A stretch of 64,000 bases of DNA from Trileptium ribeirensis (Eukaryota > Nematoda > Enoplea > Enoplida > Thoracostomopsidae). The stretch spans positions 1 to 64,000 of the forward strand of contig JASANE010019192.1 of assembly GCA_030248225.1 (NCBI GenBank). The letters run 5' to 3'. This document shows positions 1 through 64,000 of the stretch, one piece after another. Position numbers and translations under genes: made by a program. The notes beneath the pieces were generated by a model that saw only the letters and a program-made list of their open reading frames with translations, was not told the origin of the DNA and did no database searches. Positions within the stretch are counted from its first letter, which is position 1, and every line of letters starts with the position of its first letter.

Positions 1-1247
1 CAGTGGCGCAAATCCTTCCAAAACATTGGGGGGGTCCAAGTCAATCAGAAATTTATGATCCAATTTTAAACGTGAACTTCAGCAGATTTTCCAAAAATAT
101 GCAAAGAAAATGCGAGGGATACTTGCATTCCCAATACACCCACAGGTACAGGTACAATAATATAGCATATTACAAAGCGAGAAATTTACACATTCTTATC
201 CCACCTAACGTAACTTACAGTCATATCTTAAATGTGTTCTTGCGTATGTACGCAGATGCTTTCCTGGTTGTCTCCTGAAACGTCCTGTGTTCCAGGACTG
301 GAATCTACTTGGCTCCTTGCCATTGCTTTTACAGCAAAATTACAACTGTTGTACAGCGACCGCAAAACCACCAACATTTTCAACGCATAAAGCGCATTAA
401 ATTCTGCACCGGGTGGTGGGAAGCACCTCTAAATCAACTCACATATTAAAAACATATGGTCAAGTTTGAAAAAGAAACAATTTCGGCAAAGTATCATTTT
501 TGGAATTCACTATTTTTAAGCGTGCTCACTCAGCGCTATACCTGTCAGTCTTAGAGCACTGGAACCATTCTCGGTCGAGAGATATTTTCTGCTACTATCA
601 ACTTCATTATATATGAACATATATGCACTATAATTGGGATAAAAGGCATGCAAATCGGGATGAATGGTACACAAATGCTTAGGATGGCTCGATATACCTC
701 TGAAACGTGTAAATGTAAATTTTGAAAATTTTTCCCCTCCAAGGGGAGACATTCGACTCCTATTTTTGGCTTCCCTTCTCCTTGCAATGCATCGATATCG
801 ACCCCGAGCCGTCGACCCCAATTCTCAGACTTCCAAAATAAAGATGGGCATAAAGCATATAATATATAAAACAATGTGAAATCCAAAGGCAGCACATATT
901 GTTGAAACCGAAGCAATACAAAAATTTTCACTAACGATTACCAAAACGAGTCTGGACGGCAATTGTGAAGGTGCCGCAATAGGCGGTACAAAATTAGACA
1001 TTTGATTACCGCAAGGAGTTTTGTAAGTGCTCATATATTAAATGTTAAGTGGCATTGGCAATTCAAATGTTAAATGCAACTACAGCGTACCAACGCCTAA
1101 CTGTATATATTTTGAACAGTCATTATCGTTAGGAAGAATTTTAAAATTTTTCCAACATTTTCAATTTTCACAATTCTCTCATGTAAATAAAATCCGAATG
1201 AGCTGTGTCAATCTTGTTTTAAATTTCAAAATATTGGGGGGTCCGGA

Positions 1248-1270
1248 CCCCCCCCCCCCCCCCCCCCCCC
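1248..1270. repeat. Poly-C homopolymer run
   Basis: A run of 23 C residues follows GGTCCGGA. It is simple sequence and prone to assembly or sequencing length error. Confidence 0.95.
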
Positions 1271-1498
1271 GAATATTTGCCCCTGATTTCCAATAATTAA
1301 ACTAACTTATCATCAGAATGCTATAAATGGACCAACGCCGCAAATGCGCTAGATCAAGAGATAACACTAAATCAAAGCACTAAATAAGACACACTGTGAT
1401 GCTGCTCGCACAGTTTCAATAAAAACAGTTCATTGCCAAGAACCGCAGTTTCTAGCGTTGCAAACGCTTAATTTGCGCCTATTTACACGATTAAACAA

Positions 1499-1720
1499 GG
1501 ACCCACCAAGCCAGCCCCCCCACCCCCCCCACACCCCCAACAAAAAGCCACAACAACCCAACAACCCCAAACCCCACCCCCCCCAACTGACAAGCGCACG
1601 CGGCCTAGCGCGAATATCGCCAAGCAACCCGATAAAGCCCTCACCGAAACCACAACATCCCACAGACCAAACACCAAACAAACCCCACCCGCACCGCACC
1701 AAAACCATTACTGGAGCAGG
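1499..1720. repeat. C-rich low-complexity tract
   Basis: The plus strand is almost free of G for about 200 bases and is built from CCCCA and CCAA blocks with short A runs. It gives long artificial open frames on both strands (Pro-rich on +, Gly/Trp-rich on -). It is best read as simple sequence. Confidence 0.8.
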
Positions 1721-1849
1721 ACGTCAAAAAAAAAAAAACCAAAAACAAGACCCCACACCAAAAAATTGATCATTGTATAATATATATTACATATGTTTGG
1801 ATTACAGGATGAAGCAAAAAACTTGGAAAATTTCAAACAAAATTTTTAA

Positions 1850-1940
1850 ACCGGAATTCCGGTTCCGGTATGGTTTTTGCCGTTTGCCGGAACCGGAACC
1901 GGAACACGATTTTCGCCGGAACCGGAATTCCGGTTACTCC
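1850..1940. repeat. CCGGAA/TTCCGG short-repeat block
   Basis: About eight CCGGAA or TTCCGG hexamers, several joined as GGAACCGGAACC, occur in 90 bases in both orientations. They form several self-complementary stretches. The block abuts the MITE fragment that ends at 2010 and may be part of the same or a neighbouring element. Confidence 0.6.
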
Positions 1941-1944
1941 CTGC

Positions 1945-2010
1945 CCGAGAATGAACACGGGGCCCCCCGAAGTTCTCCCCCCACTTTTCGGAGGGCTGTG
2001 GACAGGCCAG
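1945..2010 (+). mobile_element. Partial copy of a CTGGCCTGTCCAC-ended MITE
   Basis: The stretch ends with GTGGACAGGCCAG at 1998-2010, which is the reverse complement of the terminal repeat of the intact element at 12305-12685. The preceding sequence, with CGAGAATGAACACGGGGCCC and a CTTTTCGGAGGGC segment, is an inverted near copy of 12308-12370. The opposite end of this copy is not found, so it is a fragment. Confidence 0.65.
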
Positions 2011-2435
2011 ATAACGCCGGTAAATTCTCTGTTGCGAGTGTAGTGCTCTATTTTATCATTCACCGGAAGGTATTAAATATTTGCACACGAAATCTTGATT
2101 CGCAAAATTTTTAAGTTCTGAATATGACTAGTGTAATGTATTTTTGGCAAATGCGTATGCAACCTTGGTTTAAATACTCAAGCTTTGTGCCGAATCTTTC
2201 AGTTGAATATGTAGACTAATGGTCGCTCGTTTCATAATGTCGGTAACCCATTTAGGCCTTATTTGTGAGCGTAGTATAAAAATATTTTTGGGTCTAGAAT
2301 GATCAATTGCGACTTGCCAATAATAAATATGTTAATTAGTCGCGAGCGATATATCAAACCTAGCAAGTATCTTGTGTAATCCAAATTTTAGCCATGCAGA
2401 TTCAGATATGTTATGGTATAGCATTTACTTTGCAG

Positions 2436-2570
2436 GTGCCAACGGAATTTATCAAAACAGTATTTATGGGGTTGCTGCAGAGCTGCCGATGTGCTATACG
2501 AACGGAGTTGTGTTTGGCAATAACGTCAGCGGAACGCTTACATCAATAATTCTTATCGTTAGCATTAGCA
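2436..2570 (+). CDS. ENT exon: helix 4 and helix 5
   Basis: The acceptor is TTTGCAG before 2436 and the donor is GTAAGT at 2571. The exon gives about 45 residues with the ENT pattern of a small-residue helix (GIYQNSIYGVAAELP), a short turn with NGVVFGNNVSG, and helix 5. It begins inside a codon, so at least one upstream exon must exist. Confidence 0.9.
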
Positions 2571-5500
2571 GTAAGTTTCCCCATTTTCGGTGTCCAACAG
2601 TTCAAGTGAATCGCAAAATGTCGGCGTTAGGGGGGCGAGATCGTTCGTCGTAGGAAGATGTATTAAGTGGGATTGCCAGCATGGTTTAATAAAATCAAAT
2701 TTGGTATTCGTTCTGTCAGAAATCTCTAGGATTTGTAATCCAGCGCTAGAATACCAATAGTATTAATTGAATATTGATGTAAAATTTTTCTGTTCCACTT
2801 TCCTCAATATTGGTTTCACACATTATTAAAGATTTTAGATTAAACTCCCCAGATCCTTGCGGACCGGGGGAGGGAGGGAGCAGTCGCGAGGCAGTCCGAT
2901 TAAAGATTTATAACGGAAGTCGAATCGGGGGGGGGGCGCCCCGGTTTAGAGAAGCCAGTCCGTTGTCGTATCGGTTAGGATCAATTGGGAACGATCTATA
3001 ATACAGTACGTCGGGTCAGTTTGGCACGCCCATGTTCAAATTGCCTCTGTATTACTATTGGCCTTCTGGAATAGCGTTTTTCAAGGCTTGGCGAACGGTG
3101 CATTTTACTGCCGGCCCCATAAAACGCGACTCCTTCGCTAGTATCACTCTGATTATGATACTGTTCGCAACTGGTTGTCCGCGCTCCTTGAATCTCCTGG
3201 ATTCTCCTTGAATCAGGAAAACCTCATTGGATCTCCTTGAATTTGGTTACGGCCCTAAGCTCCTTGAATTTTATGTTCCATCTCCTTGGATTTTGTGCTG
3301 TATGACAGCTCCAAAATAATTGTGCTTAATGTCTTCAGAACCGCAGAAACATAAGGACTCGCATCACATAGTTTCTTGTCACCTAATATAACCACTCTTC
3401 TTTCAGGAAGCACAGGTTCCGCAAAAACAGCAGCGCCTCCGCAAGAGTCCGTTGCTTCAACTTCCGGTCATTCGTCACTAGGAAAGTTACGGATTTCCAA
3501 TGATGTAACCAGGGCTGAGATACTTTAATGTCTTAAGACAGTAAACAATCATCTGTCTTACAGGTGTAGTGATGGTATTGGTTCCATATTTTCAGTCATG
3601 TTTCTCGATGGCGACAGAGCCAAAATTTTTTCGATTGGTCGCGACAAAATTGGATACAGTTTTGTGTTTGGATTAGCTCCCTATTTTCAAGACCGTCTTG
3701 TTTCGACGTTGACACAATGTGACTTTTTCGTAATTCTGTTCCATGAGGCTTCAAACAGAATATCACAACGTGGGCAAATGGATATTGCATGTGCGTTACT
3801 GGGATGTCCAAACAAATGTTGTTGTTACCCGATATTATTTGTCAACATTTGCAATAGAACCATCATGTCAACAATACGGTTGATGATATTCTGTAGAAAT
3901 ATCTCCTTGAATTTTTCGAAAATGCTCCTTAATTCTCCTTGAATTCTGAGGTACCGGACCCGCGGACACCCTGTCGCAAAGAACAACCAATATGTCTAGT
4001 GTTGGTTGGTTAAGTCTGCAAGCAATTACAGTAAGCTTAACTACAATGCTATCACTATAATCACCATGGCTGCGTTCAAACTTTACACCCAACGAGTAGT
4101 TATTTTAATGATCTAGTCTATATGTTCCAGGAGGAGGTCGTCGCCGGGGGATGATTATACGAAATTTTTGGCGCTCAAAATTGATCTAAATTTTTCTTCA
4201 ATTTTTGTCAATTTTCCCCCAGTTTTTACCAATTTCAATCAATTTTTCTCATCTCCCCCATTTTTTTCCTGGTTTTGCGATAATTTTCCGTGCGCCGTTA
4301 AAAGGGGTGGGTTTGGACCCTAAGGGAAAAATTAGGCTATCTATCAGGGAGGGTATTTGCCACTGTTAGAGGGGGGCACAGATTCAGGAGGATAATCTCA
4401 CCTGTTTCCATTCATGAACATGTGTATACTGAATAACCCTCTTTTTTCATGCTAACATCAAATGTGAATATCGGTAACTTGAGAAAAAGAAATTTTCAAA
4501 GAAGATATAACCTTATGTGGCATATTACTACAAATGTCGTTTCTACAGTATAACCTTTTGTGCCTATTTGCCACTGTTAGAGGGGGGCACAGATTCAGGA
4601 GGATAATCTCACCTGTTTCCATTCATGAACATGTGTATACTGAATAACCCTCTTTTTTCATGCTAACATCAAATGTGAATATCGGTAACTTGAGAAAAAG
4701 AAATTTTCAAAGAAGATATAACCTTATGTGGCATATTACTACAAATGTCGCTTCTACAGTATAACCTTTTGTGCCTAATACATATTACAAATACCGCTTC
4801 TACAGTGGTTGTTGCGTGGAAGTAACAGCCTCAGAACCAGAATCGTCGCAAGCTGTTCAAAAGTAAAAGGGGCGTTACTAATTATATAAAGTAGAAGTTA
4901 AGGTGTACACGTAACGGTCCCCGCGAAGCATTTAGTTTAGTTTCTACTAAATAAGGAATGGATTCCGTCCGGACTAAACATCTAGTGGTCCGGTTGTGCC
5001 TATAGGGTAAATCAGGTCACAATGGACACAATGTGAACAAGACGCGAGGGCTGACCTGCTGACAGTGCCGCTATACCGTTGAAGACCAAGAACTTGATAT
5101 GTCTTGCGGCCGTGGCGTTCGTTAGTAAATAGTACAGGTAGTGACAAACTCTTTCCTAACCTTGTCTTTACGCAATATTGTTACTGTTTGGTAAACGATG
5201 ATTTATAAGAAACATTGTACAGCATGTCTTGATTTCGGGCTGCCGTTTGATCTGCAGTCTTTTCATAAGCCGTCTATTGACGCGATTTTTTGTATTTGGT
5301 GAGCATTTTTGTCTTATTAAGTATTAATTATTAAGTGTAAACATGTACATTTTCAGTGTCGCCGGACCAACGCATTGCCGCGATCTACTATTTTCTCGCT
5401 GCGGTTGTTGTGCTACTTATTTGTTTTGACACCTATTTTATTCTACCAAGATGTGTAAGTCAATACCATTTAAGCGAAAATTTAACCACGTGAATGGAAT

Positions 5501-8500
5501 ATGCAAAATATTTACAAGGTTCTTGTACCTGAAAGTTCTGGTCTGTTTCCGTTTCTTTTATTCTATATTGTACAAACGCTCAAACAAAGTGACATCTGCG
5601 ATGAAAATTATACTATTTGGTTCATTCGGAATTTGGATTTAAATGTATGTCTTTTAAGACTTGATTGCCCTGAAAAATCAAATCGCATAGTTTTTTACAA
5701 AGTTTTAATTATGATAATGATGACCTAGTGTCCTGAACCGACCTGTAACTTTTAACGATAAACATTTCTTCTCGTGTATTCACTGTACTAATTCGTGTGT
5801 GCTCTGCCGAAGCTGCAACATTTACTGATCACGGAGACCAGTCCGTCCAACCAGGGTTTTTTTTCAAACTGGACCCTGGGACCAACAAATTTCTTTTTGT
5901 TGCAGACCTTAAACGCTGGTCCAGACTTACAATTTTAGCTCGAGAATTTCATGAAATTTTACACAATAAAGAAACGTAAATTACGAAACGCAATTTGATA
6001 TTATTACATAATATGTATATTTTACAAATATATAAGAGTCATTTCACGAAACTATGTACATTTGAAACACCCCTTTTTGAAGCCAAAATGAAACGTTTTC
6101 GAATGGAGAATGGACAGTGTCTAGATCCCTTCGGACGTAAAAACCATGAATTTTTCGAATATTGATGTCTATACGCAAAAACAGCTACCTGAAACCTGCT
6201 ACAATGTTCGCAAAGGGTCCCCCTGGGGGTCAAATTTTGATCCGAAATAAGTCATTATTCTGTAGGTTGACGCAGTGACATGTGAACCATGGTTTGTTTT
6301 TATGCAAATCGGACCAAAATGGACCTAAAATTGGTGCCGCTAGGGCCCTTTTGGGGTTAAAAATTGACCAATTTAGAACAAGCAGAAGTTTTTCTAGCGC
6401 AACGGAGACAGCATCTACAGATGCCATTTTATGCACACAAACCAACCATGAGTGGGGGATGTCCGACAAAAAAGTTCACGCAGGTCCTTAGGCCTTGTAA
6501 AAATTGGCCCTCCCAAAGGTTAATTCGGGGGGGGGCTACACATTCCTACAACATGCCACGCGTGAAACTTTAACTACTTCTAACGATGCTAGATTTGGTT
6601 TAACACGCTGCTGGTGTAAAACAAACAATGACTAGCATCATTTAGGTGATGATACCAAGGACAATTCGTTGAATCGATGTGCGGGCAGGCAGACGGGTCA
6701 TCTAGCGGCCCAGTTAACCGCACGGCTTCATATGATGGTGCAATGATGACAAATTTATATAATAACATGGTTCTTGCGGCCTTCGGTTTCGTTTACTACA
6801 CATGCGGTCGGGGGGTGGGGGCTCTACATTTTCATTAAAATTTATAAATACCATGGTCGTTTCTAGTGGAGCGTTGCTATGTTTCCATTCGGCCTATTGT
6901 ACGACTGTATGTTAGCTTTGGATTTTTAGCCTTAATTTTCGTAAGGTCGGGGGGGCTACATTTTGTATAACCCATTTTTTGGCACTTTATGACCTTCGAT
7001 CTCATAATCAAACAACACATGGATAGACGCTACCATTCTTCTTTTCAATAAAACCTGTACAGATTATAGTACTTGTATTGTAGTACTTGTCGTTATATAG
7101 CATTTTTGGCGCTAGTGCACTTTGACGTTACGTACCAGCGTATACACGCTGCCAAATTTGACCTAGGGTGGGGCTACATGTCACCACAAAAATTTTCGGA
7201 AGCGTGACATGTCGATGCTCATTTACAAGTTTCTGTGGAAAAATTAACAAATACCAAAGGATCACAGGGAAATGAAAAACACATATGTGTATCACGTGCT
7301 AGCGATACGGCGAACTTTTATAGTGGGACATGTGTTTGGCTTCATTTGGCCAATCCGGTTTGTGGTCCTCTGGCTCCTGCTATGTTAGGGACCATGTCTC
7401 ATTGTTACCGTCGCAACACCTATTAGTACACCTCACAGCGACATTAAATTTCCTTCCAAAAGACTGGTGGTATGGGCCAAAAAGTGCCGACGTAGCCCCC
7501 CCCCCGACCAAAATGACATGATTTCGTGAAATGACCCATAGATTATTCTCCGCCTGTCCCAAGCCACGATAAGGGCCATCCATGAAACCAGCTGCAAGCA
7601 ACTAGATACAGATGTATGCACAAACGGCTGAAAGCCTGCACTTTGTAATAGAATTTATTAGCAGACCCTACATATGTCTCCGGAGCCAAAACTGCCCTGG
7701 GTTCAGCAAAATTTTTTGGGTCCACGTAAAAATATTTGGGTCCAGACCCACCCGTGGACCCAAAAACCTTGCGTTTAACTATACACAAGTTATGGGCCGA
7801 AACAGCAAAATAATTGTCATTGTTTTGTGGTTTGGTATCGGTATGCACTCATAAATACAATAACTAATTTTTTGGTATTTGTGGCAAAAATTGAAGATGA
7901 ATTCGTTTAGCCAATATCAAGTCATACGAATAAGCGTGAGATTTACACAGCTCGGGCTCTAAACAGTGTGTTTGGACCTATATCACCGTGGAAAGAGCTA
8001 CAGGGCGTGTCTGAAACCGTAATACGCAGAAGCTCAAAAGCAACACAACAAAAATTTAGTCACGTCCACCAATTTTTTGCAGATTTAAAATATATCTTGC
8101 AGTAGAATTACTAGTTTTAATAATTCAACCTGACGCTTGCAACTGATTAGTTTTTTCGTATTTTTCTGAAGATATTAATTTCGCCTAGCGATATTATACG
8201 CTCATCATTACTTAATAACGCAGCATACTCTTAGTAATACTGCTCGCTTGCAAAACTATTCGCAAAATGTGACCATTTCATTTTTGAAAGAGGTGTAGAT
8301 AATAGTTGTAATTACAGCAGTGCGGGATCTATCATACAAAATGGTCCACTGAGATGTTAAAATTAAAAATCGTTTTGATTTGGGATGTCACACTCGATCG
8401 TCTTTGGGTTTTCCGCAATTTTTAACTAGGCCATTTAATCCGCTATGTTCAGTGAGAGATTGTCTTAAATCGTCCGTTCTCGAGTAAGTTTGGCACAACC

Positions 8501-11500
8501 TAATTGAGTACCAAAGACGTTTCAAATCAGTTATATGGCGAGGGGCTGGTTATGGTTACTTCTCAACATTTCACTCACCAAGCGCACCGGAATTTGTTGT
8601 ACGACTGGTTTTTAAGGGCTTCTGCTATATTGTCAGTGAAAGAGTAAGTAGTACCAACATTTTTGACGTCACATTAATTAGGGAACGGCCGATTTAAAAC
8701 AATTTCATTAAGGAAGCCGATTTAAATAGGCCTGTTTTCAATCATGAAAACTGTAAGCCGTGCGTGTTTTATAAATTCCATGTATGTCCACATGTTTGTG
8801 TATGTGTTATTTCTAGCGGCAAGGTTTTTGGATATTACTTCAGAAATTTTATCGGTACTATAAAGCACTGGCACATAAAAAGAAGCACGAACACAAGCAA
8901 CAAGAAGAACTCAATCATTTGAAATACGAAATGTCCCGCGTGGGCAGAAATCCTGTTGGGTGCAGCGTTCGTTGCCGAAAAGCAATTGATCCTTATATCA
9001 AAGTATTCCGGATGGTTAGTGCATAATTAAATCATGTCAAATCCACCCCAGAGGATCGCATAACGGTTTGTGCCTCAAAGCCTGAGCTTAACTTGGGCTC
9101 ACAGCTGAACGTACAATATGATATTTATGTCATGTCACCCGAGGAGGGGAACCTGTCGTGATTACATAGATTATGGAAGTGTAGACAATACACAGCCTAT
9201 ATACAGAGACACTATATCTATAATTTACATAGTGAATAACGTTTTGCTGCAAATAACAATTTCCATATTTTTATTCCCGTAAGATCTAGTTCAAGCATAC
9301 ATTTCTACATAATGAACAATGGTTAATTTTCAAGGCCGAAACGCAAAATCTAGACGCATCAAATCTTTTTAAAAAACGAGTAAAGGATGGATGAGGTTTT
9401 GCGTTTGTCTATAACCATATTATACAAATTGTAAGGAGATAGTGCTCATTAGAATCACAAATTTTTGCCACTCTAACTTTTGTGAGTCAATTCAGCGTAA
9501 ATCTTGGAATGACCCCAAACCAGTTTCTATATGGTAATAGAGCATTGTGCAAGTGATTCTAAAAACTTTAAATATGAATTAGTTTTCAATAATAAAGATA
9601 TTAATGTGTATGAATTTTGTGTTAAAGTTTTTATGGTCATTAGTTGTTTATAAACTGTTTTTCAACAATGAGAGTTATTTAAAATAGTTAATGTAATTTG
9701 AGATAAAGTATTTTAAACACCATCATAAGGATCAATCCAATACAAATTTTTCGAGCTGTGAATGAAACTTAACTTTATGTACGAACATTTGCCCATGCGG
9801 CATGTGTTGTAGGTATATGTTCTTGGACCAATGTCAATGTTTCCAATGGTTGATTTTATTTTCCATTTAGGCATATCCTCAACTGTTCAGTGTATTTTTC
9901 ACTTTCTTCGTTACCCTTACAATATTTCCAGCGATTCAAGTCGACATTAAGCCAATGTCGAAGCAATTTATATGGCTTGGTAAGTAGAGATATAAGTTTG
10001 ACTGAGTTTATCAGAACATATTCATTTTTATGCAATTATTAAAATGAATGTCCATACATACACCTTACATATTTCCGGCAATTCAAGTTGACATTGAACC
10101 AATGTCGAGGCACTTCATTGTGGTATGGCAAGTTGAGATATCATTTCGCTTGACTTAGTGTATCAGAAAATATTTGCTCTTTATGCCATTGTTAAAATTA
10201 ATATCCATATTGGGGTTTCGTTGGACCCAAAATTCTAGTTGGTAGCCGTATTCATTTGGGCGGGTGGTGGAATTGTAATATTGAAAAACGCCCCGCTTAG
10301 TGCAATCGCGTTATATATTTAGTAATATATACAGTAAGAAGGATAGAGTCAATACACAATAATTGCATAACGGAGGCCTGCAACCTACAATGCGCAATAT
10401 ATATAGCCAAATCGAATCACAAAAAGATGTGACCTGAAAAAGTCGTCCAGGACATCCGGAGGTAACAAGTCTCAGTGGAATCCAGGTGTCGGTGTGGCGA
10501 GCTAGGGGGGCGCCCCCACGTGCACTGGCTGCGCCCTGTATAAATTGTGGCAACCACAACCCAAATTTGTAACGTCCGATCATTCATGACGTATGACATT
10601 GAGCTTATTTGGTGAGCGATTCTAGGTTTCTGTGCCGCAATGTCGCGGTATTGCTATTGCGTGTTCTCAGAGTAGGCAAAATGTACCTATATTTAAAATG
10701 TGTCTGTGAGACCGAAAGGTACGGAAAAAACCGCATTTCTTTGACCGATGGAGATATTGAACTCATATAGTAGTATTACTCAAGTTCTATATAATATGCA
10801 CAATGCGTTGTTCAGATGTTATCGAAGTGTTAAGGTACTCCATAACTTTTCAAGTGGAACCATGATGCTGAAATGCTCCAACAAGTCCCATAATCGCTAT
10901 TATATGTGTGAAACTGCGCTTTCCGCAGGAAACTAAACACTGCATAGCTGTGTGCGGTGACTTGCTACAACAGATTGGTTTCATATATTCCTAAAATGGT
11001 TTTTCATTTAACATACATTATTGCTAAGAGCTTCGTAGATATTGCGTATGTCGCGAAATGTGCTGCGCGAAACAAACTAGACTGTATAGTAGTGATACGG
11101 CTACTACCCTATCCTTTGTAATAATTTATTACAACTTTTCTTGTTATGAAATTCTTGGCACAATGCTACCGCGTTTCGATAAACAAATGACGTGTCACGG
11201 TTTTTATTTTATAAAGACGCAGACGAGTTCAGAGCTTGAGCGTAACATTGGGTTCCAATAGTAACGAAAAATGTGCATTTTTGCAATAGATTTTCAAAAC
11301 TTCAATATTTTCATCTGATTATTTTTGTTGTTCATAAGCGTGATCAGTGTAGTTCGCATGTTTCAGTTCTGGAAATTACGGTGCCAAAAATGTTTTCGAA
11401 TGCTTAGCCAACTTTTTGTCCACCAAAATGCACTTTAATTGTATAGAAAAAATGTTCAGAATGTATGTTGATCTCAGACTTTTTAGCCTCTTTAACAACT

Positions 11501-14177
11501 TTTGTCTATGTCATAAGTGTATTAGTCATGAAAAAAGTGCTCAAAACGGATGCAATAACGTTCATTTTGTGCGTCGTTTGTTTGCGTTTACATTAGTTCG
11601 CCTTCGCGAACACGACAAAGTTCGTTTTGTGTTCATGATCATTTTTGTAAAGAATCGTCCTAGCTTTCGTTTACGGTGTTCCGCTTTCCGTGTTTCTTTT
11701 TATGTACTTAGTTGTGTCCATTGATATATATATACTGTTTGGAGAATTTTTTATTTATACATCTCAGATCTTTTATTTCAGGCAAATATTTTACACCGAT
11801 TACAACGTTTGTGGTGTTCAATTTCTTTGCCATGATTGGAAACATTTTTCCAAATTGTATTCATTTGGTATGTTATGGTTTTATTTTTTTAACTGAGACT
11901 TGCAGTAATATCCAAAACACCTCCATAATGAAGTAGCACTATGGATTTGAGGTGCCTAGACACCAACTCTGCTCTTAAATCATGTGAATATAAGTAAAAA
12001 TATTAGCAAACAATTCACAATCTTGTTTCTCTGTTCTTTTTACCAAAGGGTTATGTCAAAATATAATAGTTTTGAATGAAGCTATAAATCATGTAACACT
12101 TTAGTGCTTTCGGTACACTGATTTTATACAAAGAATTAATTTGGTTCCGAAACTCAAGTAGCGGCACTCATGTAGCTTTATAGTGGCTAAATTTATTCCA
12201 TTCATTTTGTAGAAAAGAAAGTTTCGCCAAGAAGCGTATATCGCTTAAACTTATGCTCGAATGGTTGTATATTTTGCATCGCTCATCCTAAGACTAACCT
12301 TAGTCTGGCCTTTCCACGGCCCTCCGAAAAGTGGGGGGGACTTCGGGGGGCCCCATGTTCGTTCTCGGGGGAAATTTCAAAGTGGGGGATAAGTTTTGCT
12401 TAAAAATACAAAATATTTCCATATTTTCATGCATTTTTACTACTATGAACGTACTTTCAAGTTAAAAAACAATATTTTAGCATTATAAATAGTGGTAATT
12501 AATGTTTAAAAAACAATTTGCAAACAAAGAACATAAATTTTCAGGCATAAAAAATTTTTGGAATTAGTTGAACATGGGGGGTTTCGGCCGAGTGGGGGGA
12601 CGGACATGGGGAAAATCTCACGAACATGGGGGATTTGGAAAGTGGGGAGGGTCCCCCCACCTCCCCCCCACTGTGGACAGGCCAGCTTAGTCAGGGCTCA
12701 CATATTAAAAAATTTAGATTATTGTCTTATGGTACTCAACTCTTATCAAGTTTTCCCGCCCCATTGTTATCGAGGCGACTTGACATGACCCGAAATATCG
12801 ACAGGGCTTTTATATATTTGGTTTTCAATTAATTTAACGAATTTCGATTGTGTTAAAATAAATGAAATATTTAATTTAATAAAAAATGTTGGCTTGCGTT
12901 TAATTTAACGAATTTCGTTTAAGCGAAGATCGATCGTTTGTGTTTTCTTTCGATTATTTCTGCGTTCTATTTTATAAGCACTTAATTCTGATTGTAACTG
13001 TAGTGTTTATAATCAATAAATATTATTTTAGCCTGGTCCACGTTTTCTCTGGCTCGCAGTTCTTTTCCGTGGCCTGATGATTCCGTATTTTATGTTCTGC
13101 AATTATCGCCCCGAACTACGGAGCTTCCCAGTTTATGTCGATAACGATTGGGCCTATGTTGGAATGGCGATTCTAATGGCTATTACTTCGGGATATTTCA
13201 GCGGGTTGTCGATGATGTACGCGCCGGCGTAAGTGAATTATTTTTATGGTTGTTTTTTCATGGATTGCTTATATTTTGAAAATGTTTTTCAATAAATTTG
13301 GGTTATACAATAATTTTGCAGGAATAAAAATTTATTTTATTAATTGTATGGTGTCTGTTTTATGGCGTCGTCAGAAAATGGTTTGATTTCGACCATGTTA
13401 TGTACTTACAATGGTTGTATCATAACGCACTATTTACGTTATTTTACCTCAACAGTACGGATTGATTACATACCCGTGATAGGATAATAAATTGTAGGAA
13501 TATATATCATGGCAACTATCCGACCGAATTGTTTTCTTTTGCCGAGTATGATCGAGAATGTAAAGCAATGGCTATTGTTTTATATCGTTGTGGAGTTGTT
13601 TATCGCAACAAGGGAACGTTTCAGGCTGCCGTGTTGCTGCCACCGCAGATGTGTCGTATCCGTTGCCGGTTCCAGTAAGGATTGGTTGAGTTAGATATCC
13701 GTGATAGGATAATAAAATGTAGAAATAAAAAATGGCAGCTATCCGACCGAATGGATTGTGCTTGCCGAGCATGAGTGAGAATGTAAAGCAGCGGCTCGTT
13801 GTGTCATAATCGTTGTGGAGTTGTTATGTCGCAACTACGGGACGGTTTCAGGCAGCCGTGTTGTTGCCACCGCAGGTGTCTCATACCCGTTGCCGGTTCC
13901 ATTAATCAATTATAATTTGGATATCAATCCATGTGCTGTTGCTGCCATGTTTTTATCAATTTTTTGTACTATTTCCTGTTGTTGCAGTTCCGTGCCTGCT
14001 CAACACGCATCGATAGCGGGAATGATGTCTGCGCTGTTCCTAATACTCGGCATCAACTGTGGAATTGGATTTAGTCTTGCGGTGGCGCATATTATCGAAT
14101 ACACAGGGCCACTGACGCCGATTAAACATGCTCTTGCAGCTGTTAATATGACTGCGGTGCCGATAATAGCAATGTGA
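2436..14177 (+). CDS. SLC29: Equilibrative nucleoside transporter (SLC29/ENT family), 3' part of gene in eight exons
   Basis: ENT proteins carry nucleosides across the plasma or organelle membrane by facilitated diffusion using eleven membrane helices. Exons placed here: 2436-2570, 3407-3466 (tentative), 5357-5454, 8844-9014, 9871-9979, 11782-11867, 13032-13228 and 13988-14177, joined in compatible phases. They give about 350 residues covering helix 4 to the end. Family hallmarks seen are a Gly-rich helix 4 (GVAAELP), the helix 6 signature ending CFDTYFILP, a charged cytoplasmic loop starting KFYRYYK, helix 7 with FFVTLTIFPAIQ, helix 8 with FNFFAMIGN, and helix 9-10 with RGLMIPYFMFCNYRPE and NDW. 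The helix 1-3 exons are not seen. All visible splice sites are intact and the frame is open, so the gene looks functional. Which ENT subtype it is cannot be told. Confidence 0.93.
3407..3466 (+). CDS. ENT exon (tentative): short Ser/Ala/Thr-rich loop between helices 5 and 6
   Basis: A strong polypyrimidine acceptor (CTTCTTTCAG) precedes 3407, and the frame set by the previous exon reads through a Ser-, Thr-, Ala- and Pro-rich stretch. The only downstream GT that keeps phase with the next exon is at 3467 (GTCATT), which is a weak donor. The exact end, and whether the exon is constitutive, are uncertain. Confidence 0.45.
4130..4320 (-). repeat. Copy of a dispersed GCGCGCGGAAATTTT-type repeat
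   Basis: Read on the minus strand this AT-rich block begins near a GGCGCACGGAAAATT segment, then alternates A-rich and AATTTT runs with GGGGAAAATTG spacers. The same layout recurs at about 30110-30360 and 52050-52240. No coding potential or clear termini are visible; it is a dispersed family of unknown type. Confidence 0.5.
4354..4775 (+). repeat. Two tandem copies of a 211-bp unit
   Basis: Unit 1 (4354-4564) and unit 2 (4565-4775) are almost identical; the one clear difference is GTCGTTTCTA versus GTCGCTTCTA. Such high identity beside degenerate surroundings points to a recent tandem duplication inside an ENT intron. No open frame spans a unit. Confidence 0.95.
5357..5454 (+). CDS. ENT exon: helix 6 with the CFDTYFILP signature
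   Basis: The acceptor is ACATTTTCAG and the donor GTAAGT follows at 5455. Translation gives SPDQRIAAIYYFLAAVVVLL followed by CFDTYFILPRC, a close match to the sixth helix of ENT transporters. The exon ends in phase 0. Confidence 0.92.
6037..7540. mobile_element. Non-autonomous DNA transposon with GTCATTTCACGAAA inverted ends
   Basis: GTCATTTCACGAAA near 6039 is matched by its reverse complement TTTCGTGAAATGAC near 7525, and the similarity continues more loosely inward on both sides. No transposase frame lies between. The interior carries a repeated G-run motif, roughly GGTCGGGGGGGCTACATTTT, near 6525, 6808, 6942 and 7168 on the plus strand and inverted near 7490-7510. No clear target duplication could be assigned. 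It sits in the ENT intron between the helix 6 and loop exons. Confidence 0.65.
7541..8843. other. ENT intron sequence without a recognised feature
   Basis: AT-rich intron sequence. A GGGTCCA/TGGACCC inverted pair lies at about 7708-7765 and could fold. No exon with supporting ENT similarity or splice signals is seen. Confidence 0.5.
8844..9014 (+). CDS. ENT exon: large cytoplasmic loop
   Basis: The exon is 171 bp, exactly 57 codons, between acceptor TACTTCAG and donor GTTAGT. The product starts KFYRYYK, the usual continuation after helix 6 in ENTs, then is very rich in Lys, His, Glu and Gln, as expected for the central hydrophilic loop, and ends YIKVFRM just before helix 7. Confidence 0.9.
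9871..9979 (+). CDS. ENT exon: helix 7
   Basis: The acceptor is TTCCATTTAG and the donor GTAAGT begins at 9980. Translation AYPQLFSVFFTFFVTLTIFP followed by AIQVDIKP matches ENT helix 7 and the following extracellular turn. The second half of this exon, with the start of the intron, is duplicated just downstream (10064-10216). Confidence 0.93.
9916..10216 (+). repeat. Tandem duplication covering half of the helix 7 exon and following intron
   Basis: The segment 9916-10063, made of the last 64 bases of the exon plus intron, is repeated degenerately at 10064-10216 in the same order. TTACAATATTTCCAGCGATT corresponds to TTACATATTTCCGGCAATT, the donor region GGTAAGTAGAGATAT to GCAAGTTGAGATAT, and TATCAGAACATATTC to TATCAGAAAATATTT. 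In the second copy the GT of the donor has become GC and there is no upstream acceptor, so it is a dead partial exon. Confidence 0.85.
11782..11867 (+). CDS. ENT exon: helix 8
   Basis: The acceptor is TATTTCAG and the donor GTATGT. Joined in phase 1 to the previous exon it gives KYFTPITTFVVFNFFAMIGN and a following IFPNCIHL, the usual ENT helix 8 ending in FNFF-x-x-(I/L)-GN. Confidence 0.93.
12305..12685. mobile_element. 381-bp MITE with CTGGCCTKTCCAC ends and CTTAGT duplication
   Basis: The element starts CTGGCCTTTCCACGG and ends CTGTGGACAGGCCAG, so its ends are inverted repeats. It is flanked on both sides by CTTAGT (12299-12304 and 12686-12691), a perfect 6-bp target duplication. The interior has GTGGGGGG and CGGGGGGCCCC blocks near each end and an AT-rich middle, and no coding frame. 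A partial relative lies at 1945-2010. Confidence 0.85.
13032..13228 (+). CDS. ENT exon: helices 9 and 10
   Basis: The acceptor is TTATTTTAG and the donor GTAAGT begins at 13229. The 65-codon product contains PGPRFLWLAVLFRGLMIPYF, a loop with FCNYRPE and DNDWAYV, and a helix ending SGYFSGLSMMYAPA. This is the characteristic ENT layout before the last helix. Confidence 0.93.
13471..13912 (+). repeat. Tandem duplication with an exon-like core in the last ENT intron
   Basis: Two roughly 220-bp copies, about 13471-13690 and 13697-13912, share the order CCGTGATAGGATAATAAA, GGCARCTATCCGACCGAAT, GAGAATGTAAAGCARYGGCT, TCGTTGTGGAGTTGTT and TTGCCGGTTCCA. In copy 1 the last part looks like a small exon: acceptor GTTTCAG near 13623 and donor GTAAGG near 13675. 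In copy 2 the donor is lost (TTAATC). No transporter motif is encoded, so I call it a repeat with a possible cryptic exon. Confidence 0.75.
13988..14177 (+). CDS. ENT terminal exon: helix 11, C-terminus and stop
   Basis: The acceptor is TTGTTGCAG and the exon continues in phase 2 from the previous one. The product starts ASVPAQHASIAGMMSALFLI and continues as a hydrophobic helix with Gly spacing typical of the last ENT helix. The tail reaches a TGA at 14175-14177, about 25 residues beyond the usual short ENT end. An ATTAAA-type polyadenylation signal lies near 14244. Confidence 0.88.
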
Positions 14178-17100
14178 ACGATTGTTTTTAATTGTACAGT
14201 GTTGATTAATTTGGCTTTACCCTAGATAATAAGATTATCAAGCATTAAAATAGCTTTAGTCGCGTCTACCAGAATTTCTGTAGACACACTATAAAATTTC
14301 GGACTTTTAGCATCTGAAAGAAATGAGTTAAATTACTAATGTAGTTAATTAAATTACTAATGTAGCTAGGGTTTAGAAAATTTCATTAGTGATGAACGTG
14401 ATGTTGGCCAAATTTTATTACAGCTCTTTCATAGAAACTCATTGGCGAGTGTGGCTTTATCTTTCTATACGGTTCGTATAAAAGGCACGGATGTTCAGAA
14501 ACAAACTGATGCCGCCTGCATCTCGTCGGTTTTATAGACAGATTTAGCACAGAGTTTAACATAGTCTGCGGCCATAGGTGATTTTGCCATGGCAGTTTCA
14601 ATGCTATAAGAATTGCTATCTGAAATCATTTGGGCTACAACTACTATCATAAATTTTGGAGTAAATCCATAGCCAGTACTGTTTTCATTACAGTCATTTT
14701 CTTTAGAATAATGGATAATAATTATACGTTTTTAAGAGAGCACGCTTATTTTTAATATTGCATCAGTGTTTGGTTTAATGCATTATGTAGGAATTTTTAC
14801 ATCTATAAAGGCGATTGGATCCAAATTGTTAACCAGCATTAACAGTGCTCAAAATGAAATGAAGGAATAACACACCTTGAAAATACTTCAATTTAAACAT
14901 TAGCGATCTTCAATTAATAGAGAGCCGCATTCACGGACTGAAATAAAAGCCACAATTTTCTGGAACAGCTATGATTTTTCCACGATTAGTTTTTATTTGT
15001 CTGCGTAGTTGTTGCCTACATGGGACAGAGGAATTGGGATTTAGCTGATAGGTAACTTTGGTTAGCAATAAGAAATCGTGGAGTGGGTTTGTTGCTGGTA
15101 GTTGTGCCGTGAAATTTCGATAAGTTTGCAACTTTAAGTATCGCTTTGGGCACGGAACCGACATTTATGTTCCTTGGATTGTTTGCTATGACTACTACTA
15201 CATTGCTGAAGGTCATTTATAGCATTGTCCGCAAAAACGCGGGACACAAAGGTTAAAAAGCAATATATTATATACAGGATGCACATATAACAAATATACA
15301 CATAATAATGCATGTCTGCATGGACAATATTTTATTATAATGTCATTACGTTGGTGCATTTTTTAAGTAGTTTGCCAGAACTAGTGCATACTACATTAAA
15401 ACTAAAGTAATATTTCTAATAACCCGACGATCTCAACGCGAAGCTTCTATTTTGCTTTATCTTGTTTGATTCGTTACTTTGCTCAGTAGCAATATTATAA
15501 TAATTGTTTTGCGTCATGTTTTTGTTAAATTTGATTTGAAATATTTGGCACTCAGGAATCATCGGAGTTAAAAAAAGCCATGGCACGGCACAAAAGCTAT
15601 AATCCGTTTGTTGATTTTTGTCTATTTAAATACAAATGTATAATTAATATTCTATTGTAGTCACGGTGTTTGCGGTCTGTTCAATTGTTTTATTCTACCT
15701 TCATGTTTTCTATGTGCATTATATACTTTTAACACTTGCTTTTATTATTGTTATGTACTAAAGTAAACCGTTGATACTGACAGACAAAGCGCACTCTGGT
15801 CATTCCTCGGAAGAGTTCTTCCAGGTTATTTGATTTTCACCGGGATTTAAGTACGGTCACGCTAGAGTTTGTCAGCAGCTAATCTCGTAGCATTGAAAAT
15901 AATCGTCCTGATGAGCGGCGGAGGCCTTGCTATTAGAGGCTGATAAGCCAGAGCGATAACATGGTATTGCTGCCACTACTTTTAGCCTAATCATAATTGT
16001 GGTTTCGCGGAGAAGCTCTTGTTCGAAGCTGTCGTAGAAGCATTATGTATAGCAATGATCTTTTCGGAAAGTTTTTCAAGTTGGTTTCACAGATAATGTT
16101 GGTTCAGCATTATATAAACTAACTCTAGTCATTCAAGTCGAACGGTAATTTATTAGACACGGTTCGGGTATCTAGAAACTCAAATGCCTCCTTTTTAAAA
16201 TATTTCAAGGGATTTGCGTTTTTTTTTTCATATATTTAATTACGTATATGAATTTACTTACATTGTGCATAATGTTTCCACCCATGGATCTCTCTCGATT
16301 CAATACAGCGTCTTCTTTTTAATTTATGAAAATCATTTGTCTGCCGAAATACAAACCAAAAACTGTCGAAATTTGGCCTCTATACGAAAAGGCCATTAGA
16401 ATTTTATTCGAGTTGCATAATTTTTATTCTGTTGTGTTTTCGGATAATCTCTATGGTGCGAAAACTATCGAGACGGTTTTATGTTCTTAGTGACAGACAT
16501 ACAGTGCCTGCTAGAAATGACTGTCGCTCGCGACTCGTTCGAAATAAATTTGTTGTGAAAATAGAATTTATTATTGATTTAAATAGTTTCGAAATTTCGA
16601 GCGATCCACTCGCTAGAAGTGCCACAATCATTTCTTGCCCGTACTGTAGTAACTTACATAAGAAAAACCACACCATAGTTACTTTGTTATATGTACATAA
16701 GGCTATGACTTTCACCTACTATGAGCACTCTCTGTTATTTGACCATATTGATCCATTTTCGCAATTTACATATGGCCCATTTTTCATATTTATTGGGCGA
16801 TATAGTAACATCCGAGAAATACATAACAGCAAAAAATTTTTAATATAGCAAAAAAGTTAATATTAACCCATATTTTAAAAAATTCGGTATTTGCTGCAGG
16901 ATTTAGTTTTGCTCGTGCTTACTTGCGACATAATTGCTTATGGAATTGCCTAACTGCTTTGTTCAGATTCGAAGAACAGTGGTTTTCATCGCATTAGTAA
17001 GCCATTATAAGTGTATTTTCAATCTTTTGCTTTCGTTTAATTTTTTCAGATTGGATTGTCAAGTACAAAAGCATTTTTTCAACAGCAACCAAGTGCTAAA

Positions 17101-17240
17101 CCTACATTGTTTTTAAATCGTAACAACTGAGCACACTGGCTTGTTTATGGGGTCATTGAGACCATATCTCCCAAAAATAATAACGGCCCTTCTTTGGGAT
17201 TGACAGTTCCATCAGTTCCAGTTATATGGTATGCGCGTGC
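14178..17240. other. Intergenic sequence after the ENT gene, no gene recognised
   Basis: AT-rich sequence without family matches. The longest open frame (16432-16848, + strand, 138 codons) has a composition close to random and no recognisable motif, so it is not called as a gene. A cluster of short frames on both strands around 14930-15216 is likewise unsupported. Confidence 0.5.
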
Positions 17241-18030
17241 AGAAATTATTGAGCCGGCGGGTACCCGCGTATATCAAAGTGCTGTCCACCGCCACTAGGT
17301 CCGTACCCGCGAGCTCAATACGTTTTTCTCAGGCCCACTAGTTATGGAATCATTAATGGCTCAACATAGCTATCGCTATGCGTTTTAAAGCCATTCTAAT
17401 CTTGTTAACGTTTTGATAGCGGATTTTTCGCCAGCGATCTCTCGCTGCCCAGAATTCACGACAAGGACGTCATCCTCTTTCGCAGCCGACCTCTCTACTG
17501 CCCAATCAACCATCCCAATGGAAGCTAGCCGGTATTCAGAGGGGCTGCCTGCCCCGTGCCCAGCACAGGAATTTCTAGCGTCCTAAAGATACCGTAATTT
17601 GCACTTCTGCAGGGTATAATAAAGGGTGTTTTTTGTGGTTTACACCGCCCACTAAATGGAACTGCCTAGTGGCTTCTACAGTGCCCAGTAAAGGGAACCG
17701 TCTAGTTTTATCAGTTGGACGCGGTTGGACCTACTGTTAACAACGTGACCCAAGACTTACACAAATCGAGACACGACTCATCGTGACCCACAAAACATGG
17801 CGACCCACATGACTCACGAACGACCCACTGACCCACCCTCCATGTCTGGTAGCAAAACAAAATATTTAACATCACGGTTGGTTATTCTTGCAAGTGGAGC
17901 ATTGCTCGGTATTCGGGGTTGTGCTTTTTTCGATTACTTTTAGAAACTTGCCGGTACCCGTACCCGCGTGCTCAACATCTGACTTCGTGTCCGGCCCGCG
18001 GGTACCCGTACTCGCGCACAGCTCTGGATA
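17240..18030. repeat. Region with repeated GGGTACCCGCG ends, possible DNA-transposon remnant
   Basis: GGCGGGTACCCGCG near 17261, TCCGTACCCGCGAGCTCAA near 17300, GCCGGTACCCGTACCCGCG near 17950 and GCGGGTACCCGTACTCGCGC near 17999 bracket about 700 bases. The right end reads GCGCACAGCTCTG, which on the minus strand begins CAGAGCTGTGCGCG, a form often seen at hAT-type ends. There is no matching left terminus and no transposase, so the assignment is tentative. Confidence 0.4.
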
Positions 18031-19990
18031 TGCTATCATAAAACTTTTATATAACTACTAAATAGTATGACTCGAACATTTCTTGACCCCTCCCCAAATG
18101 AGAATTGTTAATACTCCAATGACTGGGCTTATCCTTTTCTAGGCTAGGGAATTTTTCGTAATTTATAAAATAAAAAAACTGCCTGCTAGGACACGTAGCT
18201 TTCACAAAGCGAACAAAGTATTGCAACGAACACGACGAAATATACACATAAAACTAAGGCATGATAACAAGATAAAATGGCATTGTAATTCATGCAGGAT
18301 AAGATGGTTGGTTGCTGTACTGCGTAACCTCTTGGAAAATATCCACCGGTATTTCTGGTCCTTAGTTTTACGCAGAGCACCAGATCTATGTCCCGGAAAA
18401 CTTTTTTACTCTATGAAGAGGCCAATATACTACCATAACTTCAGAAATGGATCAGGAATATTTTTCCTAACGATAAATACAGTAGATGCCGATGCCTTAG
18501 CTTAATCATTGGAAATACGTTTAAGGTGTTAACAGAGAACTTGTTTGGCGAGGCCTTTGGTTATTGTGGATAGCCTGACGAAATTTAACACATCTTTGTT
18601 ATGCACCGTATCTATTTCAGGTCGTATGGTTGTAATTGAAATTTAACATATTTTAACTATTCATAGTGTTTGGTAAATTTTTCTACTCAATTTAGCAATT
18701 GTTGGATTTGTTGGTAGGCTCAGCGTTCTGCTGCTGCACAATGATAACCTTTCATTAAATTTAATTGATGGATTAGTCTTTAGAAGTAGGTTACATATTC
18801 TAATCAGGTGAACTCACGAAGCATTCAAAGATAAATGTTGCACTCACAGCACATTGTAACACATATTGTCACGTTTATACCTACACGATTATTGTGGTGA
18901 CCATAATGCTTATTGCTACAATTCATCTCAACTATTGCTGCAATACCTAGTAATAATTGTAGCAATTTTACCTACATTATACGCACGAAAATCGTCCAAA
19001 TAGCACAAATATTGCACTAAACATGTAACAACAATAAGAATTATCGCTAAATGTTTCAAAGACGCTTTGAAGCAATAATCATGCTCATAGGTGCTACAAT
19101 GGGCAGTGATTGCACACATTTATTTGGAAATGCCGATAAATTTGATTAAATTTTTTGCCTTAACGTTTCAGTTTTTCGAAAATGTTAACTCGAACAAAAC
19201 ACAGGTCATGCTATAAAATGTTTAAAACTTGCATATGTTAGGCTGTGATACGCCTGAACCATATCCGGCTCGACTCTTCCAATGGAAAGCCGGACAGTAC
19301 TCAGCTCTTGAGCTCCTAATAATAAAAATTTTCGATTCTCTTGCTGTGCTAATGTACTATATATCAGCTGTTGTGTTTATTGCACTAGAAAGGAGCTTTT
19401 TACGGATCACGGATCTTAGGCTCTGTCTTGGGTCTTCAGACATCATAGTAGGTTCGGTTCTAGAGCCTAAATTTTCACCTCTGTCTCTTTCAAAGTGCTA
19501 CACATCTGTTCATGCTGTGTTTCATTGAAATTATCGTGGCTAGTTTTTGTTTTTGCTTAGCCGGATATACAATTTGTAATGTGATAAAAGCAACAAACGA
19601 GTAATTGTACAAATTTGGCCTTTTATATTAAAAAACGAACTTTGGAATACTTGATGTAAAATTATTGAGAAGTTCGGATGCTGTTTGTTTATTTTGTCGT
19701 TTGTTATAGTTTTTTTAATACTTGACCTGTTCTACCAGTTAACATTAACTAGTCCGAGTTAGCTTGAAGGTGTTGCTTGTTCTTACTTATTATACATTCA
19801 ATTGCTAAATTATGACATTATTATTGTCTTATAACTAGTCCACTAATTCAAATTATATGTGTGTGCTGTGTTGACTACGGTGATTTATTATGCCATGTAT
19901 TTTATTTGTATATGTCGCGACACCTTTGTTGTGTGAGTTTTCATTGTGTGTGATGTTTTCGCTTTGAATGAGTAGCAAAAAGTGTCTTAA
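18031..19990. other. Intergenic sequence, nothing recognised
   Basis: AT-rich sequence with several short open frames on both strands, including 94 codons at 18221-18505 (+) and 99 codons at 19229-19528 (+). None has a recognisable motif or splice context that would support a gene. Confidence 0.5.
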
Positions 19991-20608
19991 AATTTATAAC
20001 GATGATAATTTCACACAATTAATGTGTGATATATTGCTACAATTTGTATTAAAGTTAACAATAATAATGGCAACTATATGGCGTACAAATCTTACATCAA
20101 TTGTGCATCCATTTGTACATTATGTATGATTATGTCAACATAAATTGTAAGAAATTGACCACAATATAAGACATTGTACATAATTTGTATGAATTGTAAC
20201 ACAGAATAAGTATGATTATTTACGCATCCTGTGTGTAAAATTTACTCATAAGAATTGTATGACTTACTACACATTATTTTGTATGAAATTACATACAACG
20301 TAATATGTATGATAAATTGTACATGATTTGCATGAAATTGCACACAAAAATGTGTGATAATTTGCGCTTTATTTGTATGAAATTTCAGATAATAAATGTT
20401 TCTTTTGAAGCTGTGTAAACAAATATATCATAAAATTGAAAATTAGTACAAAAATTGCAGTTATGTACACATTCATACATTAGGTGTATCTTATTTCATA
20501 CAAATATTTCTAAAAAGTCATACATTAGATAAATCATTATTTAATATAAATATGTGTGAAACTTCATACATTAAATATATTTAATTTCATACCGATATAA
20601 ACATTCAT

Positions 20609-20672
<64 letters not shown>

Positions 20673-20860
20673 TTATTTTTCACAAAATCCATACATTGTA
20701 TCTAATGCGTTTCACACAACATATATTCAAATTCATACAATGCATGCATCGTATTTGATACGAATATATCTAGATTCTAACATTATGCTGTATATTTCAT
20801 ACAATAATATGAATTTCAATGACTAGAATTGTATTTTTATACAAACGAATCTGAAAACAC
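19990..20860. repeat. Two oppositely oriented arrays of a TGTATGAAATT-type unit around a TA microsatellite
   Basis: From about 20030 to 20400 the plus strand repeatedly shows TTGTATGAAATTACACA-like units spaced 25-35 bases apart. From about 20460 to 20850 the reverse complement, AATTTCATACA with ACATTA spacers, recurs. The two halves are therefore a large degenerate inverted repeat with its centre near 20430. Confidence 0.6.
20612..20670. repeat. (TA)n microsatellite
   Basis: About 29 uninterrupted AT/TA dinucleotides. It lies within the right arm of the convergent repeat array. Confidence 0.97.
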
Positions 20861-21785
20861 GGACAAAACAGAAAGCCGTTTTACATCAACATCCTTACAT
20901 ATGATTTTAAAATTCAGACATTACAAATGTAAGCACTATCGCACTTAAAATGTGTATGTAAACCAACCACACAAATGGTGTACGACACTACACATATGTA
21001 TGACATATAATACTAATGTTTAAGAGTGAACGCTTTGTTTTATTGTAGCAGGTATGCTATGCATAAACTAGTGTTGTATGCCATTTCGGGTTTAAGCATT
21101 TATAAATTAGACAAATTTATAAGTAACTTATTATAGGCAAACCTATTTGTGTGAGATAAAAGTAATTACAGCTAGCCAGACATTACAGCTTCATTGTGTC
21201 GACTTTCAAGCATAATATTTTGAGAAAAGTATCATCATGATCACACGTGTCTAAATTGTGTATATGTTGTATACGTATATATATCTATACTGTTGAGGTA
21301 GCTGGTGCCTCGGGCGAGGAGGAGGGGAGTCGGCCTTAGGCATTTTAATGGGGCCAGCCCGATGTGGAAGAGCGGTATTTTGATGGGCTGGGTGGGTAAG
21401 CGACTTTTATATCCATATCTTATCTTGCGGTGCCAAGTTTTTTGTCATGTACATATTTTCAAAATAGATCTGTTAATGTGCAACCTAATAGTGGCAATGT
21501 TTTTTATTTGTCAAACTATGTTGTCTGAATTGTCATTAATTGTTTTTATCCAAATTTCGTAACCAGGATGTACGCTAAAATTGGACAATACATGCGTGTA
21601 TCCATATGTATTGTGTGGTTGTTTTTTACCCTCCTAAGTTCAAATATATTCAACTGGACATATACAAGCTCAATATATAATTTGCTTTTGAGGAAATTTT
21701 GAAAACTGCTCACAGACTATGTTCAAGGCGACGCATAATTATAGTGAGATGTTCTCGTCAATTCATTTAACCTAAATTCTGAAAT

Positions 21786-21852
21786 GCGTGGCCTCCGTGA
21801 TCTGGTCAGTTAGTCACTCTTGGACAAACTGGCTGGTTCGAATAAGGGCGAT
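21786..21852 (+). repeat. tRNA-like segment, possible SINE head
   Basis: The stretch has an A-box-like TGATCTGGTCAGTTAGTCAC followed about 30 bases later by a B-box-like GGTTCGAATAAG. Acceptor-stem pairing is poor, so it is not a functional tRNA. A degraded tRNA-derived SINE is the best explanation. Confidence 0.3.
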
Positions 21853-23965
21853 GTATTTATTATTAGATAAAAATATTCCTTCGTGTGTGGCTGATCACAG
21901 ATTTTATTAAATTCCTTGACACTAAGTGGAGAGGTCTTTATCTGTAATAAGTTTTGTCTCATAAATCGCATTGGGACGAAACGTTGGAGAAATCAAAAAT
22001 TTAAAAGAGTACAGCTTATGCGCGGTAAACTCATATATGTGACCGCGACGTTCCCATTTTTAGAGTTGGGCAATGGTCAGGCTTCAAAGCAAGCGGCAGG
22101 CCGGTCGGGGCCTCAACGGCCGGCTGCCTAAAAGCTTGTCTTATGATGATACGAATTTAATTTATATTCGTAAACGCATTTTCACCTTTTCTAATGTTCC
22201 CTTGATTTGCATATGAAACGTTTTGCGAGGCGTACATTGAAACTGCTAGTTTTGAATTCTACGAATAGGTAGCATAACTAGCAAGGCTGTGTTTTATAAT
22301 TAATGTTGCGCGACCGCTGGCTATGATGTCCATTGACACTAACATAATTAATCTAATGAAAACAATACAAGATGGTACCCGACGGTACAAAATCCTTGAT
22401 GGTGATTATATACATCAAAAATCTCTGGTAGTCTCGTTTTCGTTCAGTTGCTATACAGTGCAGCGAAAGGCATAGATCACGGCTCATGGCACATAACTGC
22501 TGATCAACGACTTCCCCGACCGTTAACGACAGATAATTATTAACAGCAGGAACACGGATGTATAAATTACTAAACAGCCGGCGGAACAATATTGCGGCCT
22601 ACGGCTTTCACGGTGGTTGGCCAAAACTAATTACGATTGAAAATTATTACTGAATGGTTTTCTGTCAATCGAAATTGTTCACAATTTTTAAGCAGCGCAC
22701 TTGTTTGTGATTGGAATTGGTTCATTTTGTGTCCACGAAAGTTCAGTGAAAGTCCGATATGGTGCAAAGATTTTCCGGTTTCGGTTGCAAACACTAAAAG
22801 GTATTTTATAGTATTGGTTTATGTTTGATGTCACTATTACATTAAATTTGTTCGCAAACAGCGATAATATGATTTGATGGCCATTTTGGAAACCGGTTTA
22901 CTACAAATTAAAAACATTCGAAGGCTATTAATGTCTGGCGGTACATTTTCATACCAATTTTCAGTGACCTAGAAATTGAACCAAATTGTTGAGCCAGTGT
23001 TTTTTTATAACGAGGGTTCATTATGTGCTTGGTCTTTACAAGGCACGATAGTCGATAGGGTCGTCTTATATTTACAATCGCAACTAGCTTTTTTCAAGTA
23101 ACTTTTCAAATGCTACGTACTTCATAATCCACTTCTTTTTGGCGGGATGAATATATCTTTTAGTCATCTAGCTTTGCGAACGTCTGAATTAACAACTTGT
23201 GTACAACATACCTGTTTTTCGGTTTTTTCTTTGTTGAATTCAAAAATACTTTAGAATAAAATTAAGCAATTCTGCTAAATGTGCGAGTAGCTAGGTGAAG
23301 CGCACAATCTGAAGACTGAAGATCATGCAGTTTTAAGGTGTCAATTGTTTGCTATTATTGGGGCAGTACTAAAACTATAATTGTTTTCTTAAAACTAATT
23401 GAAATGTTCAATTTTTATGGTGAATCAGGAGTGTCAAGATGCAATACGTGCGCCCTGGAAGTCATTGGGGCTACATTGTTGAATTAGTTTAGTTACGTTT
23501 GCAAGTGTATTTTTATGCCCATGCCAGACATTTAATGCTATCAAGAGATTATAAAAACCCGGGACAGCACAAGAGACTCCTGACAGACTGTAATTTCAAT
23601 AATCAATAAGTAGTGTAAACCTAGTGGGGGTCTATTTTTGTTTTGGTTGCCCTTTTTGAGGAGAGTCCCCTCTTATCGGGGGGGAGGCAAAGCGAATCCA
23701 TCCAATGAAATGTTAAGCGCATCACCTACTTTTTTATCCGGTCCTCTAAAAAGATTTTTCCCAGGAATAATCGTGTGACATTCTGGCAAGGCGTGTTCTT
23801 TACCCCATTACTTGAGACTATATGCTATCCTGAGCTTGGTTCTTCCTTTGGTTGCTATAGATTTCAACTTTATTCTCTATTGTGAGGATGTATGGATGCT
23901 TCCACCATTTTTGTAGACTAATCGGTGTTGGATATATTCACAACATTTTTTAGAGAGAGTACAGT

Positions 23966-24062
23966 GTTGCACGAACCTGCTGCGACGGCGAATTAATTTT
24001 GGATCATTTGGTTGGGAGCCTTGTGCGTTAGCCACTACGCTATTTAGGAGCAGTAGCTTGGT
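23966..24062 (-). repeat. tRNA-like segment on the minus strand, possible SINE head
   Basis: On the minus strand TAGCGTAGTGGCTAACGC (24042 to 24025) fits a polymerase III A box and GGTTCGTGCAAC (23977 to 23966) a B box. Spacing is about 50 bases. The acceptor arms do not pair well, so this is probably a SINE remnant. Confidence 0.4.
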
Positions 24063-24884
24063 TCCTTAATTAACCTCACAAAGTGAGCAAATAACGCATA
24101 TGCAAACGTACGCTGTACAACAAATTTGGCTAACGCAACGTATACAATCACAAACGCGTGACTATATGAGCGAAAGTGTTAAATATTAAAGTGTTAATTT
24201 TTCAAATTTCCGTATAGTTGTAGCTCGTTTGAATTTATGGCGACTTACAACTCTTATTTTACTACCTTATCTTAGTTGGTTACCTTGCTATTGGGAAACA
24301 ATAATTGGTTGTTCATATGGAATAGCCATATAAATAATTTCAAATGTCTGTAGACTAAAGACCAAATGGCGATTGATTTATCTACGAACCATCGTCAAAT
24401 TTTGATGCTACGGGCCATAAGTTTATAAACAGTAAGATGGGCGTTTTATATTTGCAATGTTATAGCAAGATGATATTTTTGCCACTGAAGCATGGAGCAG
24501 TCATTTGCTTAGCGAATACCAGAAAAGCACAATGTTTCTCTGCTGACATAATTTTATAAACACGCAGTTTGAAGTTTTCTGGCTTGCCGTCTTGCGTTCA
24601 AGTGGTCAAACAGCAACCTGACCATCCGCACCTTTTCAAAGTATGCCTGGCATCTCACTCGCTGGCAAAATCACCAATGCCTCAGCAATTACCAAAACTA
24701 TGCAATATTACTGAAATGAAAAGATTTCCTTTTCGCCGATCCATGCCGGAGGATGACCCTAAATATTAACTACTGCAATCTAGGGCACGTGAATTAAACA
24801 ACGAACTTCGAAATACTAATAACCACTACGCTTTTGTTAACAAAATCCCGTATATTCACAGGATGCCAACAATAAAATCGTTCT

Positions 24885-25430
24885 TTTAGTTGACTGTCTG
24901 TGCCATCATCGCTTTGGTTAAGACTTGGTTAACCGAATCCGTGGCAAACTCTTCATTCGGTACTCCGTATTCAGCTCATAGAAAAGACAAGGTTTCCTCC
25001 AAAGGAGGCGTAGCGCTCTTTCTGAAATCTAGCTTTAAATTTTTAACAGTGAGGTATGACGACTAGCTAGTTGGCGTTGAAGCGATTACTACTGACATTT
25101 CCTGTTACGCAACGCATTTTTTGTTTCTGTCGTCCACTCAACGCAAGGTTAGACTACACAGAGTCTATGATTCGCTATATCGTGAAAATTTGGGAAGTTT
25201 CACGGCTCATATCTATCGGAGACGATATCAATTTTGCTTTTATTAAATAAGGCGTTGAGCTAACCAATGACTACACGTGCCTTGTTGACGGTATTGTCCA
25301 AAGTGGTTTGACGCAATGCATTCGCGTAAAGAGCGGATTCACCTCCGTGAAAAGTCGTGATAATACACTATTTCTTTTGTTACTTCATGTGCCAAGCATA
25401 GAACCAGGCCAACCATTTGTCACGTTACAT
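24885..25430 (+). pseudogene. Degraded LINE endonuclease domain
   Basis: Translation in one frame gives VKTWLTESVANSSFGTPYS followed by AHRKDKVSSKGGVALFLKSS. This is the ETWL ... Y..HR.DR...GGVA pattern of the apurinic-like endonuclease of CR1/jockey-type LINEs. Further on, after a frame change, SIGDDINFAF and then VDGIVQSGLTQCIRVKSGFT match the GDFN and GL.Q.V..PT segments of the same domain. Stops and frameshifts break it several times and no reverse transcriptase follows in place. Confidence 0.6.
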
Positions 25431-25603
25431 TGCTATGCATTTTAATTTAGCTGGTAGTGTGGGAGGATTTGAGGCAAGGTCGATTTCATCATTTTTAAAT
25501 GAGGTAAAGCTGAATGACTTCAGAATACTTGTATCCAGCTGAATCGATTGGAACCAAAATCAGCTCAGTATCTTCAAAATGACCAAATTCGGGCTGGGGG
25601 ATA

Positions 25604-25821
25604 ATGGAAACATTAACAGCCTTTTTAAATACTACTAGAAACGGTTTCGGCCATTTGCCGCTGGGTAAAGTTGCAGCGATAATAAACTCTAATTCATTCA
25701 ACCACAAAGTGAATTTTATTTTCGGAACCAAAAATCCACATGTTAAACAACTTGTTTTCCACTCGACGAACCATCGTGATTTAGCAGTAGAAAACGATCT
25801 ACGAATGGGAAGCGCTATTGT
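25604..25821 (+). pseudogene. Fragment upstream of the RTE insertion, possibly the N-terminal part of a LINE ORF1
   Basis: A frame starting METLTAFLNTT runs to the inserted RTE element and ends in DLRMGSAIV. The same residues, MGSTIV, restart in the same frame on the far side at 26765, as expected if the insertion duplicated its target site. The stretch itself matches no family that I recognise. It may be the start of the ORF1 that continues at 26765, or unrelated host sequence. Confidence 0.35.
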
Positions 25822-26763
25822 CTTCTTCTTCTTTTCCTTCAGCCATTATCCCACTTGGAGGCGGGGTCGGCTCTAATGGATCGAGTTCGCCATCTTAGTC
25901 TGTCATGAGCTTGGTCGGCATGCAGTTGTGAAGCGGCCAGGTCTGCATGTAGTGTGTCGACCCATCGTTGTTTTGGCCTGCCTTTGGGTCGTTTACCATC
26001 CACCTCGATGTTGTGGCCGATGTGCGCCAAAGAGACAACGTTGGACCTCAGTACGTGTCCGTACCATCATAGGCGATTTTCGCGCATTTTTTCGCAGATT
26101 GGGGCCACTCCATAACGCGTGCGGCTGTCAATATTGCGGACATGATCGTATCGTGATATTCTGCTACACCATCTCAACATTTTGTTTCCATGACGAAGAA
26201 CCTGCTCTCGATTTCTTTTGTGATCGGCCAGCACTCGGAGCCGTAAAGGGCAGCAGGCCGCACGATGTTGCGATATACTGATTTCAGACGGTTTGTGATG
26301 TGCCTGTCACAAAGTACGCCGGTTGCTGATGGCCATTTGAGCCACGCTGCGTTGATACGTGCAGTGCTTTCATGATGTATGCTGCCATCGGCTGATAAAG
26401 ACGAGCCTAGATATTTGAAATGTTGGGTACGCGGCAGCTCGACACCATTTATGATAATTGATTGCTCATTATTGTTGTCAGTTGTTAGGTACTCAGTTTT
26501 TGACACATTAAGACGTAGGCCATGTTGGGCTAGGCGGTCGTGCCATGTCAGAGTTAGTGCTTGTAAGTCATTTCTATCTTTTGTGGCCAAAAGAACGTCG
26601 TCAGCATAGAGCGGTGTGTAAGGTGCCGGGCGCTGGATGTCTCGAGTAATTGCGTCCATCACAATTATAAACAACAGCGGTGATAGTGCTGAACCTTGAT
26701 AAACCCCGACTGTGATTTGTAGCGGACTTGATATTCCAGCGATACTCCTCACCCGACTTGTAA
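25822..26763 (-). mobile_element. 5'-truncated RTE-like non-LTR retrotransposon fragment (reverse transcriptase 3' half)
   Basis: On the minus strand a frame entering at 26763 reads through GVYQGSALSPLLF and the catalytic YADDVLL (reverse transcriptase boxes B and C), then NVSKTEYL, FKYLGSSLSADGSI and RNIVRPAALYGSECWPI. After a frame change near 26174 it continues to KRPKGRPKQRWVDTLH and ends SKWDNG just before a GAA-rich tail at 25822-25840. This is the usual C-terminal part of RTE-like elements. It is flanked by AATGGGAAGC(G/A)CTATTGT at 25804-25821 and 26764-26781, an 18-bp target duplication. It is truncated at its 5' end and frameshifted, hence dead. Confidence 0.88.
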
Positions 26764-26764
26764 A

Positions 26765-27543
26765 ATGGGAAGCACTATTGTAAGAGTGAAAAAAAGTGTA
26801 TACTCCCCCCCCCCCGAGGGGAAGAAAAGAGTAAATGTTAGACTTAGTAATAAACATTTCTTGATAACCGAAAATGAAGTAATAAATTTCCTTAAGCAAC
26901 ATAATATGGAACCAATAAAACCACAACGTTTCACAACATTCCACGAATGTCCGTCAGCGCACGACGGAAGCCGCCTGTTCACAGTAGAAACCGATGCGGA
27001 CTGCGAAATTCCGGGTTGGATTATGGGACTTTTCCGTGATACTGAAATTGCCGTAAAGCTATGGTATCCCGGTATTGCATGGTGATGCGGCAAGTGTTTC
27101 CAGAAAGGACACAAAGATCGGGACCGCCCCGGCAGCGGTACTGTTACGTCACCCTCAATACTCTAATACATCATCAACTAGCGTTAATGAATAATGAAAC
27201 TACTCTAGCTGAATCTATTCTCGAAGCACCCAATAATCATTCGACGGACGCTCAAGCAATTAAGCATACTTGTAGGCGATTATCCAGGCGCTCGAAAACA
27301 GTAAATATAAGGATACTATATAATTTGTTGTGGGTGGCAAATGTGGCGAAATTTGAACAGAATCATGATTTAGCTAGACATTTATTAAACACAACTGGAA
27401 CTAGGTTAGTGGAGGTTGAAACAGGGCCGTCTGTGTGGAGTACAGGACTCTTCATGTCAAATCTAGGCGTTTGTCATAAACCAAATTTTTGGCTGAATGG
27501 TTGTCGTAATATGTTTGGCGATATGCTTTGTTTATTACGATAA
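26765..27543 (+). pseudogene. LINE ORF1 with zinc-knuckle remnant and NADAR (YbiA-like) domain
   Basis: The first part (26765-27085) ends in WYPGIAW followed by a stop and then CGKCFQKGHKDRDR, a CCHC zinc knuckle with its last Cys replaced. In the next frame (27061-27543) a domain of about 120 residues ends NVAKFEQNHDLARHLLNTTG, then LVEVETGPSVWSTGL and LNGCRNMFGDMLCLLR. This fits the NADAR/DUF1768 pattern of KF.QN..L...LL.T, LVE, W..GL and G.N..G..L..LR. NADAR proteins act as N-glycosidases on ADP-ribose-type substrates, and some reverse ADP-ribosylation of guanine in DNA. The position directly before an ORF2 endonuclease start (27728) makes this the ORF1 of a plus-strand LINE. A stop near 27083 and a frame change break it. 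Confidence 0.7.
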
Positions 27544-27727
27544 CATTTAATGGGACGGCAATCTTTTAGTGGTTTGGCAAATGACGCTTTCATGCAGCAT
27601 CTTAATGACAATTATTTGCGGCCAAGGTGCGACTCAGTTGATAGTGGCACCAAAAAGCGGCGGAAATCTATGACTAATGACAGTTGAAGTGGTCTATATA
27701 GCTGGTAGGGTTCATGATTTAATCAAT

Positions 27728-28000
27728 GAACGGGAGTGTTCAGTGTTTCTCTCTTGCAACTTTAAATTGTAGAGGAATTAAAAATTTTAGGAGTGTCCAT
27801 AGTTTATCAAAAGGTCAAAGATCTAGACGTTGTCTGTTTACAGGAAACTCATTTCAAGAATAACATTGAGTCTGAGCTTTTTGATAGAATTTTTAAGGAT
27901 ACTTTCCTGATTTTTCACACATACACGACCGAAAATTATAAAACAGGAGTACGCTTCTCTCCTCAGTCGGTCATAAAAGTTACCTTTTTTATTCCCTGAA
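27728..28000 (+). pseudogene. Start of LINE ORF2: apurinic-like endonuclease, truncated
   Basis: From ATG 27728 the frame reads SLATLNCRGIKNFRSVHSL, the first motif of LINE endonucleases (N.RGI). A frameshift near 27808 then leads into KVKDLDVVCLQETHFK, the second motif with the catalytic Glu. Similarity fades by about 27960, so only the N-terminal 80 or so residues remain. Together with the preceding NADAR-bearing ORF1 it forms one truncated plus-strand LINE. Confidence 0.8.
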
Positions 28001-28750
28001 ACTAGTCTGTGTAACTTGGTTGTAGTTCACACAATATGCTATCCGTTTTAAGAATTTAATTTTGTTGTAATTAAGTAGGTATTTTTGTAGCTTATTCCTG
28101 CCTTGTTGTTTTCGCTATTAGTAATAGCTTAAGAATTAACAAAAATTTAAACTGAAACGGAAAAAACAGAAAAATTTCGTAGGCGGCCAAACTTTTGATA
28201 ACCCTCCTTCTAGGCCTACCCTGTTCCCGGCAGGACCATTTAACCCCTAAGTCACAGCCAGGCTACTATGATTTTTAAACCATCTGCGTCGTTTGTTATA
28301 CTGAACTACACTCAAACATTTTCGATAAAGCTACTGTCTCTTTCAACTAGTAATCTCTTACCGCGACAGTTGTCAACATTGTTAACACTCGCCAATTTTT
28401 TTTACACTTTTTTGGTCATGAAATATTGTTCCATTTATCCAAGAATAAATTTATTAGCATAATCGTATTTATCTTTTCACTGCTACTGTAAGAAACATGT
28501 AACCGCTAAATTTATACACATAAACACATAGATATGTAGATATATATAGAGTTATTTATATCTATATACATGCTGTAACAAATTGCGTGCGTTGTGTGCT
28601 GAGAAAAAATGTCAGTTTAACCATATAGAGTTATGTGGTTTAAAATTTGTAGGTGGAAAGCACTATGGACTGGTGACAATAGCAGCAGGGAAGATCTGTG
28701 TTCCTATAGATGATATAATTTTCCTGCAATTCATCGTGGAGTATACAATC
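28001..28750. other. Intergenic sequence, nothing beyond a SINE-like piece
   Basis: AT-rich sequence. The SINE candidate at 28190-28270 is listed separately. No gene is supported. Confidence 0.5.
28190..28270 (-). repeat. tRNA-derived SINE head candidate
   Basis: The minus strand reads GTAGCCTGGCTGTGACTTAG followed by GGGTTAAATGGTCCTGCC, resembling an A box (TGACTTAGGGGTTAAATG), then a degenerate B-box-like GGGTTATCAAAAG about 40 bases on. It lies immediately downstream of the LINE remnant. Confidence 0.4.
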
Positions 28751-28754
28751 CATC

Positions 28755-29157
28755 ATACATGGACGGATATTCGAGGTCGCAGGTGTCGCAGCCGTGTTCC
28801 GGCAAAGAGGGTGAGGCCTTTGGGTTGCTAGGGAGTTCTGGGAGGACGGCGCAGGGATGGGGCTATGGCCATGGGCGCTGCTAAACGTACCTCGGGTCCC
28901 GCGCCTCACGTGCCTTGAATGACCTGTCAGACGGAACGTAGTTGGTCCCTCGGGGGGGTGGGGAGGGGGTAGGTGAGACTCATGCTGTGAGCGGGAAGGG
29001 GGTGGGGATAGCAGGAGTGCCGTCCCGATGGTGGGGGATGGAAGGGCACCAGGGCCCAGGGCGTCATCACTCCGCGCCGATGTGCTTCGATGCATAAGTG
29101 GGGTGACCAACCTAAGAGCATGTATGCTGGGGTGACCAACCTAAGAGCATGTATGCA
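28755..29157. repeat. GC-rich block ending in a 29-bp tandem duplication
   Basis: About 350 bases of strongly GC-rich, G-on-plus sequence stand out from the AT-rich surroundings. It ends with two identical copies of a 29-bp unit starting GGGGTGACCAACCTAAGAGC at 29100 and 29129. Its minus-strand frames are Pro-, Ser- and His-rich and may be biased by composition. It may be an old retroelement 3' end, but no terminus or domain is recognised. Confidence 0.45.
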
Positions 29158-31136
29158 TTAATGTGTTAGTATTGCGTCGCTAAACCCAAACCCATATCGC
29201 GCAATATTTCATTTTCCCATTTTGTGATGTAAAGGGGCGGTTAAGCAGTCTTCCGCCCAACTTCGAAATTTTCTGTAACCCTGTAACAACGCGTTTTACA
29301 CTGGAACATTTTGTCCAAAATTTGACATCAAAGTTTGAGTTCAAATTTTCATCAAAATTTAACCAAATTTTGAGCTCGAATTTGAGCCAAAAAGTTCGAC
29401 GAGTGAACCCAGCTTTAGGAATGGTTGTCCTGTACTACGGATATACTGTCAGTCTGCATCAGATAGTTACATTGATTTACTTATATAGAAATATATTACA
29501 AAACTAGACATTTCATGCTCTTAAGTAAACGGTTTGAGGTTTATATGGATGGGAAATACATTTGTTTCCCTTTTTGAACCTGAGTGTCTGAGAACGGCTA
29601 CTATTTATGGAATGCCTATTGGTGCTGTTACCAAGTTCGCTTTACAGTACAGCATAACTTGGCCCATTCCACTGACAATATAGTTATCATGCGCTAATAT
29701 AGAAGATTAGAGTGCAGTGTTTCGCCAAATACAAAATTGAGAGTTGTGTTATGGCGTTCATTTGTCTACACTTAATACATCTGAAAGTGTGTTTTACAGT
29801 AGCCGGCAATTATACGGCACTTTGGTGTAAGCTTGCAGCTTGATCATCCGCTGCCAAACTATAGCCTAAGCTTCTGTGGGTTGTTGGTCAACGGCTGTAA
29901 AATTGAATTCTGTTTGTCCATTGCCGACGGGCGGCCGTGGATTATTCCGGTCGTTTAGCAGCCGCGATAGCATAACTATAAGAATTAGAAATGGTGTAGA
30001 TAATTTCTTAAAGAGGTTGTCTATCACGACTTAGCCACTTTATATATCCCAGATGGCGTATTGTCATATGTGTCTCAATAGGGTGCGCCCTTAAGGGTCG
30101 GACCTGCTTAAGCCGTATATTCCTCCCCTGGAAGCTCCACATCCCTTTGGCCCTTCAGCACGAGTAAAAGGCGCGCGGAATTTTTTTACCGACACTGAGT
30201 TGGTAAAAACTGGGTGGAAAGTGGAAAAAATTGGTGTAAAATTGGTAAAAATATTAAAATTTTAGGAAAAATTTATCGCAAATTAGCAAAAATGGGTAGA
30301 TTTTGAGTTCCTTAAAATTTCGAAAAATTTACTTTCCCCTCCCGAAACCAGCTACCATCCCCCAAGCCGACTGGCGTTCGCCACATATGGCACATTGTGT
30401 TTTTATTTTCTGTTATATTAATGCAGAGCTAAACTTAAAATGACCCCACAGACCAACCTATTTTGTTTTTTGAAAAAAATTGAATTTCCGAACATTTTCT
30501 TGTCGGTCGAAAAAGCCCATTTCTATTCGCAAACATCACATTTTCGAATTCATTGTGAATTCAAATCTCGCAAAAATTTGTTCGCGAACATTGATTCATA
30601 AATAATAGTAACGGTTTCATTTGTGACGTCACAGTTAAATAATAGCGAACACATTAAATCACATTAAATTTGTTCACGAACAGAAACGAATCCGAATTCA
30701 AAGCTATGAAATGTTGAACTGTCGTCATCTAATTGAAAATCGCTAAGTATTGGCTAGCAGTGAACCAAATCGGTTTTCTATTTTTTCCGTAACAATGGAT
30801 GTGGATTCCGCATCGGGTTTTGAAAAATAGGATGGTTAGTTGGGTCACATTAAGTTTAGTTGCGTATAATACGAAAGCATGCCGTTGTATATTTAGTTGC
30901 AACATTAATTCCCTGTTGTTACATCATGTGAAGTCCGTTCATCCACAGCGCTTGTTCGTCCAAAGAATTTTATTAACGTTGGGTTTACCCTGGGCATTAA
31001 TACCAACAAATAATTGTTCCTCTGTTGCTACGTAAACTTTGAGTGAAATATACAACTGTTGTATCAGTCTATGATTATTCAGTTGTTGAATAAACTAGAA
31101 ACACGTATGGGATAAGATATAAAGGGTGATCCAGCA
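29158..31136. other. Intergenic sequence left of the Polinton
   Basis: No gene is recognised. Repeated TTTGAGTTCAAATTTT-like words occur at 29330-29400, a dispersed-repeat copy at about 30110-30360, and TTTGTTCGCGAACA/TTTGTTCACGAACA words at 30578 and 30668 that may mark a small MITE. Confidence 0.5.
30110..30360 (+). repeat. Copy of a dispersed GCGCGCGGAAATTTT-type repeat
   Basis: AAAGGCGCGCGGAATTTTTT near 30170 is followed by GGTAAAAACTGGGTGGAAAG and further AAAATTGGTAAAAAT blocks, then TTGAGTTCCTTAAAATTTC. The same sequence of elements occurs at 52080-52220 and inverted at 4130-4320. Confidence 0.55.
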
Positions 31137-31221
31137 GTAGGAAAAATACGGGTTCCGGGGGGCTTGATTAATGACCTGTCAAATTTTTAGGAGAAATAAT
31201 GATTACCCCGGGTCACGTGAC
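31137..31221 (+). repeat. Polinton left terminal inverted repeat
   Basis: This stretch matches the reverse complement of 51265-51353. Shared blocks are GTAGGAAAAATACGGGTT, CTTGATTAATGACCTGTCAA, TTTAGGAGAAATAATGATTA and CCCCGGGTCACGTGAC. It ends in a palindromic GTCACGTGAC. Confidence 0.92.
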
Positions 31222-31654
31222 CTGTCAAAAATGATTAATTACCGTAAATACATATACATATATACGTAATACATATAATAATAGTCCCCCTCCGCCCACG
31301 CATTTATATAATAAATAATGATACACCTTCGTCCACGCATATATGTTCATATACTCTACTATCCACAATATAATATAACATTGATGACTCATCACTTTGG
31401 AATGCTCTAGAAGCTTCTATTGGCACAATTCCAATAATACATCCAATCAACGTCAGCAGAGAATACATGAATAGGTTATAAAAGTCTGTGTAATTTAAAT
31501 TTTCAATCAGTTTGCAATGGCTTTCGTTTCTGAAATGGTGGGTTTTGTGTTTTCGCTGCTCTCCAAACCACTTTGGTTTTTTTGAGAGCTATCAAATTAC
31601 TTCACGTCGCAGCATGGGGACCCTGCTGTATTCCTCAATCACGGCAGGTGCCAG
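31222..31654 (+). promoter_or_regulatory. Left leader of the Polinton with a motif variant and TATA-like box
   Basis: No open frame matches a known protein here. ACATGAATAGG at 31466-31476, one base off the motif seen before other genes of the element, is followed at once by TTATAAAAG and, 40 bases after the motif, by an ATG at 31517 that opens only a 22-codon frame. The polymerase reading frame becomes recognisable from about 31655, so the true start was probably lost by frameshift. Confidence 0.45.
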
Positions 31655-34600
31655 TTGGAAGATGTGATCAAGGAACGGCTGTCTACATGGAATGGACTCA
31701 AGGCGTATATAGGAATGAAGGTTACGTTTGAGAAGGATATGGATCCTGATACGACAATCTTCTCTGGCAAATTACAACAGACTCAATTTGTCAACCGTCA
31801 ATCAACATACATCAATGATTTTCGACGATATTTTAAAGAACATTGACACGTTTGTTCAACGTGGATCTGGCTGGAAAGTCAAACAAGTGGAACATCTAGA
31901 TCTACACTTGGCTCGATACGTTGGTTTACGAGGGGCTACTTATAAGCCTCTACCAAAAACAATTCAAGCTAAAAAGGCTGTCGTCAACGTACAAAACACG
32001 GACAACAAATGTTTTCAATGGGCTGTATTATCTGTTCTTTCCCCTGCAAGCTGTAGTGCTAAGCGTCAATCGAAATACGAGCAATATGTTGATAATCTCA
32101 ATTTCGACGGTATCAACTTCCCGGTTCAAGTTAGCGACATCTGCAAATTTGAGAAACTAAACACTATTGGGGTCAGCGTTATTTCTTGCGAAGATGGCAA
32201 ACTAATACCGCTGCGTATATACGAAGGACCCTACGAGCAAGTGGTTAATCTACTTCTATACAAAGGACATTATTGCTGCATCAAGGATTTGGATCGATTA
32301 CTACATACACAACGAGGATATAAAGGACGTCTCTATATTTGTCAGCGATGTCTCTTTCCTCAATATTTCCAAGCAAAGTTGGATCTACATACGGAAATGT
32401 GTAAAAACAATGAATATACTCGAATAATGTTCCCCAAAGGCGACATTCTACAATTTCGAAACACCCATAAAATGCTTCGAGCTCTATATACCATCTACGC
32501 TGATTTTGATACCCTATTGATTCTTGCCAACCATGTCCATCAACTTCATACATTAAAGCTTATCAAAAACATCAAGTGTGTGGATATGGGATGATTGATA
32601 TTTCTCAATGCTGTGGAGAGGATACAAAAGAAATGGGGAAACCCGTGGTATATCGCGGTAAAGACTGCGTCAAAGTTTTTTACTCAGTGTAATTGAATTG
32701 GGTAACAAGTACCAAGAGCGCGTCAATAATCAAATACCGCTGCAGATGACTAAAGACGATTGGTTTCAGTACAACTACGCGAAAGATTGCTTCATTTGTG
32801 GTAAACAACTACTGTATGACCGTGTCAGAGACCACTGTCATCTTTGTGGTCGATTCCGAGGTGCAGTCCACAATGAATGCAACATTAGCTACAAGATAAA
32901 CCGAGATGTCAATATATTTTTCCACAACTTGCGAAAGTATGATGGTCATCTCATCATGCAAGAGATTGGTAAATTAACCAATCAACTTAAGATGGAGCTT
33001 GACTGTATACCCAAAGGTGCTGAGGATTATCTGTCCTTTAGCATCAAACTTCAACATCAAATTGTGGAACAGCAACATATGATCCCAATGGATACCTCGC
33101 TCATCTCTTTGATCTACATGACTCAATGCAACCAAAGATTCAACTTCATCTAGAAATTGACGAAGACGAACTGTCAGATGTGATTTCTCTTGATCAACTA
33201 GGTGACGGCGAAGATAGCGATATGGAGGATAACGAACTTTTGGATAATATTGCGGATGAGGATACTTTAGCAGCGGAAGAGAGTCCGAAGCCTAAAAAAT
33301 ATACTTGGTCTCTTAAATTTAAAGACACTTTTCAATTGCTGTCGTCGTCCCTCCAAGCGTTGGTGGATAATTTAAAAAAGGATGGTAAATTTCCGACAAT
33401 GGCGACGGAATTTGGAAACAATACGGAACTATTATTACGAAAGGGTGTGTACCCATACGATTATATGGACTCTAGGGAACGCATTGATGAAACGCAATTA
33501 CCATCTATCAATGCGTTGTACAATAAACTAAATGATCAAAATATAACTGAAGATGATTATAAACATGCTAAAAAAGTATGGTCTGAACTAAATTTGGTGA
33601 ACATGGGACAATACCATGATCTCTATGTAAAGACTGATGTTTTATTATTATGTGATGTATTTTAAAGTTTTAGAAATTTTGCTATTGATAATTGTTGGAC
33701 CCAGTACATTATATAGCGCTCCCAAGTTTTGGATGGGATGCTTGTTTAAAGTTGACAGGTGTTCGGTTACAATTGTTGAAAGACTCTAACATGTACATGT
33801 TTTTTGAACATGGCATACGAGGACGTATTGCAATGATTTCACCCCGTTATGCCAAGGCCAATAACAAGTATCTTGAAAATTGTGACTCAAGTAAGGAACC
33901 AAATTATATAATGTACTTGGATGCTAATAATTTGTATGGATGGACTAAGGTTCAGAAGTTACCTGTAGATGGATTTAAATTGGTTGAAGAGAGTCGAATG
34001 TCAGGGATAAATTGGTAAAACGATGAGGATATTGTTTATGTACTCGAAGTTGATTTAGAATACCCAGATTATTTACACACACTACACAGTGATTACGCTC
34101 TTGCTCCTGAGTCTATGAAAATTGAAGACTCAATGTTGTCCCCCTATTGCCTCCAGGTAAAGGACGATTTGCGAATGAAACATACCCCAGTTAGAAAACT
34201 TGTCCCTAATTTGAACAACAAGGCTAAATATATCGTACATGCTAGTAATCTGAAACTGTATACCGAATTGGGTCTCAAGGTAACTAAAATTCATAGAGCA
34301 ATTCAGTTTAACCAGCGAGATTGCATGAAACCCTATATTTTGTTTAATACCGAAAAACGCAAAGGGGCAAAGAGTGATTTTGAAAAGGATTTATTTAAAC
34401 TGCTAAATAACGCAGTCTTTGGGAAAACTATAGAAAACGTACGGGCTTATAAGAACATTAAACTTATAAATTGTCCGAAAAAGTTTCAAAAGTTGGTATC
34501 GAATCCTCGTTACAGTGGTAGTACAATCTTTGATGAAAATTTAGTGGCGGTTTCAATGAAGAAACCAAGTGTTTGTTTATGCAAACCAATTTACGTAGGA

Positions 34601-35171
34601 TTTACAGTTCTTGAGCTTTCCAAAATGTTTATGTATGAATTCCACTACAAATATATCAAGAACAGATATGATTGTCATCTGCTGTTTACCGATACTGACA
34701 GCCTCTGCTGTGATATATATGCGGAGGATGTCTACGGTGACATGAAGGAGGACATAGAATATTTGGACACCAGTGACTATTCACCCGATCACTTCCTATA
34801 CTCTACCACAAACAAAAAGGTTTTGGGTAATATGAAAGATGAAACTGCTGGGATTCCTATTGAAGAATTTTGTGGATTGAAACCAAAAATGTACTCGTTA
34901 AAATGTGGAGGTGTTGAGAAAAAAGAGCAAAGGGCGTAAAAAACAAACACTCAAAAAAGCTATACATATGGATCATTACATCCAGACTCTCAGAGATACC
35001 ACTAGACTAAGACATTTAATGAAAAAGATTTCAAACAATAAACATCAACTGTATACGGTTGAGCAGAATAAGATTAGTTTGAGCGCTTATGACGATAAGC
35101 GATATATTTTACTAGATGGGGTAACTTCTATTCCATACGGACATTATGATATTATGGATTGTTCTGATTGA
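31655..35171 (+). pseudogene. Protein-primed family B DNA polymerase (pPolB) of the Polinton, broken
   Basis: The protein replicates the element's linear DNA using a terminal protein as primer. Visible in order are an N-terminal segment with NGLKAYIGMKVTF and VQRGSGW (31655-31960), a CX2C...HX3C finger near 32340, the exonuclease motif YADFDTL (about 32498), an inserted endonuclease-VII-like finger with CFICGK and RDHCHLCGRFRGAVHNEC (32785-32880) followed by FFHNLRKYDGHL, YVKTDVLLLCDVF (33625), the palm motifs DANNLYG (33923) and LLNNAVFGKT (34403), and the catalytic FTDTDSL (34687). It is disrupted by frameshifts near 31818, 32600, 33130, 33680 and 34930 and by in-frame stops at 33663-33665 and 34016-34018. 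It cannot make a full polymerase. Confidence 0.93.
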
Positions 35172-35241
35172 TATTTATACTTCGTATTTATATATGTATT
35201 TTGTTCTATTTATAATAAAATTTAAAAAATTAGCATGAAAT

Positions 35242-35252
35242 ACATGAAAAGG
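35242..35252 (+). promoter_or_regulatory. ACATGAAAAGG motif before the gene at 35281
   Basis: The motif ends 28 bases before the ATG. It belongs to the recurring gene-start motif of this Polinton. Confidence 0.6.
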
Positions 35253-35280
35253 ATGCACATCCTATACATTACAAGTTAAT

Positions 35281-35625
35281 ATGGCAAACAAATCTGTTTC
35301 GTTTTCTGAATTTGTGGAGCAAGAACCCGAAATATATCAGAAGCAGAATTTCTGTGGTAAAAGAATTGATTTGAAAAAAGTGATTGCAATAGTCGTTACC
35401 CTGCTTACAAAAATCGCAATAGAGGCCTGTTTTCTGGTTAACAAACATGAAAAGAAGTCTTTTATTGAAGGAATATCACTCAATCGACCTTTATGCTTCG
35501 AGTATTGGACAAAGCCTCGAATTGAATCTTGGTTTCCAGCTCGTGGTTACAACATTCACTGGGTGAACCGAGCAAACGATAATCTACAATTTGAGATAAT
35601 ACTTCTTTCTCCCCGTTCCATCTAA
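35281..35625 (+). CDS. Polinton protein of unknown function, 114 aa
   Basis: An intact 114-codon frame lies between the polymerase remnant and the integrase, with its own ACATGAAAAGG motif 28 bases upstream of the ATG. It has no signal peptide; a moderately hydrophobic stretch (about residues 33-47) follows a basic patch. The C-terminal half, with CFEYWTKPRIESWFPARGY and IHWVNRAND, looks conserved-type rather than random. I do not recognise the family. Its size and position suggest an accessory or minor virion protein, but that is inference. Confidence 0.6.
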   Translation: MANKSVSFSEFVEQEPEIYQKQNFCGKRIDLKKVIAIVVTLLTKIAIEACFLVNKHEKKSFIEGISLNRPLCFEYWTKPRIESWFPARGYNIHWVNRANDNLQFEIILLSPRSI

Positions 35626-35685
35626 CTATTTAGTGAAAAGGTCGTCTATCTATTTGATGTATCTGAACATCTATTTTGAAGGTTC

Positions 35686-36139
35686 GTGATACCGTATAAA
35701 AACCTACTCATGCTGATTCAAACGGATGATACGTATAGAGGATTTTATTTAACAAATTGCAACTTGGAATACTGTTTCATCGCGAAATTGTCAACCTTCA
35801 ATTTTCAACGGGTCTTTGACAAACGACTGTTTAGAGTAAACATTAGAAATGCTGACCTATTCCTATCACGCGCAAACGAAACATCTGGAGTATGAAAATA
35901 GCAATACGTCTTGGTTTGTTGTGACAGAAGAATCGAGACAATGGATGATTGAAATATGTTTAACTGAATTTGATTATATAAAGTATATTGGAAACAATGA
36001 ATATGTAATGGAGAAACAATTTGATGATATTGTTGGTGTAGCAATGCCCTGTGGTATGTTAACACGTACAGTGAGGATTGTATATGATATTTATAAAGAT
36101 AAGATTGTAACCAATTCCCCAATAAACATGAAAAGATAA
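35686..36139 (+). pseudogene. Polinton protein of unknown function, frameshifted
   Basis: Two overlapping frames, 35686-35895 and 35849-36139, probably belong to one gene of about 150 codons with a frameshift between about 35850 and 35895. The first part has LTNCNLEYCFIAKLSTFNF, the second WFVVTEESRQWMIEICLTEF and ends SPINMKR. No family is recognised. The last codons overlap the ACATGAAAAG motif of the next gene, so genes are packed end to end here. Confidence 0.5.
36126..36135 (+). promoter_or_regulatory. ACATGAAAAG motif before the integrase
   Basis: The motif lies in the last codons of the preceding gene and ends 26 bases before the integrase ATG at 36162. Confidence 0.6.
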
Positions 36140-36161
36140 CTGCATTTTGTCTATATCAAGT

Positions 36162-37186
36162 ATGAAACTGGAAGATTTGTACTACAACTTGAAAAGCCCT
36201 GCCTCCATGTCAGGGGTAAACAAACTTTGGCAACATGCCAAAAAATATGGTTTTTCCAAACAGCAAGTTAAAGAGTGGCTACAAGGTCAGGATACATATA
36301 CACTTCATAAACCCAAACGGAAGAGATTTCGAAGGGTAAAAACAATAACAAAGGGTCTCAATGATATATGGCAAGCTGATCTTGCAGATATGACACGATT
36401 GTCTAGGTATAATGATGGCAACAAATATCTACTAGTGGTTATAGATGTGCTGTCTAAATTTGTCAGAGTTGCCCCACTTAAAGTCTAAAAACTGAAAATT
36501 AGTATGCGAAGCATTGGAAACCATGTTTCGCATTAACCGTCCAAATCATATTTCTCGGATCGTGGCGCTGAATTTACAAATATCACCTTCAAAAATGTCT
36601 GTCAAAAGTACGAAATAATTTGCTACACTGCCCAGAATGTTGAAACCAAGGCTGCAGTTGCGGAAAGGTGCATCCGTACTTTGAAATCCAAAATATATCG
36701 ATACCTTACCAAACACAATACGTATCGCTATATCGTCATTTTGCAAGACATTGTTGATAACTACAATCACACAAAGAATCGTTATGGTGTCCGTCCAGAG
36801 GATGTATGTGTTGAAAATCAATCTGATATTTTAAACATTTTGTACCCTCATCCCTCATCGAGGACACAGAGTTCTTTCATACAAGTTTAAGCTTAATGAT
36901 GACAAGGGATACAAACCGCAATGGTCTCAAGAAGTATTTTATATTACAAGACGAATACATTCAGATCCTCCTCGTTATAAAATTAGCGACTACGGAAATG
37001 AAGATATCTTGGGAACATGGTACGAGCAGGAGCTTCAAAAGGTGCGTGTAGGGATACCTTTAAGATTGAAAAAATATTGAAAAAACGTAGAACGAAAGAT
37101 GGTACTCGTCAATATTTAGTAAAATGGCTTGGATATCCTGAAAAATTCAACAGCTGGGTAGATGAGCAAGACATGAAAAGAGTATG
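36162..37186 (+). pseudogene. Polinton integrase with C-terminal chromodomain, broken
   Basis: The retroviral-type (DDE) integrase inserts the element into host DNA. Seen in order are the N-terminal segment LEDLYYNLKSPASMSGVNKL, the linker DTYTLHKPKRKRFRR, the first catalytic Asp in WQADLADM, LVVIDVLSKFV, then a stop at 36486-36488. Further on come the second catalytic Asp in FSDRGAEFTN (about 36552) and the Glu in KAAVAERCIRTLK (about 36650), a core-end segment with YGVRPEDV, an SH3-like stretch (36885-37040), and a chromodomain containing IEKILKKRRTKDGTRQYLVK and WLGYPEKFNSWV (37065-37170). The start is set at ATG 36162 because it lies 26 bases after the gene-start motif. The stop and frame changes between 36488 and 36550 and near 36890-37050 inactivate it. 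Confidence 0.92.
37171..37180 (+). promoter_or_regulatory. ACATGAAAAG motif before the packaging ATPase
   Basis: It ends 3 bases before ATG 37184 and 27 bases before the in-frame ATG 37208. The second spacing matches the other genes and supports 37208 as the real start. Confidence 0.6.
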
Positions 37187-37825
37187 ACCCACTTATCAAT
37201 ATTAAAAATGGAGTCAACGCCGTTAGAAGGACCGTTTACCTGTATTGTGTCAGGCGCAACAGGAATAGGGAAAACTCATCTTGTGGCTCAACTGTTGCGT
37301 AAAAATCTATTTGATAAGCAATTTGAAAAGGTTGTTTGGTGTTATGCAGTAATGCAACCTATGTATCATCAATTGTCAGAGGAAATGGATAATTTAACGT
37401 TTGAAGAAGGATTCTCGACCTTTATTGAAAGGAATGAAGGACAAACTCTGTACATACTTGATGAATTGTTGGAATACTCAAATGACAAAACATTAGCAAA
37501 CATGTTTACCCGAATGCGACATGCAAATATTAGCACTATATTTATAGTGCAAAACTTTTATCATTCTGGAAAGTACATGACAGAAATTTCCAGAAACGCT
37601 CAGTATTTATTTCTATTTCCAAATCCTCGTTCGAAATCGATGATTGCAACATTAGGAATACAAATGTGGCCTCATAAGCCCAACTTTTTATCTACAGCGT
37701 TTGAAATGGCAACCAATGGGAAGCCATACAGCTATCTGATGATTGATCTCAAGCCTAATACACCTGAGGGTTTACGTGTTAGGGAAAATATTTTTGATCA
37801 AACTGCAGTATACAAACATACATGA
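37184..37825 (+). CDS. Genome-packaging ATPase, FtsK/HerA superfamily
   Basis: In capsid-forming elements this ATPase pumps DNA into the empty shell. The intact frame (213 codons from 37184, 205 from 37208) has the Walker A loop GATGIGKT at about residue 25, the Walker B strand LYILDELLEY near residue 86, and a sensor segment TIFIVQNFYHSGK, followed by RNAQYLFLFPNPRS, all typical of the Polinton/adenovirus-like packaging ATPases of 200-250 residues. It is the best preserved core gene. The stop overlaps the ACATGA of the next motif. Confidence 0.92.
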   Translation: MTHLSILKMESTPLEGPFTCIVSGATGIGKTHLVAQLLRKNLFDKQFEKVVWCYAVMQPMYHQLSEEMDNLTFEEGFSTFIERNEGQTLYILDELLEYSNDKTLANMFTRMRHANISTIFIVQNFYHSGKYMTEISRNAQYLFLFPNPRSKSMIATLGIQMWPHKPNFLSTAFEMATNGKPYSYLMIDLKPNTPEGLRVRENIFDQTAVYKHT

Positions 37826-37829
37826 AAAG
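37820..37829 (+). promoter_or_regulatory. ACATGAAAAG motif before the gene at 37858
   Basis: The motif overlaps the ATPase stop codon and ends 28 bases before ATG 37858. This spacing is the reason for starting the next gene at 37858 and not at the later open segment. Confidence 0.6.
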
Positions 37830-37857
37830 ACACGTTATCGTGATATCTATAAAAGAT

Positions 37858-38547
37858 ATGGAACGTCATTCCACAACAATATCTCTGTCCTGTGCCTTGG
37901 TTAAAACTGACAAGAAATGTGTTAAAAGTTTTATGAAGTCTGCCCCCGTATAGGTAATCAAGTCTTTGAGTGAAAGTTGTTATAATATTTTATATGGAAA
38001 TATTCCTCTTACTGAGCAGCAGATTATGATGCTACGCAAGCAACGTTCGACAATTTACAAACTATCGTCTTTGAAGTTGTCTGATAACATAAAGACAACA
38101 TGCTACAATGGATCTTTTAAAAACATTAATTGCAGTATGGCCAAACGATATCTGTTAGTGCCTCCCAGCTGGTTAGAGAAACAAACTCAAAGTAATGGAG
38201 AACCAGTGAAAGTAAGCGTAGATACACTTGAGGACAAGCCAAAGGAAAATAATTCAAGTCTAATTTCCAAGCGCCTACAGTCCAAGGTCAAACTTCTTTC
38301 CAATCATTTGAAAACCGTAAAGCAAGATGCAAACAATCGTGTTCAGTATACTGACGGATCTGTGGGATCAACACTTTACGATATCGTAAAGTATTTGGTA
38401 ACTGACAGCGGAAAACTTTCAGCTCCCCGTCCAATAGACATTGCCCAATTTCGAACAGAGTATATGCAGGGGGTACCGAATGGGGCTCTAGGGAGAGGCA
38501 AGGAAGTACATGAAAAGAAAAGTATCGACTGGAAACGTTTATATTGA
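37858..38547 (+). pseudogene. Polinton structural-type gene with one in-frame TAG
   Basis: From ATG 37858 the frame stays open apart from a single TAG at 37951-37953. Sequence on both sides reads as one protein: KKCVKSFMKSAPV before the stop, then VIKSLSESCYNILYGNIPLT after it. The SE-x(5)-NI-x-x-GNIPLT segment followed by basic Leu-rich residues recalls short basic proteins often found next to capsid genes in Polintons and related viruses. The C-terminal half (38140-38547) is soluble and basic with no known motif. It could be read through, edited, or simply dead. Confidence 0.6.
38508..38517 (+). promoter_or_regulatory. ACATGAAAAG motif before the NADAR gene
   Basis: The motif lies in the end of the preceding gene and ends 35 bases before ATG 38553. 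Confidence 0.6.
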
Positions 38548-38552
38548 ACAAT

Positions 38553-39092
38553 ATGTCAACATCAACTACGTTTAAGATTTATGAATCAAAAGACGGTCGA
38601 GTCTTGGCGCTATTTGCTACAGGCTATTGTCCATTGAGCCGCGTACATGTTGCTGATTTCAAGGTACACGATATGACGTATAGTAGTATTCAGCAATATT
38701 ATGAATCCGAGAAGGCGAACAACTTCAACTGCTATGAAGCAAGATATGAAATATTGATGGAACGCTCTCCCAAGAAGATAATAAATATTGGGGAAAATTT
38801 AAAATTTTTCGGCCAACCAGGATGGGACAAGGTCAAGTATGATGATGTACTTAAAGCAATAGAGGCTAAAGCCAATCAACATAACCCCACCTACGACTTG
38901 TTGATATCTACAAAAAATGCTGTGATTGCAGAGGCAAGCAAATTTGGTAACGGGATTGGGCTATATATAGAAGACGCAAACGTCAGCGACATCAGTCTTT
39001 GGACTAAAGACAACTCGTACGGTCGTCTTTGGATGTCTGTTCGCTATGGACTTCAAAATAACCAACTTAATGGTAAAGACTACAACCAGTAA
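38553..39092 (+). CDS. NADAR-domain protein (YbiA/DUF1768-like ADP-ribose N-glycosidase)
   Basis: The intact 179-codon protein has the complete NADAR layout: CPLSRVHVADFKVHDMTYSS near the N-terminus (family PLSNFYP...F.V.G..Y.S.E), QQYYESEKANNF, a helix with IINIGENLKFF and W.K.K.D.....I.AK, then LLISTKNAVIAEAS and GIGLYI, and the closing W...NSYGRLWMSVRYGL. The family hydrolyses N-glycosidic bonds in ADP-ribose-type compounds, and some members remove ADP-ribose from guanine in DNA. Length is typical. The first ATG after the gene-start motif is used. The 3' end overlaps the TBP-like gene by 47 bases in another frame. The role in the element is unknown; repair of its own DNA or evasion of host ADP-ribosylation are possibilities. 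Confidence 0.8.
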   Translation: MSTSTTFKIYESKDGRVLALFATGYCPLSRVHVADFKVHDMTYSSIQQYYESEKANNFNCYEARYEILMERSPKKIINIGENLKFFGQPGWDKVKYDDVLKAIEAKANQHNPTYDLLISTKNAVIAEASKFGNGIGLYIEDANVSDISLWTKDNSYGRLWMSVRYGLQNNQLNGKDYNQ

Positions 39093-39561
39093 TAACATTA
39101 ACTTGCTACAACTCAGCAGCGTTCTACACCGATTACGATACAACCCTCGACGTTTTCGTGCTGGCACTTTAAAGTTGTCAAGCGGAAGTGCAATGGTATG
39201 GCCAAATGGCAAACTACTGTTTCTGGGATACAAATCAATGGATGACTTGCGTTCGGATGCGAAGAATTTTAAGAAAATTTTGAAAAACTCTGGATACTGG
39301 ATTGATGAATTTGAATTTGAAATTTGTTCAGTAACTGTTGTGTGTAACTGTAACGCTGCTATTGATTTAAATGTTTTGTATGAAAAGCTGAGCGGCGATT
39401 ACACTATAACATACATACCGGAATTATTTACAAGTTTGAGTTTTAGATATAAAAGTGGGACATTGTCCGTCTTTAGAACAGCGAAAATTGTAGTAACAGG
39501 TGTAAAGTCTCTTGGTGATATGTATGATATTGTATATGATGTAGGTAACTTAATTTTTTGA
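39046..39561 (+). CDS. TATA-binding-protein-like protein encoded by the Polinton
   Basis: The 171-residue intact frame is about the size of the conserved TBP core and shows its two-fold repeat. Repeat 1 has YNPRRFRAGTLKL, then MVWPNGKLLFLGYKSMDDLR and a helix ending LKNSGY. Repeat 2 has FEFEICSVTVVCNC, YIPELFTSLSFRY, LSVFRTAKIVVTGVKS and a final helix. The positions of the four DNA-intercalating aromatics of TBP are kept as Phe (RRF), Trp (MVW), Phe (PELF) and Phe (SVF). TBP bends promoter DNA and nucleates transcription initiation. There is no N-terminal extension. It overlaps the end of the NADAR gene and has no gene-start motif of its own, so the two are probably co-transcribed. Confidence 0.88.
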   Translation: MDFKITNLMVKTTTSNNINLLQLSSVLHRLRYNPRRFRAGTLKLSSGSAMVWPNGKLLFLGYKSMDDLRSDAKNFKKILKNSGYWIDEFEFEICSVTVVCNCNAAIDLNVLYEKLSGDYTITYIPELFTSLSFRYKSGTLSVFRTAKIVVTGVKSLGDMYDIVYDVGNLIF

Positions 39562-39584
39562 AATAAAGAAAAAACAACAGCACT

Positions 39585-39595
39585 ACATGAAAAAG
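39585..39595 (+). promoter_or_regulatory. ACATGAAAAAG motif before the gene at 39625
   Basis: A variant with five A residues, ending 29 bases before the ATG. Confidence 0.55.
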
Positions 39596-39624
39596 TTATT
39601 TTATGCTATTTATAAACAGTTTAA

Positions 39625-39969
39625 ATGGAGATTATTGTAGCAAGAAAGCTAAGTGATCTAAAGGTACTGCTTCCTATACCAATAGAAGCTGAGTATTTGA
39701 CTGTAATGGGTTACAAGCTATTTGGATCCATAGATAAAACTAAAATGCCTTACATGATTAAGGCTAACTTTATTGAACCAAAAATATTAAACTCTGGGTT
39801 TTCGGAAACATTATGCGTTCTAACAGGACAAAAGGTGGACAGTTATTCCAAATTGAAGAACAGGTTTACTTCAGAATTAGTGCTCGAGGTTATTGACAAC
39901 GCAGGAAACAGATTTTCCTCGCTTGCGGATAAAGTTTTATACTTACATTTAAAGTTTATAAAAACATGA
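39625..39969 (+). CDS. Polinton protein of unknown function, 114 aa
   Basis: An intact frame with its own motif 29 bases upstream. It has no membrane segment or signal peptide. The C-terminal part, with LVLEVIDNAGNRFSSLADKV and LYLHLKFI, has a beta-strand-rich look with an ..DNAGN.. turn, a pattern I associate with small virion proteins near capsid genes in these elements, but I cannot name the family. Its position directly before the capsid gene fits a structural role. Confidence 0.55.
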   Translation: MEIIVARKLSDLKVLLPIPIEAEYLTVMGYKLFGSIDKTKMPYMIKANFIEPKILNSGFSETLCVLTGQKVDSYSKLKNRFTSELVLEVIDNAGNRFSSLADKVLYLHLKFIKT

Positions 39970-39974
39970 AAAGG
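39964..39974 (+). promoter_or_regulatory. ACATGAAAAGG motif between the 39625 gene and a small basic frame
   Basis: The motif overlaps the stop of the preceding gene. No ATG follows at the usual distance, but a small basic open segment starts at 40012. Confidence 0.5.
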
Positions 39975-40011
39975 ATTTTAGTCTGTTAAGATTTAAAACA
40001 ACGTCTATTAA

Positions 40012-40101
40012 GATCGGCCCAGTTTTAAAGCGATAGAGGACAAACCCAAAAGAAAACCCCGGAACCCCAACCGAAAACCCCCCAAACCTGGAGGAAAATA
40101 A
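40012..40101 (+). pseudogene. Remnant of a small basic Pro/Lys/Arg-rich protein
   Basis: An open segment without ATG encodes about 29 residues ending DKPKRKPRNPNRKPPKPGGK. It lies 37 bases after an ACATGAAAAGG motif, where the other genes have their start. Such short, very basic peptides occur as core or DNA-condensing proteins in adenovirus-like systems. It is too short to prove, and an ATG lost by mutation is assumed. Confidence 0.3.
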
Positions 40102-40128
40102 GTAAAGTTGTTACACGAAGGGTTAAAA

Positions 40129-40138
40129 ACGTGAAAAG
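40129..40138 (+). promoter_or_regulatory. ACGTGAAAAG motif before the major capsid gene
   Basis: A one-base variant of the gene-start motif, ending 37 bases before ATG 40176. Confidence 0.55.
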
Positions 40139-40175
40139 AAATTGAAACGCTTAAAATCCAAGAAAATTTTCTAAT

Positions 40176-40858
40176 ATGGAAAACTGTGCAGTTCAAAACC
40201 TTGATTGGAGTAGAAAACCTAAACAGCAGAATGAGATTGAAAGCTGTCAGCTTGTCGAGTTTATCAGTGTCAGCGGACAGCAGATTCAGGATGCCGCAAC
40301 ACCACTGGAATTTAAGATTCCAAAGTCCGACTACTTGGTGGATATGAATCAGCTGTTTCTCAAATTCAACGTAAAGCTGATCACGAAATCGGAAGCTCAA
40401 ACACCCAAAGCCGCAGCCAACAAGTCACCCCCAAAGAAACGAAATAAAAGACAAACCCTTGCAGTTGTACCTTGTAATGAATTTGATTATGCAGTATTTA
40501 GTCAAGTTGACGTCAAAATCAACAATGAGATTATAACATCAAACCAAACAAACTATCCTTGGATGACCTATATCTTGAACCTTTTACATTACCCAAAGGA
40601 AGAGCGAAACTGCCATCTTCGTACTGCTCTTTGGTTTCAAGATACTGCTTATTCTATGGATAGTTTCGAAGTCAATGAAAGCGCTACAGCTAGACAAGCG
40701 TACTTTTTCAACAGTGATGAGTGTACATTATACCTACCAGTGGTAACTTCGGTTATATTCAATGGCGGATATCTACCACCACAGACGGAAGTATCGTTGA
40801 AATTTTCTCGAAGTGCTCCAACACAAATTGTTCAAGCAAAAGACAATGCTCAATGTAA
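40176..40858 (+). pseudogene. Major capsid protein, N-terminal part, interrupted by a nested element
   Basis: The first 227 residues of a Polinton double-jelly-roll capsid protein. Features are an N-terminal IQDAATPLEFKIPKSDYLVD strand, LFLKFNVKL, FDYAVFSQVDVKINNEII with TNYPWMTYILNLLHY, the LRTALWFQDTAYSMD segment and YLPPQTEVSLKFSRS. The reading frame runs into the terminal repeat of an 8.3-kb insertion at 40859, giving a stop at once. Codons resume in frame at 49162 beyond the insertion and one TAA copy. The insertion therefore happened in a still-open gene. Confidence 0.9.
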
Positions 40859-41210
40859 TTGCTGATTCACAGAATAGTGCGACCATCTACTCGAAAATTT
40901 TTGTTACATACGACATGTTGTATGTAACCAATGTTACATACGACATGTCGTATGTGACATTTGTACATAGAACTCTACGAAATGAACCTAATACTGCCGG
41001 TATATTTTTATATTGGTGCCCTCTCTAGTTTGATGTTGGTGTTCCCTTCCAGTTTGATATTGGTGCCCCTCTTCAGTTTGATATTAGTGCCTCCTCCAGT
41101 TTTATATTGGTGCCCCCTCCAGTTTGTTACTGTTGCCCCTCCAGGTTGATATTGGTGCCCTCTCCATTTTGATATTAGTGCACCCTCCAGTTTAATATTG
41201 GTGCACTGGC
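40859..41210 (+). repeat. Left inverted end of the nested element
   Basis: After the 17-bp tip come the conserved ACCATCTACTCGAAAATTTT, two copies of a palindrome around ACATACGACATGTCGTATGT (40906-40957), ACATAGAACTCTACGAAATGAA, and eight or so 22-24-bp units of the type CCAGTTTGATATTGGTGCCC (41012-41206). The right end has the same order inverted, with five palindromes and fewer 23-bp units. Confidence 0.9.
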
Positions 41211-43390
41211 AGAAAGTATTAATATACGCGTTTCTATTCGCCATTGATTAATGTATATTTTAATATGCTAAACAAAGTTGTGATTTTCTGTTAACTGTTC
41301 TGTTCACTGGCAAAATACTGGCGTAAAATAAGTCGTAGTGGGTGATAATATCATTTCGGGCAAAAGTCTATTTAATGCGCTAGCCCATGCCCGCGTGATT
41401 TCAAGAAATAAATTTTACATTAAAAATTTATAAGTGGGAATTTTGGAATTTCAATAATATTATTGCGTAAGGTTATATATGAACAACGTATATATCTACA
41501 ACGATATATGTATATATAACGGTATCGAACCTGGAGGTTCCACTTATTATGCAGTACATAACTTTAAATTCTTTCAATGAAATGAAAAGGATATATCTAT
41601 TGACGTTTGCATAATAAACATTTGAAACATCGTAGGTTTTATTCTATATATAAATTGCCCGGCTGTTATCACAATGCTGTTATACCACTATACGTTGCTG
41701 TTCATATGTAATAACCGGTGACGCAGCTGCATGGCGCAACTTCCTAACACCATGCCCATACGACCCCGGCTATCGTAACCTCAAGGGTGGACCGTGAATA
41801 CTGAAATTTTAGTCCTACTCTTGGTCAGACCCAAGAAGCTACGCAGCTTAGCAGGCCGCAGGCGCGCTTTACGGGGTGTGTTCGGACCCCGCCCGAAGGG
41901 TTGCGCACGTGTCTAGTTTCGGGTATGATTCCTGAGGTCCCCCAGGGAGGCTATCACCGCCACCTGCTCACAGGTCATGGAGACTAGCCGCTGTTTCCTA
42001 TCTTAGACTCATCGGAAGTTGTTTAGTTCTAATTTGTTGAGTTAAACGTTGGGATAAAGGCTGAAAATGTCCTTAGAAATTTGAGGCTCAAGTTGATTTG
42101 CCTAGTTAAGATCTTGATACGCTCCGTGTTAGAGCATTGACCTATGTGGCCCCCACAGGGTTCCGACATACCCTGGAAGTTTAATGTCGGATTATCAATG
42201 GCGTGGCCTGCTTCCTCAATAAATTCTTTGCGAGCGTACTGGTACCTTGACCAGTGGAAGCTTTAACTTATTAAAATAGAGAAGATTCCTAACAAATTTT
42301 GAGTCACTGTCATAAACGGGTTAAATTTTGCCGATATTTTCCAGCTATTTTATTTCCTAGTTCCGGTAATAAAGCGTAAATGGATATGTCAGAAGGCCAT
42401 GCGCGCCAGTGCTTGTGACATTCTCGCCCACAAGCCATGGCGAGCAGTGCCTGCTCGTCCGAGCGGACAAACCGGAAAAAGCTCCCTATTGTCTCGGTAT
42501 GCAATAAGACTCCACTCGGTGTCAACGATACAAATTTATTTACATGATCAACTTTTTACCTTGGGGACGAGTGTTTGTGAACACATGTTGGGGCGAACTA
42601 AGTAAATCGAGTCGGGGAAGCCTAGCAGCAGCTCACAGTGGTCGCTTCAGTCCGGTAGATTATGGGGCACAAGACAGTAAAAAGGGAAACATGTACGGAG
42701 CATGCAGATACCCGCGCGTGCGCGGACTAGGGGCGGTATCCCTGCTTTAGCTCAATGTTGGCGATTGTTTCAGCTATGGGGCACAGCAAGCAGGGGCCCT
42801 AGAGTGCTTCAGAAAATGCTCCTTAACGTACTGACTCAAACATCTGGTGGTCGACACTAAACTATGCCAATGGGAAGATGAAGAGTAAAAACGGGGTTTG
42901 GTACTACGAGCTCTACTCTAACCACATTACTCTTACCAATACGGTGGTCCGGTTAATATTCGACAGGGATCCGATTGTTATGCCGACAGAATGGTTTTCG
43001 TTATCGTCTCCGATCAATTTGCCTATCAAAGGTACGACTGACCGAACGGGAAGCAGGAGAAAAATGAAGGGAGGGGCAAAATTCATCACATTCAGGCAGG
43101 GGAATGTGGTCGTGACGTGGAATGACACGACACGCCCTCCTAGATAATTTTTTGAGGCCGCCCCCAGGGGCGAGCCAGATGCCTATCTTGAATATGTTTC
43201 TTCAGCCATAATCCTCATAGGGGCCCGGTGGGGCACATTGTATGAGTAGCGCACATCTTGCCGGACGGTTATCTGGTCTTATGTCCTAGTCTAGGAGTCG
43301 TTTTGAGCGGGCGGGCATGGGGCGGTCGGCCCCAGACGCATCTGCGTCTTCTCTTGTCTCCTTGCGTTTTCTCGTTGCCTCTCTCTATAA
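41211..43390. other. Interior of the nested element, left part: non-coding, hairpin-bearing
   Basis: No gene is recognised. From about 41750 the GC content rises and short inverted repeats follow one another: CTTGG/CCAAG near 41820, AAGCT/AGCTT near 41836, CGGGGT/ACCCCG near 41873, ACCTG/CAGGT near 41963, CTGGT/ACCAG near 42238, CGAGCAG/CTGCTCG at 42441-42457 and GTGTT/AACAC near 42563. The open frames present (for example 42878-43147) match nothing known. Confidence 0.55.
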
Positions 43391-43408
43391 ATGCTTTTTC
43401 TTTTGTAC

Positions 43409-43476
43409 ACTGCAATATTGCAGTGCCTCAACTGCACTGTACTGCAGTTGAGTTATCATCGACATAATAGTCGATG
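43409..43476. repeat. Three consecutive perfect hairpins
   Basis: ACTGCAATATTGCAGT (43409-43424) is a perfect palindrome. It is followed by a 10-bp stem CTCAACTGCA/TGCAGTTGAG with a 6-base loop (43427-43452) and a 7-bp stem CATCGAC/GTCGATG with a 6-base loop (43457-43476). Only a few bases separate them. Confidence 0.85.
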
Positions 43477-43477
43477 T

Positions 43478-43548
43478 TGTTGTGTTCCTCCTGGCTTAAT
43501 GGTTAATACTAATGAAACTGCAGTGGGCTCAAATTCCCCGTACAGGAT
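43478..43548 (+). repeat. tRNA-like segment inside the nested element
   Basis: TCCTCCTGGCTTAATGGTTA contains a good polymerase III A box (TGGCTTAATGG) and GGCTCAAATTCCCC resembles a B box 40 bases later. The ends TCCT and AGGA could pair. The length (about 66 bases) and the anticodon arm are not those of a normal tRNA, so it may be a decayed tRNA or SINE head. Confidence 0.4.
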
Positions 43549-45130
43549 CAATTTATGATACGGGAAAATAGAACTGGCTGGCACTGAAACTGTAGAAAAA
43601 CTGAATCTGGGCATACATAGTACGTAGCCTAAAAGGCAAACCAAGATAAAACTAAAGAAAAGCCAAACTCAGCGATCAACTCGCTTCGAGAAGAAAAAGG
43701 GGTTTTGCACTCGCCCGGTTTGGGGCCAAAATGGCACAGGCGAGGAGGTAAGTTTTCTTTATTTTCAGGAGGTACTAAAAAATTTTTTTGAAGGCGGGAA
43801 CACGGAGTGTTTCTCCCGCAAGGGCGTTATCTAGTAATGGCGCAAGGGCATGCTTTAATTCTATTTCTTTTAGACAATGGTCTCGAGAGAAGACCATGGC
43901 GTAGTACAATGGTGAACACCGGTAAACTTAGTTGTTTTAACCAAGTAGTTATTTGGGGTCCAAAACTGGTGTATTACCACAAAAACGAAGCGTCATCGTC
44001 ACCGATCGAGGTCGGCGAAATTTGCTCAGCTGGGGGCTTGCTCCTGCAGCTCATTTTTGGATAACACGGGGGTCAAGAGGGACCTAAAGTTACTCCGGTC
44101 AGTCGTCACAATGAAATTTGTATTCGGGTGAGATATCTATTAAATTTGTTGAAAGTCGGTGACAAAAGATTAAACCGAGACAATCCTTAAGCAACATTCC
44201 GCGTAGGCAGCAAACACCTTAAACTCAAGTGACGGTACCTAGAATTTGATCTGTCTTTTGTGTTCCCAAATTTTCTTAGCTCAAAAGAATAAAACCAAAT
44301 TTTAAGGACTTCCTAAAGCTCGACGGAGGCTAGTCCTCCATCCCTAATCTGCGTTTCTGTCCAAGCCCAAACTGGGCATGGGCGTTGAACAATCCACTAA
44401 GCTGTAAATTTGTAAACCGTGAACGTAAAAGTAAAGCAAGTCCTTACCGGTTCAGCTTCTAGGGTCGGAAAGTTTTACCGTGGTCTGCTCAACAAAAATT
44501 CAATGATCCTACCTCAAGAATTGCAAGTCACGTAAAGCGTGGACCAGAGACGTCCATTTTGTTTTGTCCTACCTAAGACCACGGGGAATCAGAAAGACTT
44601 TGAATTGGTTTGATCAGTCCTCACTGCACTCTATACGGGCACATCCCGAATCGCCTAACGTCTCCCACATCGGAACTCGATACTAATGATTGATTCCAGA
44701 AACGGGTTATGTGTAGCATTTCGGTGGGAACTGAGAGTTAGCACCCGAACGAGAGTGTTTGTTTCTACCTAAGTGCGAAGGGTGCGCTACATTCAAGGGG
44801 TAGCTCAAGGAACGGCATGTTACTCTTCAATTGACAGGAAAAATAAACCCCTGCTATCGCTAAACCTTCCTCACACTTACGGCTGTTGATCCTTGGGGCA
44901 GCACCAGCTGAACCCCCTTAGCGAGGTATAGATTTACGCGGAAATCTTTCGTCCATCGAGTCAATCAGATGCGAAAACGAAAAGCGAGAGAAAACCCGAG
45001 TCATATGAAAACTATGAACGTTAAAATAGAGCGTCGGAGCCGGTCAGTAAAGTCGACCGAATTCCTCGCTGTCGAAGTCCAACTGATTCGACGAGTCAAC
45101 GCGTTAGTCATCGCCTCGAATTTTTCGCCC
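43549..45130. other. Interior of the nested element, middle part: no gene recognised
   Basis: No protein-coding frame of note. Short perfect stems continue, for example ATGGTCT/AGACCAT (43877-43897), GCGGGA/TCCCGC near 43796-43820 and GTCGAA/TTCGAC (45071-45092). I checked for resemblance to rRNA and snRNA and recognise none. Confidence 0.5.
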
Positions 45131-45138
45131 ATAGTTTA

Positions 45139-46182
45139 GGATAGCGATATTGTCGCTATCCAATCGTCGCTGGTCGGGCAACACCCATTTTTCTTGGGTT
45201 TTAGTTCAGTGTCCAATTGGGGACACTTCCGGAAACACAAATCTTGACGGCTACCGTAAGCCGTCGATGTCCTTAAAGAGAGTCGGCTTCAATTAGATTT
45301 ACCGACATCAAGTTTGAATCTTCCGAGTACTCGGAAGTTGACCATCTGTGATTTTCGTCCCAATTTTTCCAAGAAAAGTAAATTTTGAAGTCCCAATTTC
45401 CCGTAATTATCGCCGGATGTCCAGCGAAATCGGATCCTAAACTCCCAATGTTTAAACGGCTTCCGGTCTCAGCTTAATTCGAACTATTGGAAATACTTTC
45501 GGGTCACGCAATTTCCTTCTTCAGTCCCAATTAGCGTGACAATCTGGTCGACTTTGGAGTGTTTGCTCGTCCCAGCCCATCTCAACTCGGCGGCTATTGA
45601 CCTGCCTTTTGTGTTTCTCGAGTTGCCGCCCTCCTAATTAAGCTAAATTGAATTAGGAAGGTGACCCTAACTCGCAAGGACACCTTAGAACGTCAAGAGA
45701 AATCAAGCTAATTTATAATTTTCATGCGAGTATCTAAGTTTCAAAGTCGCGCCGGGGGGGAACCGACGGCGGGAACATGCCCATCTCGAGGCCAGAGACG
45801 GGGCGAATTCTAACGTACTCTTAACTAGTAAGGGGCCCTGCTGCAAGGCCCCTCGGGTCCGCGGAAGGCCCTAAAGTCGCCCCCGTCCGTCCTAACTGTC
45901 CGTATTCTGTCCGTCCGTAAAACTCTGAAATTTAGTGAATTTCAGTATGTGGTGTCCTCGTTCGTCCGTTTTTCCATGTCCTTATATACATAGTTATGTA
46001 CTTACATATATCTATATATTCATATATCTATACTCACATACACAAACACATGCACTACACACAGTAGACATAACGGCGTCCTGAGCGACAGAAAGGTCGC
46101 TCAGGATAAACACAAACTCACAACACACCAACAACAACAACAACAAGGCGACAAAGAAGAAAACCGACCAGAAATGTCGGTT
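45139..46182. repeat. Array of short perfect hairpins, mostly with 6-base loops
   Basis: Perfect stems are GGATAGCGA/TCGCTATCC (45139-45161), AGTGTCC/GGACACT (45208-45227), GACGGCT/AGCCGTC (45246-45265), CTTCCGAGTACTCGGAAG (45320-45337), GGGGCC/GGCCCC (45832-45852), CCTGAGCGAC/GTCGCTCAGG (46080-46105) and AACCGAC/GTCGGTT (46162-46182). Three of the loops are exactly six bases. The first four are spaced 40-75 bases apart, which is dense for chance. This could be a structured RNA or a site array. No function is known to me. Confidence 0.75.
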
Positions 46183-47540
46183 AGAGAGAGAACGAGGACA
46201 AAAAGCGAAAGGACAGCGAGGACACGAAGAGGGCGTGGGAAGGGAAGCGGGACAAGGGGAATCCCGGGGGAATTTCGAGGGGCTGGGGCGAGATTCGGTC
46301 CCAGGACGAAAAATGCGGCCGATTGATACCAAACACAAGAGGGGGTAGACATAGAAGCAGGTTGGGACCCACACATGGGTTGACGTAATAAGATGGGGAG
46401 TTTAGCGGGTTGAGGTTGGGGAGGAGCGTGGGTTCGATGGGGTGGAGGGGGATCGTTCGGGGCGAGGGGTAAAAATGATGTAAAATTAACGATTAGAGAG
46501 AGGGGGCTGCGGGGCGCTCGCACCTCGGGTTACGGGGCGAGGCGTCTCGCCGGGTATTTGGAGATGTCTGAAAAGCGAATAAATGAGGGGCGATTTCCTA
46601 CTTTCGAGTTAGAGATTGGTTTGTTGGTTGTTTTGTCCCATTTTATGGCGATGGCCGGGGGCGCTTTGGTGGCTTGCTGCGGGCTAGCGGAGACGAGCCC
46701 GATACGTTGCGCCCCGCGCGCGGTCGGGTATCCCGAGTTTCACACGTACTTTAAGGGCGTAAGCACAAAATAATCTACAGCAACCCTGGTTGTCTGGTTG
46801 ACCCCAGGTCTGTTGATCTCATGGTCATAGAACAATTCGCCAAGATGATGTAAAGGAAATAGATACTAGGCGCAAGCGCAGTTTTGGGGCATTAAAGGGC
46901 GCTGTAAAAGGATTGCTCAGTACAGTGGGGGCGGAAAGAAAAAAAATAAAAGTATCAAGGCACGTAAAAATCAAACAATACACACATACATATATATACA
47001 TAACTATTTATCCCTAAATGCATGTATACAACTGAGTTGCACCCACTCGGAACCAGGGTCCACCACCTAGCGTAAGTAGTGGCTGTTAGTTGAGCATTTG
47101 TCTGTTCGCCCCGATATCTCGAATCCCCCGTAATTTGTCATCCTACCTCGTTCGAGGCCTGAAAATTCTCTACATACTGAGGCATCTTGGGAAATCTCGA
47201 TCCTTAACGGTTCGGCCGATGAACAGCCCGATCGTAGTTTCGAACATTCGAAGCTACGTAACCATTTGTTTCAGCTTACTGGTGCGCCTTACGTGTGAAG
47301 CTAACAGGACTGATCTAGGATTTTGATCACTTCTCACCCTTAGATCGTAAAGCCTCTATTCGGCGTCATTCGTCGAAGTTTTAATGTGATGGCGCCGCTT
47401 GGGGTTCGGCATGTTCTATTTTCTGTCGGTGTGGAGTTAGGTCCAGCCTCTAAATGGTTGGCACTTTCATATTTCGCGATCCGCGCCACTCGTCCAGCGA
47501 TCAGATAAGCAACGAAAATAAAGATGAAGAGCCAATATTA
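46183..47540. other. Interior of the nested element, right part: no gene recognised
   Basis: A purine-rich plus strand (46183-46520) gives long artificial Pro/Ser-rich frames on the minus strand. A 71-codon frame at 46558-46773 has a hydrophobic centre but no known motif. Nothing else is supported. Confidence 0.5.
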
Positions 47541-47549
47541 TGAATAAGC

Positions 47550-47925
47550 ATCAAATGAAAAGATAGATCATGGCATAAGCATAATTGATAAACGACGAAT
47601 ACGGCTTAAATGATAAGAAGAACAATATAGATAGCATAAAATGATAAGAACGAACCCAATTATAGCATACGGTATAAGATGATAAGAACGAACCCAATTG
47701 TAGCATATGACATAAAATGATAAGAACGAACCCAATTATAGCATACGGCATAAAATGATAAAAACGCATCAGATTATAACATACGGCAAAATGATAAAAA
47801 CGAACCAGATTATGACATACGGCATAAAATGATAAAAACGCATCAGATTATAACATACGGCAAAATGATAAAAACGAACCAGATTATGACATACGGCATA
47901 AAATGATAAAAACGAATGATCCTAT
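47550..47925 (+). repeat. Minisatellite of GCATAAAATGATAAGAACGA-type units
   Basis: Units of about 38-40 bp built on CATAAAATGATAAGAACGAA, CCCAATTATAGCATACGG are repeated about nine times. From about 47750 a two-unit higher-order repeat of about 74 bp appears, with ACGCATCAGATTATAACATA alternating with ACGAACCAGATTATGACATA. Confidence 0.9.
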
Positions 47926-48810
47926 TGATGTTCCCGAGTAAATTTGAAGTCGAAATCATTGAAAAGACGCGTAACGGGGCCGGAACGGGCCTGTTACACA
48001 TATTGTAGTGCAAACACTCATTTACTTTAGGGCAAAATTTGATGACATTATTTTTACATTTGATGAATGTGGTCAGCGGAGATAGCGTCTTATTCTAACG
48101 TATATCTGAAATTGTGTTAGGATTGTGTTATGATTATACGAGCATATGACTGACATTGAACATATCAAGGACATTGACTGATTGTGCACTAAATAATCAT
48201 ATGTGTCATAAATATATAAATAATCAATAATTTAAAACAAATATCAATACCGCTATTGTATGAGTAAATATGCGTTGCGTACCATTTTAAAGCCTTGTTT
48301 AGTTATTCGAAGACGACAATTTATAATAACATTTATAAATATCTTGGGAATATCACTTATGTACAGATTTACAGCGGATGACAAGTTCCGATGTCACTGT
48401 TGTTATAAATTCCGTATTGCTAAACCAATATGTGATAGCGCAGCAATAAATCTAAGGTATGTCATCGTCGACGGTACACAAAACTCGTACTTATTTCTTT
48501 CGTTTCATTGAGCGAACTTTCCCTTGTTTATTGTTAATCACCAATTATTGTACAAAGTTGCTGTTCAACGAATGATATAATAAACAATTTAGAATTTCGC
48601 AACCTGCTCTTGCTTTCAGCATTCCTTCGGAGCGGTGCAAAAAATAATTACAGGCCGGCCTAGCTCATTTTACTTCATGGTTAACAATGCTTCAAAAGAT
48701 GCATGTCGGTTATGTTTTCACAAAGTACACTTCAATATATATACATTCTCACTTGTACTGTGGCATAATGAATATACAAAATATTTACGCACTCTTTGGA
48801 AGTGATGTTT
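47926..48810. other. AT-rich interior flank of the nested element
   Basis: No gene is seen. An 83-codon frame (48260-48511, +) has no recognisable motif. Confidence 0.5.
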
Positions 48811-49158
48811 CAAATGCACCAATATCAACCTGGAAGGGGGTACCGATATCAAACTAGATGGAGCACCAATATCGAACTGGAGGGGAACACGTAACAAACC
48901 AGAGAGGGCACCAATATCAAAATATACTGGCAGTATTATTTTCATTTCGTAGAGTTCTATGTACAAGTGTCACATACGACGTGTCGTATGTAACATTGGT
49001 TACGTACGACATGTCGTATGTAACATTGGTTACATAAGACATGTCGTATGTAACATTGGTTACATACGACATCTCGTATGTAACACGGGTTACATACAAC
49101 ATGTTGTATGTAACAAAAATTTTCGAGTAGATGGGCGCATTATTCTGTGAGTCAGCAA
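48811..49158 (-). repeat. Right inverted end of the nested element with five tandem palindromes
   Basis: Reading inward from 49158 on the minus strand the sequence repeats the left end. Between 48968 and 49112 there are five palindromes around TACGACATGTCGTA with GTTAC/GTAAC ends, spaced about 29 bases apart; the left end has two. The innermost part consists of CCAGTTTGATATTGGTGC-like units. Confidence 0.9.
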
Positions 49159-49161
49159 TAA

Positions 49162-49297
49162 TATGATCATCAGCGAACTGATACTCAGAGCAAGCCTCTT
49201 GAAGATAAAAAGTGGTGCTTTGGACCACTATGATAAGATATATCGATCGAAGGGAGGTCTCTACCCCTGCGTGACGTGTGAGATGCGAATTTTTTGA
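49162..49297 (+). pseudogene. Major capsid protein, continuation after the nested element
   Basis: The frame is the one interrupted at 40858 and remains open for about 44 codons to a TGA at 49295-49297. The residues IISELILRASLLKIKSGALD followed by HYDKIYRSKGGLYPC and CEMRIF fit the second half of Polinton capsid proteins, but 250 or more residues are missing after it. The gene had thus also lost its 3' end, by stop or deletion. Confidence 0.75.
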
Positions 49298-49348
49298 GTA
49301 TATACCATTGTTGCTTAAACAGAACTGAATCGGTACATCAGCATTATG

Positions 49349-50507
49349 TAGCCCACCGGTGGGTTACGGCTAAGCGAATATTACTGCATTTAAAAACTTT
49401 TCTAAAATGTAATTGTAACCCATCACGTAACCCACACATGTAACCCACCGGTGGGTTACGTACATATATATTTATCATCCTTAATTTTAGAGTTTTAAAA
49501 TATGGAGTCTTCTGAAAGCGATAGCGATAATATGAGTAATAGTAATATTATTACGACGTCAAAGTTTAAATCTGTTGCAAATTTGGATGCTAGCGACTCG
49601 GAAAGTGATGATTCAAATGATCCTACGTTCTTACCGATAGCGGAATCGGACAGTGACGCGGAATATAGCTCTCTAGATTCAGGCGACGGCTATTCCGAGG
49701 TGAATATAACTATTACGTAGCAATTATATTTTTCGAGCCAAAGTTGGTTAGTGGATATATTAGTAAACTTGCGCTTAGTGGATATATTAGTATACGAACG
49801 CATGGGAATGTAGAAGTCGCTAGAACGCAAATGGTGGGAATAATTCGCGAAAATGGCTGTAATTAATCTACGTATTGGATCAAGCTAATTGTGCAACTGC
49901 AAAAATGCGTCTATTGTGCAGTAATTATTTATAGAATTAATTCCAAAATTACTGTTAACTCTGTAACGAAAAACTGGCCCTCATGTATAGAATAAATGTA
50001 AGGGTATTATTCATTTATTCATTTATTATTCATTTATTCCATTCATGTGTCTTGCCTGCTTTAATAGTCACAGAAAGCCGAACTGACTTTAATACAAACA
50101 GCGAATGAAAGAAGAACAACTCATGTCAGATGATGATAAACACAAAACCAGTTATTTTTTCTGTTTTTGAATAGTTTTCAAGGGTTTGGTATTTCTAACC
50201 ACTTAAATTTAGGATTAATTTTAAGCAAAATTCATATCGAAAATAATTCGTAACCCATCGGTGGGTTACATAGTTCGCCCACATATCACCAAAATTCAAA
50301 GCTACGCAGGGGACAACCGAAACACACCGGTGGGTTACGAAGCTATAGCAACTGACATACAACAAAGTAGTATCTGCTATATACAGCAGCCGATGTTTGT
50401 TTAAATACTTAGAGTAAACAAAGCTCTCAAAAAATAGCGAAAATCACCCACCGGTGGGTTACGTTGACTACGAAGAAACTACAGCGTAACCCACGGGTGG
50501 GTTACGT
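49349..50507. repeat. Six dispersed copies of a 20-bp palindrome
   Basis: GTAACCCACCGGTGGGTTAC or a one- to three-base variant occurs at 49349-49368, 49440-49460, 50250-50269, 50321-50339, 50445-50463 and 50486-50506, often followed by GT. Extra half sites GTAACCCA lie at 49415 and 49427. Perfect two-fold symmetry suggests binding by a dimeric protein. All copies lie in the right arm of the Polinton and none elsewhere in the window. Confidence 0.85.
49502..49720 (+). CDS. Small acidic Ser/Asp-rich protein, 72 aa
   Basis: The frame starts MESSESDSDNMSNSN and has clusters such as DASDSESDDSNDP and ESDSDAEYSSLDSGDG, strongly acidic with many possible casein-kinase sites. It lies between copies 2 and 3 of the palindrome. 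A GT donor after GAG (49699) is in phase with an acceptor at 50613-50614 (TTTTTTAAG), so it could be the first exon of a gene continuing at 50615. No family is recognised; such acidic leaders also occur at the start of some transposases. Confidence 0.45.
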   Translation: MESSESDSDNMSNSNIITTSKFKSVANLDASDSESDDSNDPTFLPIAESDSDAEYSSLDSGDGYSEVNITIT

Positions 50508-50638
50508 TGTCGGCTTTGGGATATCGGAGATTACAGGGGTTGTCGTGAACGTGTTAACAAACGAGTTAGTCATACACAAGGTAAAAACCTGGGATTAGCA
50601 TATAATTTTTTAAGGATGAAAATGTTGAGGATCAACGC

Positions 50639-51031
50639 ATGGTTTTCGTACAATGGGGTAACACAGAAGAACCCCTTCAAAATCTGGAAGTTTGTGATAT
50701 GATTTTAGCAAAATTTATCACATGCGAGGAAATGCCTCAGTTAAAAATCAGCGATATTCCATTCAAATGTTACGCAGGTGTTAACGATTCGAAACATGAA
50801 AAATCGTATATGGAATCGATGCAGTGGCAGGAAGAATGTAAAGAACTTAAGGAAGAATTGTTTGATGTAGATATTTTATTTGGTAACAAACCGCTTCCCT
50901 TATTGCAATTGACTGATCATGATTTTCCCGTTCATAACAATTCAAGTAAGTCGATGAGTTGGACGGAAGGTGATGAGACAATATTTATAAATGTCCAGAA
51001 GGATCCAATGTGGAACAATGTTACTCTGTGA
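50639..51031 (+). CDS. Unknown 130-aa protein in the right arm of the Polinton
   Basis: An intact frame starting MVFVQWGNTEEPLQNLEV with a Glu/Lys-rich middle (QWQEECKELKEELFDVDILF) and a polar C-terminus. I do not recognise it. The frame is open eight codons further upstream, back to a possible splice acceptor at 50613-50614, so it may be a second exon of the acidic frame at 49502. Five of the six palindromes precede it within 1.2 kb, the closest ending about 130 bases before its ATG. Confidence 0.5.
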   Translation: MVFVQWGNTEEPLQNLEVCDMILAKFITCEEMPQLKISDIPFKCYAGVNDSKHEKSYMESMQWQEECKELKEELFDVDILFGNKPLPLLQLTDHDFPVHNNSSKSMSWTEGDETIFINVQKDPMWNNVTL

Positions 51032-51264
51032 TATATATTATGTCCTGTCGCGGCTGGGCACGGTTGTCCATAAGCTTGACTTATTGCTGAGGCTGATGAC
51101 TGTGGCAGGACTATGTATTTTTAAATAAATTGTATTTATAGAATCTCAGATAATGAATAATTACCCTTTGGGCTAATTGGGTTTGATAATACGAGAACAA
51201 AGCTGTGCTGAGACTGTTGGGTTTGACAGCTTGATTAATTAGCATTAATCACCCTCTTGATGAC

Positions 51265-51353
51265 GTCACGTGACCCGGGGCAATTAATCATTATTTCTCC
51301 TAAAAATTTGACAGGTCATTAATCAAGTGCCAAAAAACCCGTATTTTTCCTAC
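51265..51353 (-). repeat. Polinton right terminal inverted repeat
   Basis: Reverse complement of the left end, with the same GTCACGTGAC palindrome at its inner limit and AACCCGTATTTTTCCTAC at its tip. Differences from the left copy are a few substitutions and short indels, indicating an old insertion. Confidence 0.92.
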
Positions 51354-54300
51354 CAAATCTCTTTCGAAATGTGTAGTGGTTCTGTAGCGCTTTTGCTGGC
51401 TGTAAGCGCGAAATTCGGGTAACTAGCTTTACGCGTTTTATTTCTGTCACGTTGGTTCGTCGATTGCTGTGTACCGAGTGTTCTAGCGCCCTGTTCCGTC
51501 CTACCAGTACAGAAAATAATTTTTACATTTAATTGTTCCAAGCAAATAGATGATGCTCCTAACATGTCCAATTATTATGGGACAAACACGACAGTAAGTA
51601 CAGGTGTTTGAAGTCGAATCTCGTTTATTCTCTCGATGTGGATTGATGAACGATGAATTTTATTTGCCATAGTTGAGACAATGTAGGTTCACGGGCTTCG
51701 AATGGAACATATAATGCCAAAATTGTATAAACCCGTTCGAAGCATCTAGTATTTGTTAAAATATAAAGGCAATAGGCTTTCGTATATATTTGCGGTGTGC
51801 AAAGATTGCTGTCGCGGGAATCTGTATTTCATGAGGATCATACAAGACGATAAATCAGCAAGAAGTACATTTGAATCTCTGGGCCATAAAATCTAACGTG
51901 TCGCACGCTCTGTTTTTTTGCGAGAATCCGTGATGTGACAACGTTTAATCCGTAGGTGTAGTGTCCACAGGGGTAGGTGGTAACCATCCTGATAGCCAGG
52001 ATTTCTAAGCCATATTTACTCACTAACGCAGTGCAAATCTCCCTTTTCCTTACCATCCCCCGCCCGATTTTCGCCCCCACCCACGGGCGAAAGCGCGCGG
52101 AAATTTTAGGCACATGTGAGAAAAATTGGAAAATTTTGGGGAACATTGCTTCAAATTGGCAAATATTAGGGAAAATTTTACCAAAACCTGGAAAAATTAT
52201 AAGTTCCTCAAAATTCCAACATGCTCCCAACTCGACGTAGAGCATCAACCATTCCCCTGAGGCCTACAAACGTGGGACTCACATGATTTCGACTGTCAAC
52301 TTTCAAAATAGTTAAAATGACAAATTTCTCTGTCTAAAGGTGCAGCTCTTAAAAATCCAAAAAATCTAAAACGTTACAGGATATAAGACAATGAACCACC
52401 TTGTTATGTAATAACAATAGCCATATATAGTATATAAATACGTCAAGATGCGATTCAAAAACTATTGAAAAATAGCAATTTCAGACTTTCACCCTCAATT
52501 CGTTCATTTGGCTTAGACATTTCCAAAAATAGTAAAATGCACAGCTAGGGGACTATATGTGTCTGATACAAAATACTACCACAGATTATCGACCTTTTAT
52601 ATAAGGCTGTTGGTATAAAAGCCGAAATGATGTATTTTATCGAATCTAGTGAACTAAAGGAAGAACGGTAGTTGGAACTAGTGTAAGCTATGTCTGGAAG
52701 CATATTTATGTACTACAAAACGCAATAAAACATTCTACATTTTTCAAACTGTCCGTACAGCAGGATACTCGAGGTTAAACGTCTTATGGTTTATTTACGA
52801 AACGTAAATTGACCTTAGGCGGTGAGTTCTTATTCAACGTACTTAAGTGTTATTTTAGCAATAATATATAGCTTTGGCCGACCCTTGTGACAAATTTAGA
52901 GCACAGCTCGGCTATTAGCTAACATATTTACGGGGCCTGACGGGGCTCGGAAAATGTTACAGCAGCTGTTCCAGGCTAGCTGAGCTCGACGTTATCGCCG
53001 CAGCGGGCTGTGACAAAATCCGGCCCTAGTGCACACATCTTAAGGTATATGACGCATAATAATATATAATTTGGGCTTAAACAAATTTAAGCACAAGTCT
53101 TCTATCTGGGAACACATGTACCAATTTGATATGGCGCATTTTTTCGTAGTATATCTGTTACTTAGTGGAATTTTAGTTAAACGAGTTGTACCTTATAGGA
53201 AAAATGGTACTAACTGCTTTTCAGACCAATTCAGGTAGACTGTTACTGTTATACTTAAAATTTAGCACCTAACTTTATTTTAATTTTTATTCAAATTTAT
53301 CGCTAGCATTTATAACGTCCTGTCAGGGTTCATGCGTCCTATTCACGTCATCATGCCATCAAATCCAAATCTATTAGATAGTACCTGCTTAAATATTCAG
53401 CAATAAGAAATTTGTTTACAAGAACTGTATATAATCCGCTATGCCAACGGTATCTTAAGAGGATTCGTAATGCCGTATGGGCGCGTTTTAGAAGCCGAAC
53501 AGCACGCTAAATGTAATTGCCGTATGTACATAAGTGTTGAATAAATTTTGTTTGTTTGTTTGTAGGGGGATTACCCTTAAGAATCGAAACCCCTTTCTCA
53601 AACCTATACTTTTGCGGCGCCCGGAATATTTTGGTTAATTGGCCAACATTTGGTAAAATCTGGACCGGGTTAGAGCCAAGGACGTTCCCCAACTAGATTT
53701 CCGAGGGTCGGATGGGATCACCTGCCCACCTGTCCCCAACCGTCCCTGGGTGCTTAACTATCGTCATACCAAATGCCCTCGAACTCGGCAGCGTTTCATC
53801 CACATTGAATTCTTTAGATAGTACCTACTAAATCATGATGAGATACATGTGGAGTAGAATTTTATACTGCGCTTCAGTAGTAGCCTTCTGCAGCGTTTTT
53901 TCTTTTTCTCGCGGCGTTCGGAACGAGAAACTTACAGAAAATAACTAACGGCTTGAAGTGCGTACTAAAGAATTCACATCGGAATCTCAGCCAATACCAT
54001 TTTGCTGAAAACGGTTTATCTATGGATCTAAACCTACGATCGTTGTGGCTTTAAATGCCAGTAATATAAAAATTGAGTTGGTGCTGAAATCACGAGGAAA
54101 CATACACGTCCGGCCATAGTTTCGAACCCCGTATGTCTGCGTGGAAAATATATGTGCTCTTAACTTGTCCACGACAACATTCTATATAGTTATCATTGTC
54201 AGTGTTTATACCATGGAGGATACGAAAACGAAGCAATTTTTATCCTCAGAAATGCAGCTCAAGGATAACAAAAAACTTCCAAAATCTTGTTTATCAATCT

Positions 54301-57300
54301 ATATCGTTCTATTTGCAAAATTTTGCAATCTGCTGTGGAAACCAGATGTCGAATCCGCACAACACCTAGCTTTGTAATTTCCTAATGTTCTACAATATAT
54401 TGCCACAAAACAGTTGTTGAGAACAGTGAATTTATAAGCTATTTATACCCATAATTTGGGCAACCAGAGGCGTAGCCAGAACCTTCCGCACTCTGGGCAC
54501 AATTGCTTGGCACAGTGTAACACCACCTAGCGAACATAAACATGTACTTCGATTTTCTGTCAGCCTTCACGGGAGGCCCGCAAGGTTGCTGGCGGGGTGC
54601 AAGGCTACCCGTGCCCACCTTGGTAATACCACTGTGGGGAACCGATTACGTATAGAATGTCGTGGGTTTACGGCTACGGGCTGTGCGCCATTTCGTAAGT
54701 GGCTTCGCAGGATGCTATCTACTAACATGTTATAGTTTTTGTAGGCCACAGCTTCTACTCAAATTTGCGTATTTGGAACGTTCAAAATTGGTACCCAAAT
54801 CATTAAACTAGACATGTGGGTTGAGATGATGTCGAGCTAAAAATTGTTTACTCCGGATTGCTGTGCTATACTACGTGCTTACATATAGTTGGAGGCTAAG
54901 GACAATGCTATGAAAAACCATCAAAGATGATATACATGGCATAGACTGAGCTATGCATCGATACCATAAGAATAGTTCGGAAGTAGAGAGATTACAAGCG
55001 GTTGGGTATTTTTTCTTGATAAATACGCCCGAGCTCGCGATAAATTAGACATTCTATTTCCTTATGCATAGTGCAAAAGATGTTTGGGGCTGTAAAAAAT
55101 CCATAAATAATATAGGGAAGACAATAATGGATTTTTCAATCTTTCCAATCCTGCTGTCTCCGATCTCCGATTTTAATAGTGCTGTCCATGAGTTTGGATT
55201 TCAGTCGCAGTGATTGTGATAACTAAATAATAGTGAGTCGTGAACCAAAAGTAAGCCATAAAGAGATCCAGGATCCAACTTTGCATGCTGGAAAAATAAC
55301 TTGTAGTTCTGATGAATCCGGATTTTAAACCAGAATACACACACAATAATGGATTCAGTTATAAAAACGTGGATAATTTCAATTCTGATAACAAAACTCT
55401 GGTATAGCTCAAAAATTCGTTAGCGCGAGATGTTTCAAGATGACAACAACCACTGCAATCTACTGTCATATTGTTACTCTTAAGCAAGCAAGCCTGATAA
55501 GCCTTAAGTTATTTGGTAAGGAAAAGCGTCCGGTTTGGCTGCCCGACACATTCCCAGGACAAAATCTTATGAATATCTAGGCTTGTATAAGTAACACAGC
55601 TCTGATTAAATTTAGAATCAGCATATTGAGAGCGGAACTGCAGCATTTCATCTATGCTTCTGAGAGTTCGATTGGAAAGCTTTTTCGCGCGTGAATATTC
55701 TAGCTCATTGACGACATGATTTATAAGTTGACAAAATCGAATCTTCATGCTAATTTGCAACTGTCAGTCATCCTTTCACAGTTTTCACGTTTCCCGTTTA
55801 TGGCCGTAATAACAAGTAGCTCCATTGCTAGCATTTGATGTTTGAATCCCTCCGTACACTGATAATCTAAGTTAGAGGAAAATATTTTCTATAAAATTTT
55901 AAGCGTTGAGAAAATTGTTGAATTAGAAAACGCTCCATTCTATATAAAGAAATTATCTTTTCACTATAAATATGAAAATCTATGGGAAATATTTCCAAAA
56001 ACACATTAGTGCTGAATATTCAACGCTAATTTCCTTACTATTCAGGAAATTTTTGCTTCATGGCATTATTCCTACATAAGAAAGAATTTTTCCTTATATC
56101 AAATATTAGGAATAATTTCCTAACTATATTAGCAAGGAAAAAATTCCTACGTTCAAAGAAACTCTTTCCTTAGGATAATAAGAAAGATTTTTATCTTCCC
56201 AAAAATATTAGGTAGGAAAAAATTCACAAATTGGAAAATATAATTTTTGAATACTAATATAATTTTAGCTATTAAAGGTGAGCGTTACATCTGCCAAGAG
56301 GGTTGAATTTGTCGATTTTAAATCCAAACAGTTTCACTAATAATACCAAGATTGCTTGAGGAAAAAGTATGTCATTCCTCAGCACTCTAATGTTAACCCC
56401 TGTTTGATGAGACGGCGTTTTCGGCGTGTCACCCTAGCTCTGAATCTAAGCCCTTTCTTTTTGTGGGGAGTAGGTCGGACATTCAGTTTCGAGGGGGTCG
56501 GTTGATTAGGTAACAGTTTTTCGAGCAACCAGCATAACTAATGAAACGACAATGCAATTCGTCAAGTTTCGCTCAGATTGAATCAAAATCTGGCTCAAGT
56601 TGTGTTTTAAAGCTAAACTAAAACTTAGTGCCAAAAGGACCGGCTTATAACCAATAATGCGTATGTAGGCTTTCCATAAGGACGTAAATGGATCTATATA
56701 GTTATGCAGCATTTTTGTCATTACATCATAGTTTGAGTATAACTAGTTTGAAAACACATTTAAAGTTTTTATCTCCTGAGACCATCCATTGTCGGCATTT
56801 AAAAGTTGCGGCCCGACTCGTGTGAAAATTTTAAGCTTACACAAACTTATTTTCGAGTGTTTAAATTCGGTTTAATATATAGTTAGCTATTTATATAGGT
56901 TGTTTCCATTGTTTTAAAAACCTTGACATTACTGATGACTTGCAGATGTCTAGTGGCCAATCCATTTACCTTTACGTTGAATGTGACATAATATAAAAGT
57001 TGTGCTTTGCAGAGATCGGGCATGAGTGCGTTAGTTTCTTGTTACTTATTTGCTCAAATTCGCCCCTATAGTTATTATATAACTTAAACTTTTGTAATTA
57101 ACTGGTACTTTTGTTATTGGGTTTTCGTTTAAATTTTTGGATTTTTGCAATGCAAACTATTAGAGTTGGAAATATATACGCGGGTTTCTGCTTATTGCTA
57201 CAATTGTTGGAGACAACATTACATATGAAAGAGATTCGGCTTGTATAATTAATAGAAATTAATTATTTTCCCTATTAGGAGAAACCTTATGTCAGAATTA

Positions 57301-58567
57301 AAATTCCTTGTGGTCAAAATAGGAAAATGGACTTCTTGTGAATCATGTTTATGACTACTGTTTATGCGTGCACTTGTACTTCCCTAATGTTTTGTGTTAT
57401 CTATGCTCATAAATACAGAAGTCAACTAGTTTTCTCGGCAAACAAATTCAAGTTATATAACAATCAGATACCAGGGTGCCCGACTGTTGTATCCAGGTAA
57501 CTGACACACTATTCAAGCACCCAGGTAGCAGTGCCCACGCTTAATATATATCTATTGGACCATAGTTATTGTCACAATAAAAAAATTTTTGGTTCTTTTC
57601 CGTTAGTTCTCGAATATAAAGGAAATGTCAATTTTGAAGACACAATAATAATTTTAATCCGATCAGTTTGTCGAAGCGGTTCAGAAAATGAGTTATCTGT
57701 TGTTATCACAAAATATTTACCAAGTTTGTTAACGTCACCATCGACTAACTTACCATTAATTTGCTTAGTAATATTTTATACTTTTTGAGCATTTTGGATC
57801 ATAATTTTTTGGCCTACTACATAGGTGCAATTTTTGTCGTGTCGCATTCAATGAGAAATACTGCATGAGAAATGTTATTGCACTTTTAATAAGACAAAAG
57901 GTTTCCTGTCGCTTTCACGTGTCTATCCGTTCTCAAGCTATAGCAACCAAATCGGGTTTTACTGAGCGGCAGTTGTTAGACTGGATAGATAAATTCCTTT
58001 CGGCAATTTCAAACTGCTGTAAAACGCTCCATTTTCATGGTTGTTCGGCAAATTATATATGAGAAACATAGTAATTTAACCGACTTTTGAGTACTCCGCC
58101 GAATTTTGAAATATATTTTTTGTTATCATCCCACTTTCATTTCACATTTATATATTGTTTTGCAAGTTTTTACAAAAAATTATTATACCTAAAACTAATA
58201 TATAATCATCGTTTTTATATCAAAGAAATTGTGTTCATTTTACACTTCGGCAAACTGAAAACAAATTGCCATCTTGCTGAAAACTCCATTATTCGACGAT
58301 ATGTATATATGCCATCGTTCTAGACCGAATTAAAAAATGTGAGAATTTAGTTGTACGTACACGCACATTATATATATATCAAAATTTTAAACTAACAACT
58401 TTCATGAAACACTTTCATGTGAATTTTTTTGAAATCAAAATAATGTATTTTGCACTTTTAACTATTTAATCTTGCATATATATATTCCGACGAATATTAC
58501 AACTCAGCAATAAGTTTCATAAATTTTCGTTCATAATTTCTAGTGACAACGCGTCACTAAGCTTAAA
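51354..58567. other. Intergenic sequence between the Polinton and the secreted-protein gene
   Basis: No gene is supported. It contains a dispersed-repeat copy (52050-52240) and a possible related block near 53560-53700, an AT-rich stretch with repeated AGGAAAAAATTCCT-like words at 56000-56240 that may be a small MITE, and many short frames without motifs (for example 57531-57788). Confidence 0.5.
52050..52240 (+). repeat. Copy of a dispersed GCGCGCGGAAATTTT-type repeat
   Basis: GGGCGAAAGCGCGCGGAAATTTT near 52083 is followed by blocks such as GGAAAATTTTGGGGAACATT and AAAATTATAAGTTCCTCAAAA, matching 30110-30360 in order. Confidence 0.55.
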
Positions 58568-58634
58568 ATGTATTGGATTACGAAAAATTTTATGGTTTTG
58601 ACTGTGATAACAAGTTTCAGATCGACCGTTGTCG
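58568..58634 (+). CDS. Exon 1: start codon and signal peptide
   Basis: ATG with A at -3 (AAAATGT). The product has Lys at position 6 and a hydrophobic FMVLTVITSF core, ending in phase 1 at a consensus donor G|GTAAGT. Confidence 0.55.
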
Positions 58635-61600
58635 GTAAGTGTGTAATATTAGTAGCAATTTGCTTATTGCTGCAATATATCAGTTTTATATATTTATCAA
58701 TTACACTGCGGAACAAATAACAGACAAGCGTGAACGAATCCTTAACATCTATTACTTAGGACCAAATAATCCTGAAAGGCCGGAAACAGTAAACTTGTTT
58801 CGTTCTTCCCAAATAAGTTTAACATGCTAACATAATAAGTTTATGTTAACATAATGTATAGTAAGTTTAACATGTTTTGTTAAGATGTAATAAAGTTTAA
58901 TACTGAAATTGCAATCAGTTTTTTCTTAGTTTAGCAGTTATATACCATTATCATGTTTCACATTAGGTTTATATCACTTATAATATACAGGTATTATGCG
59001 GCGTTCACATATACCGTCCACGGTGTTTGGAACTTATGTGCACCTGACTGTGTCACTCAGACCGTACAGAACACGGTCTCACTTAATATACCGTACAAAT
59101 AATTACGTTATGTTATAACGTGGGACATTATAACGTGAACGCCGAACTAATCGTGTGGTGACCAGACAAAAATAAGAAGTACTGCCAGACTTTATCGATA
59201 GACTGCACCACTCAAAGATAACGTGATGCCATTTTAGCAGTAGCCAGAGTCCACGAGAAGGTATTAGGGTTCTACGATAAAAGTGTTGCTGTCTAAAGTG
59301 TTTATTAAACTATTTATGGGGAAGTTTGACACCAGTGAATCACTCAAAGTGCTAACTTAGAACCTAACGGTGTAACTTGTACAATGAGTATATATTATGT
59401 AGCTGACTTCAACACTTGCAGATAACGTGTTGCCATCTCAGCAGTAGTCAGAGTCCAAGAGAACTTATTAGGGTTCTACGAGAAAAATGTTGCTGTGTTT
59501 CTTAAATCTTTTTTATTTATTTTATTCGTTTTACACCAGAAGTCACTCAAAGTTGTAAATTTAGAACCTAGCTCTGTAATTCATACAGCAGCGAGTATAT
59601 ATGTTATGTAGCTGATATTACGCTTCACATGCTTCTAAATGCTTCGCGAACGCCATTAGGTATACATTCAGGGTAGAAGCGATATCTTACCTTTATCAGT
59701 CAATCAATCAATTACATTGTTCATCATAAAATTTTAAGAAAATATATAAAACGGTAATCTTATAAAAATTTAATGCATAACGCCACATATTATCTAGTGC
59801 TTATTAGATTAACATTTATTATATATATGGTGTTTAAATAGCGAAATTTTATACCAACCGTTATAATACAGGAATCAATAAATGTATTTGGCTCAGTTGT
59901 TTCCTATAGGGTGCGGCGAAACCTACGGGACTCCATTTATGTTTAGCAAATTATCCCTCCTGTTTGACAGCAAGAGGCCAGCAAATCCATATTCCAGGGT
60001 AAGATTAGTCCGTATTTTGCTATTAAAGTTTATAACTTGGTTTTAGGTTGACCGATTTACTCAATTTTTACATTCATTTTGCTTTTGCTCTCTTGTCGCT
60101 GCTTGTAATTTCGGTGAGAGAAACATTCGTACGAGGAAACATATCCGATAACCTTTAATTTCAATACCAAATTTCGTCAAACACAACATACATAACTTAT
60201 ATTAAAAAATTGAGCTAATATGTTTATATATATTCACAGCGCATAAGCTATTGCATTATTTACATTGGCTAATTGTATACGAAGTAGCGCACCTTCATCA
60301 CAGCTACTCCTTCTATAACAAGGAACGCCTTGAACAGCCCTTTCTGGGAAAACCCTTCTCACATGCAATATATGTTTATGTATTCACAGCACATAAGCTA
60401 TTTCATTAGTTACATTGGGTAATTGCATACGATGTAGCGCCCTTCATCACAGCTACTCCTTCTATAACAAGGAACGCCTTGAACAGCCCTTTCTGGGAAA
60501 ACCCTTCTCACATGCAATATATGTTTATGTATTCACAGCGCATAAGCTATTTCATTAGTTACATTGGGTAATTGTATACGATGTAGCGTCCTTCATCACA
60601 GCTACTCCTTCTATAACAAGGAACGCCTTGAACAGCCCTTTCTGGGAAAACCCTTCTCACATGCCATACATGTTTTTGTCAACCTCGTTTACGATTTGTG
60701 CTTACATTTTCGCACTGTTTTTAGTGTCATAAGGTACAGCTATATACCGATGTATATATGATTTGCGCAGCTTTTCACACCAGACAGTTAAACAATTAAA
60801 GTATCGCAATTGTGGGTAAATAGCTAGTGCACTGCAAAACCGTTGAGCCAAATTTGGTTCATTTTAAGCCAGCTGAAGCTTCTCTCGATTTGACCCAGGC
60901 CCCAGGTGGATAAGAATGCGCCAAATTTGACTCATTTTGAGCTACCGGAGGCCTCGCTCGATTTGAGCCAGACCCAGCTGGCTAGGAATGCGCCTAATTT
61001 GTCTCAATTTAGGCCACCTGAGGCCTCGTTCGAATTGAGCCATAGTCCAGGTGGCTGGGAATGAGCTAAATTTGGCTCATTTTGAGCCACCTGAGGCTTC
61101 GCTCGATTTGAGCCAGAGCCCAGGCGGCTGGGAATGAGCTAAATTTAGCTCATTCCTAGCCACCTGAGACTTCGCTCGATTTGAGCAAGGCCCCATGTGG
61201 CTAGGAATGAGCTAAGTTTGGTGTGTTTTGAGCCACCTGAGACTTCGCTCGATTTGAGCCAGACCCAAGCATAAATTTAGCTCAATGATTTTTAGAGTGT
61301 GGTATGTGTTATTATTAAATAAATTCTCAAATACTTGCCACAACATTTTAATTTATAATATTATTCATTTTTGAAATAGAAAAAATTACAGGTGCAATAG
61401 TTATGCACGAACTTTACTCCGCTAAGTTTGCTCGATTTTTCTTTCCGTTATTTCCCGACTTATATCTTCCTTACTGTTCTCAATTGCTTTACTGTAATTC
61501 AAAATGCTTTACTATAATTGCTATACTTTACTATTATTTTAATTAATTTTTACTTTTAGTTAATTTCAGGCGACAGCGCAAAACGCGAAATCTGCTCCGC

Positions 61601-64000
61601 TAACGATGTGTCATATTTGAATCGATGTCTTCGTCCAGTGCTTTCACTATGGTTCAAGCTATCCAACGACGTCGTCTTAAGTCATGTTCTTCCCGTTTAC
61701 TTTTTGCCACGCAACCGCGTACTTCAACTTTGCACTGTGTATCTAATGCAACCACAGGCTTGTTCCAATCGCTTCTTAATCAGACGCTGCAGAGCGAATC
61801 ATAGGCTATTGCGCTACGTTGTATCTAATTTGGCTACGGCGTGCAATCCCAATACGGCGAGTCTATTTTTCGGTCAATTCAATTGCATAAGCAGCGTTTT
61901 TCAACAAAACCAGACAATAAATCGGCAAGCAGAAATGTCTAAATTATACAAAACTCCTCAAAACTGTCGCCAGTATATCCTCGTACATCCGTTTCGTCAT
62001 CTTAAACTTTCTCCGTACCGATCGTATACAAAAGCTCTATCCATGCGAGAGCAGTATTTCAACAGCCGAAACTTTGCTACCTTCAACTGCAAAAAGCTGG
62101 AACAGTTTTTCCTCTGCGTAAAGTATAAAATATTGCAAACTTGTGGAAATTTGGCAACGAAAATTATCGCAAATACTATAAACGACGCTGGTTGTAAAAC
62201 TGGAAACATTGGCCCAGTTTCTCGTTTTTTAGCCTATGGTAAGGTTATAATTATTAACTAAAAACATCAGCGATGTCACGCTGCACAATTGAATCCTGAC
62301 AGCCTATATACCTAGATTATTATTTTTTTGTTGAAAATATTTGCTTCGATAATCACAGCTGTATATACTACTATTTACAATTAGTATATTTACATACATA
62401 TTATGACAAGGCATTGAGCATAAGGTTTTTTAATATCTAAATTGATTATATTTTTCGCACCAGAAGCCTGATCTAAACCAGTAAATTGTTTTCAGTGGCT
62501 TTATCTACAGAACGCAATTTGTACTTGTGTTTGGTAGGGGTCTAAAGAAGTCAGTGCAGCGCTGAGCCAAGAAAAGTTTTCTATATATACAATGTTATAC
62601 CAGTTATCTATATTCCACTTGACATACTAATACCCTGTCCCAAATCGAAACTTATATAAGTACTGTTGTAAGTGTTTTATGAAACTAGGTGAATTACAAA
62701 ATGTTTTTTTTATTTTGGCCATTTTCATTCCAGCATCAACTTGTAACTATTCTAATAAGATAACAAGATCAATACTCTCATTAAAAGCTACAACTTTGAT
62801 GTGTAACAATCAGTCAGTTCAGCAGTATTAGGGCTATTATCCAAAATGTAAAAAACAATGGTTTCAAAATGAAATTTTATTTAAATTTTTACTAAGTGAG
62901 TTTCATGCTTCTCGATAGGCCAAACTGGTGGAGAAATTTATAACCTTGAATTTTTGCGTAATTGTATTTGATTGTTGACATATAAAATTTGACAGTTTTA
63001 GTCGTTTAGTCATTGAAAGATGAAATAAGCAAAGCTACTGCTTTGATAAATGATAAAAATCGACACATCTTAACCTTAGTGTGCTAGTATTATCTTGTTG
63101 GGACATAAAAGGCGGTGTCATGAAGCTGATTTTGGAACTTCAAAAGAGTTACTGAGTAGCATACTAACCATGCTCGCCCCGTCTGTACTCACTTAAATGC
63201 TTTATATATAAATTGGTAGATATATATTTATCTTTAGCTCGATTTATATAAGCGTTATGTTAGGAACTAAAGGTAAGACTATAACAATTTATACGATTCT
63301 TGGCAGAAGTAATCTTGAGGGGCGAAAATAAAATACAAACCATGCAGTTCTGGATATACTAAGCGAAAGCCTTAGTCTTAGCCTAAGCTAAGGTCCTTAT
63401 ATGAGACATACACTAAGTCTAAGTCGGTGGCTGCCGCCCCCGAACCCCCTGATCTATATTGTTCTTTTCTTCTAACGTTATAATGTACTGCCCTCAGCAT
63501 TACTTGGGCCCAATTCTTTTAGACTATATGTGATAAATAAACATTTCAGCATTGCCAATTAGACGTCGATACTTTGGCCTTCCTGAATTAAACAATAAAA
63601 GTACGCCGGTTCGACTTACTTCTCACAAGAGCTGGTTTCACGAAGTGAAACCAAATCTTGAAAAAGTTTCAATTAAATCCAATGACAATTATACTAGCAT
63701 TAATGCAATTGTCAAATTCAATCGTGATAGTAAAACTATGGCGCGTTTCACGTCGGCAGCCCCTTGTAGTCAACTTCAAAGCAGTATTCGAAATTGCAGC
63801 GGTAATCTCATTTTTGGTGTTACTAAAGCTATTGAATTTGCATCCGACGAATTTAACAGTAAAAATTACAAAATAAAAACATTTCGTACGTTTGACAAAA
63901 CTCCGCTAAGATCAATGGTAGGACCTGTGACAGATAGTATCAATGTTCCTGAAACGAACAACAACAACTCGATATCACAACGCAAATTGAAAATTATCAG
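58568..64000 (+). CDS. Predicted secreted cysteine-rich protein, three exons, 3' end outside the window
   Basis: Exons 58568-58634, 61570-62238 and 63550 to beyond 64000 join in phase 1 and leave an open frame of about 395 codons. Exon 1 (MYWITKNFMVLTVITSFRST) looks like a signal peptide. Exon 2 encodes 223 residues with about 13 Cys spaced as C-x11-C then C-x9-C-x8-C-x17-C-x13-C, a layout that recalls DUF19-like secreted domains but which I cannot assign firmly. Exon 3 is Ser/Asn/Lys-rich with two Cys and stays open to the window end. Splice sites are GGTAAGT, TAATTTCAG, GGTAAGG and ACATTTCAG. The protein would be exported; its function is unknown. Confidence 0.6.
58999..59144. mobile_element. 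Short MITE with CGGCGTTCAC ends
   Basis: CGGCGTTCAC at 58999-59008 is matched by GTGAACGCCG at 59135-59144. The 146-bp interior has its own symmetric words ACCGTACAGAACACGGT and ACGTTATGTTATAACGT. No target duplication is clear. It lies in intron 1 of the secreted-protein gene. Confidence 0.6.
59216..59625 (+). repeat. Two degenerate tandem copies of a 204-bp unit
   Basis: Copies start at 59216 and 59420 with AGATAACGTGNTGCCAT and share GCAGTAGYCAGAGTCCA, ATTAGGGTTCTACGA, GTTGCTGT, CACTCAAAGT and TATGTAGCTGA in order. They are clearly diverged, hence older than the triplicate downstream. Confidence 0.88.
60218..60678 (+). repeat. Three tandem copies of a 150-bp unit
   Basis: Units start near 60218, 60368 and 60517. 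Each contains TATTCACAGCRCATAAGCTA, TAATTGYATACGAWGTAGCG and a shared CATCACAGCTACTCCTTCTA followed by GGAACGCCTTGAACAGCCC. Units 2 and 3 are nearly identical; unit 1 differs more. Confidence 0.95.
60842..61276 (+). repeat. Six tandem copies of a 72-73-bp unit with an internal palindrome
   Basis: The unit reads roughly GAGCTAAATTTGGCTCATTT, TGAGCCACCTGAGGCTTCGC, TCGATTTGAGCCAGACCCAG, GTGGCTAGGAAT. The CTCGATTTGAGCC anchor recurs at about 60884, 60957, 61029, 61102, 61175 and 61248. Each unit contains GAGC(C/T)AAATTTGGCTC, near-palindromic. Confidence 0.93.
61570..62238 (+). CDS. Exon 2: cysteine-rich domain, phase 1-1 module
   Basis: The exon is 669 bp, open throughout, with a strong acceptor and donor. 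It starts DSAKREICSANDVSYLNRCL and later has LVHPFRHLKLSPYR and KKLEQFFLCVKYKILQTCG. Since both flanking introns are phase 1 the exon can be inserted or skipped without changing frame, typical of extracellular modules. Confidence 0.65.
62239..63549. other. Intron 2 of the secreted-protein gene
   Basis: AT-rich with no recognised element. A short CTAAGCGAAAGCCTTAGTCT-type repeat of CTTAG/CTAAG words lies at 63359-63425. Confidence 0.5.
63550..64000 (+). CDS. Exon 3 (partial): polar Ser/Asn/Lys-rich region
   Basis: In phase 1 after ACATTTCAG the frame has no stop for 449 bases to the end of the window. Its product begins LPIRRRYFGLPELNNK and contains AAPCSQLQSSIRNCSGNLIF. Composition is hydrophilic with no membrane segment. 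Other frames here have stops. Confidence 0.55.

Follow-up and report, generated by a model that had tools for sequence, protein, structure and literature searches.

A TATA-binding-protein homologue within an apparent Polinton, and a motif shared by the upstream regions of most of its genes

Introduction

Polintons (Mavericks) have been assigned a position close to the root of many DNA viruses of eukaryotes and, to our knowledge, hardly anything is known of how their genes are switched on. Precedents for viruses with transcription proteins of their own come from other groups: the nucleocytoplasmic large DNA viruses encode RNA polymerase subunits, and the beta- and gammaherpesviruses have late-gene factors resembling the TATA-binding protein (TBP), which use the host RNA polymerase II and a TATT-type motif. 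Mirusviruses are reported to encode a TBP (PMC10132985), and their genomes to encode RNA polymerase subunits as well. The gene set of vertebrate Mavericks, as given in section 7 of PMC8097293, comprises pPolB, ATPase, PM, PZ, integrase, two capsid proteins, PW, protease and unnamed accessory ORFs, and intact elements measure 12.7-24.6 kb. No TBP is named in that section, and an earlier, preliminary description of the DNA treated here knew of no standard Polinton gene set that has one.

Viral TBPs are thus known, as are Polintons, and a TBP within a Polinton was not found described in the open-licence literature searched, some of it accessible only in part, where absence is not proof. In passages of two papers that mention both Polintons and TBP, the TBP is one of mirusviruses or of mirus-like elements. 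The terms TATA, TBP, NADAR, TFIIB and transcription factor are absent from the main texts of PMC11071296, PMC10328495, PMC11071308 and PMC10120064, and "TATA" and "transcription factor" from PMC8097293 and PMC4028283. The locus described here lies in a stretch of 64,000 nucleotides (the window) from the nematode Trileptium ribeirensis, and our preferred explanation of it, held with moderate confidence, is that its TBP homologue is part of the gene complement of a Polinton lineage and serves the element's own promoters.

The element and its gene content

The TBP gene sits within what looks like a Polinton (Table 1), the location proposed in the preliminary description. Upstream lie the packaging ATPase, identified as of the A32 type by its match to PF04665 (E=1.6e-7, 31.5 bits against a cut-off of 22.8), and an integrase region ending in a chromodomain (PF00385 at 37002-37187, E=4.8e-13); downstream is the capsid-like ORF, and candidate terminal inverted repeats lie outside, the ATPase being a feature in common with described Polintons and the other three apparent ones. 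On the broken integrase piece 36132-36488, rve (PF00665) reached E=0.031, under the cut-off. The region upstream of these genes was labelled pPolB from polymerase motifs that we presume to recognise in it; its tested pieces, which are broken, matched no Pfam polymerase family, and the one match above cut-off there was to Endonuclease VII (PF02945, E=9.8e-6, on the piece 32662-33153). Positions 37954-38547 had no family match. We take the capsid-like ORF to resemble the capsid proteins of animal Polintons; the piece matched nothing in Pfam or NCBIfam, and its 229 residues modelled poorly (pLDDT 41.6), giving a fold too poor for use.

Table 1. Features of the element and of the motifs within it (positions in the window).
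Feature	Coordinates	Strand	Remark
Candidate left terminal inverted repeat	31137..31221	+	89% inverted match to 51265-51353
ACATGAAAAG, one mismatch	31465..31474	+	42 nt upstream of pPolB ATG 31517; TATAAAA next at 31477
pPolB-like region, about eight open frames	31517..35171	+	frame from ATG 31517 ends after 22 codons
ACATGAAAAG	35242..35251	+	29 nt upstream of ORF 35281
ORF, 114 codons	35281..35625	+	open frame
ACATGAAAAG	35445..35454	+	no assigned start downstream
ACATGAAAAG	36126..36135	+	26 nt upstream of integrase ATG 36162
Integrase region, four open frames, C-terminal chromodomain	36162..37187	+	rve below cut-off; chromodomain
ACATGAAAAG	37171..37180	+	27 nt upstream of ATPase ATG 37208; 3 nt upstream of ATG 37184
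A32-type packaging ATPase	37184..37825	+	likely start 37208; PF04665
ACATGAAAAG	37820..37829	+	28 nt upstream of ATG 37858 (31 codons)
Small-ORF region, ATPase to NADAR	37858..38547	+	31-codon frame at ATG 37858, followed by a different frame
ACATGAAAAG	38508..38517	+	35 nt upstream of NADAR, hence of the NADAR-TBP pair
NADAR-domain protein, 179 aa	38553..39092	+	Pfam PF08719, E=7.7e-19
TATATATA	38962..38969	+	84 nt upstream of TBP ATG, within NADAR; chance possible (12% per 150 nt)
TBP homologue, two half-repeats	39046..39561	+	171 aa frame
ACATGAAAAG, one mismatch	39585..39594	+	30 nt upstream of ORF 39625
ORF, 114 aa	39625..39969	+	no family match above cut-off (Pfam, NCBIfam)
ACATGAAAAG	39964..39973	+	no assigned start downstream
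ACATGAAAAG, one mismatch	40129..40138	+	37 nt upstream of capsid-like ORF
Capsid-like ORF, first part	40176..40865	+	apparently cut near 40858
Insertion candidate, about 8.3 kb, with flanking inverted repeats	40858..49159	.	apparently interrupts capsid-like gene
Candidate right terminal inverted repeat	51265..51353	-	pairs with 31137-31221

The stretch that seems to split the capsid-like gene is apparently a later mobile element within the Polinton, flanked by inverted repeats at 40858-40958 and 49059-49159 (92%) and at 40902-41113 and 48816-49025 (87%), which contain tandem 30-nt palindromic units and 23-nt repeats. The outer pair of repeats, which aligned over 89 columns at 89%, may be the ends of the Polinton itself; by eye, no clean 6-bp target duplication was seen beside them. 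This copy of the element is decayed, as is evident from the pPolB-like region in about eight frames, the integrase in four and the interrupted capsid-like ORF, and its present activity is therefore doubtful. Several copies of a palindrome containing GGTGGGTTAC were noticed by eye at 49290-50520, near short ORFs at 49499 and 50606 that had no Pfam match, and are perhaps a further element. An ORF at 26174-26902 resembles, by eye, a non-LTR reverse transcriptase. Across the whole 64-kb window there was no Rfam family at its gathering score and no tRNA.

The TBP homologue and its descent

The preliminary description had read the 171-residue frame as a TBP homologue with aromatic residues (Phe, Trp, Phe, Phe) at the four DNA-intercalating positions, and had named a profile search and a structure comparison as checks; each came out in favour of this reading. 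Pfam family PF00352 matched in two stretches of the frame (E=2e-22, above cut-off), the tandem half-repeats that mark the TBP superfamily, the predicted structure has the TBP saddle fold, and the alignment places F37, W52, F128 and F143 at the intercalating positions. Ten NCBIfam models also matched, every one under its cut-off, in a collection built for bacterial and archaeal annotation. The pair of asparagines that contact the minor groove is incomplete by the alignment: N7 is retained, and the second is a serine, S95. The frame has therefore been filed, on its sequence, as a TBP homologue and not as a canonical TATA-specific TBP, and that it has stayed intact is weak evidence of selection. 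It differs from the eukaryotic and archaeal TBPs of PF00352 in the tryptophan at the second intercalating site, in the serine in place of the C-repeat asparagine, and in being only 24% identical to human TBP and 25% to that of yeast, whose cores are 82% identical to each other. With the TBPs of nucleocytoplasmic large DNA viruses and mirusviruses it has in common a TBP fold encoded by a virus or virus-like element, and structure matches in BFVD include Heterosigma akashiwo virus 01, Terrestrivirus and Ectocarpus siliculosus virus 1, at 8-21% identity among the 50 matches listed.

Closer relatives were few. A search with the single sequence scored 41 candidates, one of them under E 1e-3: P0001, a protein of 192 aa that is 52% identical to the window's and comes from an ENA contig of 10,495 bases. 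Searching with the alignment of these two scored 690 candidates, nine at E up to 1, and added P0002 (49% identity, 899-base contig) and seven more distant TBPs at 23-37%. In IMG/VR neither the TBP, in three scans (0/17, 0/95 and 0/40 pattern matches), nor the ATPase (0/84) had a confirmed relative, and there was none among 589 candidates from a prokaryote genome collection; tblastn against 50,697 phage records likewise returned none.

In a tree of 12 rows, in which five of the nine inner branches are open and three end branches are very long, the window's protein forms a clade with P0001 and P0002 (support 97/98). Joining it to the four eukaryotic TBPs without these two was rejected (AU p=0.0005), and making the whole lineage sister to the same four gave a constrained tree 5.5 log units worse (AU p=0.059), a relation neither supported nor rejected. 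On such comparisons the lineage is shown to be one long separated from the eukaryotic TBPs compared. A phylogeny was among the checks for which the preliminary description had called.

Overlap with the NADAR gene and a second contig

The TBP start lies in the final 47 nt of the NADAR frame, in a different phase; such tight packing resembles that of viral genomes and fits poorly with a retrocopy. In our explanation, to which as a whole we give the moderate confidence stated above, NADAR and TBP form two overlapping cistrons, TBP being the second, with the packaging ATPase on one side of them and the capsid-like gene on the other. Enzymes of the NADAR family act on substrates that are ADP-ribosylated or belong to the riboflavin pathway, and the element's NADAR may be a counter-defence gene. 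Beside its Pfam match, the protein reached E=5.2e-20 and 72.3 bits against TIGR02464 (cut-off 73.7) and E=5.3e-5 against NF053876, an anti-phage NADAR member in NCBIfam, at only 22 bits against a cut-off of 240. A further NADAR-like ORF lies outside the element at 27061-27543 (PF08719, E=2.2e-10), and blastp between the two proteins gave no match at E 10.

A second contig probably carries the same arrangement. Among 71 candidates scored with the ATPase, six had E up to 1e-10, and the best, P0010, is 70% identical to the window's ATPase and comes from a single ENA contig, 10,495 bases long. The size and source being those recorded for P0001, the two proteins are, by these criteria, likely on one contig: both are single-member clusters, and none of the 13 other returned proteins is on a contig of 10,495 bases, the nearest being P0004 at 10,476. 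All codon choices were allowed in back-translating the N-terminal extension of P0001, which was then read in the phase of the window's NADAR/TBP overlap; in that phase it can encode 12 of the 19 residues of the window's NADAR C-terminus, against seven in the other phase. As controls, none of 3,266 20-mers and none of 5,000 shuffles reached 12 (three and one, respectively, reached 11). For the 13 residues adjoining the start the fit is 11, and the highest in the controls was eight (3,368 windows) and nine (100,000 random 14-mers). Because the extension fits the NADAR end in the overlap phase, both elements probably owe the overlap to a common ancestor. The preliminary description had suggested looking for the gene at the same position in other Polintons, and this one further contig, probably with a TBP (52%), the same ATPase (70%) and a NADAR gene (11/13 in the overlap), answers the suggestion in part.

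A motif upstream of most genes

The preliminary description had also credited the element with an upstream motif of its own. All seven exact copies of ACATGAAAAG in the 64 kb lie within the element (35242 to 39973) and on the + strand, and neither strand has another elsewhere in the window; by chance, 31137-40865 would be expected to hold 0.05 copies. At eight of nine assigned starts (pPolB, 35281, integrase, ATPase, 37858, NADAR, 39625 and capsid-like) a match of 9 or 10 letters in 10 stands 26-42 nt upstream. Away from these starts, 17 of 1,086 sampled windows inside the element match at 9 or 10, and outside it one of 3,000 sampled positions matches at 9 and none at 10. The ninth start, that of the TBP gene itself, has no copy upstream (best match 5/10), as would be expected if TBP is read from the NADAR promoter. 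These figures are to be read with the manner of their making in mind, since the motif was selected once the sequence had been examined, and in 5 of 300 simulated sequences some 9-mer, counted whatever its letters, occurs at least eight times, as one does in the element. Some of the starts (those of the ATPase and of some small ORFs), moreover, were selected in knowledge of the motif, and those at 37858 and 31517 open frames of 31 and 22 codons only. The exact copies at 35445 and 39964, which precede no assigned start, also count against a promoter role, although the one at 39964 may mark a decayed small gene upstream of the capsid-like ORF.

With its near-constant spacing upstream of most genes, ACATGAAAAG looks like a core promoter. 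TATA-type elements stand about 30 nt upstream of the transcript start, and such a spacing would here give leaders of about 6-22 nt. TATA-type promoters may also occur in the element: TATAWAW boxes number 13 against 8.6 expected in 31137-40865 and lie within 100 nt upstream of four of the nine starts, namely pPolB (31477), 35281 (35189), 37858 (37848) and TBP (38962). With an alternative set of eight starts (pPolB at 31815, integrase at 36132), a box within 150 nt is found at TBP only. A TATTWAR motif like that of herpesvirus late genes was also tried and rejected, with 8 copies against 6.6 expected and hence no enrichment in the element.

Residue changes and their possible meaning

The three lineage members (the window's protein, P0001 and P0002) were compared with nine other aligned TBPs. 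Residue 52 is Trp in all three, and Phe (eight) or Tyr (one) in the others; at the site of the C-repeat Asn the three all have Ser and, of the others, P0005 has Thr and eight have Asn. On this alignment W52 and S95, common to the lineage and found in none of the nine, point to an altered DNA preference. Changes are also seen at sites that, in the human protein, we take to be contacts with general factors. R29 and R31 stand at the positions of N189 and E191, presumably TFIIA contacts, and all three members are basic there (N189 to R, E191 to R/K); Arg is present at the E191 position in P0004, P0005 and P0008 too, and so is no mark of the lineage. At E284, E286 and L287, presumably TFIIB contacts, the window's protein retains the last two and has Ile for E284, one change in three, two of the three residues differ in P0002, and E284 is lost in two of the three members.

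A proposed model for transcription of the element

As we picture it, the TBP homologue would saddle and bend minor-groove DNA at the element's promoters and would recruit the host RNA polymerase II machinery, thereby favouring transcription of the element, by analogy with the viral TBP-like proteins of some herpesviruses at late genes. The host enzyme is proposed because Pfam recognised no gene for an RNA polymerase subunit in the ORFs scanned. Mirusviruses and large DNA viruses have subunits of their own. The likeness to the beta- and gammaherpesvirus factors is one of analogy, a viral TBP-like protein that works with host RNA polymerase II, and the motif here is ACATGAAAAG and not of the TATT type of those viruses. 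The best candidate target of the TBP homologue would be ACATGAAAAG, and that the protein reads it is a hypothesis we would advance only tentatively. A self-contained promoter system, in which a TBP of changed specificity reads ACATGAAAAG before nearly all genes and passes them host RNA polymerase II, is on balance doubtful. Taken at this strength, the locus suggests that the element may have had control over its own transcription.

Alternative explanations

The residue changes would also fit a different role, that of a decoy or inhibitor which occupies the partners or promoters of host TBP and damps host transcription or defence instead of activating the element. The basic residues at the presumed TFIIA contacts in all three members, the absence of E284 from two of them, and an adjoining gene whose family has an anti-phage member (NF053876, at the low score given above) speak for such a role, which we nevertheless think unlikely, given that the N-repeat Asn and the four intercalating aromatics are intact in all three members, that the E191 site is basic in three other aligned TBPs, and that the element has its own upstream motif common to most genes. 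Somewhat less likely again is that the polymerase of a helper large DNA virus serves the element, as for virophages, with ACATGAAAAG mimicking its early promoter and the TBP an accessory derived from it. The TGAAAA core of ACATGAAAAG resembles, as we take it, poxvirus-type early promoters; the viral structure matches, where named (the best is nameless), are mostly to nucleocytoplasmic large DNA viruses, and the tree neither supports nor rejects the lineage as sister to the eukaryotic TBPs. Set against this, we know of no helper virus for animal Polintons, those structure matches are of low identity among the 50 listed, and the three TBP scans and one ATPase scan of IMG/VR confirmed no relative.

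It would be far more improbable that the gene is a recently captured host copy, or a host gene flanked by chance. Polintons and their relatives do capture genes, but human and yeast TBP are far closer to each other than either is to this protein, which clades with P0001 and P0002, and a NADAR overlap in matching phase is probable for the second contig. A recent retrocopy of the host TBP gene, which the preliminary description had named as the outcome that would undo its reading, was rejected as a candidate on the same low identity, with human and yeast as the named cellular TBPs compared, the neighbourhood, with its NADAR overlap, the clade and the AU test, and is most unlikely.

Conclusions

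A TBP homologue that belongs to a Polinton lineage and serves its promoters would mean that an element of small size encodes a basal transcription factor, viral TBPs being otherwise known mainly from much larger genomes. Together, an element's own TBP and a common upstream motif would answer, in a concrete and testable way, the question of how Polinton genes are switched on.
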